Origin: Gayadomonas joobiniege G7
GTDB taxonomy: Bacteria > Pseudomonadota > Gammaproteobacteria > Enterobacterales > Alteromonadaceae
Direction: 5' to 3'
NCBI RefSeq assembly: GCF_000300815.1
Contig: NZ_AMRX01000003.1
Location: forward strand, 310,001-374,000
DNA length: 64,000 nucleotides
The translations under genes and the position numbers were made by a program. Below are positions 1 through 64,000 of the stretch, piece by piece (position 1 is the stretch's first letter; every line of letters starts with the position of its first letter). The notes below the pieces were generated by a model. It worked only from the letters and a program-made list of their open reading frames with translations. It was not told where the DNA came from and did not search any database.

Positions 1-551
1 ATCGAAAATATAATATCAGTGGTATTACGCCAGGAGATGATTATGCCGCTATGGCGCAAGTCTTAGCGCGGCGTTATAAAAAACCACAACCAGAAGAAAA
101 AATCCCAGACATTATTTTTATTGATGGCGGTAAAGGCCAGTTGGCTCAAGCAGAAGCATATTTTGCTGATTGGACACAGAAAATGCCATTACTTGTTGGG
201 ATTGCTAAAGGCACAAGTCGTAAACCCGGTTTAGAAACACTCATCATGGCAGGCAGCCATCAGACCATTAACTTACCTTCGCATTCTCCCGCACTGCACT
301 TGATCCAGCATATTCGAGATGAATCACACAGATTTGCGATTACAGGCCACAGAGCGCGGCGGCAAAAAGCAAAAAATCAATCTTCTTTAGAAGGGATTGC
401 AGGCATTGGACCAAAAAAACGACAAGCACTATTAAAACATTTGGGGGGCATGCAAGAAGTTAAAACAGCTTCGATAGATGAGTTAATGCGGGTGCCAGGA
501 ATTAATCAAAAATTAGCCGAAATTGTCTACCAACACTTACATGACAAATGA
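1..551 (+). CDS. uvrC: UvrABC excinuclease subunit UvrC (C-terminal part)
   Basis: The gene enters from the left edge, open in the frame of position 3, so only the last ~183 residues are present. UvrC makes both incisions in nucleotide excision repair. Visible here are the start of the RNase H-like endonuclease domain (IDGGKGQL with its metal-binding Asp, and the [12 protein letters not shown] segment) and the C-terminal tandem helix-hairpin-helix ([14 protein letters not shown] and [13 protein letters not shown]) that binds DNA. The gene is followed after 37 nt by pgsA on the same strand, the usual gammaproteobacterial order uvrC-pgsA-tRNAs. Nothing looks damaged; the truncation is only the window edge. 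Confidence 0.96.
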
Positions 552-588
552 CACGCTTTAGTGAGACAATAACAAATAACTGTGCCGG

Positions 589-1149
589 ATGAAGAAGAAG
601 ATGTGGAATTTACCAAACATACTGACTGTTTTTAGGATTATTTTAATCCCGTTTTTTATAATTTGTTTTTATTTGCCCGTCGCATGGGCGCACTATATGG
701 CGGCAGTTTTATTTGCGGTGGCAGGGATCACTGACTGGCTAGACGGTTATTTGGCGCGCAGATGGCAGCAATCAACGCCCTTTGGTGCCTTTTTAGATCC
801 AGTTGCCGACAAACTTATGGTCGCTGCAGCTCTGTGTTTGATAGTTGAAGAATATCGTGCTTTTTGGATAACTTTACCAGCGATTGTAATGATCAGTCGA
901 GAAATATTAATTTCTGCATTACGCGAGTGGATGGCGGAGTTAGGGCAGCGGGCTGCTGTTAAAGTCTCCATGTTAGGTAAGCTAAAAACAGCCGGCCAAA
1001 TGTTAGCGATTTTTTTATTGTTAGCCCAACCTAGTGGCATCATTTTTTGGGTCGGTATGATGGCCTTGTATGGCGCTGTTATTTTAACTTTTTGGTCGAT
1101 GTTGGTTTATTTAAAAGCAGCATGGCCAAGTTTGACACAAGTGGACTAA
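589..1149 (+). CDS. pgsA: CDP-diacylglycerol-glycerol-3-phosphate 3-phosphatidyltransferase
   Basis: This integral membrane enzyme transfers a phosphatidyl group from CDP-diacylglycerol to glycerol-3-phosphate, the committed step to phosphatidylglycerol and cardiolipin. The 186-residue protein has the full CDP-alcohol phosphatidyltransferase signature D-G-x2-A-R-x8-G-x3-D-x3-D (DWLDGYLARRW then FGAFLDPVAD), with hydrophobic segments before and after. Length matches the family. A second ATG lies four codons in (601) and could be the real start. The gene sits between uvrC and a Gly-Cys-Leu tRNA cluster, the same neighbourhood as in Escherichia coli. Confidence 0.96.
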   Translation: MKKKMWNLPNILTVFRIILIPFFIICFYLPVAWAHYMAAVLFAVAGITDWLDGYLARRWQQSTPFGAFLDPVADKLMVAAALCLIVEEYRAFWITLPAIVMISREILISALREWMAELGQRAAVKVSMLGKLKTAGQMLAIFLLLAQPSGIIFWVGMMALYGAVILTFWSMLVYLKAAWPSLTQVD

Positions 1150-1169
1150 CGAATAGCGAATGAAAAACA

Positions 1170-1198
1170 AGCTATTTTCCTTAAATAGCTGTTTATTT
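1170..1198 (+). terminator. Probable intrinsic terminator of uvrC-pgsA
   Basis: AGCTATTT pairs with AAATAGCT across a 5-nt loop, followed by GTTTATTT. The stem is AT-rich, so this is a weak but well-placed terminator candidate 20 nt after pgsA. Confidence 0.45.
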
Positions 1199-1229
1199 GA
1201 CCGCTTGGCGATTTTTTTTAAATTAATAG

Positions 1230-1257
1230 TTGACTCATCTCCAATACTTTGTAAAAT
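1230..1257 (+). promoter_or_regulatory. Promoter of the tRNA array
   Basis: TTGACT (1230-1235) and TAAAAT (1252-1257) are separated by 16 nt, close to sigma-70 consensus. A GCGCC stretch follows directly, like the GC-rich discriminator of stringently controlled stable-RNA promoters. It sits 50 nt upstream of the first tRNA. Confidence 0.65.
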
Positions 1258-1307
1258 GCGCCTCGTTTTCGGGAGTTATGAAAAGAAAATTTCATAATCC
1301 GGTCTAA

Positions 1308-1383
1308 GCGGCTGTAGCTCAGTTGGTAGAGCACAACCTTGCCAAGGTTGGGGTCACGAGTTCGAGTCTCGTTAGCCGCTCCA
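1308..1383 (+). tRNA. tRNA-Gly(GCC), copy 1
   Basis: A 76-nt cloverleaf with encoded CCA. The acceptor GCGGCTG pairs with TAGCCGC, the anticodon loop is TTGCCAA, and the T-loop is GTTCGAGTC. It is the first gene of the array and identical to the copies at 1582 and 1688. Confidence 0.97.
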
Positions 1384-1400
1384 AATTTGATTGTGCGTAC

Positions 1401-1474
1401 GGCGGGTTGGCAGAGTGGCCATGCAGCGGATTGCAAATCCGTCTACCTCGGTTCGACTCCGGGACCCGCCTCCA
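1401..1474 (+). tRNA. tRNA-Cys(GCA)
   Basis: A 74-nt cloverleaf with encoded CCA, acceptor GGCGGGT, and anticodon loop TTGCAAA (anticodon GCA). It is the only tRNA type in this array present once. Confidence 0.97.
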
Positions 1475-1490
1475 TCGAAAACACGTGTCT

Positions 1491-1577
1491 GCCCGGGTGG
1501 TGGAATTGGTAGACACAAGGGATTTAAAATCCCTCGCTGGTAACAGCGTGCCGGTTCAAGTCCGGCCCCGGGCACCA
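1491..1577 (+). tRNA. tRNA-Leu(TAA), copy 1
   Basis: An 87-nt class II tRNA with a long variable arm (CTCGCTGGTAACAGCGT region), anticodon loop TTTAAAA, and encoded CCA. Gly-Cys-Leu is the same order as glyW-cysT-leuZ downstream of pgsA in Escherichia coli. Confidence 0.97.
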
Positions 1578-1581
1578 TTTT

Positions 1582-1657
1582 GCGGCTGTAGCTCAGTTGG
1601 TAGAGCACAACCTTGCCAAGGTTGGGGTCACGAGTTCGAGTCTCGTTAGCCGCTCCA
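1582..1657 (+). tRNA. tRNA-Gly(GCC), copy 2
   Basis: Identical over its full 76 nt to the copy at 1308. It starts only 4 nt after the preceding tRNA-Leu, so processing from a shared transcript is expected. Confidence 0.97.
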
Positions 1658-1687
1658 AATTTTTTTTCTTTTTGATGTATTCTGCTT

Positions 1688-1763
1688 GCGGCTGTAGCTC
1701 AGTTGGTAGAGCACAACCTTGCCAAGGTTGGGGTCACGAGTTCGAGTCTCGTTAGCCGCTCCA
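1688..1763 (+). tRNA. tRNA-Gly(GCC), copy 3
   Basis: Third identical 76-nt copy with encoded CCA. It is separated from copy 2 by a short T-rich spacer (1658-1687). Confidence 0.97.
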
Positions 1764-1781
1764 AAATGTAGTACCTGTGTC

Positions 1782-1868
1782 GCCCGGGTGGTGGAATTGG
1801 TAGACACAAGGGATTTAAAATCCCTCGCTGGTAACAGCGTGCCGGTTCAAGTCCGGCCCCGGGCACCA
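1782..1868 (+). tRNA. tRNA-Leu(TAA), copy 2
   Basis: Identical to the tRNA-Leu at 1491, anticodon loop TTTAAAA, encoded CCA. It is the last gene of the array. Its 3' end overlaps a 10-bp hairpin. Confidence 0.97.
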
Positions 1869-1887
1869 TCCTTAACGTAAGGATGGT
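1865..1887 (+). other. Perfect hairpin at the 3' end of the tRNA array
   Basis: ACCATCCTTA pairs perfectly with TAAGGATGGT around a 3-nt loop. The 5' arm includes the CCA end of the last tRNA-Leu. No T-tract follows, so it is more likely a processing or stability element than a classical terminator. Confidence 0.5.
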
Positions 1888-2209
1888 CGCAATCAAGTAT
1901 TATCTTCCGAAAAATTTACCTCTTTAATGTCAGCATTAAACTATTGAAAAATCCCACTACTAAAACCGATGTGATTTTAGCCGATTGGCGCCAGATTTTA
2001 GCGTTATTAACGTGAGTTCCTTGACGAATTATCAATAAAACGGGCACGGCAGTGTCACAAGAACAGCTGGTTGATTGCTGACTATGTCATTTGCACTCTT
2101 GAATACCGATCTACAGAGTAAGTATGATAGTGCGCTGACCATCACCCAAGCGATGGCTGATAAACGGTCGACCCAGTTTAAATAAAAAATCAATATAGGT
2201 AGATTAAGT
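1888..2209. other. Gene-poor stretch, possible gene remnant
   Basis: No convincing gene is seen in these 320 nt. A 33-codon plus-strand frame (2084-2185, protein starting MSFALLNTDLQSKYDSA) reads like the tail of a protein but lacks a ribosome binding site and any recognisable family. It may be a decayed gene end. Confidence 0.3.
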
Positions 2210-2557
2210 GTGATAGAAAGAATTGAAACAAAACAAAGAATGAGCCGTATTGTGAAACACAATGGCACTATTTATTTATGCGGGCAAGTGTGTAAAGACG
2301 CCGAGCAGGGCATTAAAGAACAAACAGAAACCATGTTAGCAAAGGTTGATGAGCTATTAATTAAAGCGGGTAGTGATCGCAAACACATTTTGTCTGCCAC
2401 TATTTACCTTAAAGACATGCAGGATTTTGCACAAATGAATCAAGTCTGGGATGCTTGGGTACCTGAAGGTTACGCACCCGCCAGAGCTTGTGTACAGGCC
2501 AGTATGGCGCGTGAAGCTTTGTTAGTTGAGATATCTGTTGTGGCGGCAGAGATTTAA
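2210..2557 (+). CDS. RidA/YjgF-family protein, YoaB-like
   Basis: A 115-residue protein starting at GTG. RidA-family members are small trimers, the best known being enamine/imine deaminases that detoxify 2-aminoacrylate. The sequence resembles the YoaB branch: an N-terminal [16 protein letters not shown] strand, then [16 protein letters not shown], then the conserved substrate-binding arginine in [11 protein letters not shown]. The family's usual length is kept. It stands alone between the tRNA array and convergent bfd. The exact substrate cannot be read from sequence; the YoaB-type assignment is a similarity judgement. Confidence 0.85.
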
Positions 2558-2625
2558 CTTTAAGACGGTCGGCTGGGGCCTGAAGGGTTATATTTAAGGG
2601 CTAGCCGGCGGCCAGCTTTGAGCCG

Positions 2626-2823
2626 TTAAGCAAACGAAGCAATTAATAAATCTTTATTTTTGAGTTGGCTTTCTTGCAAAATTTCGCAAGCTTGGCGTCG
2701 ACATTTACCACATTCATTGGCAATATCCATCTGCTGACGTAGGGCTTTAAGATCCTGACAGCCGTTTACAGCTGCTTTTTTGATATCTTTGTCAGTAATG
2801 CCATTGCATAAACAAACGTACAT
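2626..2823 (-). CDS. bfd: Bacterioferritin-associated ferredoxin
   Basis: A 65-residue [2Fe-2S] protein. In the known system Bfd passes electrons to bacterioferritin to release stored iron. The four cluster ligands are visible as C4 and C6 (MYVCLCNGIT) and C38 and C41 (NECGKCRR), the spacing typical of Bfd. No bacterioferritin gene lies in the window. It is divergently oriented from the peroxiredoxin gene across a 200-nt AT-rich region that must hold both promoters. An iron-responsive site is expected by analogy but none was identified with confidence. Confidence 0.93.
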   Translation of the reverse strand: MYVCLCNGITDKDIKKAAVNGCQDLKALRQQMDIANECGKCRRQACEILQESQLKNKDLLIASFA

Positions 2824-3029
2824 AAAATTGCCTCGATAAATAAAGTAAACACATTATAAATGAGAAATATTCGTATTAGCAACCATATTGTCGATCTTTC
2901 TGTCATATAAGCTTAAAAATTAAATATCTCATTCAGACTTGTAATTTTGTATCGCGTCTATATATTCAAAGGCAGTTATAAGAGACGCTGTTTCTTATTT
3001 TATTCGTATAAAGATAAATGGAGAATATT

Positions 3030-3635
3030 ATGTCTGTATTAGTCGGTCGCCCTGCTCCGGATTTTACTGCCGCTGCTGTATTAGGTAACGGTGAAATTGT
3101 TGATGCGTTTACTTTAAGTGAAGAGATTAAAGGTAAAAAAGCGGTTATTTTCTTTTATCCGTTAGATTTTACTTTTGTTTGTCCTTCAGAGCTGATTGCA
3201 TTTGACAAGCGTTTTGAAGAATTCAAAAAGCGTGGTGTAGAAGTTATCGGTGTTTCTATCGATTCTCAGTTCTCACATAACGCATGGCGTAATACGCCAG
3301 TAAACGAAGGTGGTATTGGCCCTGTTCAGTACACTTTGGTTGCTGACACCAAACACGAAATTTGCCAGGCCTACGACGTTGAGCACCCAGAAGCTGGTGT
3401 TGCTTTCCGTGGTTCTTTCCTGATTGATGAAGAAGGTAATGTTCGTCACCAAGTGGTTAACGACTTACCATTAGGCCGTAACGTTGATGAAATGTTACGT
3501 ATGGTTGACGCATTAAGCTTCCACCAAGAGCATGGTGAAGTATGCCCTGCTGGCTGGCAAGAAGGTGATAAAGGTATGGACGCTAGCCCATCTGGTGTTG
3601 CTTCTTACCTGTCTGAGAACGCTGACAAATTATAA
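3030..3635 (+). CDS. Typical 2-Cys peroxiredoxin (AhpC/Prx1 type)
   Basis: Thiol peroxidase that reduces hydrogen peroxide, organic hydroperoxides and peroxynitrite. The 201-residue chain has the peroxidatic Cys51 in FTFVCPSE and the resolving Cys172 in GEVCPAGW, so it is a typical 2-Cys dimer. The start at 3030 is preferred because GGAG sits 6 nt upstream; an in-frame ATG at 3018 overlaps that ribosome binding site. A GGIG motif is present but the C-terminal YF motif of over-oxidation-sensitive enzymes is YL here, which suggests a robust enzyme. The reductant (AhpF or thioredoxin) is not in the window. Confidence 0.93.
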   Translation: MSVLVGRPAPDFTAAAVLGNGEIVDAFTLSEEIKGKKAVIFFYPLDFTFVCPSELIAFDKRFEEFKKRGVEVIGVSIDSQFSHNAWRNTPVNEGGIGPVQYTLVADTKHEICQAYDVEHPEAGVAFRGSFLIDEEGNVRHQVVNDLPLGRNVDEMLRMVDALSFHQEHGEVCPAGWQEGDKGMDASPSGVASYLSENADKL

Positions 3636-3640
3636 AACAA

Positions 3641-3665
3641 AAAAGTACCGCTGTGCGGTACTTTT
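3641..3665 (+). terminator. Intrinsic terminator after the peroxiredoxin gene
   Basis: AAAAGTACCGC and GCGGTACTTTT form an 11-bp stem with a 3-nt loop and run into a T-tract. Being A-rich on the other side, it can also serve convergent rnt. Confidence 0.9.
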
Positions 3666-3667
3666 TG

Positions 3668-4306
3668 TTATTCAGGAGCGGCCTCTTGCGGCTCCTGCCA
3701 TCCGCCTAAAGCTTTCCATTTATTCACCATATAACAAAATAACTCGGCCGTTTTTTGGGTATCGTATAGTGCTGAATGCGCCTCTTTTTGATCAAATTCA
3801 ATGCCGGCTGCGAGACAGGCTTTTACTAACACTGTTTGTCCTAGTGTAAGTCCAGCTAAACTCGTTGTATCAAAAGAGACAAATGGATGCAGAGGTGAGC
3901 GTTTGATACCTGTCCTGGCAATCGCTGCATTGACAAAAGCCATATCGAATGCTGAATTGTGGGCAACCATAATGGCGCGCTGACAGTCGTAATGTTTTTG
4001 ACGTTTCCGTATCAGTTTGAAGACTTCTTTTAAAGCTTCCTGTTCACTCACAGCTGCTCGAAGGGGGTGTTGGGGATCTATGCCATTAAACTCTAGTGCG
4101 GCAGGTTCTAACACTGAACCTTCAAATGGCTCAATATTAAACTGAATGGTTTCGCCGCAAAAAAGCTGACCTTCTTCATCCATTTCTGTCATGGTGGCGG
4201 CAATTTCAAGCAAGGCATTTTTTTGCGCATCAAACCCAGCAGTTTCTACGTCTATAACAACTGGATAATAGCCTCGAAAGCGGTTTTTAAATTTGGCTGT
4301 TTGCAT
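3668..4306 (-). CDS. rnt: Ribonuclease T
   Basis: DEDDh 3'-5' exoribonuclease that trims tRNA CCA ends and the 3' ends of 5S and 23S rRNA. The 212-residue protein carries the catalytic set: D19 and E21 (VIDVETAGF), D121 ([10 protein letters not shown]), H177 and D182 (EAHSALYDT). The basic segment near residues 101-110 fits the nucleic-acid-binding patches of RNase T. It is divergent from motY, the same pairing known in Vibrio. Convergent with the peroxiredoxin gene across a shared terminator. Confidence 0.95.
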
Positions 4307-4371
4307 CTATATTTGCCATTTATTCAATAAAGGCCATATTATGCCAGAAACCAGGTTAAGCTTCAGCAAAC

Positions 4372-4404
4372 ATAAGCAACTGAGGCCTTAGCTTAGTTGC
4401 TTAT
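4372..4404. promoter_or_regulatory. Inverted repeat in the rnt-motY divergent promoter region
   Basis: ATAAGCAACT (4372-4381) is perfectly inverted as AGTTGCTTAT (4395-4404) with a 13-nt spacer. It lies between the two divergent genes, so it is a candidate operator or a leader hairpin. No regulator can be named. Confidence 0.4.
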
Positions 4405-4477
4405 TTAGGCATGTATCTTGCTTTGGAGATATACAATAAGTTAGATAGGTTGAATCAGTCATTTTATTGGCGGAATT

Positions 4478-5365
4478 ATGAAATATTCAGGCACAATTTT
4501 ATCGCTAGTAATTCTAGTGAGTTTATTAACAAAAGCTCATGGCCAATTACGGCAATATCACGCTGAATTAGCAAATTCGACGTGGCAGGTGGCTCAAAAT
4601 AAACGATTGAGTTGTAATTTGGCTCACCCGATCCCTGGTTATGGTGAAGCGCGGTTTAGTTCAACGGCGAATAAAAAAATTAATATGACGTTTACGCTGG
4701 ATATGCTCAACCGTCCGCAAAATTATTCAGCTGCCGAAGTACTTTCTGTTCCGCCACCGCATAGAGCTGGCCAAGTATCACGTAAAATGAGTCAAATGCA
4801 GTTATTATCCCACTTTGATGGTGAACTAACCGACAAAGCGGCTTGGCTATTAATTACAGAGCTCGAAAAAGGCATGATGCCCACTTTTTATTATGATGAT
4901 TGGTTAAATAACAGTGATCAGGTGGCTGTCGGGTTAAACTCAGCAAATTTTCATGGTGCTTATCAAGAATTTCTAAATTGCCGTGACCAACTGTTAAATT
5001 ATACCTTTGATGATATCGCGATGAGTGTATTAACCTATCAAAGTAATACCGCCAAATTAACCGCGGCGTCAAAAAAACGCTTACATATGATAGCCGAATA
5101 CCTAAAACAAGATAACGAATTAGAATTGGTGCTTATTCAAGGTTATAGCGACAGTTATGGGGGCCGCTGGCATAACGAACAACTGTCAAAAGAACGGGCA
5201 AAAATGGTTAAAGATTTCTTTTTGCAAAATGGATTAGATGCCAGCCGTATTAGTGCCCAAGGACATGGCGAAAAACGTCATGTGGCGAGCAATCAAAATT
5301 TAATTGGGCGTTCAAAAAACCGCCGTGTAGTGGTACAAATGGAACGCACACAGACATTGGATTAG
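4478..5365 (+). CDS. motY: Sodium-driven flagellar motor protein MotY (T-ring)
   Basis: MotY forms, with MotX, the periplasmic T-ring that anchors sodium-driven PomA/PomB stators to the flagellar basal body. The 295-residue protein has a signal peptide (about residues 1-22), a MotY N-terminal domain beginning WQVAQNKRLSCNLAHPIPGYGEA in two readable parts, with a Cys there and another in FLNCRDQ that could form the known disulfide, and a C-terminal OmpA/MotB-like peptidoglycan-binding domain (IQGYSDSYGG, then RISAQGHGEK and SKNRRVVV). No flagellar genes flank it, but adjacency to rnt is the known Vibrio arrangement. Other OmpA-family functions are possible but less likely. Confidence 0.85.
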   Translation: MKYSGTILSLVILVSLLTKAHGQLRQYHAELANSTWQVAQNKRLSCNLAHPIPGYGEARFSSTANKKINMTFTLDMLNRPQNYSAAEVLSVPPPHRAGQVSRKMSQMQLLSHFDGELTDKAAWLLITELEKGMMPTFYYDDWLNNSDQVAVGLNSANFHGAYQEFLNCRDQLLNYTFDDIAMSVLTYQSNTAKLTAASKKRLHMIAEYLKQDNELELVLIQGYSDSYGGRWHNEQLSKERAKMVKDFFLQNGLDASRISAQGHGEKRHVASNQNLIGRSKNRRVVVQMERTQTLD

Positions 5366-5463
5366 CTAGGCTGCCTGGATGATAATAAATTATAAATCCT
5401 CGCCCGATGATGGACGGGGATTATTGGATTTAAAATAGCCCTGGCAAATCTTGTCAGTGGTTT

Positions 5464-5913
5464 TTATTCTGCTTCAGGCAGACCATATTTTTTGGCCATT
5501 AAATAGGTATAGCCGCTAATAAAAGCTGATTCTTGAAAGCCTTTTAGGCCAGTTTCTTTAAAGCTTATTGGCAAAGGGTTTTTTTTGATAATGGCTTTTT
5601 CAGTGCTGGCTGCTTGCATAGACACTTGCAGATCAGGAATGAGTTGGATGGCGGCTTCCATTTTAAAGCCAGCGGCACTACCTGCAAACTTGCCTTTGGT
5701 TTGGCGTGTTTTAATCACTACTTCGTCGATAGAGTAGTCTTGCATAAGCTTTTTAAAAGCAAACTGAAAATCGCTAATTGCTTCACTCTCGGTGGCATTT
5801 TTTAAAACCAGTTTGCGACTGCGGCACTCAGGTAAACCAATTAAACCCTGTTCAAATGATACTAAGCAAATATTTGCTTCGCTGGCCGTTAATTCTACCC
5901 CACAAACTTTCAT
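5464..5913 (-). CDS. DUF3010-family protein
   Basis: A 149-residue cytosolic protein beginning MKVCGVELTASEANICL, with an RNase H-fold-like alternation of strands and a GKFAGSAAGFKMEAAIQLI segment typical of DUF3010 in Vibrio and Alteromonas relatives. Function unknown. It starts 14 nt after the kinase gene on the same strand and could be read through from the thiamine salvage operon. DUF3010 genes elsewhere are not tied to thiamine, so the association may be only positional. Confidence 0.75.
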   Translation of the reverse strand: MKVCGVELTASEANICLVSFEQGLIGLPECRSRKLVLKNATESEAISDFQFAFKKLMQDYSIDEVVIKTRQTKGKFAGSAAGFKMEAAIQLIPDLQVSMQAASTEKAIIKKNPLPISFKETGLKGFQESAFISGYTYLMAKKYGLPEAE

Positions 5914-5927
5914 ATTCAGTTCTCCGC

Positions 5928-6704
5928 TTAAAATTGTCTAGTATAGCCTGACTCATGCTGCTTGTACCACAACTGGTTAAGTATTTGAAAAACCGATTGG
6001 TAATTTTTTAGCCTGTGTCGGCATATCTGTTTTCCCGAAGCAGTTTGATAGGCTTCAAGCAATTGCTGACTGGCTTCAAATGATAATTGATTGATGCAGA
6101 TTGCTGATGCTAAATCGTATTCGACTGGGGCTAAACGTGCATACTCCCAATCGATTAATAGATCTGTTTGTCGACATAAAATATTGGCAAACGAGGCATC
6201 ACCGTGACAAACAACTGAAGGGCCTTGAGACTGATCCAAGTGTTTAGCTAACGCTAATATTTGCCTGTCTATCGATAGCTTGCTTGAATTAGCTTTTAAA
6301 TCTTGCAGCAGTTTTTGCTGCTGAAGGTTTTTAGGTGGCGCTTGTTTAACTTGATGCAGACGAGCTAACAGACAGGCCAAACGATTTATTTTATCGCTCA
6401 GTAATATGGGCTGGCTGGCTAAATCTGTCGCTTGCAAAAACGGAAATATCGCCAGTTTTAGCGAGCTATCAAAATGGAGTGAAGAAATACCTAGGTCTGC
6501 TTTTGCAGCCCAGTTTACCAATGCCAACTCTGTACGAATGTTGTCAATTTGAGACGCGGCTTTATAATATTTTACAAAATATAAATCGCCCGTGTTGGCT
6601 TTCACTTTTAAACATAAATTAGAGGAGTGAACCGGCATTCGGCTGATGTGCTGAATGCCGTTAAAATGCGTTTGCAAAAACTGGTATTGTGCGGCGGGTA
6701 ACAT
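5928..6704 (-). CDS. Aminoglycoside/choline-kinase-fold kinase, probable thiamine kinase
   Basis: A 258-residue small-molecule kinase of the APH/choline kinase fold. Visible are the N-lobe lysine in LYFVKYYKA, the catalytic loop VVCHGDASFANIL (Asp acting as base, Asn binding metal) and the metal-binding DWEYA motif. As the last clear step of an operon with a TPP riboswitch, TonB-dependent receptor, YkoF-like protein and PnuT-like permease, it most likely phosphorylates imported thiamine (ThiK/TnrK role), trapping it in the cell. Substrate is inferred from context; choline kinase is the main alternative. Stop and start relative to pnuT are 5 nt apart, so translation is coupled. Confidence 0.75.
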   Translation of the reverse strand: MLPAAQYQFLQTHFNGIQHISRMPVHSSNLCLKVKANTGDLYFVKYYKAASQIDNIRTELALVNWAAKADLGISSLHFDSSLKLAIFPFLQATDLASQPILLSDKINRLACLLARLHQVKQAPPKNLQQQKLLQDLKANSSKLSIDRQILALAKHLDQSQGPSVVCHGDASFANILCRQTDLLIDWEYARLAPVEYDLASAICINQLSFEASQQLLEAYQTASGKQICRHRLKNYQSVFQILNQLWYKQHESGYTRQF

Positions 6705-6709
6705 GGATA

Positions 6710-7318
6710 TTACCCCAAGCTTTTGGCTATATCTTTATCATATTGATTACGCCAGTTGAAATATCCCCAAGCGGCAAATAAGCTATAAAATAAAAATAAT
6801 AACGCGGTGAGTTCTAACCCTTTATTAACGTACAAATAAATTGAAACACTGTCTATCACAAGCCAATACAACCAGTTTTCGAGCACTCGAGTGGCGGCTA
6901 AAAAAGTTGCATAAAAAGCAAACAAGGTAGTGACACTATCCAAATAAGGGTATGAGGCATCTGTATTGCTGGCCAGTATAAAACCAATGGCTAAGCTTGT
7001 CATAAGTAAAAAAGCACAAGCAGATAAATGGCTTTTTAAGGAGCGACTACTAATGGCTAATTGGTCTTGACTGTTCCTATGGCTGGACCAATTAATCCAG
7101 CCGTAAATCGCAATCGCCACATAATAAACTTGCAGCAGGCTGTCCATTAACAAACGGACATCCCAAAAAATATAACAATAAATGCTGCTAGAGACGATAG
7201 CTGCAGGCCAGCAGGCGAGTTTTCCTTTGGCTGCAAAAAAAACATATACAAGGCTAAAGATCACAGCTGTGATCTCAAGCACTGTCATGTTATTTAGTTC
7301 ATTGAGTAGGCTGTTCAT
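6710..7318 (-). CDS. pnuT: PnuC-family vitamin permease, probable thiamine transporter PnuT
   Basis: A membrane protein of about 202 residues. The start at 7318 (MNSLLNELNNMTVLE) is chosen over an in-frame start 39 nt earlier because it gives the usual family length. PnuC-family transporters move vitamins by facilitated diffusion through seven helices; family-typical blocks are YGWINW and ENWLYWLVIDSVSIYLYV. PnuC itself takes nicotinamide riboside; the PnuT branch takes thiamine and is found under TPP riboswitches, as here. It overlaps the upstream YkoF-like gene by about 20 nt. Downstream phosphorylation by the adjacent kinase would drive net uptake. Confidence 0.85.
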   Translation of the reverse strand: MNSLLNELNNMTVLEITAVIFSLVYVFFAAKGKLACWPAAIVSSSIYCYIFWDVRLLMDSLLQVYYVAIAIYGWINWSSHRNSQDQLAISSRSLKSHLSACAFLLMTSLAIGFILASNTDASYPYLDSVTTLFAFYATFLAATRVLENWLYWLVIDSVSIYLYVNKGLELTALLFLFYSLFAAWGYFNWRNQYDKDIAKSLG

Positions 7319-7571
7319 ATGAACCTGACCTGTCGCTGGGAACAAATTTGCAGACAAAAATCGACATACCTAGTTTGTCAAAACTCACCCGCATCTCACG
7401 GTTTATACATTGCATCACAGCCTCATATTCACCAACGACTAAGCTGCTCATCCCATTGGTGGTGATGGAAACCTGTTTATCGGCTTTAACTCGGCTAACA
7501 AAGTCCCATATTTCATCTTCGTATTGTTGATTCGCCAATGGGTACAAACTAATTTCAGCAGATAGTTGCAT
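7299..7571 (-). CDS. YkoF-like thiamine/HMP-binding domain protein
   Basis: A 90-residue single-domain protein (MQLSAEISLYPLANQQYED, then TTNGMSSLVVGEYEAVM) resembling the YkoF/thiamine-binding superfamily (ferredoxin-like alpha/beta repeats that bind thiamine or hydroxymethylpyrimidine). The start at 7571 is supported by GGAGT 5 nt upstream. No signal peptide is seen, so it is cytosolic. Placed between the receptor gene and pnuT in a riboswitch-controlled operon, it could buffer thiamine or regulate the permease or kinase. This role is inferred from context. Confidence 0.75.
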   Translation of the reverse strand: MQLSAEISLYPLANQQYEDEIWDFVSRVKADKQVSITTNGMSSLVVGEYEAVMQCINREMRVSFDKLGMSIFVCKFVPSDRSGSYEQPTQ

Positions 7572-7582
7572 ACACACTCCAA

Positions 7583-9670
7583 TTAATATTCGTATTCAAA
7601 GCTAATACCAAAACGGGCAGGTTCGCCATATTGGTAGTAGGCTTTGTCTGAATAATTATCACGCGGGTCATTGCCAAAATAAAAGCCGTGAGCGTAATAA
7701 TCTCTGTCTGCTAAATTGCGCGCCCATAACTTAACTAACCACTCGTCCATTTGATAATTTAGGGCAGCGTTTAACAGCGCCACTTCTTTCGAGCGGGGTA
7801 ATTCAACTGCGGCTTCGGCAGGTAGATCATCATCTGAAAAGTAGTGTTGATCACGCCCATTTAAGGTTAAATTAAACCAAAGATCTGAGTTAATGGTGAT
7901 ATTAGTGCCAACTTGATAGGTATATGTTGGCGATTGAGATAGCTCACGGGCTGCATAATATTCGCCACTCAGTGGATCTTCATAAGCTTCATATTCGGCG
8001 CGCAATAAACCTAAATTTGCGTATACTTGCAGCCAGTTTTGTACATACCAGTCAAGCTCAAGCTCTGCCCCTTGTGAATAGCCGTCACTGCCATTACGAG
8101 TATATGAGATAAACTCAGTGCTGCCATCTTCGCGTGAGAATAAAAAGTCGCGTTTAAGCTGAACATCTTCTCGGTCCATATAAAATAGAGTACCGCGAAT
8201 AGCTAAGTTGTCGGCGCGATATTTTAATCCGGCTTCATAGTTCCATAAGTATTCAGGTGCAAAAGATCTTTGTTCTGGATTTAAGCTGCCAGAGCGATTA
8301 ATGCCACCACTCATATAACCACGACTGATAGCGCTATAGGCGTAAAGTGCATTGTTTATTTGATATCCTAACACTAGTTTACCGCCCAGCATGTTGTAAT
8401 CTTCAGCCACTCTGATGGCTTCGCTGTTTTGATAATCTAATTGGTGTGTCTCATAACGTAAACCGGCGGTTAGGCTAAAACCATCACCTAATTCAGAATC
8501 TGTCTGGGCAAAAATAGCGCGTTTTTGATTTTCAAAATCAGAGACTAGATCAGCTGTTAAATAAGTGTAACTGCGTGTCATCTCATCGTTTTTATTTTGC
8601 CAGTACAGGCCCGCAACCCAATCAGTCGTTTTTTGTAATATCTTTTTTTCTGATACTAATCGAAATTCAAAACTTGCGTTATTCCTGTCATGCTGATAAC
8701 TGTCTACTGCACTGTAGGAGCCTTCGGCAATATCGGTATAGGCCCAGTCTTCATCGTATTGATACAGACTATTGGTATCTGCATAACTGGCAATCGCTTT
8801 TAGTGAAACATGTGAGTTAACTTTTTGGCTTAATACGGCACCAAACGCATTGCTATTTTGAGTATCTTTTCCGGGCTCATCTGACAGAGTTGTACGGGTA
8901 TTGTCTAAACTAAAAGTATCATAACCGTTATCTACATTAATATGATGGTAAGTTAAATCCAGCTGGCCAGAGTCAGATAAATCAACAGTTAAATGCCCCC
9001 TCAAAGTCAGTTCATCTCTATTATTAGTATCGTCTCGATTTAAATAATCGTTTTTAATAAAACCGTCACTTAAATATTGGTGTGCACTGACTCGGTAGCG
9101 TGCTGAACCATTGATGGCGTTGCCGTAGGCAGCACCGAGCTCATAGGTATCATAATTGGCGATGCCCGCTTTCACTTTGGCTGATGCCATATCAGTTGGT
9201 TGCGCTGATTTTAAATAAATCAAGCCAGCTAATGCGTTTGCTCCAAATCGAGTCCCTTGCGGGCCGCGAAATACTTCAACTTGTTCAATATCAAATAGGG
9301 TGCTGGCACTGCCTAAATGTGTAAAGTCAATATCGTCTAAATATAAACCAACTGGGTAGTTTACAGGCACATCAAATTCTCCTGATGCCCCGAGACCACG
9401 GATTTGAAAAAATCTGGCTCGTGAAGTCGCCCCACTAAAGTTCACATTGGCGGTGCCCATGATGGCATCTTCTAAATGGTTTTGGCTGGTTCTGGTGAGT
9501 GCTTCGGCATCTAACACGGATAATGATACAGAGGCGGTTTGCAAGTTTTGTTGGCGAAAGTCCCCTTGAACATGAATCACTTCAATTTTATCTTCAATGT
9601 TGGCAAAAACATGGGAAGTGCTCATAAATGGCAGAACTAAACAAAGTTTGCTTAACGTAAATTGTTTCAT
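7583..9670 (-). CDS. TonB-dependent outer-membrane receptor, probable thiamine receptor
   Basis: A 695-residue precursor: signal peptide ending about residue 23 (HVFA), a TonB-box-like segment IEVIHVQ, a plug domain (residues ~35-150, with VFRGPQGTRFGANALAGLI) and a 22-strand barrel ending in an aromatic residue (FEYEY). It imports a scarce substrate at the expense of proton-motive force relayed by TonB. A TPP riboswitch lies directly upstream and thiamine-uptake genes directly downstream, so thiamine or a phosphate ester is the likely ligand. The TonB2 operon at 48.5 kb could energise it. Ligand identity is inferred from regulation and neighbours, not from sequence. Confidence 0.85.
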   Translation of the reverse strand: MKQFTLSKLCLVLPFMSTSHVFANIEDKIEVIHVQGDFRQQNLQTASVSLSVLDAEALTRTSQNHLEDAIMGTANVNFSGATSRARFFQIRGLGASGEFDVPVNYPVGLYLDDIDFTHLGSASTLFDIEQVEVFRGPQGTRFGANALAGLIYLKSAQPTDMASAKVKAGIANYDTYELGAAYGNAINGSARYRVSAHQYLSDGFIKNDYLNRDDTNNRDELTLRGHLTVDLSDSGQLDLTYHHINVDNGYDTFSLDNTRTTLSDEPGKDTQNSNAFGAVLSQKVNSHVSLKAIASYADTNSLYQYDEDWAYTDIAEGSYSAVDSYQHDRNNASFEFRLVSEKKILQKTTDWVAGLYWQNKNDEMTRSYTYLTADLVSDFENQKRAIFAQTDSELGDGFSLTAGLRYETHQLDYQNSEAIRVAEDYNMLGGKLVLGYQINNALYAYSAISRGYMSGGINRSGSLNPEQRSFAPEYLWNYEAGLKYRADNLAIRGTLFYMDREDVQLKRDFLFSREDGSTEFISYTRNGSDGYSQGAELELDWYVQNWLQVYANLGLLRAEYEAYEDPLSGEYYAARELSQSPTYTYQVGTNITINSDLWFNLTLNGRDQHYFSDDDLPAEAAVELPRSKEVALLNAALNYQMDEWLVKLWARNLADRDYYAHGFYFGNDPRDNYSDKAYYQYGEPARFGISFEYEY

Positions 9671-9710
9671 GCGGTCCTCAAAAAATAGTCGGCCGCGCAG
9701 GGAACGGTTT

Positions 9711-9791
9711 TACCATCCCTGTCACAGCATTACCTGAACAGGTTCAAAGGGTTCGCGAATGCGTCTCAGAGCTGATAAACAGACACCCCTA
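9711..9791 (-). promoter_or_regulatory. TPP riboswitch (THI element) of the thiamine salvage operon
   Basis: On the minus strand the aptamer reads GGGGTGTCT, then CTGAGA, then ACCCTTTGAACCTG, then AGGGATGG: the conserved pyrimidine- and pyrophosphate-sensing blocks of the THI box in order. It ends about 40 nt before the receptor start. The AGGGA block is followed by further pairing sequence (TTCCCTGCGC) before the start, compatible with translational or transcriptional shut-off when TPP is abundant. Confidence 0.92.
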
Positions 9792-10044
9792 GGTTATAGA
9801 TTTAAATTCTACCAAAATAAGACTAAAAATGTGACAGTTATCATGGGGATTTTTGCAAAATGTAAAAGATAAGCGCAAGATATCTCAAACCGTGACAAAA
9901 AGATCTGATTGACGCTTGAATTTGAGCCCAGTCGTCTTTATTTTAACACTTTTGGCCACCAAAATGCTGCAATGTAGTCAGGCCGTTGCCCCAAAGGGTC
10001 TAAGACTACCCTGAGCTCTAATAACAATTTAAGGAATTCCTATT

Positions 10045-11601
10045 GTGAATTTGGCAGATAACCTGCATCAATTTTTTACTCAGCAGGGCGTTGAGTTTGC
10101 CCAGCATATTAACCGTGGGATTGAAAAAGAGGCACTACGAATCCAGCCTAATGGGCATTTGGCAGTAAACGAACACCCGCGTGTTCTGGGCTCAGCACTG
10201 ACACACCCTTATATTACAACGGACTATTCTGAAAGTTTACTGGAGTTTATTACTCCGGTTGAGCAAAACATTCAAACTACGTTGCAACAATTAGCGGACG
10301 TACACAAGTTTGTTTACCAAAAGCAGCCTAATGATCTGCTCTGGCCTATGAGTATGCCGTGTTTTGTTGGTGACGAAAGTGATATTTTAATTGCCCAGTA
10401 TGGTCGTTCTAATGTGGGACGAATGAAAACATTATACCGAGAAGGTTTAAAAAATCGGTATGGTAGTACAATGCAGGTGATTTCAGGTGTTCATTTTAAC
10501 TTTTCATTTCCAGCGCTATTTTTTGAGCAACTGGCAAAAGCTAAAGGCCGTCAAGCCGATCAAGCGTTTATTTCTGAAATCTATCTTGCGGTACTGAGAA
10601 ATGTGAAACGATACTTGTGGTTATTATGTTATTTGTTCGGTGCTTCACCGGCACTCTGTGGCTCATTTTTAAAAAACACCCAAACAAATTATAATTTCAA
10701 AACTGTGGGAAAAGGTACTTTATACTTACCTTATGCGACCTCTTTGCGATTAAGTGATTTAGGTTATACCAATAAAGCTCAAGCGGCGCTTAACATCCGT
10801 TATAACCAATTAGATGAATATATTGCTGGCTTAAAAAAGGCTATTCAATTGCCGTCAGAAGAATTTTCGTCAATATTGGCGGGCCAGAATGGTATTTACC
10901 ATCAATTAAACGCAAATATTCTGCAAATCGAAAACGAATATTATTCTCCAGTGAGGCCCAAACGTGTTGCGCGTAGTGGTGAAAAGCCAAGCGAAGCTTT
11001 GGCTAGAGGCGGCGTGCAATACATTGAAATCAGAGCTTTGGATGTGGACCCTTTTGATGCAAATGGCATCAGTGAAGCACAAACGCGCTTTATGGACTTG
11101 TTTTTAACTTGGTGTGCATTGCAAGATTCGCCGCCGTTAGAAACCGCCGAAGAACAGGTGATAAACGCAAACTTGCAAGCAGTTATCATGCAAGGTCGTA
11201 AACCTGGCTTAACCTTGCAACAAGGTGATCATTCAATTACCTTGGCTGATTGGGCCGAGCAAACCATAAACGCGATGAATCCTTTGGCTGACTGGATGTC
11301 AGCACCAAACGAAACCGCTTATCAAGCAGCGCTTAAAAAACAAGCTGAAAAAGTGGCAAATCCAGATTTAACGCCGTCAGGTAAGATTATGAATCGTTTA
11401 TTGAACAACAATATGGATAATAGCCAATTAGGGTTAGATTTGGCAAAGCAATATCAAAAGGATTCGGCAGCGCGAGACTATCAATATTATAGCGAACAAG
11501 CCTTGGTTGAAACGGCAGAAAAAAGCTTGTTAGAGCAAACTGAGATCGAAAAGTCGGATAAGCTGGCGTTCACAGATTATTTAGCCGAGTATTTTAACTA
11601 A
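10045..11601 (+). CDS. gshA: Glutamate-cysteine ligase (type 1)
   Basis: Catalyses ATP-dependent joining of glutamate and cysteine, the first and rate-limiting step of glutathione synthesis. The 518-residue chain matches the proteobacterial GshA length. Recognisable are GIEKEALRIQPNGHLA near the N terminus, the active-site stretch STMQVISGVHFNFSFP, and YIEIRALDVDPFD. Translation starts at GTG (10045) with AAGGAATT about 8 nt upstream. Its stop overlaps the start of the next gene by one base, so the two are coupled. gshB is not in the window. Confidence 0.95.
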   Translation: MNLADNLHQFFTQQGVEFAQHINRGIEKEALRIQPNGHLAVNEHPRVLGSALTHPYITTDYSESLLEFITPVEQNIQTTLQQLADVHKFVYQKQPNDLLWPMSMPCFVGDESDILIAQYGRSNVGRMKTLYREGLKNRYGSTMQVISGVHFNFSFPALFFEQLAKAKGRQADQAFISEIYLAVLRNVKRYLWLLCYLFGASPALCGSFLKNTQTNYNFKTVGKGTLYLPYATSLRLSDLGYTNKAQAALNIRYNQLDEYIAGLKKAIQLPSEEFSSILAGQNGIYHQLNANILQIENEYYSPVRPKRVARSGEKPSEALARGGVQYIEIRALDVDPFDANGISEAQTRFMDLFLTWCALQDSPPLETAEEQVINANLQAVIMQGRKPGLTLQQGDHSITLADWAEQTINAMNPLADWMSAPNETAYQAALKKQAEKVANPDLTPSGKIMNRLLNNNMDNSQLGLDLAKQYQKDSAARDYQYYSEQALVETAEKSLLEQTEIEKSDKLAFTDYLAEYFN

Positions 11602-12218
11602 TGAAGTGTTGTAAAAGATTCGCTTTAATTGTTTTAGTTGCAGTCATGGCGGGCTGCGCAACTGCACCGCCCAAAAAACCAAATGATTTGTGTGAAATCT
11701 TTTACGAAAAGCGGGATTGGTATCATGCGGCAAAAGATGCCGAAGATAACTGGGGTACCCCCATTCATATTCCAATGGCTATAATGTATCAGGAAAGTTC
11801 ATTTCGCGCTGACGCCAGGCCGCCAATGGAATATTTTTTATGGATTATTCCAATCGGTCGCGCAAGTAGCGCGTATGGTTATTCCCAGGCCAAAACCCCA
11901 ACGTGGCAAGATTATACTCGTGAAACAGGCAATGGTTGGGCAAGCCGCTCTGACTTTGATGATGCGATAGATTTTATGGCTTGGTTTATTTATAAAACCC
12001 ATAAAGTGAATGGGGTTTCTAAATGGGACGCCTATGGGCAATATTTAAACTACCACGAAGGCTGGGGTGGTTACCGTCGTGGCACTTATAAACGAAAAAA
12101 TTGGTTGATTAAAGTGGCCCGCAAAGTTCAGTGGCGGGCTGAGCAATATGGCGCCCAATTAAGAGGATGCGAAGAAGATCTCAATCGGAGCTGGCTGTGG
12201 CGTTTGTTTTTTGGCTAA
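11601..12218 (+). CDS. Lipoprotein with lytic transglycosylase (SLT-like) domain
   Basis: A 205-residue exported protein with an N-terminal signal peptide and a lipobox-like VMAGC (Cys19), so probably outer-membrane anchored. The C-terminal part resembles SLT-fold lytic transglycosylases: MYQESSFRADA (Glu65 the probable catalytic acid), SSAYGYSQA and a later YLNYHEGWGGY block. Such enzymes cleave peptidoglycan glycan strands to 1,6-anhydro products. It begins within the gshA stop codon. Its last 38 nt overlap the end of the convergent receiver-TPR gene. Exact subfamily not recognised. Confidence 0.75.
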   Translation: MKCCKRFALIVLVAVMAGCATAPPKKPNDLCEIFYEKRDWYHAAKDAEDNWGTPIHIPMAIMYQESSFRADARPPMEYFLWIIPIGRASSAYGYSQAKTPTWQDYTRETGNGWASRSDFDDAIDFMAWFIYKTHKVNGVSKWDAYGQYLNYHEGWGGYRRGTYKRKNWLIKVARKVQWRAEQYGAQLRGCEEDLNRSWLWRLFFG

Positions 12219-13845
12219 AACTTTTTTTGTAGCGTTTAAGTAAGGCTTCATATCTTATTGTTTGTTGTTCGTCTAACTGAATGGTTTGCAGCACCTGCAG
12301 GCTGTTTTGGTATTGTTTAAGTTGCTCACTATTCAATGCTTGCTGCTGACTAGTTTCGACGAGTGCTTGCAGTAAATTTAGCGCAATACGGGTATTTTTA
12401 GGCATTAATCTAAGTGCATCAGAAAATGCCTGTACCGACGCCACATATTGGCGAGATTTGAAAAGTTTGACGGCAATGTTGTTGATTTCTTTTGGCGTAA
12501 ACGGGATCTCAGTTTTTTCTTTAAGCTCTTGTGACAAATAATCAGTTAAAATTTTCTGACTTGCATCTAAGCTCTGATCTGACGGTTGTTTCTGCTGTAA
12601 TTGTTTTAATAGCTCAACCGCTTCATCTCTTAAACCTAACTCATGAAAAACTTTTGCTTTGTCTAAACCATCTTCTAAAGCTAAGTTTTCCATCTCACCG
12701 GGCAGCTCGGTGAGCAGCTTTTTAGCTTTTTCTTGTTCATCTTTTAAATACAGGATACGGGCTTCAAGTACACCGATCTTTTCTTTAGTGGCCGGATCAG
12801 ATGGAAACTTTTGGCGGACGGTTTGCAGGTATTTTTCTGATTGTTTGCATAACTCCATGCTCTCGATATCTGGCTGTATCAGCGCATAATCGACCGCTGC
12901 CCGCGCTACGGTCAAATACAGGTCGGGCGTATCGTGCAGCGAGCGTTTGGCATATCTAAGCATATTTTTTGCACTTTCAAACTGAAGTTCATGATCATGT
13001 AATAACCGTGCTAACCCGACCACATTTTTTTGTCTTTCGATATTTCGTGGTGATAGATCTCTGGCATGTTTTAGGTTTTCAATGGCCTGGTCATATTTGT
13101 CTTGCTGCAAATAATAATTACCAAGTAAATCAAGCGCGGCTAACTGAGTGTCAGGTTTAAGTGTTAATTTGCTTAATATTTTAAGTGCGGTGGATTCTTT
13201 ATTTAACCCTAAATAGGCTTTTGCAAGGCCAACCATAGCCCAAGTGAATTTTTGCACATGCACTATATCGGTAAAATAGTTGGCCGCTTCTTGGTAGGCT
13301 TTAATAATTAAGAGCAAATCACCTTTTAAGCGCATCGCAATTGGAAACGAAAGTGACATGCTTGGTTTTAGCAGGACTTTTTCAACCGCAGCTAAAGCTT
13401 CAGTGTATTGTTGTTTTTCAAGTGCCGAATAAACGGCAAATAAGTGCTGTTTATGTTTGAGAACTCTTTGTACACGCTCGCATACTTCTTTTACATTAAA
13501 AGGTTTAGCGATAAAGTCGTCGGGCTGCAACTCAATAACACTGTTGACTAACGCCGAATCTGTTTCTGCGCTGGTAAAGATAAAGGCGGTGGTTAGAGGA
13601 AGTTGTTTTTTTAGTTTTAGCTCTTCGAAAAAATGAAAACCGTCTTTTTGTTTGCTTTGGTTAAATGCACATATAATCAGGGTGTAATGATTATTTTGGC
13701 AAAATTCTAACGCGCGATCTGCGTGCTCTGCAACTTGAATATTACGGATGTTAATGCTTTCTAATGCGTGTTTTAGATAGATCTGGGCGAGTGGTTGATC
13801 ATCCACAATTAAAATGCGGGTATCTGAGAATGCAGAATCATCCAT
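12181..13845 (-). CDS. Receiver domain-TPR protein with atypical receiver
   Basis: A 554-residue protein: CheY-like receiver (about residues 8-125) followed by tetratricopeptide repeats (about 170-550). The receiver keeps the acidic pair (ILIVDDQP) and the lysine in FIAKPF, but the segment that should hold the phospho-accepting Asp reads LIICAFNQSKQKDGF, with Asn or another non-Asp residue at that place. Phosphorylation in the usual way is therefore doubtful and it may act as a phosphorylation-independent scaffold. Receiver-TPR proteins of this kind occur in Vibrio and Shewanella; their partners are largely unknown. Monocistronic and convergent with the lipoprotein gene. Confidence 0.8.
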   Translation of the reverse strand: MDDSAFSDTRILIVDDQPLAQIYLKHALESINIRNIQVAEHADRALEFCQNNHYTLIICAFNQSKQKDGFHFFEELKLKKQLPLTTAFIFTSAETDSALVNSVIELQPDDFIAKPFNVKEVCERVQRVLKHKQHLFAVYSALEKQQYTEALAAVEKVLLKPSMSLSFPIAMRLKGDLLLIIKAYQEAANYFTDIVHVQKFTWAMVGLAKAYLGLNKESTALKILSKLTLKPDTQLAALDLLGNYYLQQDKYDQAIENLKHARDLSPRNIERQKNVVGLARLLHDHELQFESAKNMLRYAKRSLHDTPDLYLTVARAAVDYALIQPDIESMELCKQSEKYLQTVRQKFPSDPATKEKIGVLEARILYLKDEQEKAKKLLTELPGEMENLALEDGLDKAKVFHELGLRDEAVELLKQLQQKQPSDQSLDASQKILTDYLSQELKEKTEIPFTPKEINNIAVKLFKSRQYVASVQAFSDALRLMPKNTRIALNLLQALVETSQQQALNSEQLKQYQNSLQVLQTIQLDEQQTIRYEALLKRYKKSFSQKTNATASSD

Positions 13846-13939
13846 AAAAAGTCTATCAAAAAAGAAAGCGTGACTTTGATTATTCCTTGAGCGTGCACGA
13901 AATACAAGGCCATGTTTAGATATTTTTATATTTTATAAC

Positions 13940-13969
13940 TTGGTTTTTGAACTGGGTCGTGTTTATAAT
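13940..13969 (+). promoter_or_regulatory. Probable promoter of the thi biosynthesis operon
   Basis: TTGGTT (13940-13945) and a consensus TATAAT (13964-13969) are 18 nt apart, ending 10 nt before the riboswitch aptamer. Placement suits transcription starting just before the THI element. Confidence 0.5.
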
Positions 13970-13978
13970 GAGCCCGAA

Positions 13979-16052
<2,074 letters not shown>

Positions 16053-16054
16053 TC

Positions 16055-17170
16055 ATGGCAAACGAGAGTGCTAAAATTGCGCTGATTGGTGGCGGCCTTA
16101 TTGGTCGCCTACTAGCTTGGCAATTAAAAAACGAAAATCCCAATTACCAAGTTGAACTGTACGAAAAACAAGCCAAAGACGGGCAGCAAAGTGCGGCTTA
16201 TGTCGCGGCAGCAATGCTGGCCCCTTTAGCCGAGTCTATTGTTGCAGGACCTTTGGTCAATCAATTGGGTAAACAGTCGGTGGCATTATGGCAGGCCTTG
16301 TTGGCTCAGTTACCTGAACCTGTGTTTATTCAGCAAGCCGGGACTTTGGTTATAGCGCATCAGCAAGATGCGGGCGACTTAAAAAGTTTTCGCCAAAGGT
16401 TAGGGACAGGTGCTGAGCTTAGAGAACTCACCCGAGCCGGCATTGCCGAGTTGGAACCTCAGCTGGCAGGACGATTTAATCAAGGACTTTGGTTACCAAG
16501 TGAAGGTCAGCTTGATAATCGCCAGCTACTGCGGGTATTAACCCAAGCCTTAGATGATGTCGGGGTTGGCTGTTTTTATCAGTATGAGGTTTGTATTAAA
16601 GATAACTCAGTATGGCATGGTGCGAAAGCGTGTGGTGAGTATGACTGGATTATTGATTGCCGTGGTTTGGGCGCTAAAAGCAACTTAAAAGGTTTGCGGG
16701 GTGTGCGTGGAGAAGTTGCGCGAGTGCGAAGTCAAGAAGTGCAGTTGCACCGGCCGATTCGTTTAATGCATCCGCGCTACCCGATTTATATTGCACCTAA
16801 ACCGGATCATGAGTTTGTTATCGGGGCCACTGAAATAGAGTCTGAAAATCAGCGACCAGTTACGGTGCGCTCAACGTTAGAGTTATTGTCAGCCGCTTAT
16901 AGTGTGCAGCCAGCGTTTGCCGAAGCAGAATTAATCTCGCTACAAACTGGCCTTAGGCCAACACTATCGGATAACGAACCAAGTATAGATGTAACTAATA
17001 GGCTAATTACTGTGAACGGTTTATACCGCCACGGTTATTTGATTGGACCAGCAATGATTCAGCAAGTGATGCTCAAACTTGTTGAATTTGGGTTGCAGTT
17101 AAATAATGTTTTGCTGGCCGATGGTCAGATTTATCCACCGGTATTTAGACATATCGAGAGGAGAGACTAA
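16055..17170 (+). CDS. thiO: Glycine oxidase ThiO (FAD-dependent)
   Basis: Oxidises glycine to the imine used for the thiazole ring, the oxygen-dependent alternative to ThiH. The 371-residue protein of the DAO family opens with a dinucleotide-binding motif IALIGGGLIGRLLAW and has the late GLRPTLSDNEPSID segment near the flavin. Start is 2 nt after thiC stop. There is no thiH in the operon, consistent with ThiO supplying dehydroglycine to ThiG. A glycine-oxidase role is inferred from family and neighbours. Confidence 0.9.
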   Translation: MANESAKIALIGGGLIGRLLAWQLKNENPNYQVELYEKQAKDGQQSAAYVAAAMLAPLAESIVAGPLVNQLGKQSVALWQALLAQLPEPVFIQQAGTLVIAHQQDAGDLKSFRQRLGTGAELRELTRAGIAELEPQLAGRFNQGLWLPSEGQLDNRQLLRVLTQALDDVGVGCFYQYEVCIKDNSVWHGAKACGEYDWIIDCRGLGAKSNLKGLRGVRGEVARVRSQEVQLHRPIRLMHPRYPIYIAPKPDHEFVIGATEIESENQRPVTVRSTLELLSAAYSVQPAFAEAELISLQTGLRPTLSDNEPSIDVTNRLITVNGLYRHGYLIGPAMIQQVMLKLVEFGLQLNNVLLADGQIYPPVFRHIERRD

Positions 17171-17368
17171 TTGAATATTTTTATTAATGGTAATGAATAT
17201 CAGCCAGAACAAGCAGATAGCTTGGCTGAATTATTAGCCGAACGACAACCTAAAACCCCATATGCAGTGGCATTAAATGGCAACTTTGTCAGTCGCGGTG
17301 CTTATGCAAATACGCCTCTTAAAGATGGCGATTGCATCGAAATTTTAACCCCTGTACAAGGGGGGTAA
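17171..17368 (+). CDS. thiS: Sulfur carrier protein ThiS
   Basis: A 65-residue ubiquitin-fold protein ending in the required Gly-Gly (PVQGG), which is adenylated by ThiF and converted to a thiocarboxylate that donates sulfur to the thiazole. The start is TTG at 17171, 0 nt after thiO, with a strong GAGAGGAGAG upstream inside the thiO end. Its stop is 2 nt from thiG. Confidence 0.95.
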
Positions 17369-17370
17369 AA

Positions 17371-18162
17371 ATGGATAAGGATCTTACCATTTATGGAGAA
17401 AGTTTTTCTAGCCGTTTGTTAATTGGCAGTGCCTTGTACCCATCGCCTAAAATAATGGAAGACTCAATTAGAGCCAGTGGCAGTCAGATAGTGACCTTGT
17501 CACTGCGCCGACAGTCACCCGAGTCGCAAGGTGGGGCTGACTTTTGGGCTCAATTACAAGCGCTTGGTTTAACCTTATTGCCAAATACAGCAGGTTGTCA
17601 TAGTGTGCAAGAGGCGGTCACGTTAGCGCAGATGTCGCGAGAAATTTTTGCAACCGATTGGGTAAAATTAGAGTTGGTTGGTGATGAGTATAATTTACAA
17701 CCTGACCCTATTGATTTGGTGAAAGCGACCGAAATTTTGTTGGCCGACGGTTTTAAAGTACTGCCGTATACCACCGATGATTTAGTTATTTGTCGCCATT
17801 TGGTTGAGCTAGGTTGTGAAGTTTTAATGCCTTGGGGATCTCCTATTGGCACGGGCAAAGGTTTATTAAATCCGTATGCGTTAAATGCTATTCGCCAGCG
17901 TTTTCCGAATATTACTTTGATAGTGGATGCTGGCATAGGTTTGCCATCCCATGCCGTTCAGGCGATGGAGTTGGGTTATGATGGCATTTTATTAAACTCT
18001 GCGGTTGCGCAGGCCCAAGCACCTGTGATGATGGCTGAAGCCTTTAAAAAAGCAATAGAAGCAGGCAGAATGGGATATTTAGCTGGTGGTATGCCTGAAA
18101 AAGATACCGCGCAACCAAGCACGCCGACTTTAGGTACGCCTTTTTGGCACCAGGCAGGATAA
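17371..18162 (+). CDS. thiG: Thiazole synthase ThiG
   Basis: Builds thiazole phosphate from deoxyxylulose phosphate, ThiS thiocarboxylate and dehydroglycine. The 263-residue TIM-barrel protein starts at 17371 ([12 protein letters not shown]), behind an AGGGGGG ribosome binding site overlapping the thiS end; a longer in-frame start inside thiS is rejected. The Schiff-base lysine is K99 in [10 protein letters not shown], and the phosphate-binding blocks [13 protein letters not shown] and [11 protein letters not shown] are present. Confidence 0.96.
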
Positions 18163-18165
18163 CAA

Positions 18166-19713
18166 ATGACAGAAAACAATAATAGGCCAGTTGTGTGGAC
18201 CATTGCCGGTTCAGATTGCAGTGGTGGGGCTGGGATCCAAGCAGATTTAAAAACCATGCATCAACTTGGATGTGATGTGAGCACAGTGATCACAGCCAAT
18301 ACTGCGCAAAACAGTTTAGGCATCCAACAAATTAACAGCGTGACTGAAGAGGCTTTGTTATCTCAGCTTGATGCACTAGCCGCGGATAGACCGCCTAAAG
18401 CCATTAAAATTGGCCTGTTAACGAGCCAGCGACAAGTGGAACTGGTCGCAGAGTGGCTGCGGGAGTATAGTCAGCAGCAATCCTTTGTTTTGGTTTACGA
18501 CCCAGTCGCAACGGCATCAGCAGGTGGTGAATTAACAGAAGAAGATACCCTGGCAGCGATTAAAAAAAAGTTATTGCCTTTGGTTGATGTGATCACGCCG
18601 AATGGCGACGAAGCACAAAAGCTAAGCGGTGTTTATTTTATTAATTGGTCGAGCATGCCGCAGGCCGCTGAGCAAATTTTAAAACAAGGGCCAACGGCCT
18701 GTATTATAAAAGGCGGCCACATCGAGTTAGCTAAAGGTTATGTCGTGGATTTGGCCTGCAACGGTGAGCAAAGCTATTGGTTGTCATCACCTCGAATAGA
18801 GACAGAACACAGCCATGGTTCAGGTTGCACTTATGCTGCAGCTATCACTGCGCTCTTTGCGCAAGATTATTTATTGCGAGATGCGGCCACTGTGGCTAAA
18901 GCTTATGTGAACCAAGCGCTTAGGTTAGGTGTTGATTATAGTGGCATTTATGGTCCAGTTAATCAGGCTGGTTGGCCGTTGGAGCAACAAGATCAGCCGC
19001 AGGTTTTAATTCCATCTAGTCCGTTAGCAGAGCAATTAGAGTGGCAAGAAGCAGCGGCTGAATTCAGTTATCCGAATATCGAGTTTGCTGATTGTGAGAC
19101 TTTAAAGCTAGGTTTATACCCAGTTGTTGATTCTTTAGAGTGGATTCAAAAACTGGCTGAAGCGGGTGTTAAAACATTACAAATTAGAATTAAACATCAG
19201 AGCATAGAAGAGGTGAACGAGCAGATCGCAAAAGCGGTCGCCATTGGCCGACAATATCAGCTTAGGTTATTTATAAACGACTATTGGCAGTTGGCAATTA
19301 AACACCAAGCTTATGGGGTGCATTTAGGGCAAGAAGATTTGCAACAAGCTGATCTGGCAGCGATTGCAGCGGCTGGTTTGAGGTTGGGTATAAGTACACA
19401 CGGCGAATACGAGTTGCTTTTGGCCCATCAACTTAAACCCAGTTATTTGGCAATAGGGGCTATTTACCCAACCCGAACTAAAGATATGACAGGGCAAATA
19501 CAAGGTATCGCGCGACTGAGCCGATATACTCAGTTAATTAAAGATATACCTTTAGTCGCAATTGGTGGGATTAGTTTAGCGCGAGCTAGAGAGGTGGCGG
19601 CAACGGGTATTGGTTCTATTGCTGCAGTCACAGCAATTACAGAAGCGGATGATTATCGCACAGCGATTGTTTCGTTTGAGCAAGCTTTAAAACAAACGTC
19701 GGAGTCGGTATGA
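18166..19713 (+). CDS. thiDE: Bifunctional HMP(-P) kinase / thiamine-phosphate synthase (ThiD-ThiE fusion)
   Basis: A 515-residue fusion. Residues ~1-265 are a ribokinase-fold ThiD ([18 protein letters not shown], then [12 protein letters not shown], then [11 protein letters not shown] with the catalytic Cys/anion hole), phosphorylating HMP-P to HMP-PP. Residues ~310-515 are ThiE ([38 protein letters not shown]), joining HMP-PP and thiazole phosphate. A linker of ~40 residues joins them. The fusion channels both half-products of this operon into thiamine phosphate. The last 4 nt overlap thiF. Confidence 0.95.
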
Positions 19714-20474
19714 GTGTAGGCTTAAGCGAGCAAGAAAGTTTAAGGTACAGTCGCCATTTATTATTGAAACAAATTGGCGAGGCGGGACAGCTAGCGCTTA
19801 AAAATGCCCATGTTTTAATTGTTGGAGCAGGCGGGCTCGGTGCACCAGCCAGTTTGTACTTGGCAGCGGCCGGGGTTGGCCGTTTAACCATAGTTGATCC
19901 AGATTCGATAGAAGTTAGTAATTTACAGCGTCAGATTTTGTATAAAACCAATCATCAAGGACGTTCTAAAGCGCTTACCGCCAGTGCTCAGCTGCAAGCG
20001 TTAAATACCCAAATTAAAGTGGTTGGCATTGAGCAACCGATTCAGCAGGTAGGTTTGCCAAACTGGCTAGCGGATGTTGATTTGGTGTTAGACTGCACTG
20101 ATAATGCGGATAGTCGATACTATATTAATCAAGCGTGTCAACAGCATAAAGTGGCTTTAATTAGCGCTGCGGCGATCCGCGGTGAAGGGCAATTTGTCTT
20201 TTTTAATTTCAAACAGCAGCCTACCCCTTGTTATCAATGTATTTTTCCTGACTTAGCTGATCCTAATAGTCAGTTGAATTGTAGTAATTCTGGGGTATTA
20301 GGGCCTTTGCTTGGCGTGATGGGCAGCTTACAAGCGCTTGAAGCCATAAAATATCTGACCGGTCAACAAGCACGGTTTGAGAGCCAGTTATTAACCTTTG
20401 ATGCTTGGCAGATGCAATTTAACTCGTTTAAGTTAGGTCGCGACCCTGATTGTGCAATATGTTGTCATCACTGA
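19710..20474 (+). CDS. thiF: ThiS adenylyltransferase ThiF
   Basis: E1-like enzyme that adenylates the ThiS C terminus for sulfur transfer. The 254-residue protein has the nucleotide loop [18 protein letters not shown], the Asp-rich [15 protein letters not shown], and two zinc-binding pairs (CYQCIF and CAICCHH). It overlaps thiDE by an ATGA junction, so translation is coupled. MoeB is the close alternative, but the operon position with thiS decides for ThiF. Last gene of the operon. Confidence 0.93.
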
Positions 20475-20514
20475 AGAATATTTAACCGTTTAGACGGCTT
20501 TTATAAATAATTGC

Positions 20515-20542
20515 TTTACACTTGGATTTGTCCTTGTATAAT
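20515..20542 (+). promoter_or_regulatory. tRNA-Trp promoter
   Basis: TTTACA (20515-20520) and consensus TATAAT (20537-20542) are 16 nt apart, followed by CGCCAGCG before the mature tRNA. This is a strong stable-RNA-type promoter. Confidence 0.7.
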
Positions 20543-20556
20543 CGCCAGCGTTCGTT

Positions 20557-20633
20557 AGGGGTGTAGTTCGAATTGGTAGAACAGCGGTCTCCAAAACCGA
20601 TGGTTGGGGGTTCGAGTCCCTCCACCCCTGCCA
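20557..20633 (+). tRNA. tRNA-Trp(CCA)
   Basis: A 77-nt cloverleaf with encoded CCA. The acceptor AGGGGTG pairs with CACCCCT, the anticodon loop is CTCCAAA (anticodon CCA), and the T-loop is GTTCGAGTC. It lies 24 nt ahead of holD and may share its transcript. Confidence 0.96.
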
Positions 20634-20657
20634 CTCTTTTTATAAGGGTTGAACTCA

Positions 20658-21011
20658 GTGTCTATATTTTCGAGTTATCAGAAAGCCTCACTTCAGCAAA
20701 TTGGCATTCAGCTGTATCAAACCAAGGCTGCCAAAAAACATCAAGCCACCCATAAAGCCATTTTGGTGCCTGAACTTACAGAGAGTTCAGCAGAGCCTGT
20801 TGAAAAAAAAACTGCGAGTATTTTGGTTAGTCATTTATCTGAAGCCGATTATCAAGCATTAAAAACATGGTTAGCAGATGATGAACAATGGTTTTGTCAG
20901 CCGGGAAAGATGCTTTTTCGTCATCCTCAATTAACAAGTTCACAGCAATTTGATCTGAGACAAGCCGACGATAAAAAAGCATTTTGGCAATTATTGCTAA
21001 AATATTCATGA
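20658..21011 (+). CDS. holD: DNA polymerase III psi subunit HolD
   Basis: A small clamp-loader accessory protein (117 residues) that links DnaX to chi and SSB. Psi is poorly conserved; the N terminus SIFSSYQKASLQQIGIQLY resembles the DnaX/chi-interacting peptide, and SILVSHLSEADYQALKTWL fits the C-terminal domain. The decisive evidence is context: it overlaps rimI by ATGA, the classical holD-rimI pair. GTG at 20658 is chosen because AAGGG lies 9 nt upstream; the earlier TTG at 20649 abuts that site. Confidence 0.82.
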   Translation: MSIFSSYQKASLQQIGIQLYQTKAAKKHQATHKAILVPELTESSAEPVEKKTASILVSHLSEADYQALKTWLADDEQWFCQPGKMLFRHPQLTSSQQFDLRQADDKKAFWQLLLKYS

Positions 21012-21451
21012 ACAAGCCGCAAATTAAACCCGCCACGCTCGCTGATTTAAAAGCTATGCTGTGTATTGAGCAAGCAGAGCAGGCGTTTCCTTGGTCTCAG
21101 GCTTTGTTATCCTCTTGTTTTGGCCCGACCTATCAAAATTGGCTTGTTGTGCATAACAAAGAGTTGGCTGGATATTTAATTAGTCAGCAAGTAGTGGACG
21201 AAGTCAGCCTATTAAACATCTGTATTGCAAAAAAATACCAACGCCGCGGTTTTGCTAGTTTATTGCATCAGCAATTATTGCAGGGAGCGTTGTTGCAGCA
21301 GTGTGCTTATATTTGGCTTGAAGTGCGTTCAGATAATCACGCCGCAATCAAATTTTACCAGCAACTTGGCTATCGATCCGTGTCAGTTCGAAAAAACTAT
21401 TATGCCCCCGGCATTGATGCACTGAACATGCAATACCTATTGCTTGCATAA
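21008..21451 (+). CDS. rimI: Ribosomal protein S18 alanine N-acetyltransferase
   Basis: GNAT-family enzyme acetylating the N terminus of ribosomal protein S18. The 147-residue chain has the acetyl-CoA loop in KKYQRRGFASLLH (R/Q-x-x-G-x-A) and the conserved WLEVRSDNHAAIKFYQQLGY block. The ATG at 21008 overlapping the holD stop is the natural start; an in-frame upstream start inside holD is rejected. Convergent with bcsC, 8 nt apart. Confidence 0.92.
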   Translation: MNKPQIKPATLADLKAMLCIEQAEQAFPWSQALLSSCFGPTYQNWLVVHNKELAGYLISQQVVDEVSLLNICIAKKYQRRGFASLLHQQLLQGALLQQCAYIWLEVRSDNHAAIKFYQQLGYRSVSVRKNYYAPGIDALNMQYLLLA

Positions 21452-21459
21452 AAGTCTTT

Positions 21460-24400
21460 TTAATAAAAACTCTGGTAGGGCTGAATGGGCTCCGGCGGCA
21501 CAAATAAGCGACTGCCTTTATCGTTAAAATAATAGCGCAAATAAACTTGCCCTTCAGTCGGTTCGTAAGCATTGGCGCGTTGAATCGAGAAGACGCCGCC
21601 AACGACCCAGTGTTGATCGATTTGATATTCGACAGCAGCGCGGGCACTATAACCAATGCCTTGGCTATTGCTGGCACGGTAAACAGGCTCAACAAAGCTT
21701 TCACCAATCAAAGCTTCAGCTGCCTGCTGACGCGCTTTATCTGTTGGATAATACTCAATTTCATCACTTTGCGATTGTGACCAAGAAAGACCTAACGACA
21801 GTTGATAGCTTAACTTATTTAACTGACCTTGAGCATCAAGCGGCAGCGAAAGCCCCCAATAGCTCTGAGGACTATAATAGCCACCGTGGCCCAAGGTTTC
21901 TCCACTCAAATCTTTATTATATGACCAATGTAACAAGTTAGTGCCTATGGTCAATGTAAACTCAGTGTTTTGCGCTAAACGGTAGTAACTTCCGCCCATC
22001 AGGCTATAGCTAAAATTAGACGCCACCTGTTGACCTCGGTAGGAATAGGCATTTGCAAGTGCCCAGTGACCCCATGTTTGACCTTCATCTTTCGATAACA
22101 CTATGCTGGCACCTGTGGCTCTGACAGCACCAAACAATTCACCAGTGTATGGGTCGATCAATCCAGAATAAGACAAAGCAGAGTTATCGACGGCCCTTCG
22201 TTCAAATTCGACACTGTATCCAAAACTCCGCCAGTCGTTTTCATATCGGATACCAAATAAAAGATCATGTTGTTCAAATCCTAATGGCGATACCCCAAGG
22301 TCAAATCGCCAGCGTTTATTTTGAAATCCTATTGCCACGTCTGTTCCGCTTTGGGAGCGCTGATATTCACCGTTAGGGCAGTCTTGGCGGCAGAACAAAC
22401 CTGTGGCAAAGTTACTTATGCCTTCATTCTGTACCAAAGTTAAAGCTGGGTCTTGCACATTTTCATAGTCAAGTTTAACAAATACATGCCCATCCCAGAG
22501 AGGATACCAGAGCTCGAACGGAATTTGCGAACTGGTGATCCTTTTCCCATCTGAGTTTTGCCTTTGACTGGCACTTTGTAAACCAACCGCCACCCAAGCT
22601 TGTTGTTTGTATCTTTGCTCGTTGAGTAAGCGCTCGGCTTGGTCATGAAACCATAGTGGTGACTCCGGCCGAGTTTGAATTTGAGTTAACCATTGCTGAG
22701 CTTTGTTTTGTTCATTTAAGCTTACCGCATATTCGGCAGCACGGTAACGGACTAAGTCGCTATTTGTATTGTCGACCAACTGAGACACAAAGGTTAAATC
22801 TTGGCGGTTAGGGGTTGTGCTGAGTATTTGGATTAGCTCAGCTTGCTGGTCTTCTGTTAACGAGGAATTAGGACGTTTAAGTTGCGCAAATAAATTCTTT
22901 TTTAACTTGGTTGGCATCTGCAAAAAAAATTCAGATAAAGAATTGATTGCTAGTTCATCGGATAATTTTTGGGTTTGATGAAGCTCACTCAGCAGCGGCC
23001 ATAACTCAGGGACTTGCTGCTGGTTAATGTAAAGCTCCGCCAACGCTTGTTTAACGGTGTAAAGCTCAGGGGCTTTTGCGGCTTGTTGGACCAACTGCTG
23101 GCTCAATAAGGTGAGTGGGACATCGTTTTTCTGATACCAGGCGGTTTTTAAAGCAAGCCAACGGCGGACATCAGACGTCGTCATTTGTTCGTTTAACTCA
23201 ATGTTGGCAAACGCGTTTTTGACCTCGTTATGGTTGTTTTGGTGTAACTGCCATTCAATATATTCAAAATGCCAATAGGCATCTAGTGTATTGTCGTTAT
23301 TGAGGGCTTGTTTAAGTAACTGAATCCCTTTTTGGGCATAACCGTTTTGATACCATATTTGCCCCAATCGGGCTTGTTCGAGTGGTGTGGTCATTTGCCC
23401 GCTAAGTGTTTGCAGTTGGACAAGTTGCGGATGATTCAAGCGCGTATTGCCGCGTAATTCTTCTAATTCAGCAAGGTATTTCTGCTGTTGGAGGGATTTT
23501 TGTAACGCTTGAATTTGCTCGCTGTCGGGTTGGTGTTTTTTTAATAGATCAATGGCTTTTTGGTAGTGTCCTAAACTGGACAAAAACAATGTATAAGCGA
23601 GTAAATATTCTGTTTTTTGTGTTGTTTTAGGTAAACCATTGGCAAACAACTGGAGGCCTTTGGTGTCTTGTTGCTGGTTTTGATATAACTTAGCCAGATC
23701 ATAAGTTAACCAAGGATCGCCGATTAAGCGGCTTGTGGCATCTTTTAATAAAGCTCGAGCAAGTTGTGGTTGACCTCTTGCGATTTGCTGCTCGGTTAGG
23801 GTTCGGTACAAGCTGCTCATTTGGCTAGCAAAATCTGAATAAATTTGTTGTTGGCGCGCGCGTGGTAGCTGGCGATAAATTTGCCAGCCGAGTTCGATGT
23901 TTTGGTTTTGCTCAATAAGCTTCAGCAAGCCATATAGTGCCTGATTTGACTCACTATCTTCAGCCAACGACTTTTGGTAATGTTGCATGGCCACTTGCGT
24001 TTGCTGCTGAATACGTGCAATTTCACCTTGGTAAAAATACTGTTGGGTTAAAGTTTGTTGCTCAGCCGGTAGTTTATTGAACAAAACTTTTGCCATTTGC
24101 ACTTTGCCTTGTGCAATCGCTGCCTCTAAATCTTCAATTAAACTCCAATAATTTGCGGTGTCTAATAAGCTATACCAGAGACTGCTATTATTATCTGCGG
24201 GTGCAAGCGATAGCGCTTTATTTAAATATTTACGCGCGTTTTTATGTTTACCTAAACGTATTTTTAACAGCCCCATACTTGCTTGAACTTGAGCATCGTT
24301 GGGCCGACCAATAATGGCTTTATTCAGCCAATACTGAGCTTGTTTGAGTTTGCCTGAATCTGATAGCTGTTGGCCTTTTTGCCAGGCGACAAAGGCTGGA

Positions 24401-25218
24401 TCTTTTAGGTTTTTCTGGTATTGAGTGAATCGAGCGGTAAAGTTTTCTATTGCAAATTCACCTTTTTTACTCTTCGGAAAATAAGCTAAATACTGCTCTA
24501 TAATGTGTTGCCCAGCTGGCCGAACCGGCATTGAGTTAATTTCTGCTAACCAGATATCCTCAGTTCTAACACCATATCTGGGGCTATGTGCATAGCGGGC
24601 CAAGATATCAATGGCTTGCTGAGAAAAGGGATCAATATCCAAGATTAAGCTGGCCAAGGGGAGTTCTATCTCGGCAACATTCGGGTATTTATTTTGAAGT
24701 TGCTGATAGGCTTTAATGAGCTTTTCTGTGTCGTAGTCGGTCTGTGCTAACCAGGCATAATAATCAAGTTGATAGCTAAGCGACGGAAATCGGTTTTCGA
24801 ACAATTGATCATAAATTGCTATTGCTTCTATAGGGCGTTTGCTTTTGGCAAGTAAACGAGCATGTGAAACTTGAGCTTTATGCTTTGTCGCAAGCTCAAG
24901 CAATTTCACTGCATCAGGGTGACAGTCGGGTCTGGCGGCAATATTGTTGAGTTGTGCGAGTGTTTGCCTGGCTTTAAGCAGCTCGCCTTGTGCTAACTGC
25001 ACTGATATTTGGGCACATAAATAATAGGGCTGGTGTGGCGCAATCGCAGAAAGCTTATGCAAAGCATCTAGTGCTATCGCCATATGATCTTGCAATAAAG
25101 CTTGCTCTATTTGTTTTTGCAATTGGCTCGCTGGTGTTTTGTCTAAACTGGCCACCGCGGCACAGAGTGGCCGCAAACTAATGGCTAAAAAAAATAACCC
25201 AACAGCTAATCTTTGCAT
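21460..25218 (-). CDS. bcsC: Cellulose synthase outer-membrane subunit BcsC
   Basis: Exports the nascent glucan across the periplasm and outer membrane. The 1252-residue precursor has a signal peptide (MQRLAVGLFFLAISLRPLCA), a long alpha-solenoid of TPRs (about residues 30-860, e.g. ALYGLLKLIEQN and ASMGLLKIRLGKHKNARKYL), then the BcsC C-terminal beta-barrel domain (about 900-1252, with FELWYPLWDGHVFVKLDYENV and HWVVGGVFSIQRANAYEPTEG), ending in an aromatic residue. It begins inside the end of the bcsZ-like gene and closes the bcsRQABZC operon. Confidence 0.95.
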   Translation of the reverse strand: MQRLAVGLFFLAISLRPLCAAVASLDKTPASQLQKQIEQALLQDHMAIALDALHKLSAIAPHQPYYLCAQISVQLAQGELLKARQTLAQLNNIAARPDCHPDAVKLLELATKHKAQVSHARLLAKSKRPIEAIAIYDQLFENRFPSLSYQLDYYAWLAQTDYDTEKLIKAYQQLQNKYPNVAEIELPLASLILDIDPFSQQAIDILARYAHSPRYGVRTEDIWLAEINSMPVRPAGQHIIEQYLAYFPKSKKGEFAIENFTARFTQYQKNLKDPAFVAWQKGQQLSDSGKLKQAQYWLNKAIIGRPNDAQVQASMGLLKIRLGKHKNARKYLNKALSLAPADNNSSLWYSLLDTANYWSLIEDLEAAIAQGKVQMAKVLFNKLPAEQQTLTQQYFYQGEIARIQQQTQVAMQHYQKSLAEDSESNQALYGLLKLIEQNQNIELGWQIYRQLPRARQQQIYSDFASQMSSLYRTLTEQQIARGQPQLARALLKDATSRLIGDPWLTYDLAKLYQNQQQDTKGLQLFANGLPKTTQKTEYLLAYTLFLSSLGHYQKAIDLLKKHQPDSEQIQALQKSLQQQKYLAELEELRGNTRLNHPQLVQLQTLSGQMTTPLEQARLGQIWYQNGYAQKGIQLLKQALNNDNTLDAYWHFEYIEWQLHQNNHNEVKNAFANIELNEQMTTSDVRRWLALKTAWYQKNDVPLTLLSQQLVQQAAKAPELYTVKQALAELYINQQQVPELWPLLSELHQTQKLSDELAINSLSEFFLQMPTKLKKNLFAQLKRPNSSLTEDQQAELIQILSTTPNRQDLTFVSQLVDNTNSDLVRYRAAEYAVSLNEQNKAQQWLTQIQTRPESPLWFHDQAERLLNEQRYKQQAWVAVGLQSASQRQNSDGKRITSSQIPFELWYPLWDGHVFVKLDYENVQDPALTLVQNEGISNFATGLFCRQDCPNGEYQRSQSGTDVAIGFQNKRWRFDLGVSPLGFEQHDLLFGIRYENDWRSFGYSVEFERRAVDNSALSYSGLIDPYTGELFGAVRATGASIVLSKDEGQTWGHWALANAYSYRGQQVASNFSYSLMGGSYYRLAQNTEFTLTIGTNLLHWSYNKDLSGETLGHGGYYSPQSYWGLSLPLDAQGQLNKLSYQLSLGLSWSQSQSDEIEYYPTDKARQQAAEALIGESFVEPVYRASNSQGIGYSARAAVEYQIDQHWVVGGVFSIQRANAYEPTEGQVYLRYYFNDKGSRLFVPPEPIQPYQSFY

Positions 25219-26009
25219 TGCGCCAAACCTTTAAATAACCGAGAGGGCTGGTTAAATGAAAAGTCGAATGTGTTTTGTGCATTTTGCCAAAGTAACCGGC
25301 TTTGTTTGGCAAAAGGTGTTTGTTCATTTCCAAATAGTGAGAAGTGATTCGAACTTGCAGGTTCTGACTGTTCGAGCCGAGCGGCGAGCAAAGCGTCATA
25401 GGCGGTTGGCCAATATGACTCAGGATATAAACGGGCAAAATATTGCACTATAAATATTGGGTAAGTTTGGGCCAATGTCTGCCACTGCTGCTCATCTGTA
25501 AATTGTCGGTTAGGTTTGTCTAAAAATACCCAAGCTGCGGTCTCAGTTTGCTGTAAATGTTCGCGTAAGATACGCATAGCAATAACCGCAGATAATACTT
25601 GGTAATCTCTTTGGTGCCATAAATCGCCTGCTTGCGACAATAAATATGCGAGCCATAGGTTAGCCGTTAAAACGGGTTGGTCGGCCAAGATGGTATAAAC
25701 CCCTTCGTTATTTAAACCCCAGCGAGCAGCTGGCAAGCGCGTGCTAAGATCTCCTTCTGCTAAGTGCTGTTCAGTCCAGCTGATTGCTTGTTCGAAAGTG
25801 TTTTGATCGTTTGCGAGTAGGGCAAAAAATAAAATTTGGGCTTGCTCATTGGCAGTAATCTCGGTTTGTTTTTGTTGTAAAAAGTGCACACGCCCCTGTG
25901 AACTGATAAAGTTTGTTTTAAAGTTTTGCCAAGCTGGCCATTGGCAGCTGGTTTGAGCTGCGCAGACCGGTAGGCTAGTTATTAAAATAAGCGCAATAAT
26001 TAGACGCAT
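25206..26009 (-). CDS. bcsZ: BcsZ-like family-8 glycoside hydrolase, shortened and probably inactive
   Basis: Positionally bcsZ, the periplasmic endoglucanase of cellulose operons. The 267-residue chain (start 26009, AAGGAG 7 nt upstream; usual length ~370) keeps the signal peptide and the opening CQWPAWQNFKTNFISSQGRV. The GH8 acid region TTSEGQSYGM is reduced to ITANEQAQILFF, the DGD motif of the substrate cleft is replaced (VLTANLWLAYLL), and roughly 100 residues that normally include the catalytic base Asp appear missing before the C-terminal SLFGNE block. The frame is intact, so it is probably a retained pseudoenzyme rather than a pseudogene. The alignment was done by eye against remembered BcsZ. 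Confidence 0.75.
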   Translation of the reverse strand: MRLIIALILITSLPVCAAQTSCQWPAWQNFKTNFISSQGRVHFLQQKQTEITANEQAQILFFALLANDQNTFEQAISWTEQHLAEGDLSTRLPAARWGLNNEGVYTILADQPVLTANLWLAYLLSQAGDLWHQRDYQVLSAVIAMRILREHLQQTETAAWVFLDKPNRQFTDEQQWQTLAQTYPIFIVQYFARLYPESYWPTAYDALLAARLEQSEPASSNHFSLFGNEQTPFAKQSRLLWQNAQNTFDFSFNQPSRLFKGLAQCKD

Positions 26010-26010
26010 A

Positions 26011-28254
26011 TTATTCTCCTTCGGCAAGCCGTTTGGCTGTTAGTACACGTAATAATCGCCAAATAATGTACGACAAAATCAATAACACCATGACTGATAA
26101 TAGAGCTAACAATATGGGGTGGTCGGACAAATGAAACCAAAGCAATTTATAGATAGCTAATGAACCAACATAATAACTTTGTTGACTTTCGGCAGAAGTG
26201 ATCCCAAAGCTATCAATTAACACTGCAGCTGCTTTAATTTTATTTAATGATTCATCATCTAACAGTGTATCTTTTAATAGCTGGTAGCCTTGTGGTGAAT
26301 TAGCCGATAAAGCAATCACGCTGCGCTTATTATTAAATGGGGATTGAAAGCCTAAGATGCTGGCCAGGGGGCCTTTACTTTTCAGTTCGATTTGCACATT
26401 TTGTGCTGAATCACCTGGATACAGAGTTTCGTTCAGTGCACGCAAGTGTTGCGTTGTTAAAACTTGCAACTGTGGGTTTTTATCAAAACGAAAGCTTTGA
26501 GGATCACCAAAAACAAGTATATCTTTGTCTCTTAGCTCGATACCATCAAGTTGATTAACTATGTTGATATAGTTGGCAGGGTATCCGGTTGATGCACTAA
26601 ACATGGCCACTGTATTTAGCAGTAAGTTCAAGGTTTCAGAGGATGAATTCTGATCAAGGTAGAGCAAGGTTTTTTGTAAATCAGCATATTTTGTAAATGG
26701 AAAACCAGCTTGGGCAAATGCTCTTAAGTTCGGCATTTTTATGTAATGTCCATAATCACTGACATCTATTGTGGAGTTTTCATCAATACGACCATAGTTG
26801 GTATCTCGCGGTACAGCTTCGCAATAACCTGATTTGGCTATAGTAAAGCTAAAATCAAACGTTAATGTGTTATTTGCACTGGTTTTAAAGCTGGGTATGG
26901 TTAAATTTTGCTGATCTTCGCCACTGACATCACGGGTAAAAGGTATTGTCAGTTTGTCTAATACTATATTGTCGTGGCGATGCTCTTCGAGCACATAACC
27001 CTGCATAAACTGCCCGTTGATTAGCAGGTTAAGTCGCGTATCTGTGACACTTTTGCTGGGGGTATAACGGTAAATAAGTTCTAACGGCACCCCCTGTTCA
27101 CGCCATATAAATAAATCGGGTGGAAAACGGAGATTGAGGTTCGCAGGTGGGGATCCAACCCCCTGAATTTGCAATTGGTTAGGGTATTGAATTAAATTTC
27201 CCAATTTCACTGGGCGTTGGGTATTTAACCAGCGCGGTGCATCATAAGCAGCCCGTTTATTAATGTTAGGTCCGCTGGTTATGGTGGCTGTGCGCCCAGT
27301 CATCATTTGGTGAGCATGTGCTAATGCAAGCGCTGCCTGCTTTAGTTGCTGATCATCTTTGCCCATAACCAATAATAGTTTTTTATACCGATGTACAGGG
27401 TTTGAAATAATTTCAATGCTCGGTTCATCAACACTGGGGTAGTCACGTAAAAACTCGGGCCGCCGTTCATTACTGGCGAATACCACCGCATGTTCATCGG
27501 GCAACTGATTAAGTAGAACCGGAAAGTCTGCTTTACGCCAATCGGCTAATAGGCCAAACCAAGAGCTGACAATGGCAGCACTCTCTAATTCTACCGGACT
27601 TGGTTTGGCTGCAAACACCATAGGTAAACTAAGCATCTGATTTAACTGAGAATAAAAAAACGGCTCTGGTAACAAAGCCAATTCAGAATCAACAGCTAAC
27701 GGTTGATAAGTTAGTTCAAGCGATGCTGTTTGTGATAATTCCGCCCATATATTACGGTTAAAATCATCCTGACATTGCTCGGTATAATATCCCACTAGTT
27801 GAAATCGGATTTGGTTATAATCTTTGAGTAATTCTGGTTTTAACTGTATCTGCCAACTTTTTTGTCTATTAAGTTGTGTATCTGAGAGTGGTTTTGGCAA
27901 TGTTAGAGTGGCTAATATCTCATCGTTCAGATAAAGCTTAATGTGAGATAGTTCTTTTATCAGTGCGGGTGAATAATTAATTGCAAAGTCAAGTACACCC
28001 GCTGTGATTAATACGTCTGGAGGCACTGCAAAACCTACTGATGCGTTTGGGCTAATGCCACTCATACGGGTAGTGACATTGTCTAGCTGATGAATTAAGC
28101 GTTTATTGACTTGTAGCGGGCTTTTTTCTGGGTACCCATGCAAAAAGCTACTTTTGTCCGCCATCGGCTGCAATGCGTTGCCGGCGGCGTGTAACGGCTG
28201 CCAGAAGAGAATCGTAAAGACAAATATGCTAAACAAATACTTAGGTGTTTTCAT
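26011..28254 (-). CDS. bcsB: Cellulose synthase periplasmic subunit BcsB
   Basis: Membrane-anchored periplasmic partner that guides the polymer from BcsA. The 747-residue protein has a signal peptide (to about residue 23), tandem carbohydrate-binding and ferredoxin-like domains (SVGFAVPPDVLITAGVLDFAINYSPAL, and LNLRFPPDLFIWREQGVPLELIYRYTP typical of BcsB), and a C-terminal membrane anchor (LLALLSVMVLLILSYIIW). It overlaps bcsA by 14 nt and ends 1 nt before the bcsZ-like start. Confidence 0.95.
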   Translation of the reverse strand: MKTPKYLFSIFVFTILFWQPLHAAGNALQPMADKSSFLHGYPEKSPLQVNKRLIHQLDNVTTRMSGISPNASVGFAVPPDVLITAGVLDFAINYSPALIKELSHIKLYLNDEILATLTLPKPLSDTQLNRQKSWQIQLKPELLKDYNQIRFQLVGYYTEQCQDDFNRNIWAELSQTASLELTYQPLAVDSELALLPEPFFYSQLNQMLSLPMVFAAKPSPVELESAAIVSSWFGLLADWRKADFPVLLNQLPDEHAVVFASNERRPEFLRDYPSVDEPSIEIISNPVHRYKKLLLVMGKDDQQLKQAALALAHAHQMMTGRTATITSGPNINKRAAYDAPRWLNTQRPVKLGNLIQYPNQLQIQGVGSPPANLNLRFPPDLFIWREQGVPLELIYRYTPSKSVTDTRLNLLINGQFMQGYVLEEHRHDNIVLDKLTIPFTRDVSGEDQQNLTIPSFKTSANNTLTFDFSFTIAKSGYCEAVPRDTNYGRIDENSTIDVSDYGHYIKMPNLRAFAQAGFPFTKYADLQKTLLYLDQNSSSETLNLLLNTVAMFSASTGYPANYINIVNQLDGIELRDKDILVFGDPQSFRFDKNPQLQVLTTQHLRALNETLYPGDSAQNVQIELKSKGPLASILGFQSPFNNKRSVIALSANSPQGYQLLKDTLLDDESLNKIKAAAVLIDSFGITSAESQQSYYVGSLAIYKLLWFHLSDHPILLALLSVMVLLILSYIIWRLLRVLTAKRLAEGE

Positions 28255-30880
28255 AACTGGTTGGCCTACGTGGTAAAAATGAATATATAAAAAGTGCTGC
28301 TTTAGTCATTTGCTCTACGATGGGTTGCAAGGGTTTAGGTGCATGCAATAAGATATTTTGCACCCCTACCCAACTCGCTTTGCGTACCTGACGAAAGCTA
28401 AATGAGGGTTTATCTTGCTGAAAGTTTTTTTGCCAATCGAGCCAAGCATCTACTCTTGAAAAGGTTGCTAAGATGTATTTCATTTGCTGTTCGGTAGACA
28501 TGGGTTGCAATAACAAACCTAAATGATTACCGCGGGCGGTGATCATTTTGACTGGAAAACCTGTTTCTTGGGTACCATGGGTCAACAATATAGTTGCTGA
28601 GTCTTGCATGTTAATATTGATATATGGCGGCTGGTTCAATCGAATACCCATACCTTTGTCGCTGTAGTCTGTCACCACACAAGGTAGCAGGTGGCCGCTA
28701 TTTAATTTTAAATGTGCAGGAATATTACTTTGCACCCGATGTGACACACGAACTTGTTTTGCCTCTGCAGCGACTGCAATAGCAGCACCTAAAACAATCA
28801 GGTTATAAAAAGTCCATGCCATACTTATCAGCAGGACTGCAACATACTCCGGTGAACCAAATATTAGGCGGATACAGGCATAAATGAAGCCAAATGCATT
28901 AATAAAAAATAATACCAAACAGGGTGCTGATATATTCCAATCGTAAAAGTCTTGCTCGTTCAAGCCACCTTTTTCAGTTACGTTAAATTTACCTTTATTC
29001 GGGTTAATGAGTGCGATGGTCGTGGGTTTTAAAATATACCAGGCCAATACCGACTCATATACCTCACCCCAAAATGAGTACCTATATTTACCTTGGATAC
29101 GTGAGTTAGTAATTTTGATTTGCAGCAGGGTTGGGATCACATACAACATTATCGCCAAAAACTCAGCGTGTATAATAAATGAGTTGAAAAATATTAACGC
29201 AAGCGGGGCTGTTAAAAAGATTAACCTTGGGATACCAGAGAGAAAGTGCATCATGGCATTTAAATAACATGCACGTTGGCGCCAGTTTAGGCCTTGCCCC
29301 AGCAGTGGATTGTCGATGCGAAAAATCTGAGCCATGCCACGTGCCCAACGAATACGCTGGCCAACGTGAGCCGATAAACTATCGGTTGCTAACCCAGCTG
29401 CTTGCGGAATATTAATATAAGCGGTTTTGTAACCGCGTCTTTGCATACGCAATGCGGTGTGAGCGTCTTCAGTGACGGTATCAAATGCAAAACCGCCGAT
29501 GTCTTCTAATGCAGAGCGTTTTAAGACAGCACATGAGCCGCAAAAAAAAGTCGCGTTCCACATATCATTGCCATCTTGGATCAAACCATAAAACAGCATG
29601 TTTTCGTTTGGAATTTTACTGTGATTTTTAAGGTTTTTTTCAAACGGATCGGCTGAAAAAAAGTGATGGGGCGTTTGCACCATGCAGACTTTTTTGTCTT
29701 TTAAAAATTGTCCCATGGTTAATTGCAGAAAAGAGCGGGCAGGGATGTGATCGCAGTCAAAAATAGCAATATAGTCGCCATGAGTATATTTCATCGCGTT
29801 ATTCATATTGCCGGCTTTTGCATGCGTATGTTTATCACGGATAATGTACCCGGCACCGACAGCCTCGGCAAACTCCTTAAAGCTCTCGCGGCAACCATCA
29901 TCTAAAATGTATACATTGATTTTATCCGCTGGCCATTCTAGATTGAGCGCCGCCAATGTGGTAGGTTTCACAACACTCAAGGGTTCATTATAGGTAGGGA
30001 TATACACATCAACGCTTGGCCAGTCGCAAGTATTTTCAGGAAGCGGTTCAGGGCGTCTTTTAAGAGGGTTGATTGATTGAAAGTAGCCAAGAATGAGAAC
30101 CAGCCAAGCATAACTTTCGGCTAATAATAAAGCAGACCCTAATATACTCGCTAACCAATCTTGCCAATAAATGGTCTCGGTAAAGCGCCACCAGATATAC
30201 CGTGATGAACTGATAACCGAGAGGGTGATCATAATGATGGTTGCTAGTTGACCCTGTACTTTGCGCATTGGGTAAGCAACTAATAAAATGACTGCCATAA
30301 AAGCAGCTTGAGCAGGAATGCTAAAGGGGACAGTGACAAATAAAAATAAAGCAGCAATCATTAATAAATAACTAAGCCAGCGTACCCCTTTTAAATTCCA
30401 TAAATTACCAATGCTTGTGCTCGGCGTTATTTGAAAAATGCGATTCCAATTGTTTTTGATTTTATGGTTAAAAGATCGATCCCATAATTTTAAGCTAACC
30501 CAAATAGATCTTAGTTGATGGCGAAGTATAGCTAACAAACTCTGATTTCGTCGAAAACGCCAAACCGCTAAAAATACCGCTTGAATGGTTATACGAACCA
30601 AGTCAAACGCCGATAGGCGGGAAGGTTTTACTTGTGGGAAAAAAGTATAAAAATTTTGTTTGAGTTGACTTTTATTGATTGAATCTAGCTTTAAAAACAG
30701 CGTTATCGGGTAAATGCATAGCGGCCACAAAGTGGCTGCAATACGACTGACCTGATAGTCGTGGAACAGGTGTTGAGCTCGTAATTTTAACAAACGCAGA
30801 TAAACGGGCTGGACAAAAATAGCGAGTACTTTAAGGGGCCATGGCCAGTGAGTCGGTATTTTTAAAAAGACACTTCTCAT
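28241..30880 (-). CDS. bcsA: Cellulose synthase catalytic subunit BcsA
   Basis: Processive inner-membrane GT2 synthase making beta-1,4-glucan from UDP-glucose. The 879-residue chain has flanking membrane helices and the GT2 core: DVYIPTYNEP, DDG in YILDDGCRESF, DCDH in AIFDCDHIPA, TED in FDTVTEDAHTA, and QRIRW (QxxRW). The C-terminal PilZ domain carries both c-di-GMP motifs, RVSHR (RxxxR) and DYSDKG (DxSxxG), so synthesis should be activated by c-di-GMP. The start overlaps bcsQ by 4 nt. Confidence 0.97.
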   Translation of the reverse strand: MRSVFLKIPTHWPWPLKVLAIFVQPVYLRLLKLRAQHLFHDYQVSRIAATLWPLCIYPITLFLKLDSINKSQLKQNFYTFFPQVKPSRLSAFDLVRITIQAVFLAVWRFRRNQSLLAILRHQLRSIWVSLKLWDRSFNHKIKNNWNRIFQITPSTSIGNLWNLKGVRWLSYLLMIAALFLFVTVPFSIPAQAAFMAVILLVAYPMRKVQGQLATIIMITLSVISSSRYIWWRFTETIYWQDWLASILGSALLLAESYAWLVLILGYFQSINPLKRRPEPLPENTCDWPSVDVYIPTYNEPLSVVKPTTLAALNLEWPADKINVYILDDGCRESFKEFAEAVGAGYIIRDKHTHAKAGNMNNAMKYTHGDYIAIFDCDHIPARSFLQLTMGQFLKDKKVCMVQTPHHFFSADPFEKNLKNHSKIPNENMLFYGLIQDGNDMWNATFFCGSCAVLKRSALEDIGGFAFDTVTEDAHTALRMQRRGYKTAYINIPQAAGLATDSLSAHVGQRIRWARGMAQIFRIDNPLLGQGLNWRQRACYLNAMMHFLSGIPRLIFLTAPLALIFFNSFIIHAEFLAIMLYVIPTLLQIKITNSRIQGKYRYSFWGEVYESVLAWYILKPTTIALINPNKGKFNVTEKGGLNEQDFYDWNISAPCLVLFFINAFGFIYACIRLIFGSPEYVAVLLISMAWTFYNLIVLGAAIAVAAEAKQVRVSHRVQSNIPAHLKLNSGHLLPCVVTDYSDKGMGIRLNQPPYININMQDSATILLTHGTQETGFPVKMITARGNHLGLLLQPMSTEQQMKYILATFSRVDAWLDWQKNFQQDKPSFSFRQVRKASWVGVQNILLHAPKPLQPIVEQMTKAALFIYSFLPRRPTSYENT

Positions 30881-31584
30881 TGTTGACTTACCTTACTGGC
30901 CAGCCAGCTAGATAGCTTGGCAAAGTCAGCCCGACAGGTATTCCCTGGGTGTGTTTGCACAGCTTGATTTTGATATCCGGGTGCTTCTTTAATTGCCTCG
31001 TCAAAATGAATAAAAAGTGGACAAAGCTGATTGAGCTCGTTTTGCCATACGCAAAAAATCTCAGCTTCTATTTGAGACTGAGCATTGTACTTGTTCACTA
31101 AAATATAGTGCCCTTGTATCGGTTTGTAATTTTTATAAGCGTATTTTTGATACAAAATACTGTGACAGATGGGATCGCATGTGCTGACTTCTATAATAAA
31201 GTCTTTTCTGCTAGCGAACTCAAATACCGGAAATGTTTTAGGACAATCAAAAATAAACCAAGCGTTTTCTGGTAGCTCAATTTGTTTAAGGTGGGTAAAG
31301 AGGGTATCAGGCGTAATGCCGTTAGCCATCTGGCCATAAGGCAGCAATAGGATGTCTGAATCAGTTCGGTAAAATTGTTTGGCTAAGTCGACAAATGATT
31401 CACACTGAGCCCAGCCTTGCACATTTGGCCAAGGGAGCGCAAAGTGTACACCGAGTTGATTTTGTGGACACAACTCAATTAAAACACTTGTTTCGCCGTT
31501 TAGCCGGATACTGCGCGCTAAATTGGCTGCGACTGAACTAGTGCCAGTACCACCTTTGCTACCAATAACAAAAACATGTGGCAT
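30877..31584 (-). CDS. bcsQ: Cellulose biosynthesis protein BcsQ (ParA/MinD-like)
   Basis: A 235-residue ParA/MinD-family ATPase-like protein that in enterobacteria helps localise and assemble the cellulose machinery. The opening VFVIGSKGGTGTSSVAANLA is a deviant Walker A in which the usual GKT/S lysine is Thr; the same position deviates in Escherichia coli BcsQ as I recall. The signature Lys of SKGG is present. CPQNQLGVHF and WFIFDCPKTF follow the BcsQ pattern. It starts directly after the bcsR-like stop and overlaps bcsA by 4 nt. Confidence 0.9.
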   Translation of the reverse strand: MPHVFVIGSKGGTGTSSVAANLARSIRLNGETSVLIELCPQNQLGVHFALPWPNVQGWAQCESFVDLAKQFYRTDSDILLLPYGQMANGITPDTLFTHLKQIELPENAWFIFDCPKTFPVFEFASRKDFIIEVSTCDPICHSILYQKYAYKNYKPIQGHYILVNKYNAQSQIEAEIFCVWQNELNQLCPLFIHFDEAIKEAPGYQNQAVQTHPGNTCRADFAKLSSWLASKVSQQ

Positions 31585-31785
31585 CTAATCTTTACCTGTT
31601 GGGGCTAATTGATTGGAGGCCAGAGCGCTATTGATTTGTTTGAGCAAGGGGTAGTTTTGTTTTATTTTGGTGACCTTGTCAGCATGGCTTAATTCAATAA
31701 ACACGGCTTGCATTGGATATTCATCGACCAAGTTTTGCCAATCTTGGCTGAATTTATTGGATTTTACGTGCGCATCTGACTGCAT
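31585..31785 (-). CDS. bcsR: BcsR-like small protein
   Basis: A 66-residue protein (start 31785, ATG) at the head of the bcs operon, exactly where bcsR lies in enterobacteria. BcsR works with BcsQ and BcsE in the synthase regulatory complex. The only readable similarity is a short C-terminal pattern KIKQNYPLLKQIN resembling the WPLLAEF end of BcsR; the N-terminal half is not recognised. A GTG start 4 codons earlier is possible. Assignment rests mainly on position. Confidence 0.6.
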   Translation of the reverse strand: MQSDAHVKSNKFSQDWQNLVDEYPMQAVFIELSHADKVTKIKQNYPLLKQINSALASNQLAPTGKD

Positions 31786-31878
31786 AGTGACTCTCACAAC
31801 ATAAAAAGGGTCTTGGTTATTACTTTAACCTGTATATACTGATACTTAAATAGTTTAGTCTACTTGGGTTGTTTATGT

Positions 31879-33519
31879 ATGTGTAGCTTTACAATTGCCG
31901 GCCTACCCGAACAAGAATTGGCCACGTCATCCCAAAATAGTTATTTAATATTGGCAGAAAAACTAGATTTGGTTTTTAAGCTCAGTTATACCTTATTAAA
32001 AAACATTGTCGCTAAAAAGCAAGCGTTATTCTGTGTCTCTGCGGATATTGAAATTTTACGAACCACTTCTTTTGCAAACAATCAGACCTACTTTAAAACA
32101 TTAGAAAGGAATAAAAAGCTACATTTGTTTGGGCCAACAGATTTGTGTGGAGATGTGTTAAAAACTAAACAAATTCGCGCAATTTTAAACGAGCTAAAAA
32201 TTTACAAAAATTTTGCCGGTAGTGTGCTTATATTATCTCTAGATGCTAATCAGCTATATCATTTAAAAGAACAAGAGCTTGTTAACTTAGCTAATTATTT
32301 GAAAAGTCAAGCTGAGCGTTGGCAGTTAACTCTATATGTTAATTTGTATGGGCCTGCGACTCCGAAGTTGTCACCGAGTTTGCATAAGCTTGGAGAATAC
32401 TTTTCGGGGTTCTTGACGGTGCAAGAACAGAGTCAGGTCACTCAGTTATTTATTGACTATTGGATATCAAGTGCAGGCGTTAGTTACCAGAAAAACATTT
32501 TGTTAGACGAGGATTCTGGTCAGTGGCAGGTAAGAGAAATACCCCCAAGTACTGACGTTAGCAAAGAGGAATATAATAGCGCTTATGATGAAAAAGAGGT
32601 TTGGGTTGTTGCTGCCGCAATTAACGCGCTTGCACAAATGCCGGCGGTTTATCGTCAAATAGAATCGAACCAAGCGCTGTTTAAAAAAGCGCAACAATTG
32701 ACCGCGGCTACTGTGGTATTTGTGGTGACGCGACATACAGACTTAGTGTATTTAGCACGCCAATGTTATCGACTGCGAATAGAAAGAGGGGCTTGGTTAA
32801 AAATAGTGGTGCAAAATTTAGATGGTATAGTGCGCCATAGAGATGAGAGTTTATTGTTAAACTCAGGTGTTAACCTTATTTTGTATCAGCTATCCCATCC
32901 CTCTCGGTTTATTTCATCGATTGAGTCTATGCAAGGGTTAAAATTTACCCGTAAAATGCCACCAGACTTTGATTTTTTAGTTAAAAATATCGAAGTTAGC
33001 CGGGCCTATGGCTACCGAACTATGGATGCGTTTTGTAAGCAGGTTATTTCTGTTAGTCAAGCCGCAGACAATTTATCGGTTTCGTCTGTTCTGGTTAGAC
33101 TGACGTTATTGCCAAGTAGTCAACCGATTCATGCGCTGCGCATACTCCAGGTTAAGCGGGAAGGGGATCTTTATACAAACTTTAAAAATGATATTATCCT
33201 GTATTTATCTGCATGTCGTATCAGTGACGTAGATCGAGCGCTAGAACATATGTTTTTTCTTGATGTGGACGAATTTTTTGTCCGTAAGAGTGTGATTTCA
33301 GAGCACTTTTATATTCAACAATTCTGCCGAGCTCAATTGAAAGATCCATTGTTACAGCAGGCACAAGATTATTCTACGCAATTAAACCAACAATTAATTA
33401 TTGACGAGCAGGCTGATTATGAAAATGAAGATGCTAGCCAAGTTGCCGATAAGATCCGAGCGCTAAGAGTTGCCGATGCTGCCTACCCAGTTGAATTACC
33501 AATTAAGAGGGTGTTATGA
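31879..33519 (+). CDS. bcsE: c-di-GMP-binding cellulose regulator BcsE
   Basis: BcsE binds c-di-GMP and is needed for full cellulose output. The protein (about 546 residues from ATG 31879; a TTG at 31864 in frame is an alternative) has an N-terminal degenerate domain and a GIL domain where VVQNLDGIVRHRDESLLL contains an RxxD (RHRD) I-site-like motif, followed by LLNSGVNLILYQLSHPSRF. It is divergent from bcsR and overlaps bcsF by ATGA, the first gene of bcsEFG. Confidence 0.88.
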   Translation: MCSFTIAGLPEQELATSSQNSYLILAEKLDLVFKLSYTLLKNIVAKKQALFCVSADIEILRTTSFANNQTYFKTLERNKKLHLFGPTDLCGDVLKTKQIRAILNELKIYKNFAGSVLILSLDANQLYHLKEQELVNLANYLKSQAERWQLTLYVNLYGPATPKLSPSLHKLGEYFSGFLTVQEQSQVTQLFIDYWISSAGVSYQKNILLDEDSGQWQVREIPPSTDVSKEEYNSAYDEKEVWVVAAAINALAQMPAVYRQIESNQALFKKAQQLTAATVVFVVTRHTDLVYLARQCYRLRIERGAWLKIVVQNLDGIVRHRDESLLLNSGVNLILYQLSHPSRFISSIESMQGLKFTRKMPPDFDFLVKNIEVSRAYGYRTMDAFCKQVISVSQAADNLSVSSVLVRLTLLPSSQPIHALRILQVKREGDLYTNFKNDIILYLSACRISDVDRALEHMFFLDVDEFFVRKSVISEHFYIQQFCRAQLKDPLLQQAQDYSTQLNQQLIIDEQADYENEDASQVADKIRALRVADAAYPVELPIKRVL

Positions 33520-33686
33520 ATTTAACTGAATTAGCTGTTGTTATCGTATTTTCATTTTTAGCCGGTTATCTGTTTTGTTCGTTTGTAAATATATCAATTC
33601 GCCAGCTAAGGCGGTATTTGGTATTACTTACGTTCAGACATAAATATATTAAGCCTTATACAGGGACAGGAAAAAAACGTGATTAA
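33516..33686 (+). CDS. bcsF: Small membrane protein BcsF
   Basis: A 56-codon gene easily missed. The protein has one membrane helix (about residues 5-24, LAVVIVFSFLAGYLFCSFV) and a basic tail in which RYLVLLTFRHKYIKPYTGTG parallels the RYVKP tail of enterobacterial BcsF. BcsF recruits BcsE to the membrane-embedded synthase and links to BcsG. Its ATG overlaps the bcsE stop and its end overlaps the bcsG GTG start by 8 nt, so the three are translationally coupled. Confidence 0.88.
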   Translation: MNLTELAVVIVFSFLAGYLFCSFVNISIRQLRRYLVLLTFRHKYIKPYTGTGKKRD

Positions 33687-35289
33687 AGCGAACGCGCAAA
33701 AGACATTTTATTTGCAGGGACTTGGGCTCTGGAATTTATATTTTTTTGTTAAATTTTACCTTCACCTTGAGCAAAGTATTCAGTTAGATATCACCGCGAA
33801 CTTGGCGCTTGCTTGTTTTTTATCGGTTAATACACGAATCATCTGGCTGCAAAAGTGCAAACAGTGTTTTGCTGTCGTTTTTGCATTGTCTTTATTATAT
33901 AGCGAATCTTGGTTGCCTCCATTATCGCAAATCAGCGACAATATTAAATTGCTGAGCAATTTTAGTTGGTCTTATTTTGTTGAATTGGGCGGCAGGTTTA
34001 TTAGCTTAGAACTTATTTATGCCGCTATAATAGGTTTTGTTGGCTATCATTATTTATCGCGTTGGTTAAGGTTAACCAGTTTTAGTTTTGCTGGGTTATT
34101 GTGGTTAGAAGCCCAAGCTTTGATGCCAGCATCCATGCAACAGCCAGACCTGTTTGTTGAGCAAAAAACGCAGCCACAAAAAAAGAGAATGACCACTGAG
34201 CAAGACCTTAATGAAGAGGCCTCCTCACCTGAACAGCAGTTACTGCAGTTTTATCAGCATCAGCAAAATTATCCCGCTCAGGTACCCCAAAATAACGTCA
34301 ATTTTGATGTATTATTATTGAACATTTGTTCCTTGTCATACGATGACTTAACGGCTGCTGGAATTGAAAGCAGCTCCTTGTTTGATAGTTTTGACATTGT
34401 TTTTAAACAATTTAATACTGCAACTTCATATAGTGGGCCGGCAGCTTTGCGACTGTTGCGTGCTAGCTGCGGTCATGTGCCGCACGCAGATTTATTTGAA
34501 CAGGGGCCCAAAGCCTGTTATTTGTTTGAAAACTTAAAGTCTTTAGGTTTTAAAACCAGTTTAGTGATGAACCACGACGGCCATTTTGATAATTTTTTAG
34601 GTTTGATCCAAAATGAAGGGCACGTTGATGCAGCGCCTCTGCCGCTTGCTGGACGGGAAATAGAACAATATGCATTTGATAATACACCTGTTTACGATGA
34701 CGCCGATATGTTAAAACAGTGGTTAAAACAAGTTAACGCTAGCCCCCAGCCGCAAGCCTTATACTACAACACTGTAAGTTTGCATGATGGTAACCGTTTA
34801 GTGGCCGCTGGAAAACTGGATGCAGTGACCAGTTATGCGCGCCGTAGCAAAAACCTGTTTGCTGATCTTAAGCAGTTTTTAGCCGATCTCGCCGCAAGTG
34901 GTCGCAATGTGATGGTGGTGTTAGTACCTGAGCATGGTGCCGCATTAAAAGGCGATAAAATGCAGTTCTCTGGCTTGCGGGATATTCCCAGTCCTTCGAT
35001 TGTAAATGTTCCTGCGGCAGTGAAATTTATCGGCCCGAGCGCAGGTTACCAAAATCAGGCACAGGTGGTTGTGGCTGAGTTAGCCAGTCACTATACGTTA
35101 GGTACGCTGATAAAACGAGCAATTGATTTTGATGTATTTGCTAACCCATTGAACTTAAACGAGTTAGTTGCCGACTTACCCGATAACCGACTTGTTGCCG
35201 AAAACAAGGGCGCTGTATTGCTTGATTACAAAGGTAAACCCTATATAAAGCTGGCAGGAGATGATTGGCTGGTTTACCCAGGGTATTAA
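33679..35289 (+). CDS. bcsG: Cellulose phosphoethanolamine transferase BcsG
   Basis: Inner-membrane enzyme that adds phosphoethanolamine to nascent cellulose in the periplasm. The 536-residue protein starts at GTG 33679, has four or five N-terminal membrane helices (about residues 15-150), a linker, and an alkaline-phosphatase-fold domain. The nucleophile is S252 in NTATSYSGPAALRLLRASCG, the zinc ligand Cys is C217 in LLNICSLSYDD, and VPEHGA matches the Glu-His metal site. All residues known to be essential in Escherichia coli BcsG appear present, predicting a modified cellulose. Confidence 0.95.
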   Translation: MIKANAQKTFYLQGLGLWNLYFFVKFYLHLEQSIQLDITANLALACFLSVNTRIIWLQKCKQCFAVVFALSLLYSESWLPPLSQISDNIKLLSNFSWSYFVELGGRFISLELIYAAIIGFVGYHYLSRWLRLTSFSFAGLLWLEAQALMPASMQQPDLFVEQKTQPQKKRMTTEQDLNEEASSPEQQLLQFYQHQQNYPAQVPQNNVNFDVLLLNICSLSYDDLTAAGIESSSLFDSFDIVFKQFNTATSYSGPAALRLLRASCGHVPHADLFEQGPKACYLFENLKSLGFKTSLVMNHDGHFDNFLGLIQNEGHVDAAPLPLAGREIEQYAFDNTPVYDDADMLKQWLKQVNASPQPQALYYNTVSLHDGNRLVAAGKLDAVTSYARRSKNLFADLKQFLADLAASGRNVMVVLVPEHGAALKGDKMQFSGLRDIPSPSIVNVPAAVKFIGPSAGYQNQAQVVVAELASHYTLGTLIKRAIDFDVFANPLNLNELVADLPDNRLVAENKGAVLLDYKGKPYIKLAGDDWLVYPGY

Positions 35290-35300
35290 AACAAAGATAA

Positions 35301-35323
35301 GCCGGGTTTTGATCCCGGCATTT
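35301..35323. terminator. Hairpin between convergent bcsG and msrB
   Basis: GCCGGG (35301-35306) pairs with CCCGGC (35314-35319) around a 7-nt loop, followed by ATTT. It is GC-rich and well placed, though the T-tract is short. It could stop transcription from both sides. Confidence 0.6.
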
Positions 35324-35329
35324 AAAAAG

Positions 35330-35776
35330 TTATTCGGCGACTTTTTTCAGTGCTAATGCATTCATGCAATATCTTAACCCAGTCGGTTCAGGACCGTCTG
35401 GGAACACATGCCCAAGATGGGCGTCGCAAGTGCTGCAGGTTGTTTCTATACGTTGCATCCCATGTGAAAGATCTTGGTGGTACGCAATAACGTTTTTACT
35501 AACGGGTTCATTAAAAGAAGGCCAGCCAGTACCTGAATCAAATTTGTTTTGGGCATCAAAAAGTAAAGTGTCGCAGCACACACATTGATATTTACCAGGT
35601 TCAAAAAGGTTACACATTTGGGAGCTAAATGCGCGCTCAGTGCCTTTTTCACGGGTCACATGAAATACATCTTCATCCAATAACTCACGCCACTGCTCAG
35701 GTGTTTTTTCGACCCTACGATCGGCCGGTAAATTGCCGTTTTTAGCTAGTTCAATAACGTCTTGCCAGTTAATCAT
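35330..35776 (-). CDS. msrB: Peptide-methionine (R)-S-oxide reductase MsrB
   Basis: Repairs methionine-R-sulfoxide in proteins. The 148-residue chain has two zinc-binding CxxC pairs (CVCC, CSTC), the substrate-binding FDSGTGWPSF, HLGHVFPDGP, and the catalytic Cys in RYCMNALAL (Cys, not selenocysteine). Length fits a stand-alone MsrB. Single gene, convergent with bcsG. Confidence 0.96.
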   Translation of the reverse strand: MINWQDVIELAKNGNLPADRRVEKTPEQWRELLDEDVFHVTREKGTERAFSSQMCNLFEPGKYQCVCCDTLLFDAQNKFDSGTGWPSFNEPVSKNVIAYHQDLSHGMQRIETTCSTCDAHLGHVFPDGPEPTGLRYCMNALALKKVAE

Positions 35777-35857
35777 GGTGTCTCCTTGTTAAGTGAGGCT
35801 GCTTAACGCCTTGCAGCCGTGAGTAAGTATAGACAGAGCTAACGAATAAAAAATTTC

Positions 35858-36307
35858 CTAGTTAACTATTTTTAACGACCCTTGCATCATCGCATAGTGA
35901 CCTGGGAATGAGCAGAAAAACTGATAGTCTTCAGTTTTATTTAATTCTGCTACAGAAATTTGAGTACTTGTGGTTTCACCACCTCCTATAATTTTAGTGG
36001 CTGCAATCACTCTTTCATCATTATTTTTTAAATAATTATTATCCAACCCTTCAGACCAGCCATCAGAGGCTACTGTTTGCGCTTGTGCTTTAGTTGCTAA
36101 AACCCAGTTGTGACCCATTACGTTGGCGGGTAGAGAACCCGTATGTTTTAGGGTGACAGTAAAAGTATCACACGAAGCAGGCACTTTAATTTCGCTTTTG
36201 TTAAAACTCATAGCGTCGTTACTTTCTATCGTCGTTTGGCACTTCTCATTGGCCAAAGAAGCACTAGAAACAAAGGTTAAAAAAATAGCTGTAAGATATG
36301 CTTTCAT
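35858..36307 (-). CDS. azu: Azurin (blue copper protein)
   Basis: Periplasmic type-1 copper electron carrier. The 149-residue precursor has a signal peptide cleaved near SLA-NEK. Copper ligands are visible: His in VMGHNWVL, then Cys, His and Met in FFCSFPGHYAMMQG. The N-terminal CQTTIESND and a later Cys in PASCDTF match the azurin disulfide. No obvious redox partner is adjacent. Confidence 0.95.
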   Translation of the reverse strand: MKAYLTAIFLTFVSSASLANEKCQTTIESNDAMSFNKSEIKVPASCDTFTVTLKHTGSLPANVMGHNWVLATKAQAQTVASDGWSEGLDNNYLKNNDERVIAATKIIGGGETTSTQISVAELNKTEDYQFFCSFPGHYAMMQGSLKIVN

Positions 36308-36404
36308 GGCTCGACTCCTAAGTAGTATGTAGATGAGTTAAACAATAAACGAGCTGAGTGTGATGAGAGATCAATGTCGCCACTTGATTGTTATCTGGCG
36401 AGTA

Positions 36405-36433
36405 AATAATAATTGAGCCACAGGGTGTGGCTC
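36405..36433 (-). terminator. Intrinsic terminator of the DUF4105-DUF3015 operon
   Basis: On the minus strand GAGCCACA and TGTGGCTC form a perfect 8-bp stem with a 3-nt loop, followed by an AT-rich AATTATTATTTACT tail, 17 nt after the DUF3015 stop. Confidence 0.65.
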
Positions 36434-36449
36434 AGCTAAGCTTATAAAA

Positions 36450-36890
36450 TTATATGCTTGCCATTACAGAGCTATAATAGCTTTGAGCTGTTGGTTGACC
36501 ATTAGCCAATTGATTAGCCATTTTGGTGCGAATTGCGGTAATAACTTGAGGTTGATTTGCTGTGTTGACTTCCAACATTTCTAACATAGCAGTTAGGTGC
36601 TCGCCTTGACCTTGTGACGTCTCTTCTAACACACGGTCGAAGTTATCTTGGATAAACTTAGCTGCAACAACGTTTTTGCCTTCGCAAGTGTCGGCAGAAG
36701 AGATTTTTGAAGAAACGGCTGTGGTCCCCAGGTCCCAAATGATATTTGAAATAGCAGCCGCAGTGCCGTTATCATCAAAAATTATTGCGCCAATACCACA
36801 ATGCTTCCATGGATTAATTTTGTCATCAGCCATTGCATTTGATGAAATGAATGATGCGGCTAATAAAGCACTAATTGTTATTTTTTTCAT
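36450..36890 (-). CDS. DUF3015-family exported protein
   Basis: A 146-residue secreted protein with a clear signal peptide (cleavage near NAMA-DD). The mature start NPWKHCGIGAIIFDDNGTAAAISNI in two readable parts and IIWDLGTTAVSSKIS are characteristic of DUF3015, found in Vibrio, Shewanella and Alteromonas relatives. Two cysteines (CGIG and DTCEGK) may form a disulfide. Function unknown. It lies 7 nt after the DUF4105 gene, a pairing I recognise from related genomes, which suggests a joint envelope role. Confidence 0.85.
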   Translation of the reverse strand: MKKITISALLAASFISSNAMADDKINPWKHCGIGAIIFDDNGTAAAISNIIWDLGTTAVSSKISSADTCEGKNVVAAKFIQDNFDRVLEETSQGQGEHLTAMLEMLEVNTANQPQVITAIRTKMANQLANGQPTAQSYYSSVMASI

Positions 36891-36897
36891 TATTTAT

Positions 36898-38751
36898 TTA
36901 CCAGTATTTAGCTACGCTGAAGGAATACTCAAATGCCTTATCATATTGGATCGCAGTTCTTATATCCCAGTTTTCATTGGTTGAAAAACTTTGCTCCCAG
37001 ATTAGGTAATTTGAACTATCTTCTGACGCACTTATATTAAAGGCTCGGCCGGTTTTGACCGACATTGCCCACCAAGGTGTTAACAATAACACCGCTTCAA
37101 TTTCTGGTCCCGTCGATAGTTGAAAACTCGATAAGTCAGAAAATTGAATTTTATTTGCCAGAGACAAATTAAAGACGGAACCAGGTGTAAGTGTCCAACT
37201 TTGTCCCACATTGCCACTGACAAAAAACTCTGCACAATTTAGACAAGCTAAATTTTTAGCTCCGTAGCCCGAAGATAATGACCAAGCATATGCTTTATCT
37301 TCGGGCAAACCAGTTTTTGTAACGTTTAAATTATTTATTGAAAAGAAGATGAATTCACGAAGTGAGACATTATGATCATGAATTAATAAACTAACATCAA
37401 ATGCGATAAGCTCAGACCAAGGGACGCGTGCCGAATTAGCGGTTAAAAAGTCATAATAGCCAGCTCTGAAGTTAATCAAATTGGCTGACCCATATTCTGT
37501 GTTGTAGATTTGCGAAATGCTAACTTTACTACTGGGTTGAGCTGTATGTGGCGCTTTAGGTCGGTTGCTCAGCCAATCTGGTTTACCGCTGGGTAATTTA
37601 AACCTATGGTTTAGCAATTTGTGACGGGTGCTTGTTTGATTATCCGTTAGAGATTTATTTTTTTGCTCTAGAAATGCAAAATAATCGTATAAAGTATCAA
37701 TAATGCGTTTGCTGCTGGTCGCATCTCGATCAATGAGTGACTCAATTATTTGTTTGTCACCATTAATAATTTGTGTGACATCTCGCTTCTCGGAAGCGGT
37801 TAGCTGTATATATTTTTCGTATAACTGCTCTTGTCTGGATGGGTGATATATTATTTTACCTAGCAGGTGTTCGTTAGAGGAATGAGTAAGCTTTTTAATC
37901 ACATCAAACGGCATCACCCAAGGCTTGAAGTCAACCATCAGGTTTACATTGCTCACTAGCTCAATAAGTTTAGCAAGTTGATACGCGCAGTTTTCACGGA
38001 AAAAATAATAGGTCAGGCTGTGGTTTTCCAGTTCCCATAAATGAGCTAACAAAAATTTTATTTGCATGGGACTAAAATTGAGCTGATATTCCCACATGTC
38101 TCTAAGTTCAGTTTCATTATAGGCTAGCTGATGGTGATGGTACTTTTGATTCGAGAAGCGTCCTTGATAGCCCCCTGTGATGCCATTAAAGATGTATTCA
38201 AGTTTATTGTCTGATGCAGGAACAATAGCGCCATAGCTGAAAGTATTGTCTAATAATTTGGTATTATGGTTTTGGTTTAGTTTAAGTAGTAAGTGACCAA
38301 ACATAGATGCTGGGTTACCTAAATAACCACTAGCGTAAACTAAGCTAACACTGTTTGCTTTAAAGGCTTGCTGATAATCTGAGTAGTTGGGACATGTAAC
38401 CTCGGGCAATTTTAATTGTTTAAGCTGTGTTGTCAGCCAGAGTTTTCGTGCAGGAAAGCGACACTGGGTTTTAGGCGCTTGAGTAAACTGGTGAATGGTT
38501 GCTGTGAGTTCTTGTTTAGGATCTAGCGCACCCTGCGTAGATAAATAAAAATCATTCTGCGATAGTCGGCCTTGTCTGGTAAACAAACCTGTTTCTATAT
38601 GTAACAATCTTAACCAAGTTGGGTGCTGGCTTAATTGCTGCAAATTAGAGTTTGTAGGCACAGTTAGTTTTAGCATCAGTCCCTGAGCAGCGGCATTATT
38701 AATAAATAAATACAAACTTAATAAAGTCGGCAAAAAGTATTTTAAGTTCAA
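36898..38751 (-). CDS. DUF4105-domain exported protein (Lnb N-terminal-like)
   Basis: A 617-residue envelope protein with a signal peptide (to about residue 22). Residues ~125-290 hold the DUF4105 block: ASMFGHLLLKLN, TFSYGAIVP, YIFNGITGGYQGRF, and FFRENCAYQLAKLIE, a papain-like Cys/His arrangement (GH...ENC) in this family. The C-terminal ~200 residues alternate like beta-strands, perhaps a barrel ending in an aromatic-Trp (AKYW). Substrate unknown. First gene of an operon with DUF3015. Confidence 0.8.
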   Translation of the reverse strand: MNLKYFLPTLLSLYLFINNAAAQGLMLKLTVPTNSNLQQLSQHPTWLRLLHIETGLFTRQGRLSQNDFYLSTQGALDPKQELTATIHQFTQAPKTQCRFPARKLWLTTQLKQLKLPEVTCPNYSDYQQAFKANSVSLVYASGYLGNPASMFGHLLLKLNQNHNTKLLDNTFSYGAIVPASDNKLEYIFNGITGGYQGRFSNQKYHHHQLAYNETELRDMWEYQLNFSPMQIKFLLAHLWELENHSLTYYFFRENCAYQLAKLIELVSNVNLMVDFKPWVMPFDVIKKLTHSSNEHLLGKIIYHPSRQEQLYEKYIQLTASEKRDVTQIINGDKQIIESLIDRDATSSKRIIDTLYDYFAFLEQKNKSLTDNQTSTRHKLLNHRFKLPSGKPDWLSNRPKAPHTAQPSSKVSISQIYNTEYGSANLINFRAGYYDFLTANSARVPWSELIAFDVSLLIHDHNVSLREFIFFSINNLNVTKTGLPEDKAYAWSLSSGYGAKNLACLNCAEFFVSGNVGQSWTLTPGSVFNLSLANKIQFSDLSSFQLSTGPEIEAVLLLTPWWAMSVKTGRAFNISASEDSSNYLIWEQSFSTNENWDIRTAIQYDKAFEYSFSVAKYW

Positions 38752-38911
38752 TGTTTTTATTATCTTCCTTAATTTACAAATAGGTTACATCTAAACCTAC
38801 TTATATTCAAGTGCTTATAGTTTAGGCATGCGATATTGGAATATCTGGTTTTTAACGCGAATTTCGAATTTGCGAGTGAAAGACTCATGATGTTTAAATT
38901 AGTTAAATATT

Positions 38912-39691
38912 TTATTGATCATTCACGAGAAAAGAACCTAAACCAGCACATTGTTTTTTATATTTTTTTAACTGCCATTCGTATCGGACTCGATATTTGA
39001 TTTTTTTTAAAAAAGGTTTGTTGATTGTATTTATGGCCAGGTCGGTTTTTTTGATATCACTCGTAAAAGTTTCTTTTCGCTCGATAACGGCGGGGGATAA
39101 ACCTAACACTTGGATGTCCAAATCCCAATAATTCTGAATATCCACGTCAATTGGCCGGCAAATTCTCTCGGTTGCTTTTAACAATTTTTTGGCACCAGTT
39201 AAAGAGACGGCTTGCGCTTTAGTGGTAATAGGGATTTTTGAGTACTGAATTAATTTAAATGGCGGTATTTGAGGTATGGCAAGTGACTCAGTTATTCTGG
39301 ATTGGTCTTTTAAATATGTCAGCTTTATATAGTCCCAATTTTTGATGTGCTCAAAAACCCCATGCACATGACACAGGTTTTTGTTAATGATGCTGTCGTC
39401 TTCTAAAATGATTGCCCAAGGCAAGTTTTGACCGATGATTTTTTGCCAAATCAATCTATGGCTCAAGTAGCAGCCAATTTCTCCATTATTTAAAGGTTTA
39501 AAATAACGGTTTTGGTTTTGTTTTGTTGAATAAACAGCGTCAATTTCTGATTTAGATAAAATTCGGCCATCAACGGCCGCGACTCTTTCAAATGGAATCG
39601 CTAAAGCGGTTAACTGTTTTGCCATAAACGCATATCTATCTTGACTGCTATCTAGGTTTATTAAAAAAACTTTACCTTGGGGTTTATTCAT
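38912..39691 (-). CDS. Glycosyltransferase family 25 protein
   Basis: A 259-residue protein of the GT25 (LPS biosynthesis, LgtB/LpsA-like) family: KVFLINLDSSQDRYAFM at the N terminus, RVAAVDGR, GEIGCYLSHRLIW, and the acidic LEDDSII nucleotide-sugar/metal motif. It would add a hexose to lipopolysaccharide or another glycan at the cytosolic face. No other LPS genes adjoin it, so the acceptor cannot be named. Confidence 0.88.
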   Translation of the reverse strand: MNKPQGKVFLINLDSSQDRYAFMAKQLTALAIPFERVAAVDGRILSKSEIDAVYSTKQNQNRYFKPLNNGEIGCYLSHRLIWQKIIGQNLPWAIILEDDSIINKNLCHVHGVFEHIKNWDYIKLTYLKDQSRITESLAIPQIPPFKLIQYSKIPITTKAQAVSLTGAKKLLKATERICRPIDVDIQNYWDLDIQVLGLSPAVIERKETFTSDIKKTDLAINTINKPFLKKIKYRVRYEWQLKKYKKQCAGLGSFLVNDQ

Positions 39692-40109
39692 TCGATATCG
39701 TTTTTAATTTTTGCTGAACATTTAAAAGGATGTTAACGATCATTTATTTCACCTTTGTGGCAATTTTGCTGTCGCAATTTGCAGCTTCCGTCAATATTCA
39801 AATAAGTCGGCCGCCGAATTTATCGAGGAAATTGATATTGAATTTTTTGTTACCTCCACGCATCTCGTGTTTGGCGCAACGGCATTGCCCATTTTTTGAT
39901 CAGCACCAACTTCAAAGCAGTTCAACTTTTTATTTCACAGGCATAATAGTTTTTATATTTTCATTTAATACAAAAGTATTTTGTTGTTTGTGCTGTTTTT
40001 TGCAAATAAGAATAGCTTCACACTGTACGCTCTTATTAAACACTTTAAAAATGCGCAAGCATGTTTTTAACAACAGGCTCGTTATTTTAAATTTATATGA
40101 GGATACACA
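39692..40109. other. AT-rich intergenic region
   Basis: About 420 nt between divergent genes. No convincing gene: a 134-codon frame crosses into the MFS gene, is Phe/Leu-rich and lacks family features. The MFS ribosome binding site GAGGA lies at its right end (around 40098). Promoters for both neighbours are expected here but none stands out. Confidence 0.5.
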
Positions 40110-41300
40110 ATGCCTATTGCATTATTTGCATTAACTTTAAGTGCGTTTGCTATTGGTACGACAGAGTTTGTGATAGTGGGTTTAGTACCAACTATAGCGA
40201 TGGATTTGGGGGTTACATTGCCCAATGCTGGCTTACTCGTTAGCTTATACGCTGTTGGTGTTGCCGTTGGTGCGCCTGTTTTAACGGCTTTGACCGGAAA
40301 GTGGAACCGAAAGTACGTTTTATTAAGCTTGATGGCGCTATTTGTGACTGGGAATATTTTGGCATGGCAAGCACCAAGCTACGAGAGCCTGATTGTGGCT
40401 CGAATATTAACCGGACTTGCTCATGGTGTGTTTTTTTCCATAGGCTCAACGATTGCGATTGGTTTGGTCGCAAAAGAAAAAGAGGCCAGTGCTATTGCTA
40501 TCATGTTTACGGGGTTAACTGTTGCCCTTGTAACTGGTGTGCCGCTAGGAACTTGGATTGGCCAGAACTTTGGTTGGCGAGCAACATTTTTAGTCGTTTC
40601 TGCTCTAGGCATGCTTGCTTTGATTGGTAGCGCGCTATTGGTTCCAAACAATTTAAAGCAGAGTAGACCAGCAACCTTAGTTGAGCAAATGCAAGTGCTT
40701 ATTCAACCGCGACTCGTATTGGTTTATCTAATGACCATTTTGGGTTACGGTGGCACGTTCACTGCGTTTACGTATTTAGCGCCTATTTTGCAAGAAGAAG
40801 CTGGATTTTCGCCTTCTGCTATTAGTTTAATTATGCTGGTGTACGGCCTTTCTGTTGCCGCAGGTAACATTTACGGTGGCAAGTTGGCCGATAAAAAAGG
40901 ACCAATTTGCGCGCTAACTATTATTTTTTCTGTTCTGGCCGTTATCCTTTTTGCGCTAACTTTCACCATGGCAAGTAAAATAGCAGCAGTGATCACTGTG
41001 TTGGTATGGGGAGCCTTTGCGTTTGGAAATGTACCTGGTTTGCAAGTATACATAGTGCAACTTGCTGAGAAGTTTACGCCAAATGCAGTAGACGTTGCTT
41101 CAGGTCTCAACATAGCGGCATTTAATATAGGCATTGCCATGGGATCTATGCTAGGTGGGACTATCGTCAATGGCATGGGGCTGTCTGATACTGCATGGGT
41201 CGGTGCCCTTATTGCAGTCTCAGCGCTGGCTGTAACAGGTTTTAGCGGCTATTTAGATAAGCGTGAACAGGCAAATACAGCCAGTTCTACTGAGAGCTAA
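40110..41300 (+). CDS. MFS efflux transporter (AraJ/DHA1-like)
   Basis: A 396-residue major facilitator with twelve predicted helices. ALTLSAFAIGTTEFVIVGLVP in two readable parts and the loop 2-3 motif TGKWNRKYV are typical of the AraJ/arabinose-efflux-like DHA1 drug:proton antiporters; RILTGLAHGVFFSIG follows. GAGGA precedes the ATG. Substrate is unknown; nucleoside, sugar or drug efflux are all seen in relatives. It is the last intact host gene before the prfC mobile region. Confidence 0.88.
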   Translation: MPIALFALTLSAFAIGTTEFVIVGLVPTIAMDLGVTLPNAGLLVSLYAVGVAVGAPVLTALTGKWNRKYVLLSLMALFVTGNILAWQAPSYESLIVARILTGLAHGVFFSIGSTIAIGLVAKEKEASAIAIMFTGLTVALVTGVPLGTWIGQNFGWRATFLVVSALGMLALIGSALLVPNNLKQSRPATLVEQMQVLIQPRLVLVYLMTILGYGGTFTAFTYLAPILQEEAGFSPSAISLIMLVYGLSVAAGNIYGGKLADKKGPICALTIIFSVLAVILFALTFTMASKIAAVITVLVWGAFAFGNVPGLQVYIVQLAEKFTPNAVDVASGLNIAAFNIGIAMGSMLGGTIVNGMGLSDTAWVGALIAVSALAVTGFSGYLDKREQANTASSTES

Positions 41301-41370
41301 AAATTAATAGTGAGTACTTTGTTTAAGGTGTGACTCAAACCACACAGATCCCTGAGCATTTAGCCTTTCT

Positions 41371-41390
41371 TTTAAACCATGAGGTTTAAA
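41371..41390. repeat. Perfect inverted repeat upstream of the hipA tail
   Basis: TTTAAACC, 4-nt spacer, GGTTTAAA: an 8-bp perfect palindrome. A near copy lies at 42777-42796 upstream of hipBA, so it may be a shared operator or element end. Confidence 0.55.
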
Positions 41391-41505
41391 AATAGCGGAG
41401 GAAGGCTTTTTTGATACCTGGGCGAAAGAGAAAACCCATTTACCGCTGACCAAAGGCATGATCGACGCAATTGATAAACACGTGCGAGACGTGCCTTTAC
41501 GCTGA
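41389..41505 (+). pseudogene. hipA C-terminal fragment
   Basis: The frame reads FFDTWAKEKTHLPLTKGM then IDAIDKHVRDVPLR and stops. This matches the end of the intact HipA at 43.3-44.5 kb (FHEIWNREKTNLPLTKHM then IEVIEKHLQNVPL) position for position, but with many differences, so it derives from a different hipA rather than a recent copy. Everything upstream is missing; an in-frame stop lies at 41386. Confidence 0.75.
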
Positions 41506-41750
41506 CAAATGAACGTCAAAAAGAAGCCATGGATTGCCACTTTGTGTATGCCATCGTGCCAAAGCACAATGTGGAAGATGTCAGTAAACAGCGCGCCGTA
41601 CAAAAAGCGCGCGAGCAGGTTAATGCAGCCTCTACGCATATGACGCTGAAAGGTCAATCGCTCAGTAAGGAGCAGCTTGAATATGAAATTGAACGTGTTG
41701 CTGAGCAAATCATGGATAAGATGCCTTCAGACTTCTGGAACGAAGAATAA
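41478..41750 (+). pseudogene. Tail of a mobile-mystery-protein-A-like regulator
   Basis: The open frame (ATG at 41529) encodes DCHFVYAIVPKHNVEDVSKQ and a helical tail with STHMTLKGQSLSKEQLEYEI, ending SDFWNEE. This resembles the C-terminal part of mobile mystery protein A, an XRE-type protein of accessory regions that pairs with a Fic-domain partner. The N-terminal helix-turn-helix is absent and the frame overlaps the end of the hipA fragment, so a deletion has joined two scraps. Assignment is from memory of the family and moderate. Confidence 0.45.
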
Positions 41751-41764
41751 GCATAGCAAACGTT

Positions 41765-41841
41765 AATACGCTGATAGCGTATTGATAAAACGGTATCTAA
41801 TACATAGATACCGAGGTTCACTTTTTAAAGCATAAAAAGTG
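41765..41841. repeat. Three consecutive perfect hairpins
   Basis: Three stems, each with a 5-nt loop: AATACGC/GCGTATT (41765-41783), CGGTATCTA/TAGATACCG (41791-41813), CACTTTTTA/TAAAAAGTG (41819-41841). They sit between the mobile-element scraps and the orphan prfC start. Two could act as terminators; three unrelated perfect stems in 77 nt is unusual. Confidence 0.7.
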
Positions 41842-41890
41842 GTTGATTCAAACGGGTGTAACTTTAGGTGTAAATAAGGGTTTTTAAGGT

Positions 41891-41971
41891 ATGAGTGGTA
41901 GCAATTTTGTCCATGAAATCAATAAACGAAGGACCTTTGCTATCATCTTGCACCCCGACTTGAACCGGTAA
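41891..41971 (+). pseudogene. Orphan 5' end of prfC
   Basis: ATG at 41891 preceded by AAGG opens a 26-codon frame [20 protein letters not shown] ending HPDLNR. It parallels the N terminus of the intact RF3 at 44664 ([20 protein letters not shown]) and the DNA is near-identical through GCACCC, then diverges at once. This is what integration into the 5' end of prfC leaves behind: the displaced native start, with the element supplying a replacement start to the downstream gene. Confidence 0.88.
41936..41958. repeat. Putative left attachment site core
   Basis: TTTGCTATCATCTTGCACCC followed by CGA. It matches 44709-44731 with two mismatches (T/C at two positions). Homology to prfC ends directly after it. 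Confidence 0.75.
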
Positions 41972-42086
41972 GACAACTTAAGCCACCTAAAGCCTAAATA
42001 TTAATAAAAACAAAATCTTATAAGGCGTCTTGGGTTGTCATATTGACCATCAGAGCCTACTTTTGCCACCCTGAGTCACAGGAATA

Positions 42087-42141
42087 GGTACAAATTTGGG
42101 TACAAATTCTTGTGTGCAAAGGGCTTAAAAAATTTTGTACC
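42087..42141. promoter_or_regulatory. Putative integrase arm-type sites
   Basis: GGTACAAATT occurs twice in direct repeat (42087-42096, 42099-42108) and inverted as AATTTTGTACC (42131-42141), 35 nt before the integrase remnant. Such repeats beside a tyrosine-recombinase gene are typical arm-binding sites. Confidence 0.5.
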
Positions 42142-42175
42142 TTTTCTTAGTTTTCAATAACTTAGAGGAAAGAGT

Positions 42176-42621
42176 ATGGTACTCACTGAATCGTGGTTAA
42201 AAGCGCAGTACGGTAAAGCAAAAACCAAAGAACTTGTAAAAGCTGATCGTGACGGGCTTTGTGTTCGTGTATCTCCAAAAGGTAAAGTGACCTATTCGTT
42301 GCGGTACTCCTACGCCGGTGGCCGAAAACGGGTTGATCTTGGTTCCTATCCGTTAATGTCGCTCAAAGAAGCTAGGGGGCGAAGCGCTCAGGCTTCGTAA
42401 AAAGCTAGAAGAGGGACATGTGTCCAAAGATTGTTCGCCAGCTTGAGAAGCAAGCTATTATCGCCGCTGAATCCCTTTCAGGGCTTTTTGACCTTTGGTA
42501 TGACTCATACTGCATAAAGAACAAAAAAGGCCATCATGAGATCAAGCGAAGGTTTGAGCTTCATGTATTCCCTAAACTCGGTTCACTGCCAGCCGAGCGC
42601 ATCACTTTGCGGAGGAGTTAA
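42176..42621 (+). pseudogene. Tyrosine-recombinase integrase remnant
   Basis: The first frame (42176 to about 42372) encodes the DUF4102 arm-DNA-binding domain: DRDGLCVRVSPKGKVTYSLR and RKRVDLGSYPLMSLKEAR. A second frame continues EALRLRKKLEEGH and a third resumes PKIVRQLEKQAIIAA and LFDLWYDSYC (core-binding domain). At least two frameshifts, near 42372 and 42415, break it. The catalytic domain with the R-H-x-x-R-Y residues is absent. It cannot be active. Confidence 0.9.
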
Positions 42622-42623
42622 CA

Positions 42624-42737
42624 GAGGATAGTGTGCAGATCCCTGAGAGCCTGGCGCTTTACATTGATTACAATGCCATGGCGATGACTATCGCTCTTGT
42701 CTTGTCGTCAAGCTTAAGCCCCAAAAGTTTAAATTAG
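42624..42737 (+). pseudogene. Possible ArdA-like antirestriction fragment
   Basis: The frame reads EDSVQIPESLALYIDYNAMA, resembling the IPExLxxYIDYxAxA block of ArdA antirestriction proteins, then runs into unrelated sequence and stops. The first ~100 residues and the tail are missing. Recognition rests on this one block, so confidence is low. Confidence 0.35.
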
Positions 42738-42776
42738 GATGTCTATCGGTACTATCAGTACCAATATCCGCTTTAT

Positions 42777-42796
42777 TTTAAACCGTGCGGTTTATA
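42777..42796. promoter_or_regulatory. Inverted repeat upstream of hipBA
   Basis: TTTAAACC, GTGC, GGTTTATA: near copy of the palindrome at 41371. It lies 194 nt upstream of hipB, possibly a distal operator or an element-borne repeat. Confidence 0.45.
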
Positions 42797-42893
42797 TTCT
42801 TTGTTTTTTACGGCAGTTATCGCCGTGTTTTGCTGGTTTGTTAAACCATTTTTTGAGAAAATATCTATAATTATGTATCATTGGGTTGATGGT

Positions 42894-42911
42894 GATATGT
42901 TTTTATATATC
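42894..42911. promoter_or_regulatory. Candidate HipB operator
   Basis: GATAT, 8-nt spacer, ATATC, followed by further TATC/GATA half-sites up to about 42985. The known Escherichia coli HipB operator is TATCC-N8-GGATA, so the 8-nt spacing is suggestive. The region is strongly AT-rich, which lowers specificity. Confidence 0.35.
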
Positions 42912-42989
42912 GTTATTGTGCTATCTAGGGTGCTGTGATATAGTTTTATAGATATTGTAGAAATGTAGATATAGAAAAGCAGATCAAGA

Positions 42990-43298
42990 ATGGCTTATAT
43001 CAATGATCAGATACTGGAAGCGCTGCGAGAGGCGCGGGCGCGTAAGGGACTTAGCCAGCGGGAGTTAAGTGCGCGTTCTGGTGTGCCGCAGAGCCATATC
43101 TCCAAGATTGAGGCGGGTGGTGTTGATCTGCGTATGTCCAGTTTGATTGCTTTGGCGCGTGTGTTGGATTTGGAGCTGTTTTTAGCGCCTAAGAAGTCCA
43201 TGCCAGCTATTAAGTCGATTACGCGCTCTGCTGTCGGCGGAGACGAGTTGGAAGCTGTGTCGCCAGCTTATACTCTGGACGATGATGGCGATGAGTAA
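42990..43298 (+). CDS. hipB: HipB-like XRE antitoxin
   Basis: A 102-residue protein with an N-terminal XRE helix-turn-helix (residues ~9-65: LREARARKGLSQRELSARSG, then SHISKIEAGGVDLRMSSL) and an acidic tail ending DDDGDE. HipB binds HipA and represses the operon. The gene overlaps hipA by up to 17 nt. GC content is visibly higher than in the AT-rich leader, and the pair sits inside the prfC element. Confidence 0.88.
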   Translation: MAYINDQILEALREARARKGLSQRELSARSGVPQSHISKIEAGGVDLRMSSLIALARVLDLELFLAPKKSMPAIKSITRSAVGGDELEAVSPAYTLDDDGDE

Positions 43299-44517
43299 TG
43301 TGTCTACATTAAATGTTCTGCTTTACGGTCAGCCGATTGGGACGATTACCAATGTTGGGCATGACAGAACATTATTTGCGTTTACGGATGAATATATCAG
43401 CAATGAAGCACGGCCAGTTTTAAGTCTGGGGTTTAAGGACTCTTTGGGTGGTCTGATTACGGATTTTAAGCCGACACAAACCAAGCTAACGCCGTTCTTC
43501 TCGAACTTGTTGCCAGAAGAAACAATGCGTCATTATCTGGCGGAACGTGCGAATGTTAATCCGGCGCGTGAGTTTTTTTTACTGTGGTTGTTGGGGCAGG
43601 ACTTGCCTGGTGCGATAACTGTCGTACCCGCTGGCGGTGAAATGCTTCCACCCAATGTGCATGAAGAGGTGGAAGAGGGAGACGCACCAGAACAGCCTAT
43701 GCGGTTCTCATTGGCTGGGGTACAGTTGAAGTTTTCAGCGGTGCAGCAGGCAGCGGGTGGTTTAACTATTCCAGTATCAGGAACAGGTGGTTCTTGGATT
43801 GTGAAGTTGCCGTCCTCACGTTTTGAGGCGGTGCCAGAAAATGAATTTGCCATGATGGAAATGGCGCGCATGTTGGGTATGGATGTGCCTGAGACGCAGC
43901 TTTTATCCATTGACCAAATCGGCAATTTTCCTGAAGGGATTGGTCGATTTGGGAATAGTGCTTTTGCGATTAAGCGTTTTGATCGTAACGCCGATGGCAC
44001 GGCTATTCATATGGAAGATTTTGCGCAGGTCTTTGGGGTTTATCCTGAGGACAAATACAAGAAAGCCAGTATGCGCAACATCGCTCAGGTTATCGGCCTG
44101 GAAGGGCATGAGGGTGATGTGGCGGAGTTTATTCGTCGTCTGGTGTTTAATACGCTGGTCGGTAATGCGGATATGCATCTTAAGAACTGGTCGGTGATAT
44201 ATAACGATAAGCAAAGTGCCTCGATAGCACCAGCTTATGATTTTGTGTCAACCATTGCCTATATTCCTGATAACAGTGCGTCTCTTAAGGTGAGCCGCAC
44301 GAAGAAGTTCAGTGAATTTACGTTAGATGAGTTGTCGCACTTGGCCGCTAAAGCCATGCTGCCAGAAAAGCTGGTGCTGGATACGGCGCGTGAAACGGTT
44401 TCGGCTTTCCATGAAATATGGAACCGTGAAAAGACAAACTTACCTCTCACAAAGCATATGATTGAGGTAATTGAAAAGCATTTACAAAACGTGCCTTTGG
44501 CAGGCACGGGCGCATAA
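43282..44517 (+). CDS. hipA: HipA-like serine/threonine kinase toxin
   Basis: HipA kinases phosphorylate glutamyl-tRNA synthetase or related targets, stalling translation and causing persistence. The 411-residue protein has the N-terminal HipA subdomain, RFSLAGVQLKFSAV, the ATP-binding lysine region WIVKLPSS, the catalytic NTLVGNADMHLKNW (Asp) and the metal-binding APAYDFVST. All kinase residues seem intact. Starts at 43282, 43285 or 43291 are possible; 43291 (MSNVSTLNV) overlaps hipB least. It ends 146 nt before prfC. Confidence 0.9.
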   Translation: MMAMSNVSTLNVLLYGQPIGTITNVGHDRTLFAFTDEYISNEARPVLSLGFKDSLGGLITDFKPTQTKLTPFFSNLLPEETMRHYLAERANVNPAREFFLLWLLGQDLPGAITVVPAGGEMLPPNVHEEVEEGDAPEQPMRFSLAGVQLKFSAVQQAAGGLTIPVSGTGGSWIVKLPSSRFEAVPENEFAMMEMARMLGMDVPETQLLSIDQIGNFPEGIGRFGNSAFAIKRFDRNADGTAIHMEDFAQVFGVYPEDKYKKASMRNIAQVIGLEGHEGDVAEFIRRLVFNTLVGNADMHLKNWSVIYNDKQSASIAPAYDFVSTIAYIPDNSASLKVSRTKKFSEFTLDELSHLAAKAMLPEKLVLDTARETVSAFHEIWNREKTNLPLTKHMIEVIEKHLQNVPLAGTGA

Positions 44518-44663
44518 TACGCCACAATTTAATCGCTCTGGATTGATGAACAATACGGGAGTTTTTGCTGGCTGTAGGCCGTGGCAGACAACTTGGAAAT
44601 CAGGGCTTAGAGTTAACTTTATTTATTTGTATAAATATTTGTACAAAATGGGAATTTAGATAC

Positions 44664-46253
44664 ATGGCTGAAGCCAATTTTGTCAATGAAATCAATAAGC
44701 GACGCACGTTTGCTATCATCTCGCACCCTGATGCGGGTAAAACAACCATCACGGAAAAAGTATTATTATTCGGAAAAGCGCTACAAAAAGCAGGTACAGT
44801 CAAAGGCCGCGGCTCAAATCAACATGCTAAATCCGACTGGATGGAAATGGAAAAAGAACGTGGTATTTCAGTTACTACGTCGGTTATGCAGTTTCCGTAT
44901 AATGATTCTTTGGTTAATTTATTAGATACCCCAGGGCACGAAGACTTTTCCGAAGATACTTACCGAACCTTAACAGCTGTCGACTCCTGTTTAATGGTAA
45001 TAGATGCGGCAAAAGGGGTTGAAGACAGAACCCGTAAATTAATGGAAGTGACGCGTTTGCGGGATACGCCCATTATTACTTTTATGAACAAACTTGACCG
45101 CGATATTCGTGATCCTATGGAGTTATTAGACGAAGTTGAAAGTGAGCTGGATATAGCGTGTGCACCAATCAGCTGGCCAATTGGCTGTGGAAAAAACTTT
45201 AAAGGTGTTTACCACATTCATCGAGACGAGAGCATCTTGTATCAAAGTGGCCAAGGCCATACCATTCAAAACAGCCAGATCATTAAAGGGTTAAATAACC
45301 CTGAGTTAGATGAGGCAATTGGTGAAGAGCTCGCTAGTGAGTTGCGTGATGAGCTGGAATTAGTCATTGGCGCTTCGCATGAATTTGATCAAGCGTTATT
45401 TTTAGACGGTCAGTTGACGCCAGTATTTTTTGGTACCGCGTTGGGTAATTTTGGTGTTGATCATATGCTTGATGGGTTAACCAAATGGGCTCCTGCTCCT
45501 CAGCCAAGGCAAACGGAAGATCGTTTAGTAAATGCTGATGAAGAAAAATTCAGTGGTTTTGTTTTTAAAATACAAGCGAATATGGATCCTAAACATAGAG
45601 ACCGCATCGCCTTTGTTCGGATCGTTTCAGGTTGTTATCAGCAAGGCATGAAGTTTAACCATGTCCGAATTGGTAAAAATATCAGTATTTCAGACGCAGT
45701 GACTTTTATGGCCGGCGATCGAGAAAGAGCTGAAACAGCTTACGCAGGTGATATTATTGGCCTACATAACCATGGTACCATTCAAATAGGGGATACTTTC
45801 ACACAAGGCGAAAAACTCAAATTTAGTGGTATACCAAACTTTGCACCTGAATTATTTCGTCGCATTCGTTTACGCGATCCCCTTAAACAAAAACAATTAT
45901 TAAAAGGATTGGTTCAGCTATCCGAAGAAGGGGCTGTGCAGGTCTTTCGGCCACTGCAGAATAATGATTTAATTGTGGGGGCTGTCGGCGTGCTGCAATT
46001 TGACGTTGTGGTTGCTCGATTAAAAGCTGAATATAATGTTGATGCTATTTATGAGTCTATCAGTGTTGCGACAGCGCGCTGGGTGACTGGCTCAGATAAC
46101 AAAAAATTCGAAGAATTTAAACGTAAAGCAGAATCTAATCTGGCATTAGATGGCGGTGATAATCTCACTTACATAGCGCCAACTATGGTGAATTTAAGTT
46201 TGGCCGAAGAAAGATACCCAGATATACAATTTCTTAAAACGCGCGAACATTAA
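44664..46253 (+). CDS. prfC: Peptide chain release factor 3
   Basis: GTPase that recycles RF1/RF2 from terminated ribosomes. Starting at ATG 44664 the product is 529 residues, the same as Escherichia coli RF3; a longer upstream frame is rejected. G-domain motifs are clear: [20 protein letters not shown]; the [20 protein letters not shown] switch I region follows. The first ~20 codons and the promoter region lie within the element side of the attachment core, so the present start is probably element-supplied. GGGA lies 9-10 nt upstream of the ATG. Confidence 0.97.
44709..44731. repeat. Putative right attachment site core, inside prfC
   Basis: TTTGCTATCATCTCGCACCC followed by TGA, overlapping codons for the region just before the RF3 P-loop. 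It pairs with 41936-41958. Confidence 0.75.
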
Positions 46254-46264
46254 GACGGTTATTG

Positions 46265-48004
46265 ATGAAAATAAAACAAATTTTAGCGGAAAAAGTACAA
46301 GCGGCAATGCTCGAGGCTGGTATTCCCGCCGATTTTACAGCTCAAGTGGCGTATTCAAAACAAGCCAAGTTCGGGGATTACCAAGCCAATGGTGTTTTAC
46401 CCGCAGCGAAGCAGCTTAAAACAAACCCCAGAGCCTTGGCTGAACAGGTGTTAGCAAAGTTAGATTTAACCGAAATCGCCGAAAAAGTAGAAATTGCTGG
46501 TCCCGGTTTTATCAATATCTTTTTGTCGAGTGAGTGGTTGGCTGATCAATTGAACACTCATTTTGACGATGATCGCTGCGCGGTTGCACCGGTGAAACAA
46601 AAACAAACCTGTGTTGTAGACTATTCGTCACCTAACTTGGCTAAAGAGATGCATGTTGGCCACCTACGTTCAACTATCATAGGTGATGCTGTTGTTCGAG
46701 CATTAGAATTTCAAGGTCACAAAGTCATTCGCCAAAACCATATGGGTGACTGGGGTACTCAGTTCGGAATGTTAATAGCGCACTTGGAAGATACCTTAAA
46801 ACAAGACTCGGTTGCTGAAGTTGCGCTGGCTGACTTAGAAGGTTTTTACCGAGATGCTAAAAAACGTTTTGATGATGAAGCTGACTTTGCTGATAAAGCA
46901 CGAGAGTATGTTGTTAAATTGCAATCGGGTGATGCCCGTTGCAAAGCATTATGGCAAGAGTTTATCGAAATTTCAGTGCGCCACAGTGAAGAAGTCTACA
47001 AGAAGTTAAATGTTACTTTAACGCGTGAAGATATACGTCCGGAAAGTGCCTATAACGAAGATTTACAAAATATTATTGATGAGTTGGTCAAAAAAGGACT
47101 TGCAGTTGAAGACCAAGGCGCAAAAGTTGTCTTTTTAGAAGAATTAGCCGACAAAGAAGGCAAACCATCACCGGTTATTGTGCAAAAATCTGGTGGCGGT
47201 TTTTTATATGCAACGACCGATTTAGCTGCGCTTAAATATCGCAGTAAAACGCTAAAAGCCGACCGAAATTTGTATTTTATAGATGCAAGGCAGTCATTGC
47301 ATATGAATCAGGTTTTCACAATTGCAAAAAAATCTGGTTTAGTTGATAAAAGTATCAGTTTAGAGCACCATCCGTTTGGTACTATGATGGGCGAAGACGG
47401 CAAACCATTTAAAACTCGAACCGGTGGTACGGTTAAGCTTGCTGAGCTCCTAGATGAATCGGTTAGCCGCGCGGCGGCGCTTTTAGCTGAACGAGAAACC
47501 GATCTAACCGATGAAGAGCGTCAAGAAGTGGCACGTAAGGTTGGCATAGGTGCAGTTAAATTTGCCGATTTATCAAAACATAGAACCAGTGACTACATTT
47601 TTAACTGGCAAAATATGTTGAGTTTTGAAGGGGCCACAGCACCTTATTTACAATATGCCTATACTCGCATTCAGTCTATTTTCCGTAAAGCGGGTATCGA
47701 TATTGCGCAGCTTGATGGACAAATTCAATTGCAAGCACCGCAAGAAAAAGCACTTGCGATAAAACTATTACAGCTTGAAGATACATTAGAGGTCGTTACA
47801 GCAGAAGCGCTTCCTCACCTTTTATGTTCCTACTTATATGAAGTATCAAGTTTGTATATGAGTTTCTATGAGGCATGTCCAATACTTAAAGAAGATACTT
47901 TGGAGGCAGACAAACACAGTCGTTTGGCGTTGTCACGCTGGACCGCCAAAGTGCTTGATCTAGGCCTATCCCTTCTTGGCATAGAGCGCATGGAAAAAAT
48001 GTAA
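46265..48004 (+). CDS. argS: Arginyl-tRNA synthetase
   Basis: Class I aminoacyl-tRNA synthetase charging tRNA-Arg. The 579-residue chain starts at ATG 46265 (a TTG one codon earlier is in frame). HIGH motif is HVGH in [16 protein letters not shown]; the KMSKS loop is replaced by [10 protein letters not shown], usual for ArgRS. The N-terminal Add1 domain and C-terminal DALR anticodon-binding domain ([19 protein letters not shown]) are complete. It starts 11 nt after prfC and a terminator follows. Confidence 0.97.
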
Positions 48005-48025
48005 TCTTTTGTTAGTTTTTTCTTC

Positions 48026-48053
48026 AAAGCCAGCCTAAAATTGCTGGCTTTTT
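48026..48053 (+). terminator. Intrinsic terminator of prfC-argS
   Basis: AAGCCAGC and GCTGGCTT form an 8-bp stem with an 8-nt loop, followed by a T-tract, 22 nt after the argS stop. Confidence 0.88.
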
Positions 48054-48469
48054 ATAACCCAGTTTGAATAAACACCATAAACAAAAAAAATATTATCTAC
48101 TCAATTATCATCAAAAAGTATATAAAATCGTCAAAATATCACCAAATTGCATAACTATAACGTTTTAGCCGTCTAATATTTCCTTTTTTTGTTAACATAT
48201 TCGAAGAAAATACCAAAATTATTACTAATTTATAGAAAACTCTTTGCATTTTACCTATGACTTTAGCTAAGATTTAACAGCATCCAATAAAAAACTTTGG
48301 TCTACCATTTGGAGATCAAAAAAAGCAGTCGAGTGGCTAGGTTGACAGTTTGATACATTTGGTAGAAGATTTGTTTCTGTTTTTAACAAACAGTATAAAA
48401 TGTTTTAGCGGTTATGTTATCAATGTCCGCCACAGCTAATTAAGTTCCAAACAAAATATATTGGGAATC
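48054..48469. other. Long AT-rich leader of the TonB2 operon
   Basis: About 415 nt with no gene. It is rich in A/T runs. TTGACA at 48342-48347 is a good -35 match but the expected -10 (around TAGAAG/GAAGAT) is poor. Iron-uptake operators are expected for TonB systems; no convincing Fur box was identified. Confidence 0.4.
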
Positions 48470-49240
48470 GTGTCAAAGATGATAAAAAGCAAAAAACTCG
48501 CTTCTGCAATAGCTGTCACATGTGCCATGACTTTGGCACCAGCTGTATCTGCAGATCAGGTGGAAGACCTGCACAAAGAAGAGCGTGCTATTCATGATGC
48601 CGCTGTTAAGTCGCAAAAACGAGTAGATTCAATGTTCGAGCAGTCTGTCGATCTGTTGAGTGAATACCGTCAGGTTGTCGACGAAACTGATAATCTTCGT
48701 ATGTACAACGACCATGTACAAAAATTGGTTAATAACCAAGAGAAAAAGATCCAATCTTTGCAAAATCAGATTGATGGGATCGAAGACACCAAAAAAGGTG
48801 TTGTTCCTCTAATGTATAAAATGCTCGATTCACTGGAAAAGTTTATTGAATTAGATATTCCAGTGGAAGTTGAAGCACGTAAAGCACGTGTTGAGCGTAT
48901 TCGTGAATTAATGTCAGATCCTGATATCACAACTTCTGAACGTTACCGCCAGGTGCTTGAAGCCTATCAAATCGAAAACGATTACGGCTCTGCTATTTCA
49001 GCCTACCAAGGCAAATTGAACGATATTACAGTAGATATGGTTCACATCGGTCGTGTTGCATTAATCGCTCAATCACTTGATTTGAAAAACTCTTGGGTTT
49101 GGGACAACGACGCTAGAACTTGGGTTGAATTAGGTGATGAATATAACAAGCCAGTTACCAAGATCATTCGAATGGCTAAGAAGCAGGTTGCACCTGATCT
49201 TATCGAAGTGCCAGTATTTGCAGCGGAGAGTGCAGAATAA
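48470..49240 (+). CDS. DUF3450 periplasmic coiled-coil protein of the TonB2 operon
   Basis: A secreted protein of about 256 residues (signal peptide to AVSA-DQ) with a long coiled coil (about residues 30-110) and a C-terminal domain ending in VALIAQSLDLKNSWVWD. DUF3450 is found at the head of ttpC-exbB-exbD-tonB operons in marine gammaproteobacteria and presumably works with the ExbB-like TtpC. The start is uncertain: GTG 48470 with GGGA just upstream, ATG 48479, or TTG 48461. The stop overlaps the ttpC start by 1 nt. Confidence 0.85.
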   Translation: MSKMIKSKKLASAIAVTCAMTLAPAVSADQVEDLHKEERAIHDAAVKSQKRVDSMFEQSVDLLSEYRQVVDETDNLRMYNDHVQKLVNNQEKKIQSLQNQIDGIEDTKKGVVPLMYKMLDSLEKFIELDIPVEVEARKARVERIRELMSDPDITTSERYRQVLEAYQIENDYGSAISAYQGKLNDITVDMVHIGRVALIAQSLDLKNSWVWDNDARTWVELGDEYNKPVTKIIRMAKKQVAPDLIEVPVFAAESAE

Positions 49241-50601
49241 TGAAAAAGTTTAAGTCAATTCTTACTGCTTCAGCTATCGCTCTGTCAGTTGTATCTTTCG
49301 GCTCATATGCCGCAAACGATGCATTAGACCAGTTATTAGAGCAAGTTAAAGCAGATCGTATTTCAGAAACTAAAATCAATAAAGAGCGTGAAGCTGAATT
49401 CCGCGCAGCGCGCGATCAAAAGCAAGCTCTGTTGAACAAAGCAAAAGCTGAATTAGACGCAGAACAAAAGCGTCAAAAGCAGTTGCAACAAAATTTTGCT
49501 GATAACGAAACTCGAATCACAGACAAAACTAAAGAGCTAGAAGATGCTAAAGGTACTTTAGGTGAAATGTTTGGTGTTGTACGTCAAGCGTCTGGTGAAA
49601 CCTTAGGTCGTGTTGCTACTTCAATTGTAAGTGCACAACCAGAGTTTTCTAACCGTACTGACGTTTTAGCACGTTTAGCTGAAGCTAAAGAATTACCTAA
49701 CTTGTCTGAGTTAGAAGAGTTGTGGTTTGCCCTGCAAACAGAAATGACTCAATCAGGTAAAGTTGTTAAGTTTGATGCTAACGTAACTGGTTTAGACGGT
49801 TCTGAATCTGTTAAAACAGTTACCCGTGTTGGTAGCTTCAACTTGTTAGGTGAAGATGAGTACTTAAAGTTTAACTCAGAAAGTAACCAAATTGAGCCAT
49901 TAGGCCGTCAGCCAGAAAGCCACATGGTTGCTTCAGTTAGTGATTTTAACGGTTTAGATTCTGGTTTCACTGGTTTATACCTTGACCCGTCTCGTGGCGC
50001 TATCTTAGATATCTTCAAACAAAAAGCGACTATGATGGAACGTTATCATCAAGGTGGTTTACCAGGTTACGTGATCACAGTGGTTCTATTGATCGGTATC
50101 TTAATCTCTCTTGAGCGCTTCGTTACGTTAACAGTTGTTGGTGGTAAAATCCGTAAACAGCTTAAAAATCCTGAAAAACCTTCAGAGAAAAACCCTCTGG
50201 GTCGTATCTTGGGTGTTTACAACTCAAACAAAAATGTTGATACCGAAACGCTTGAGCTGAAATTAGACGAAGCTATCTTGCGTGAAACACCGTCAATTGA
50301 ACGTGGTGTTAATGTTATCAAGATTCTAGCCGCTATTGCTCCGCTATTAGGTCTATTAGGTACAGTAACGGGTATGATTGGTACTTTCCAATCAATTACG
50401 CTATTTGGTACCGGTGACCCTAAAATCATGGCGGGTGATATCTCTATGGCATTGGTAACAACAGCACAAGGTCTGATCGCTGCATTACCTCTGATTTTCT
50501 TGCACAGCATTACTGCTGCTAAGAGCAAGTCAATCGTTCATGTATTAGAAGAGCAAAGCGCGGGCATCGTAGCTGCACACGCGGAGCGGGAGCGAGCATA
50601 A
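49240..50601 (+). CDS. ttpC: TtpC-like MotA/TolQ/ExbB protein with periplasmic coiled coil
   Basis: A 453-residue inner-membrane protein. Signal-like N terminus, periplasmic coiled coil (about 30-115), a middle domain, then three membrane helices with the MotA/TolQ/ExbB signature (GLPGYVITVVLLIGILISLE, LLGLLGTVTGMIGTFQSI, GLIAALPLIFLHSI). TtpC is required in Vibrio for the TonB2 system to energise receptors. It overlaps DUF3450 by TAATG and lies 1 nt before exbB. Confidence 0.88.
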   Translation: MKKFKSILTASAIALSVVSFGSYAANDALDQLLEQVKADRISETKINKEREAEFRAARDQKQALLNKAKAELDAEQKRQKQLQQNFADNETRITDKTKELEDAKGTLGEMFGVVRQASGETLGRVATSIVSAQPEFSNRTDVLARLAEAKELPNLSELEELWFALQTEMTQSGKVVKFDANVTGLDGSESVKTVTRVGSFNLLGEDEYLKFNSESNQIEPLGRQPESHMVASVSDFNGLDSGFTGLYLDPSRGAILDIFKQKATMMERYHQGGLPGYVITVVLLIGILISLERFVTLTVVGGKIRKQLKNPEKPSEKNPLGRILGVYNSNKNVDTETLELKLDEAILRETPSIERGVNVIKILAAIAPLLGLLGTVTGMIGTFQSITLFGTGDPKIMAGDISMALVTTAQGLIAALPLIFLHSITAAKSKSIVHVLEEQSAGIVAAHAERERA

Positions 50602-50602
50602 T

Positions 50603-51127
50603 ATGTTATTCCTGATAGAACTTTGGGAAACTGTCAGGGGATTTATATCAACCGGGGGCGATGTACTATGGATCGTCTTCGGGGTGCTAGCTGTCATGTG
50701 GATTCTGATGATTGAACGATACTGGTTTATGTTTATAGAATTTCCTAAACGCAAAAAAGAAATCGTTGATCGTTGGGATGCACGTGAAGATACCACTTCT
50801 TGGTATGCGCATAGAATGCGCGATGCCTGGATTTCGGAAGCATCAGAATTACTGAACGCCAGAATTCTTTTGATTAAAACCCTGGTTGCAGTGTGTCCTT
50901 TAATCGGATTGTTTGGCACCGTAACAGGTATGATTTCAGTGTTTGAAGTTATGGCTGTGCAAGGTACCGGTAACCCACGTTTGATGGCATCGGGTATTTC
51001 CATGGCAACAATTCCAACTATGGCTGGAATGGTTGCAGCGCTGTCGGGAGTTTTCTTTAGCTCCAGGATTGAGGCTCGCGTTCGCGTGGAAACTGAGAAA
51101 TTAGTGGATAGTATGCCACATCACTAG
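50603..51127 (+). CDS. exbB: ExbB2 proton-channel subunit
   Basis: A 174-residue MotA/TolQ/ExbB protein forming the proton channel that powers TonB. Three helices are visible (VLWIVFGVLAVMWILMIERY; VCPLIGLFGTVTGMISVFEV; TIPTMAGMVAALSGVFFSS), with the conserved GLFGTVTGM pore motif. Shorter than Escherichia coli ExbB, as in TonB2-type systems. 1 nt after ttpC, 11 nt before exbD. Confidence 0.92.
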   Translation: MLFLIELWETVRGFISTGGDVLWIVFGVLAVMWILMIERYWFMFIEFPKRKKEIVDRWDAREDTTSWYAHRMRDAWISEASELLNARILLIKTLVAVCPLIGLFGTVTGMISVFEVMAVQGTGNPRLMASGISMATIPTMAGMVAALSGVFFSSRIEARVRVETEKLVDSMPHH

Positions 51128-51138
51128 AGAGAATTATT

Positions 51139-51537
51139 ATGGCACGTAGACATCGCCGAGAAGAAGAAGATGCAGCGATCGACATGACGCCGATGCTGGA
51201 CATCGTATTCATCATGTTGATCTTCTTTATCGTAACCACTTCTTTTGTTAAGGAAGCAGGTATTGAAGTAAATAAACCGGAAGCAAGTCAGTCTAAAGCA
51301 CAACCAAAAGCTAATATTTTCATTGCGATTAATGAAAACGGCGACATTTGGATGGACAAGCGTATGGTTGATGTAGAGCGCGTTCAAGCTAACCTTGAAA
51401 AACTGTTAGCAGAGCAAGCCACAGATACTGTTATCGTTCAGGCTGATAAAGAGGCGAAACATGGCAAGGTTATGAAAGTCATGGATCAAGTCAAAGCGGC
51501 CGGTATTGATAAAATCGTAGTTGCGGGGAAAAAATAA
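51139..51537 (+). CDS. exbD: ExbD2 proton-channel subunit
   Basis: A 132-residue bitopic membrane protein. IDMTPMLDIVFIMLIFFIVT contains the essential membrane Asp (LDIVF) that takes part in proton flow; the rest is the periplasmic ExbD domain (IFIAINENGDIWMDKRMV). It partners ExbB2 and is followed after 1 nt by tonB. Confidence 0.95.
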   Translation: MARRHRREEEDAAIDMTPMLDIVFIMLIFFIVTTSFVKEAGIEVNKPEASQSKAQPKANIFIAINENGDIWMDKRMVDVERVQANLEKLLAEQATDTVIVQADKEAKHGKVMKVMDQVKAAGIDKIVVAGKK

Positions 51538-51538
51538 T

Positions 51539-52153
51539 ATGATCCGCCTACTGTTATCCATACCAATAGGCATCGCGATAACATTCGGTCTGTTTGTACT
51601 AATGGCATCTTTGATTGCCAACAACCAGAGGGGACCTGACGCAGGTGAAGAGGCTCCTAGAATTGACATCGTGATGCAGAAACCAAGTGATTCTGTGCAA
51701 GAAAGGACCAGGACGCCACCACCGCCGCCTCCGCCACCACAGCAGCCGCCTCCGCCTCAACAGGCTGAGCCGGAAACGACTGAGGCTGATGCAGGTGGTA
51801 TCAATCTGGACGTACCAAATGTGAATACGGGTGGAGTAGATGTCGGACTGGGTGATATCAGTGGCGCTATGATGAAAGATGGTGACGCAACGCCAATCGT
51901 TCGAATTGAACCAAGATATCCACCTCAAGCGGCCCGTGATGGTATTGAAGGATGGGTAGAGCTGAGCTTTACAATTGACGAAGTAGGTGGGGTAACGGAT
52001 GTAGAAGTAATCAACTCTGAACCTCGCCGTATCTTTGACCGTGAAGCAAGAAAAGCTCTGGGTAAGTGGAAGTACAAACCAAAAATTGTTGATGGTAAAC
52101 CCGTCAAGCAGCCTGGCTTAACAGTGCGTCTTGACTTTACCTTAGCAAAATAG
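51539..52153 (+). CDS. tonB: TonB2 energy transducer
   Basis: A 204-residue TonB with N-terminal membrane anchor (IRLLLSIPIGIAITFGLFVL), a short proline run (RTPPPPPPPPQQPPPPQQ), and a C-terminal TonB domain (RIEPRYPPQAARDGIEGWVE, then FDREARKALGKWKYKP). It contacts TonB boxes of outer-membrane receptors such as the thiamine-type receptor in this window. ATG 51539 is chosen because GGGGA lies 10 nt upstream inside exbD; a TTG six codons earlier is rejected. Confidence 0.95.
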   Translation: MIRLLLSIPIGIAITFGLFVLMASLIANNQRGPDAGEEAPRIDIVMQKPSDSVQERTRTPPPPPPPPQQPPPPQQAEPETTEADAGGINLDVPNVNTGGVDVGLGDISGAMMKDGDATPIVRIEPRYPPQAARDGIEGWVELSFTIDEVGGVTDVEVINSEPRRIFDREARKALGKWKYKPKIVDGKPVKQPGLTVRLDFTLAK

Positions 52154-52181
52154 GTTTGGGTTCTGTTTGATTGATAGGTAT

Positions 52182-52201
52182 AGCCCGCTTACGAGCGGGC
52201 T
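52182..52201 (+). other. Hairpin between tonB and the TPR gene
   Basis: AGCCCGC and GCGGGCT form a perfect GC-rich 7-bp stem with a 6-nt loop, without a T-tract, directly before the TPR gene ribosome binding site. It may attenuate or stabilise the polycistronic message. Confidence 0.55.
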
Positions 52202-52216
52202 CAATCCGGAGACATT

Positions 52217-53491
52217 ATGAAACTGTCACGATTGATTTTATCTGCTGTTTTAGTGGGCTTTACTGCAACTGCGACTATTACGCCTGTTGTGGTGAATGCG
52301 CAAACGCTGGCAGAAAAGAAAAAGGCAAGGCCTGTAGAGGTTATGTCAGAAAATGTCGGTAAGAAGGTGGGTGAAGCCATTGGAATGCTGACAGGTGGCG
52401 AGGACGGTGAAGAAAAAGCTTCTACCGCAGAAGTCATTCGTATACTTGAAGAAATAGAGCCGAAAAAAGAGTTTGATAAAGCTTTTTTAGCCCAATTAAT
52501 TGGTAAGCTCTATGCGCAAGAAGGTGACTATGATAAAGCCATTGATAAAATCAAATATGCTGTCGATTTAGATGTTTTGAGCTGGGATGACCAAGCAGGG
52601 ACGTTAAAAATTCTTGCTGTATTGAGTCTTCAACAAGAAAAATATCAGGCTGCAATTGATAATTACAATGAATGGTTTAAGTTCACTGAAAAGCATGATC
52701 CTCAAGTATATACGCACAAAGCGTTAAGTTATTATCAGTTAAAAAACTACGATAAAACCGTAGAACAAGCTGATATGGCTATTAAATATGCTGAAGAGCC
52801 AAAAGCCGATATTTATCAAATTAAAATGTCAGCTTTTGTTGATCAAAAGAAATATGATAAAGCAATTGAAGTTTGTATAGCAGCTTTGGAATATTTTCCA
52901 AAAGATAAAAAGTGGTGGTTACCTTTAGGCCAATTTTATTTGATTGAAGAGGATTACCAACGAGCTTTGTCAACATTTGAATTAGCTGACAAGCAAGGCT
53001 TCTTGGAAAAAGAGTCTCACTTTAAGATCTTAGCTCAACTGTATTCAATCTATGGTATTCCGTATAAAGCGGCAAAAACTATGGAAGAGCACATGAAAGC
53101 GGGTACGATAACTAAAGATGCCAAAAACCTTGCGGTTACGGCTAATTATTATCACCAAGCTTCTGAGTATAAAGATGCTGCAAATACGTATTTGGCTGCC
53201 GGTAAATTAAGCAATGATCCTGAGCATTATAAAAAAGCTGGCGACTTGTTAAGCTTATCTGAGCAGTATAAACAAGCGATTGCCTCTTATGAAAAAGCGA
53301 TTGATATGGGCAGCGAGAAAACTGCTGCAATAAAAGTTGCTTTAATTGAAGCAAACTTTTATTCAGGCAATTACAAAAAAGCCTATCAATATGCTAAAGA
53401 AAGCTTAGAATCTAAGCAACATAAGCGTATGGCTCAAGGTTGGTTAGGTTATATTAAAGACACTGCAAACCGTAAAGGTGTAGACATTTAA
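52217..53491 (+). CDS. TPR periplasmic protein of the TonB2 operon
   Basis: A 424-residue exported protein (signal peptide to VVNA-QT) made of tetratricopeptide repeats, e.g. LYAQEGDYDKAIDKIKYAVD and LGQFYLIEEDYQRALSTFE. A TPR protein closes the TonB2 operon in Shewanella, Alteromonas and relatives and probably acts as an accessory scaffold of the transducer complex. Function is not established. It is followed by a strong terminator. Confidence 0.85.
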   Translation: MKLSRLILSAVLVGFTATATITPVVVNAQTLAEKKKARPVEVMSENVGKKVGEAIGMLTGGEDGEEKASTAEVIRILEEIEPKKEFDKAFLAQLIGKLYAQEGDYDKAIDKIKYAVDLDVLSWDDQAGTLKILAVLSLQQEKYQAAIDNYNEWFKFTEKHDPQVYTHKALSYYQLKNYDKTVEQADMAIKYAEEPKADIYQIKMSAFVDQKKYDKAIEVCIAALEYFPKDKKWWLPLGQFYLIEEDYQRALSTFELADKQGFLEKESHFKILAQLYSIYGIPYKAAKTMEEHMKAGTITKDAKNLAVTANYYHQASEYKDAANTYLAAGKLSNDPEHYKKAGDLLSLSEQYKQAIASYEKAIDMGSEKTAAIKVALIEANFYSGNYKKAYQYAKESLESKQHKRMAQGWLGYIKDTANRKGVDI

Positions 53492-53512
53492 TTTAATTCT
53501 CATCAGCAAGTT

Positions 53513-53539
53513 AAAAAAGGAGCCAATGGCTCCTTTTTT
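53513..53539 (+). terminator. Intrinsic terminator of the TonB2 operon
   Basis: AAAAAAGGAGCC and GGCTCCTTTTTT form a 12-bp stem with a 3-nt loop ending in a T-tract. Confidence 0.95.
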
Positions 53540-53639
53540 GTTTTTAAGAAACATTGAATATTTTTCTCTTGTTTCGGGTCTTATTCAATAACAATCGTTT
53601 AAATCTAATAGTTATTTTTAATAATGGCGGAATACTGGT

Positions 53640-54056
53640 ATGACTCAAATTAAAAAACACACTGTTGCGGCAACAGTCGGTGCTGTTGTAATAGGTTCAT
53701 TGGCGGGATTTAATGCTCAATCGAATCCTTTTTCAGTTGAATTATTAGCTACCGGTTATGAGGTATCAGCAGCAGAAGCTAAGTGTGGTGAAGGCAAATG
53801 CGGTGCGGCCAAAAAAGACCATGAAGCTAAGTGTGGTGAAGGCAAATGCGGTGCGGCCAAAAAAGACCATGAAGCTAAGTGTGGTGAAGGCAAATGCGGT
53901 GCAGCCAAAAAAGACCATGAAGCTAAGTGTGGTGAAGGCAAATGCGGTGCAGCCAAAAAAGACCATGAAGCTAAATGTGGTGAAGGAAAATGCGGTGCAG
54001 CCAAAAAAGATCGAGAGGGAAAATGTGGTGAAGGTAAATGCGGTAGCGCTAAATAG
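53640..54056 (+). CDS. Bufferin/HvfA-like RiPP precursor with EGKCG repeats
   Basis: A 138-residue precursor: N-terminal signal-like segment (about residues 1-30), a spacer, then six near-identical 16-residue units AKCGEGKCGAAKKDHE (residues ~47-138) with twelve cysteines. EGKCG is the motif modified by MNIO enzymes in the Haemophilus HvfA and bufferin families, where Cys becomes part of copper-binding heterocycle/thioamide groups. The MNIO and partner genes follow immediately. A periplasmic copper-binding or copper-buffering peptide is the likely product. I see no obvious copper operator. HvfA normally has fewer motifs; the repeat expansion here is notable. Confidence 0.88.
   Translation: MTQIKKHTVAATVGAVVIGSLAGFNAQSNPFSVELLATGYEVSAAEAKCGEGKCGAAKKDHEAKCGEGKCGAAKKDHEAKCGEGKCGAAKKDHEAKCGEGKCGAAKKDHEAKCGEGKCGAAKKDREGKCGEGKCGSAK
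53778..54053 (+). repeat. 48-bp tandem repeat inside the RiPP precursor gene
   Basis: Five full 48-nt units begin at 53778, 53826, 53874, 53922 and 53970, plus a partial sixth at 54018. Units 1-4 differ only at the gcg/gca alanine codon; unit 5 has a few changes; unit 6 is diverged. This points to recent expansion by recombination or slippage. Confidence 0.95.
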
Positions 54057-54061
54057 GTTGA

Positions 54062-54886
54062 TTGCTTTTGTTTAAACAGGTCAGGGGTGCGGGTTTAGGA
54101 TTAAGGCGGGAGTTTATCAACTCACTTTTAAACACTGAACAAGCACCGTATCAATTTTTAGAGGTCGCACCAGAAAACTGGATTAAGTATACAGGCTCTG
54201 CCAAACCTCTATTTGAGCAGCTTGCTGAGCGCTATGCAATCAGCTGCCACGGTTTATCACTGTCTATTGGCAGTCCAGATCCGTTAGATATCGATTTTGT
54301 TAAAACGGTCAAACAGTTTTTGGATCGTTATCAGATAGAAGTTTACTCTGAGCATTTAAGCTATTGCTCTTCCGACGGACACCTTTATGACTTAATGCCG
54401 ATGCCATTTACTGACGAAGCTGTTGAACATACAGTGGCAAGGATCAAGCGGGTGCAAGACATATTAGAACGTCCGCTAGTGTTAGAAAATATTTCGTTTT
54501 ATACTTATTTGGATGACTCTCTTAGCGAGTTGGACTTTATTAAAGGTGTGCTTGCAAATAGCGGCGCTAAACTTCTATTAGATGTCAATAATGTTTATGT
54601 TAATTCGGTAAATCATGGTTACGATCCTTTTGAGTTTATCCGTCAACTGCCGAGTAAACATATTGTTTATGGTCATGTTGCTGGTCACTATAATGAAGCA
54701 GAGGATCTTATTATAGATACACATGCCAGCGCTGTAATTGATGAGGTTTGGCATTTATTAGCACATGCGTATCAGGTTCATGGTGTTTTTCCAACCGTAT
54801 TAGAAAGGGATTTTAACATGCCATCTTTAATGACACTGTTTTCTGAAGTAGATAAAATAAAACAAATACAGCAGCAAGCGGGTTAA
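54062..54886 (+). CDS. MNIO-family (DUF692) RiPP-modifying oxidase, BufB/HvfB-like
   Basis: A 274-residue TIM-barrel enzyme of the multinuclear non-heme iron-dependent oxidase family, which modifies precursor cysteines using iron and oxygen. Likely iron ligands are spread along the barrel: SCHGLSLSIG (His), YSEHLSY (Glu, His), VLENISFY (Glu), LLDVNNVYVN (Asp, Asn), YGHVAGHY (His), DTHASAV (Asp, His) and TVLERDFNMP (Glu). Starts at TTG 54062, 5 nt after the precursor stop; TTG 54068 is an alternative. It ends 3 nt before the partner gene. Confidence 0.92.
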   Translation: MLLFKQVRGAGLGLRREFINSLLNTEQAPYQFLEVAPENWIKYTGSAKPLFEQLAERYAISCHGLSLSIGSPDPLDIDFVKTVKQFLDRYQIEVYSEHLSYCSSDGHLYDLMPMPFTDEAVEHTVARIKRVQDILERPLVLENISFYTYLDDSLSELDFIKGVLANSGAKLLLDVNNVYVNSVNHGYDPFEFIRQLPSKHIVYGHVAGHYNEAEDLIIDTHASAVIDEVWHLLAHAYQVHGVFPTVLERDFNMPSLMTLFSEVDKIKQIQQQAG

Positions 54887-54889
54887 ATA

Positions 54890-55639
54890 ATGGCTTCTAG
54901 CGATTTCATAAAAACGCAAAAAGCGTTTGCAAATGCTATTCGAAATCCGGCAAGCGCACATCAACTGGCGATAGAAAGTCGGCGTTTAGCTATCTACCAG
55001 GATTTATTTTTTAATAACATTTCAGGTTTTGTAAAACAGGCATTTCCGGTATTGGCCAGTTTGTATTCAAATACTGATTGGCAATCGATGTGTGGTCAAT
55101 TTTTTAATCAGCACCAGAACAAATCTCCGTATTTTACTGATTTACGGAATGAGTTTTTAACTTTTCTTCAGCATGAATATAAAATGACTGTAAAAGATCC
55201 AGTTTTTATACAAGAACTGGCACATTACGAATGGCTAGAAATGGAAATCATGCAAACGAGTCACTTGTTTAAACAGGCTAATTTAAACCAAGTTGCCGAG
55301 CAATCATTCTATCTTGCACCTACAGCTCAATTAGTTAGCTACCCTTATCCCGTGCATAAAATTAGCCAGCAATGGCGACCAACAGAATCAAAAAGCACTA
55401 CCTATTTGATCGTTTATCTAAAAACCCCGTATAAGGCTGCGTTCAGCGAAGTCAGCGCAGCTACTGCTTGTGTGTTGGAGTTGATTAAACAAAACAACAG
55501 CAATCGGTTGTATAAGCTTGCTGATTCAATGCAGCAAATGATGCCAAAGCAAGACTTTGAAGTGATCATTGCTGGATTGAGAGATAGTCTTGCAACCTTG
55601 GCGGATGAAGGTATACTTCTGGCGCGTGAACAATTTTAA
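54890..55639 (+). CDS. DUF2063 RiPP partner protein, BufC/HvfC-like
   Basis: A 249-residue protein whose N-terminal half is the DUF2063 domain (SRRLAIYQDLFFNNISGFVK, then AFPVLASLY). Partners of this type bind the precursor leader and deliver it to the MNIO enzyme. The C-terminal half matches the winged, RRE-like region of BufC/HvfC in layout. It begins 3 nt after bufB; 13 nt later comes a small membrane-protein gene. Confidence 0.9.
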   Translation: MASSDFIKTQKAFANAIRNPASAHQLAIESRRLAIYQDLFFNNISGFVKQAFPVLASLYSNTDWQSMCGQFFNQHQNKSPYFTDLRNEFLTFLQHEYKMTVKDPVFIQELAHYEWLEMEIMQTSHLFKQANLNQVAEQSFYLAPTAQLVSYPYPVHKISQQWRPTESKSTTYLIVYLKTPYKAAFSEVSAATACVLELIKQNNSNRLYKLADSMQQMMPKQDFEVIIAGLRDSLATLADEGILLAREQF

Positions 55640-55652
55640 AACGGAGTCCAAT

Positions 55653-55778
55653 ATGGCACATCATAATGAACAAGCAGAAACGTCTAATGTATTGCACTTA
55701 CTAGCTGCAGTTGCAGTTACTATCGCATTGCCCTTATTACCGGCTGTTTTAGGTTGGTATGTTGTGTTTTCAAGATAA
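55653..55778 (+). CDS. 41-residue single-helix membrane protein, function unknown
   Basis: Starts at ATG 55653 with GGAG 6 nt upstream, 13 nt after the BufC-like stop, so probably the fourth gene of the operon. The product has a polar N terminus (MAHHNEQAETSNV) and one hydrophobic helix (LHLLAAVAVTIALPLLPAVL) followed by GWYVVFSR. The N-terminal His-His could bind metal, which is speculation. No family recognised; HvfD-type DoxX proteins are larger. Confidence 0.7.
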   Translation: MAHHNEQAETSNVLHLLAAVAVTIALPLLPAVLGWYVVFSR

Positions 55779-55839
55779 GTTTTAGCGAACTTTATGATTG
55801 GAACTCTGTCTACAATGATAAAAAATAAAAGGCTGAGTT

Positions 55840-56208
55840 ATGAATATATTACTAGTGGATGATAGTGATGCTGTGCGAATGGAACTTGCTGAAGTCCTAA
55901 GATCGCATAACTTTTTTGTTACCGAAACCAGCAATGGTTTAGAGGCAATGAATTGCCTCAAAAAAGCAAATTTTGATTTTGTGATCAGCGATTATAAAAT
56001 GCCGTTTATTGATGGTTTTAAACTCGCAGAAAACCTGATGCGAGATTTTGCTTATCAACCTGAGCAAATATTAATACTGACAACGGATACCAGTGAAAAG
56101 GTTAAGCATTTTTTAAAGCATTTTGATTTGTCATGGTTTGCTAAACCTGTTCAAGTGGACTGTATTTTGCAGGAATTGAACAAATATCAAACACAGATCG
56201 TCGCATAA
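55840..56208 (+). CDS. Single-domain response regulator (CheY-like)
   Basis: A 122-residue receiver with no output domain. The acidic pocket (LLVDDSD), the phospho-acceptor D51 (VISDYKMP), the Thr (LILTTDT) and the Lys (WFAKPV) are all present, so it should be phosphorylatable. No histidine kinase is adjacent and it is too far from motility genes to call CheY. Its position after the RiPP operon may be coincidental. Confidence 0.88.
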   Translation: MNILLVDDSDAVRMELAEVLRSHNFFVTETSNGLEAMNCLKKANFDFVISDYKMPFIDGFKLAENLMRDFAYQPEQILILTTDTSEKVKHFLKHFDLSWFAKPVQVDCILQELNKYQTQIVA

Positions 56209-56278
56209 TCTCTGCATAACTTGCATTTTATCGTAACTTTGCTTTTAATGCCGTCTGTTGAAAAAAGTGGAAGATAAA

Positions 56279-56827
56279 ATGTTTAGTCAGTCTGAGCTGG
56301 ATCTTATTAAATCCAGTATAAAAAGCATCCCTAATTACCCTAAACCTGGGGTGAATTTTAGAGATGTTACTAGCTTGGTCGAAGATGGTCAGGCTTTTGC
56401 AGCATCAGTCGATATGCTTGCCCGCGTTTATAAAGATAAAAACATTACTAAAGTTGTTGGTGCCGAAGCACGAGGTTTTGTTTTTGGAGCTGCGGTTGCA
56501 CATGTATTAAAAGCCGGTTTTGTATTGGCTCGTAAACCCAATAAATTGCCGCGTGAAACACTCGCAAAAACATATGCGTTAGAATATGGCGAAGATGAAC
56601 TTCATATCCATAAAGATGCTATTGATCATAATGATAATGTGTTATTAGTAGACGACCTGATCGCAACGGGTGGTACCATGGAAGCCGCTATTCATTTAAC
56701 TCGCTCACTTGGGGCTAAAGTTGAACATGCTGCTTTTGTAATTGCACTCCCTGATTTAGGTGGTGTGGATAAAATACAACAGCTTGGTGTGCAAGCCTTT
56801 AGTTTAGTGTCATTCGACGGAGATTAA
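56279..56827 (+). CDS. apt: Adenine phosphoribosyltransferase
   Basis: Salvages adenine to AMP with PRPP. The 182-residue chain starts at ATG 56279 (GGAAG upstream; a TTG seven codons earlier is rejected). The PRPP-binding loop is VLLVDDLIATGGT; NYPKPGVNFRDVTSL and GAEARGFVFG are typical of Apt. Genes apt-dnaX-ybaB-recR-htpG-adk follow the conserved gammaproteobacterial order. Confidence 0.95.
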   Translation: MFSQSELDLIKSSIKSIPNYPKPGVNFRDVTSLVEDGQAFAASVDMLARVYKDKNITKVVGAEARGFVFGAAVAHVLKAGFVLARKPNKLPRETLAKTYALEYGEDELHIHKDAIDHNDNVLLVDDLIATGGTMEAAIHLTRSLGAKVEHAAFVIALPDLGGVDKIQQLGVQAFSLVSFDGD

Positions 56828-56834
56828 ATCAAAG

Positions 56835-59336
56835 ATGAGTTACCAGGCATTGGCTCGAAAATGGCGCCCACAAACGTTTGCCCAATTAATGGGACAAGAA
56901 CATGTTGTCGCGGCGCTCTCTAATGCGCTAAAAAATCAAAGATTACACCATGCATATTTATTCACTGGCACGCGCGGTGTGGGAAAAACCACGATTGCAC
57001 GAATTTTTGCCAAAAGTTTGAATTGCCTAAATGGTGTAACCGAAGAGCCTTGCGGCCAATGCCAAAACTGTGTTGCGATTGATGAAGGACGCTTTGTTGA
57101 TTTAGTTGAGATAGACGCAGCATCACGCACCAAAGTCGAAGATACCCGCGAAATTTTAGACAATGTGCAATATAGTCCTACCCAAGGACGCTACAAGGTG
57201 TATCTAATCGATGAGGTACACATGCTGTCTAAACACTCATTTAATGCGTTGCTAAAAACCTTAGAAGAGCCACCAGAACATGTTAAATTTTTACTAGCGA
57301 CGACCGACCCACAAAAACTTCCGGTGACCATTTTATCTCGATGTTTGCAGTTTACGCTAAAAGCCATGACGGGCGAGCAAATTGTCCAGCAGTTGCAAAA
57401 AGTACTCTCAGCTGAACAGATAGAATATAGCCAAGATGCATTGGCCAAATTGGCCGAAGCGGCGAATGGCAGTATGCGAGATGCATTAAGTTTAACTGAT
57501 CAGGCAGTGGCGCAGGGTAACAACAAAGTAACAACAGAAATTGTGCAAGACATGCTGGGTTTGTTAGATGAACAGCAAGTGATGCGGTTGTTTCTGGCAA
57601 TCGCTGAGCAAAACATTTCAGATGCGTTAAAAATCATCGAAGAGCTCAGTTTACAAGGAGTTGATCCGGCTCAGTCTTTGCAAGCGTTATTAACCTGTTT
57701 TCATCAAGTTGCGCTATTGCAATCTGTGCCTGAGTATCAAATGTTGACGGGGAAAATTTTACCGGCCCTATACGAAGCAGCAGCTCAGTGGCCAGCTGAA
57801 TTGGTTCAGGTTTATTATCAAATATGTCTGAATGGACGGCGAGATTTACCTTTTGCGGTATCGCCAAAAGCTGGCTTAGAAATGACGGTTTTGCGTTTAT
57901 TGTCGTTTACACCAGCCAATTTAGATGGTTTTTCTGTGACCTCTATTAGCGCCGCTGCAAACGAAAAAAAAACTTTAAAAACTGAGCCGACGGGTGCAAC
58001 ACCTCAAGTTGCCGAAAAAGTGGTGACAACTGAACCAACGAAACTTGCGCAACACCCGCCTGCTCAACCAGCGATAGATAAAGCGGTTTTAGATACGAAT
58101 GAAACGAATAGCGAATCTAAAAAAGACAGCCAGATCGAACCCGATCCAACAGACACTCTTAATTTAGAAACACCGCGAGCAAAACAAACCGATTTAAACG
58201 AAGTTAAAACTGCAAAAAATTCTACGAGCGACAATCCGGCTATAGAGACCCCAGTGGCTAAACCTGAAGCCCTTGAGCCGGCTGACACTGAGTTGCTTGA
58301 TAATGATACCGACTTAGCTGCAGCAGTATCACCGAATATATTAGTGGACGAATCTGAATTGGATTCATTAAATGCTCAGCTCATGCAAATTGAATCTTTG
58401 GCCGATTCTATGCACCCCAGCTCGGCGGTACCTGAAACGCCGCCGTCGCAACCTGATCTGAATGACGACCGAGAGTCATCAATGGCAACGGGTATCGAGA
58501 TGCACGCTCTCATGCAGGGCATACGTCAGAAAAAACAAAATTTGCAAGGCAAAAATGGCAGCGACAAAACGAGTCAAGCTGCGGTCAAGCCAGATACAGT
58601 TCTTAGCTTTGACTCTGAGCCTGTACCTGAGCCAATTAGCGAGCAGTCTAAAAGCACTTCACTTGCTCAAACAGAGATGGCAGAGCAAGGTATAGAGCAA
58701 ATAAATACGGCTGCCGATGAGGCCGATTTTATCGAGCAAGATGCTGAAGTAGACAACTCGTCTTATGAAGAAAACTATCGAGCCTATTCTGAGTCGTTAA
58801 GTCAGCTGCAAAATATCCAACCGCAAGATGATGCCGCACAAGGAGCGTCAACAGGGGATCAAGTCCAAGATTTACAGGCAGAAACGGTAATAGAAAGGCC
58901 CGATATTATCGAACAATACCAGCTTCAACAAGCTGTTGAAGAAGGGATTAAATTTGCTCGTGAAGTTGATAGTTGGGCTGACCTAGTAGATAAAACACAG
59001 CTAACGGGCCTACAGCGCCAATTGATGTTACATTGCCAAGCAGATATCACGCAAGACAGCTGTGAGTTAACGCTCTCGGAGAGTCAAAAACACTTAAATT
59101 CAGACGCATTTTTTGCTGAAGTTGAGCAGCAAGTGAGTCAAGTTTTAGGTCGCACAATACAAGTTAGGTTAAAAGGGATTCAAGCGCAGGTGAGTAGCCC
59201 GCATGAAATTCAAAAACAAATCGATTTAACGCGTTTAAAATATGCGCGCAACCTGATTCACAACGATCAAAAGGTCGCTTTGTTAACAGAAACCTTTGCA
59301 GCCGAAGTGATCGATGAATCGATTAAAGCATTATAG
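56835..59336 (+). CDS. dnaX: DNA polymerase III tau/gamma subunit
   Basis: Clamp-loader ATPase (tau, 833 residues). Walker A GTRGVGKT is residues 45-52; zinc ligands C64, C73, C76, C79; LIDEVHML and the arginine finger SRC are present. Residues ~370-690 form a long acidic low-complexity linker, then the tau-specific domain V (ELTLSESQKHLNSDAF). An in-phase A9 run at codons 377-380 would give a short gamma product by slippage. It starts 7 nt after apt. Confidence 0.96.
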   Translation: MSYQALARKWRPQTFAQLMGQEHVVAALSNALKNQRLHHAYLFTGTRGVGKTTIARIFAKSLNCLNGVTEEPCGQCQNCVAIDEGRFVDLVEIDAASRTKVEDTREILDNVQYSPTQGRYKVYLIDEVHMLSKHSFNALLKTLEEPPEHVKFLLATTDPQKLPVTILSRCLQFTLKAMTGEQIVQQLQKVLSAEQIEYSQDALAKLAEAANGSMRDALSLTDQAVAQGNNKVTTEIVQDMLGLLDEQQVMRLFLAIAEQNISDALKIIEELSLQGVDPAQSLQALLTCFHQVALLQSVPEYQMLTGKILPALYEAAAQWPAELVQVYYQICLNGRRDLPFAVSPKAGLEMTVLRLLSFTPANLDGFSVTSISAAANEKKTLKTEPTGATPQVAEKVVTTEPTKLAQHPPAQPAIDKAVLDTNETNSESKKDSQIEPDPTDTLNLETPRAKQTDLNEVKTAKNSTSDNPAIETPVAKPEALEPADTELLDNDTDLAAAVSPNILVDESELDSLNAQLMQIESLADSMHPSSAVPETPPSQPDLNDDRESSMATGIEMHALMQGIRQKKQNLQGKNGSDKTSQAAVKPDTVLSFDSEPVPEPISEQSKSTSLAQTEMAEQGIEQINTAADEADFIEQDAEVDNSSYEENYRAYSESLSQLQNIQPQDDAAQGASTGDQVQDLQAETVIERPDIIEQYQLQQAVEEGIKFAREVDSWADLVDKTQLTGLQRQLMLHCQADITQDSCELTLSESQKHLNSDAFFAEVEQQVSQVLGRTIQVRLKGIQAQVSSPHEIQKQIDLTRLKYARNLIHNDQKVALLTETFAAEVIDESIKAL
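57964..57985 (+). promoter_or_regulatory. Candidate dnaX slippery site for gamma
   Basis: A run of nine A is phased as gaA AAA AAA act. A -1 shift would read AAC TTT AAA AAC TGA, ending at 57985 and yielding about 383 residues, that is domains I-III only. This matches the domain content of gamma. No strong downstream stem was seen; transcriptional slippage on A9 is an alternative mechanism. Confidence 0.55.
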
Positions 59337-59366
59337 TCAGTATAGTTAATTAGAAAGGTGGAAACT

Positions 59367-59696
59367 ATGTTTAAAGGTGGTGGCATGGGTAACATGCTTA
59401 AACAAGCACAACAAATGCAAGAACGCATGCAGCAAATGCAGCAAGAAATCGCAACAATGGAAGTGGTTGGTGAAGCGGGTGCTGGCATGGTCAAAGTCAC
59501 TATGTTGGGCAACCACAATGTAAAGCGCGTTACCATAGATCCTGATTTAATGGATGACGATAAAGAAATGATCGAAGATCTGGTTGCTGCGGCTGTAAAT
59601 GATGCAGTGCGTCGTGTCGAAGCGCAAAGCAAAGAAAAAATGGCAGAAGTGACCGGCGGTATGCAATTACCACCGGGTTTTAAAATGCCTTTTTAA
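59367..59696 (+). CDS. ybaB: Nucleoid-associated protein YbaB/EbfC
   Basis: A 109-residue dimeric DNA-binding protein. [20 protein letters not shown] at the N terminus, then [20 protein letters not shown] and the helical [18 protein letters not shown] are all family-typical. ATG 59367 is chosen with AAAGGTGG upstream; a GTG three codons earlier overlaps that site. Lies between dnaX and recR as usual. Confidence 0.95.
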
Positions 59697-59710
59697 ATTA
59701 GGTATATATT

Positions 59711-60307
59711 GTGCTCCCTCCAATTCTAGAAGAACTTATTCAAGCATTGCGCTTGTTACCGGGTGTTGGGCCTAAGTCGGCTCAGCGAATGGCGTTTTTA
59801 TTATTAGAAGATAAAGCGGGAGCAACAGCGCTGGCTTCGGCTCTGCAACAAGCGGTGAGCCATATTCATCGCTGCCAGCGTTGTCAAAACTACAGTCAAA
59901 CAGACATTTGCCATATATGCCAGCAACCTGAACGGATTAAGTTAGAGCAAATATGCGTTGTCTCTTCACCATTAGATGTATTGTCTTTTGAACAAGCGAG
60001 TTTGTATCAAGGCAGTTATTTTGTCACTCATGGCCTTTTGTCTCCCATTGACGGGATAGGTGCAGAAGAATTGAAACTGGATCAGCTGGAACAGTTAAGC
60101 AAACAACTTTCTGCCCACGGTGAGCTGATTTTAGCGTTACCTGCCAGCGTAGAAGGTGAAGCTACTAGCTACTTTATCAGTCAGTTTGCTAAGCAGCATG
60201 CCTGCAAAGTCACTAGATTAGCTCAGGGACTTTCGGCAGGTCGCGAACTGGCAAACGCAGACAGCCGCACACTCTCACATGCGTTTAGTGGACGCACACA
60301 AATTTAA
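59711..60307 (+). CDS. recR: Recombination mediator RecR
   Basis: Works with RecF and RecO to load RecA on gapped DNA. The 198-residue protein starts at GTG 59711. It has the helix-hairpin-helix (LRLLPGVGPKSAQRMAF), the C4 zinc finger (CQRCQNY and CHICQQ), a Toprim domain (ICVVSSPLDVLSFEQ) and the C-terminal RLAQGLSAGRELANAD. It follows ybaB by 14 nt. Confidence 0.96.
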   Translation: MLPPILEELIQALRLLPGVGPKSAQRMAFLLLEDKAGATALASALQQAVSHIHRCQRCQNYSQTDICHICQQPERIKLEQICVVSSPLDVLSFEQASLYQGSYFVTHGLLSPIDGIGAEELKLDQLEQLSKQLSAHGELILALPASVEGEATSYFISQFAKQHACKVTRLAQGLSAGRELANADSRTLSHAFSGRTQI

Positions 60308-60324
60308 ATAATTTAAATTTATTG

Positions 60325-60354
60325 CTTGAAAAGCTCTCTGCTCGGCCCTACTTA
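60325..60354 (+). promoter_or_regulatory. Sigma-32-type heat-shock promoter of htpG
   Basis: CTTGAAA (60325-60331) matches the heat-shock -35 exactly; CCCTACTTA (60346-60354), 14 nt later, resembles the CCCCATNTA -10. It lies 71 nt upstream of the htpG start, behind an AT palindrome at the recR end. Confidence 0.75.
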
Positions 60355-60425
60355 ACTTAGCACTAGATTATTCCTATTTATAACCGAATAAAACAGCCTA
60401 ATTGATAAGACAGGAGACGTGTTCG

Positions 60426-63111
<2,686 letters not shown>

Positions 63112-63131
63112 GTTTAACTGTCTGCCTGAAT

Positions 63132-63153
63132 AAAAGTCGCTGCGGCGACTTTT
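63132..63153 (+). terminator. Intrinsic terminator of adk
   Basis: AAAAGTCGC and GCGACTTTT form a 9-bp stem with a 4-nt loop 20 nt after the adk stop. The T-run is part of the stem. Confidence 0.8.
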
Positions 63154-63172
63154 ACACTTTTGTAACTAAATG

Positions 63173-63211
63173 TAATCTAAGCTGGCAAAAGTAAGCTAGC
63201 GTGTTAGATTA
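63173..63211. promoter_or_regulatory. Inverted repeat upstream of the mipA-like gene
   Basis: TAATCTAA (63173-63180) is inverted as TTAGATTA (63204-63211) with a 23-nt spacer, 35 nt before the next start. Candidate regulator site; mipA relatives are often under two-component control, but no regulator is encoded here. Confidence 0.35.
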
Positions 63212-63245
63212 AGCCAGTTTGAAAATCATAAACTTTGAGTTGGCT

Positions 63246-64000
63246 GTGAATATCTTAAATCGTTTTAACCCCATATTTTTTTGCTGCTTATCAATTTTGA
63301 CGTTGGGTGAGCTTAATGCGGCTGAAAAAGTAGAGGTCGGGCAATGGAATTTTTCGCTGTCTGGCGGTTATGGCAAACTCTCGAACCCACTCTCACAAGC
63401 GGATGACTTTACGCTTTATTTAGTCCCATCTGCCTATTATTATGGTGAAAACTGGTACTTTGATAACGGTGATCTCGGTTACACTGTTCTGCAACAAACA
63501 AACTATTCAGTGTCAATTATCAGCCAATTAAATGCTGAATACGCGCACTTTGCTGACTGGCACCCAAATAATTTTTTTCTTAGCACAGCACAAAGTAATT
63601 TGAGCTTTTCTGAAGCTGACTCCTCGCCTAACTCACCACCTGATGCAAATGATGATCTGCAATATTGGCAAAAGTCACCAGATGAAATAGAGTCTGACGA
63701 AACTCATAAATCTGTTATCAATTGGCGAGATCTTAGCAGCCGCCGGCTCGCTATTGACGTTGGTATACAAGGTCATTGGTTTATTAGCAGCCAGCAAAGC
63801 ATCCGTATGCGTTTAATGCATGATATTAATTCAGTTTATGATGGTTTTCATGCGTCGCTTGAGTACAAACATCAATGGCGCTTTAAAAAACTAATGTTGT
63901 CCGCTCATTTAGGTTGGCTCTGGAAAAGTCGTGATTTAGCAAACTATTATTATGGGGTAAGTGATAAAGATACAAAAACTCAAGCTTTGTGGTATCAACC
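63246..64000 (+). CDS. MipA/OmpV-family outer-membrane protein (N-terminal part)
   Basis: The frame starts at GTG 63246 and is still open at the window edge, so about 251 residues are seen. A signal peptide (to about residue 25, ELNAAEK) is followed by barrel strands. Family-typical blocks are WNFSLSGGYGKLSNP, the RRLAIDVGIQGHW turn, RLMHDINSVYDGFHASLEYK and NYYYGVSDKD. MipA is a scaffold for murein synthesis complexes in Escherichia coli; OmpV relatives are porin-like. A polar insert near residues 115-155 is longer than I would expect. Confidence 0.82.
   Translation, partial: MNILNRFNPIFFCCLSILTLGELNAAEKVEVGQWNFSLSGGYGKLSNPLSQADDFTLYLVPSAYYYGENWYFDNGDLGYTVLQQTNYSVSIISQLNAEYAHFADWHPNNFFLSTAQSNLSFSEADSSPNSPPDANDDLQYWQKSPDEIESDETHKSVINWRDLSSRRLAIDVGIQGHWFISSQQSIRMRLMHDINSVYDGFHASLEYKHQWRFKKLMLSAHLGWLWKSRDLANYYYGVSDKDTKTQALWYQ

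Follow-up and report, generated by a model that had tools for sequence, protein, structure and literature searches.

How prfC, the gene for release factor 3, came to have two starts is the question raised by this locus of Gayadomonas joobiniege G7. In the window (the whole stretch of 64,000 nucleotides that was analysed; all features located below lie on its + strand), prfC is intact at 44664–46253, and an orphan open reading frame of 26 codons at 41891–41971 repeats its 5′ end. The original prediction had pointed to this orphan copy, which proved to be real: the two prfC-start copies span 41891–41958 (orphan) and 44664–44731 (present gene), and the longest direct repeat reported in the 39–47 kb region pairs 41902–41958 with 44675–44731 (57 nt, 88% identity, spacing 2773). 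Each copy contains a 20-nt att core (41936–41955 and 44709–44728), and both cores point in the same direction. When up to 3 mismatches were allowed, the core occurred twice in the 64-kb window, against a mean of 0.02 in shuffled sequences, where two hits were obtained in 0 of 100 shuffles. Similarity between the copies stops just past the core, as had been predicted. The integrase remnant, arm sites, ArdA-like scrap and hipBA genes said to lie between the copies were all found by profile, tblastn or pattern evidence. The duplication of the prfC start is a confirmed feature of this locus.

One simple origin of such a repeat would be that the 5′ end of prfC was duplicated locally and unrelated genes were then inserted between the copies; the 88% identity over 57 nt would fit it. 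However, the DNA upstream of one copy does not match the DNA upstream of the other (score 20, shuffle maximum 32–35), and each upstream matches different element ends found elsewhere. On this ground local duplication was rejected, and we give it practically no chance. The 115 noncoding nucleotides before the orphan exceeded shuffles (maxima 28–33) in 5 of 26 comparisons, with scores of 208 for the G782 junction, 55 for G038 attR, 52 for the G783 junction, 48 for G759 attR and 36 for G781-129566. All five are right ends or junctions of a single group of elements, that of G038, G759 and G781. No score above shuffles was obtained with the prfC upstreams of 14 relatives (that of G011 being only 23 nt long, truncated by the end of its contig) or with 3 attL sites. 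On the opposing side, the orphan upstream also failed to match G781 attR, G781-120764, G384 attR or the G051 ends. The DNA ahead of the present prfC scores 134 against G051. The alignment of the window with G782 spans the junction (1098 columns, 78%). The orphan had been taken for the displaced native start of prfC; since the DNA before it belongs to the right end of an element, it marks instead the junction between two stacked elements. Hence, the right end of a first element (A), whose own prfC start is the orphan, occupies approximately 41395–41958 and meets the left end of a second one (B) at the core. The start at 44664–44731, with its core forming attR, is likewise element-borne according to repeat, core and end comparisons, and the present prfC is an intact hybrid.

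Candidate arm sites flank these ends. Those of the right end of element A (41854–41876) are two direct repeats GGTGTAA(A), 12 bp apart, the second found by pattern and the first degenerate and read from the sequence. The left end of element B (42086–42142) shows two direct GGTACAAAT sites 12 bp apart plus one inverted site, and the right end beside prfC (44627–44649) shows TTGTATAAA and TTGTACAAA, 12 bp apart. A pattern search indicated that they agree with the ends of related elements. The full left set (direct pair and inverted site in 12 bp steps) is present in 5 of 7 left ends, window included, the exceptions being G782 with one direct site and G781-120764 with none; of 10 right ends, 9 showed the right pair in the pattern search, and the one before the orphan has a degenerate first site. 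Arm types differ across the A|B junction, with GGTGTAA on one side and GGTACAAAT on the other.

The locus had been ascribed to a decayed ICE of the SXT/R391 family. The integrase pseudogene of element B (42176–42609) matches residues 1–70 and 83–144 of a 422-residue integrase; it is frameshifted and then truncated. Its N-terminal piece matches PF13356 (E 2e-13), while the second piece, with a Pfam E of 0.036 that is below the cut-off, was identified through its 74% identity to the full integrase. The two pieces are 64% (67 aa) and 74% (62 aa) identical to the G038 integrase (P0001), versus 55% (67 aa) and 33% (64 aa) to that of R997, which we take to be a member of the SXT/R391 family. In the window the core precedes int, which reads away from it, whereas SXT-type int reads toward it: the core was visible at 6 of the 8 SXT-type loci found here (98.8–99.8% identical to R997 Int), each time beyond the 3′ end of int and on the opposite strand. 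Of the 20 most similar named loci, 18 have the prfC core 232–265 bp upstream of an int that reads away from it, and the same measure, from int to the codons preceding the core, gives 249 bp in the window. The remnant thus does not group with families targeting other genes; around more distant integrases (37–44%: L074, L075, L082), no prfC core was found within 1.5 kb. The integrase remnant belongs to a prfC integrase group other than SXT/R391, and membership of that family was rejected on integrase identity and int orientation at the core. A single SXT/R391 ICE that decayed at prfC, with the orphan as native start, would share the gene, the 5′ target and the replacement of the start, and the N-terminal piece is indeed 55% identical to R997 Int. 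Given the second piece, the opposite orientation, an orphan upstream that matches element right ends only, and window ends of different arm type, we consider it very improbable. The prediction is thus borne out in part: a decayed element that integrated at the 5′ end of prfC is supported, but neither the family nor the native origin of the orphan.

Downstream of int, a C-terminal scrap of ardA (42606–42734) was detected by tblastn with the G781 ArdA (E 9e-8; itself PF07275) and by intergenic comparison. The Int match stops at 42609 and the ArdA match begins at 42606, and the fusion is the product of an internal deletion. The intergenic DNA between ardA and the toxin-antitoxin (TA) genes is common to G781 (42691–42827, score 107, shuffle maximum 44). 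The following hipB antitoxin-like (42990–43298, Pfam) and hipA kinase-toxin-like (43282–44517, Pfam and structure matches) genes are intact, with domains PF01381, PF13657 and PF07804 present in the window. Among solved chains the best match of HipA was HipT(Lp) (3e-21), with others such as 2wiu (E 1.6e-17). Comparison with hipA of G051 gave dN 0.087 and dS 1.19. We infer that hipBA may be active or under selection. Among the best candidates (at most five per genome), relatives of hipBA sit elsewhere in G002, G004 and G006. The module lies immediately inward of the right end, in a slot that holds AbiE-like genes in G759, G781 and G051; a TA slot at this place fits, without proving, a role in holding the end in place. 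Neither relaxase nor coupling protein was found at 20.9–44.7 kb of the window, as expected since it holds a deleted remnant. The proposal that hipBA and the element-borne prfC start were retained while the transfer genes were lost is borne out.

More of element A is preserved to the left of the orphan. The C-terminal tail of a second hipA (41395–41504, by HipA and DNA similarity) is 56% identical to the window HipA tail and 69% to G006 HipA, and the DNA at 41396–41522 is 87% identical to G782. It is followed by the C-terminal half of mobile mystery protein A (41505–41750), which matches TIGR02612 positions 74–150 (E 2e-20, 73 bits, the family cut-off being 122.6) and, across 75 aa, shares 92% identity with the complete protein of G782. 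Both fragments (41395–41750) fall just outside the interval of the original prediction and were unnamed there. The middle element of G781 carries an HTH/Fic mobile mystery pair in its TA slot. Further left, 41333–41388 may hold a weak trace of an ardA end and a TTTTAAACC..GGTTTA hairpin, 88% identical to 42771–42794 (score 36, shuffle maximum 35); the ardA similarity (41333–41382) did not exceed shuffles (36 versus 39) and is kept only as possible.

Complete relatives of 27–44 kb occupy prfC in G038, G759 and G781 (MAG records NVWF01000019, JADGFA010000013 and JANQJP010000013). By title G781, G782, G783, G038 and G759 are all MAG contigs, whose assembly may be chimeric. The complete insertions of G038, G759 and G384 read, in order, presumed native prfC start, core, int, cargo, element-borne start and prfC; right ends bringing their own first ~20 prfC codons, which keep prfC intact, are seen in G038, G759, G384 and G781. 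Three same-direction cores lie within 60 kb of one G781 contig, the last of them in prfC, and G781 carries the window-like arrangement as an array at prfC. In the window, the right end of A meets the left end of B at the core, as expected in a tandem array. G782 and G783, MAGs titled Alphaproteobacteria, have such right-end|left-end junctions on contigs without a full prfC, so that a junction alone is no proof of a tandem at prfC. One element with an intact attP-like junction could also have arrived by homologous recombination or through a second integrase, no tandem ever having formed. Second integrases occur in G781 (Pfam) and, by eye, in G038, and a passage of PMC4344509 reports an SXT mutant without set activators that was located elsewhere with attP intact. 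But the window has two different right ends, one of them in frame with prfC, and cores in the same direction, and we regard this route as unlikely.

Together, these results make it very likely that the region is what remains, after decay, of a tandem array in which two or more integrative, probably mobilizable, non-SXT elements recombined at a core in the first prfC codons. Elements of this group have a pair of arm sites on the right end together with their own opening ~20 codons of prfC, and the gene therefore remains intact when they integrate. Element A would have integrated first and supplied the prfC start. Judging from the end types, element B or a successor would then have integrated into this start, leaving the right end of A behind as the orphan and giving prfC its present start. 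Later deletions would have removed the left part of A, with its integrase and presumably the native prfC start, and the middle of B, where int became fused to ardA. These deletions would have fixed the remainder in place, hipBA staying intact.

There appear to have been two elements, perhaps three. In the B remnant, the arms of the left end (GGTACAAAT) differ from those beside prfC (TTGTACAAA), so B may be two elements, whereas G038, G759, the last element of G781 and, as read from the printed sequence, G384 have matching arms at both ends. In this form of the tandem array, compatible with the general reading, A, B and C would have been stacked and the int–ardA deletion would have removed the right end of B and the left end of C, the int remnant and hipBA with the right end then coming from different elements. 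The three cores of G781 offer a parallel. The two-letter arm difference could nevertheless be drift and a second junction core is absent now, so that three elements appear possible but somewhat doubtful.

Neither the native prfC start nor a left end of element A was found. A search of the genome with a degenerate core, allowing up to 1 mismatch, gave no third prfC start or core; a more diverged copy would be missed at this threshold. rimI ends at 21451, and 20 kb including the bcs cellulose operon separate it from the A remnant; this distance, the missing left end of A and the missing native prfC start speak against the array. In G002, of the same genus, rimI and prfC are only ~160 bp apart, which supports the array and counts against the proposed refutation, namely that genomes with an empty prfC site are lacking. 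Among the best candidates (at most five per genome) of 7 other genus members, none matched the non-hipBA remnant beyond the prfC start, which itself was matched only in G002. The 20 kb with the bcs operon are possible cargo of A. Of 8 genomes of the genus, 3 have bcs, and in G001 and G007 it is accompanied by the same two neighbour genes. In the 20-kb stretch, tblastn with the ORFs of five element regions gave two weak matches only (24.2 kb, E 9e-5; 34.3 kb, E 3e-4). A promoter scan of 41300–44760 found 3 candidates where 6.4 were expected, and none at the right end.

Together, these data indicate that a second integrase group, distinct from SXT/R391, uses the prfC site and stacks different elements there in arrays, and that decay of such an array can leave a scar altering the start of a translation gene. 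From one stacked end to another the arm sites differ in sequence, and they covary with the N-terminal domain of Int. We tentatively propose, as a serious possibility, that the group shares one prfC core but splits into arm dialects (GGTGTAAA, AAGTACAAA, GGTACAAA, TTGTACAAA) covarying with this domain, that the dialects would permit different elements to stack at one site but excise independently and would serve as a code from which fossil arrays can be reconstructed, and that repeated stacking and decay may have exchanged the prfC promoter and first codons for horizontally acquired ones in many marine gammaproteobacteria. With the arm-site types one could test how related integrases leave neighbouring elements alone when the core is shared. 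The literature search returned no title or abstract opening on a non-SXT mobilizable element group at prfC, nor on arm-site types in stacked elements.

With the G038/G759/G781 group, the window shares Int, core, arm geometry and the prfC start of the right end, as well as the order ardA then TA pair before that end (G781 by Pfam, G759 by eye). Unlike the window, which keeps only ends, scraps and hipBA, these elements are complete, with relaxase and coupling protein (G781; by eye in G759 and G038). SXT/R391 ICEs have in common with it the prfC 5′-end target and a tyrosine integrase, but their Int is ~38% identical overall and their int gene sits across the core and is oppositely oriented. An excerpt of PMC2791158 cites SXT and R391 in tandem arrays. 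The integrases of cdtI-like E. coli phages and of the E. coli prfC prophage of G384 (a contig of SCPM-O-B-8794) are 47–49% identical to P0001; G384 also has int after the prfC core, but its cargo, read from ORFs, is phage-like and its arm sites differ, while the window remnant contains no visible phage gene. SGI1, at thdF/trmE, is described in an excerpt of PMC2297512 as a mobilizable island that stacks at its own attachment site. Its tandem arrays lie in another target gene and consist of copies of one element, whereas those proposed here would be built of different elements.

Intact prfC (44664-46253, followed by argS) is preceded, 2773 bp upstream, by an orphan copy of its start (41891-41958), and the shared core TTTGCTATCATCTNGCACCC occurs in the window only at positions 41936 and 44709 (up to 3 mismatches). 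A search of the 3.9 Mb genome with the degenerate core (up to 1 mismatch) gave a single extra match, on contig C2, which was rejected as a further prfC start because its translations are not prfC. The inter-core region contains the remnant of an integrase gene and a scrap of ardA, followed by an intact hipBA pair; directly upstream of the orphan, the tail of a second hipA precedes the C-terminal half of mobile mystery protein A. The duplicated prfC 5' end and the content between the copies are as originally predicted. The hybrid prfC start, end types, junction, deletion and complete relatives are all seen in the sequence.

The original prediction also took the orphan for the displaced native prfC start. 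We scored the 115 nt preceding its ATG against 26 stretches from upstream of prfC, with shuffles as the control for each. Five scored above the shuffles: the G782 junction (208), attR (the right element junction at prfC) of G038 (55), the G783 junction (52), G759 attR (48) and G781-129566 (36). The other 21 did not, namely the prfC upstreams of 14 relatives (in G011 the contig end leaves just 23 nt), three attL (left junction) sites, G051, G781 attR, G781-120764 and G384 attR. With its upstream DNA matching some right ends and junctions but none of these relatives' upstreams or attL sites, the orphan marks the right end of an element and is not the native start. The DNA before the present prfC rose above shuffles only with G051 (134 versus 31) and, narrowly, G384 attR (36 versus 29). 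The window aligns with G782 across the junction (41523-42610, 78%) and again at 41396-41522 (87%), with 340 bp of G782 absent in between.

In six of the seven other same-genus genomes rimI lies upstream of prfC, the exception being G004, with ribosomal-protein genes instead; argS follows prfC in six as well, the G006 contig stopping within prfC. The rimI-prfC gap is about 160 bp in G002, and additional genes occupy it in G001, G003, G005, G006 and G007. The window's rimI stops at 21451, 23.2 kb before prfC. About 20 kb (21460-41300) separate rimI from the prfC remnant, including a bcs cellulose operon (21460-31584); bcs is found in 3 of 8 genus genomes, in the other two on contigs different from those of prfC. 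These 20 kb may have been cargo of element A, the upstream fossil ending in the orphan.

Searching the remnant DNA in 60 related genomes gave matches in 11, own genome counted. The three in G038 are a hipA-like gene on a different contig, the prfC region itself, and a further site on the prfC contig, 43 kb away. There rimI is followed directly by a prfC start, core, int, cargo, a second, element-borne start and prfC, the insertion totalling 43.9 kb. Its integrase (P0001) was searched in 394 order and 369 class genomes. The former gave 14 matches at E <=1e-80, including G094 (58%, partial contig) and G384 (48%, 20.4 kb), and the latter one at 1e-100, G759 (84%, element of 29.1 kb). A named-genome scan yielded 50 integrase loci, of which the best 20 were checked for the core (the remaining 30 have 23-43% identity). 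In 18 of these 20 (L115-L134, all but L128 and L134) a prfC core lies 232-265 bp upstream of int, which points away from it. No prfC core was found within 1.5 kb of three order-search loci (L074, L075, L082; 37-44%), nor within 1.5 kb of another full-length integrase of the broad family in the own genome (G000:C7:977322-978542, 37-38% to P0001).

Left ends combine a pair of direct arm sites, spaced 12 bp, with a single inverted one in 5 of 7 cases; G782 has one direct and the inverted site, and G781-120764 none. In right ends a direct pair with the same 12-bp spacing lies immediately before the prfC start (9/10 by pattern), the first site being degenerate at the orphan. Left and right sites are of one sequence type within G038, G759 and the last G781 element, and likewise agree in G384 (printed sequences read by eye). 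In the window, the types are GGTGTAA on the orphan side, GGTACAAAT on the int side and TTGTA(C/T)AAA on the prfC side. Given these differing types, the orphan and int sides look like different elements, and the int and prfC sides may be different elements too. We infer in which order the elements integrated, that the arm sites are functional and that excision would be independent. In a test conceived after the sites had been seen, the N-terminal/remaining identity ratio among seven integrases was 0.91-1.01 for 7 same-type and 0.66-0.88 for 14 different-type pairs. Among 105 labellings the true one came out first, as it did among 60 without the near-duplicate G783. With the window remnant included, it ranked in the top 2 of 210 or 420, the ranges overlapping slightly (same-type from 0.87, different-type up to 0.90). 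The N-terminal piece of the window integrase is nearest to L128 (69%), likewise of GGTACAAA type, and the second piece to G782 (82%).

The MAG record G781 (JANQJP010000013), scanned over 100001-160000, has three co-directional cores (120764, 129566 and 156570), the final one in prfC. Its middle interval encodes a relaxase-like fragment (by eye), a mobile mystery A/B (HTH/Fic) pair and a large, defence-like helicase/nuclease protein of 1924 aa (L264 2250-8024, G781:C6) that combines DUF4011, an AAA helicase and an MTES_1575 nuclease domain. The last interval comprises int, MobC, relaxase, coupling protein, ardA, AbiEi/AbiEii and the right end. G781 is thus the window's counterpart, with its last element still intact and its parts in the order that the window shows. 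In G782 and G783, both MAGs with Alphaproteobacteria in the title, a right-end/left-end junction of the prfC-element group (L267, G782:C14; L270, G783:C19) lies on contigs where full prfC was not found, prfC sitting on others; such a junction can therefore exist outside prfC too.

The prfC starts of G007, G011, G051 and G405 (L062, L068, L055, L080), from different genera and families, have near-identical first codons (ATGGCAAAC..GATTTTCT.AATGAAATCAATAAGCG), unlike five same-genus relatives of G007, which suggests horizontal spread. In G051 (L055, G051:C318:32020-33972), AbiEi/AbiEii-like genes (by eye) lie between a 31-bp motif, common to window 42703-42733, and a right end of TTGTACAAA type at prfC. 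No integrase of the prfC-element group was found in the preceding 19 kb, and this locus is probably a second fossil.

In the window, similarity to int extends to 42609 and similarity to ArdA sets in at 42606, so that a deletion fused int to ardA; the int remnant is frameshifted as well. The intact hipA and its G051 counterpart differ mostly at synonymous positions (dN 0.087, dS 1.19), which speaks for constraint across the whole divergence, not necessarily after decay. We infer that hipBA is active. prfC would be transcribed from the element right end; promoter predictions in a scan were below chance level.

Eight order-search integrases share 98.8-99.8% identity with the Int of R997, an SXT/R391 ICE, and about 38% with P0001. 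A piece of the window remnant (42176-42385, arm-binding) is 55% identical to R997 Int and the next just 33%, a hint that prfC integrase families have swapped their arm-binding domains. At the SXT-type loci the core was seen in 6 of 8, always past the int 3' end and on the opposite strand. Membership in SXT/R391, as originally predicted, was rejected on both grounds: the integrase kinship lies elsewhere and the core-int arrangement differs. SXT/R391 ICEs are defined in part by a nearly identical Int according to PMC2791158, which also cites tandem arrays.
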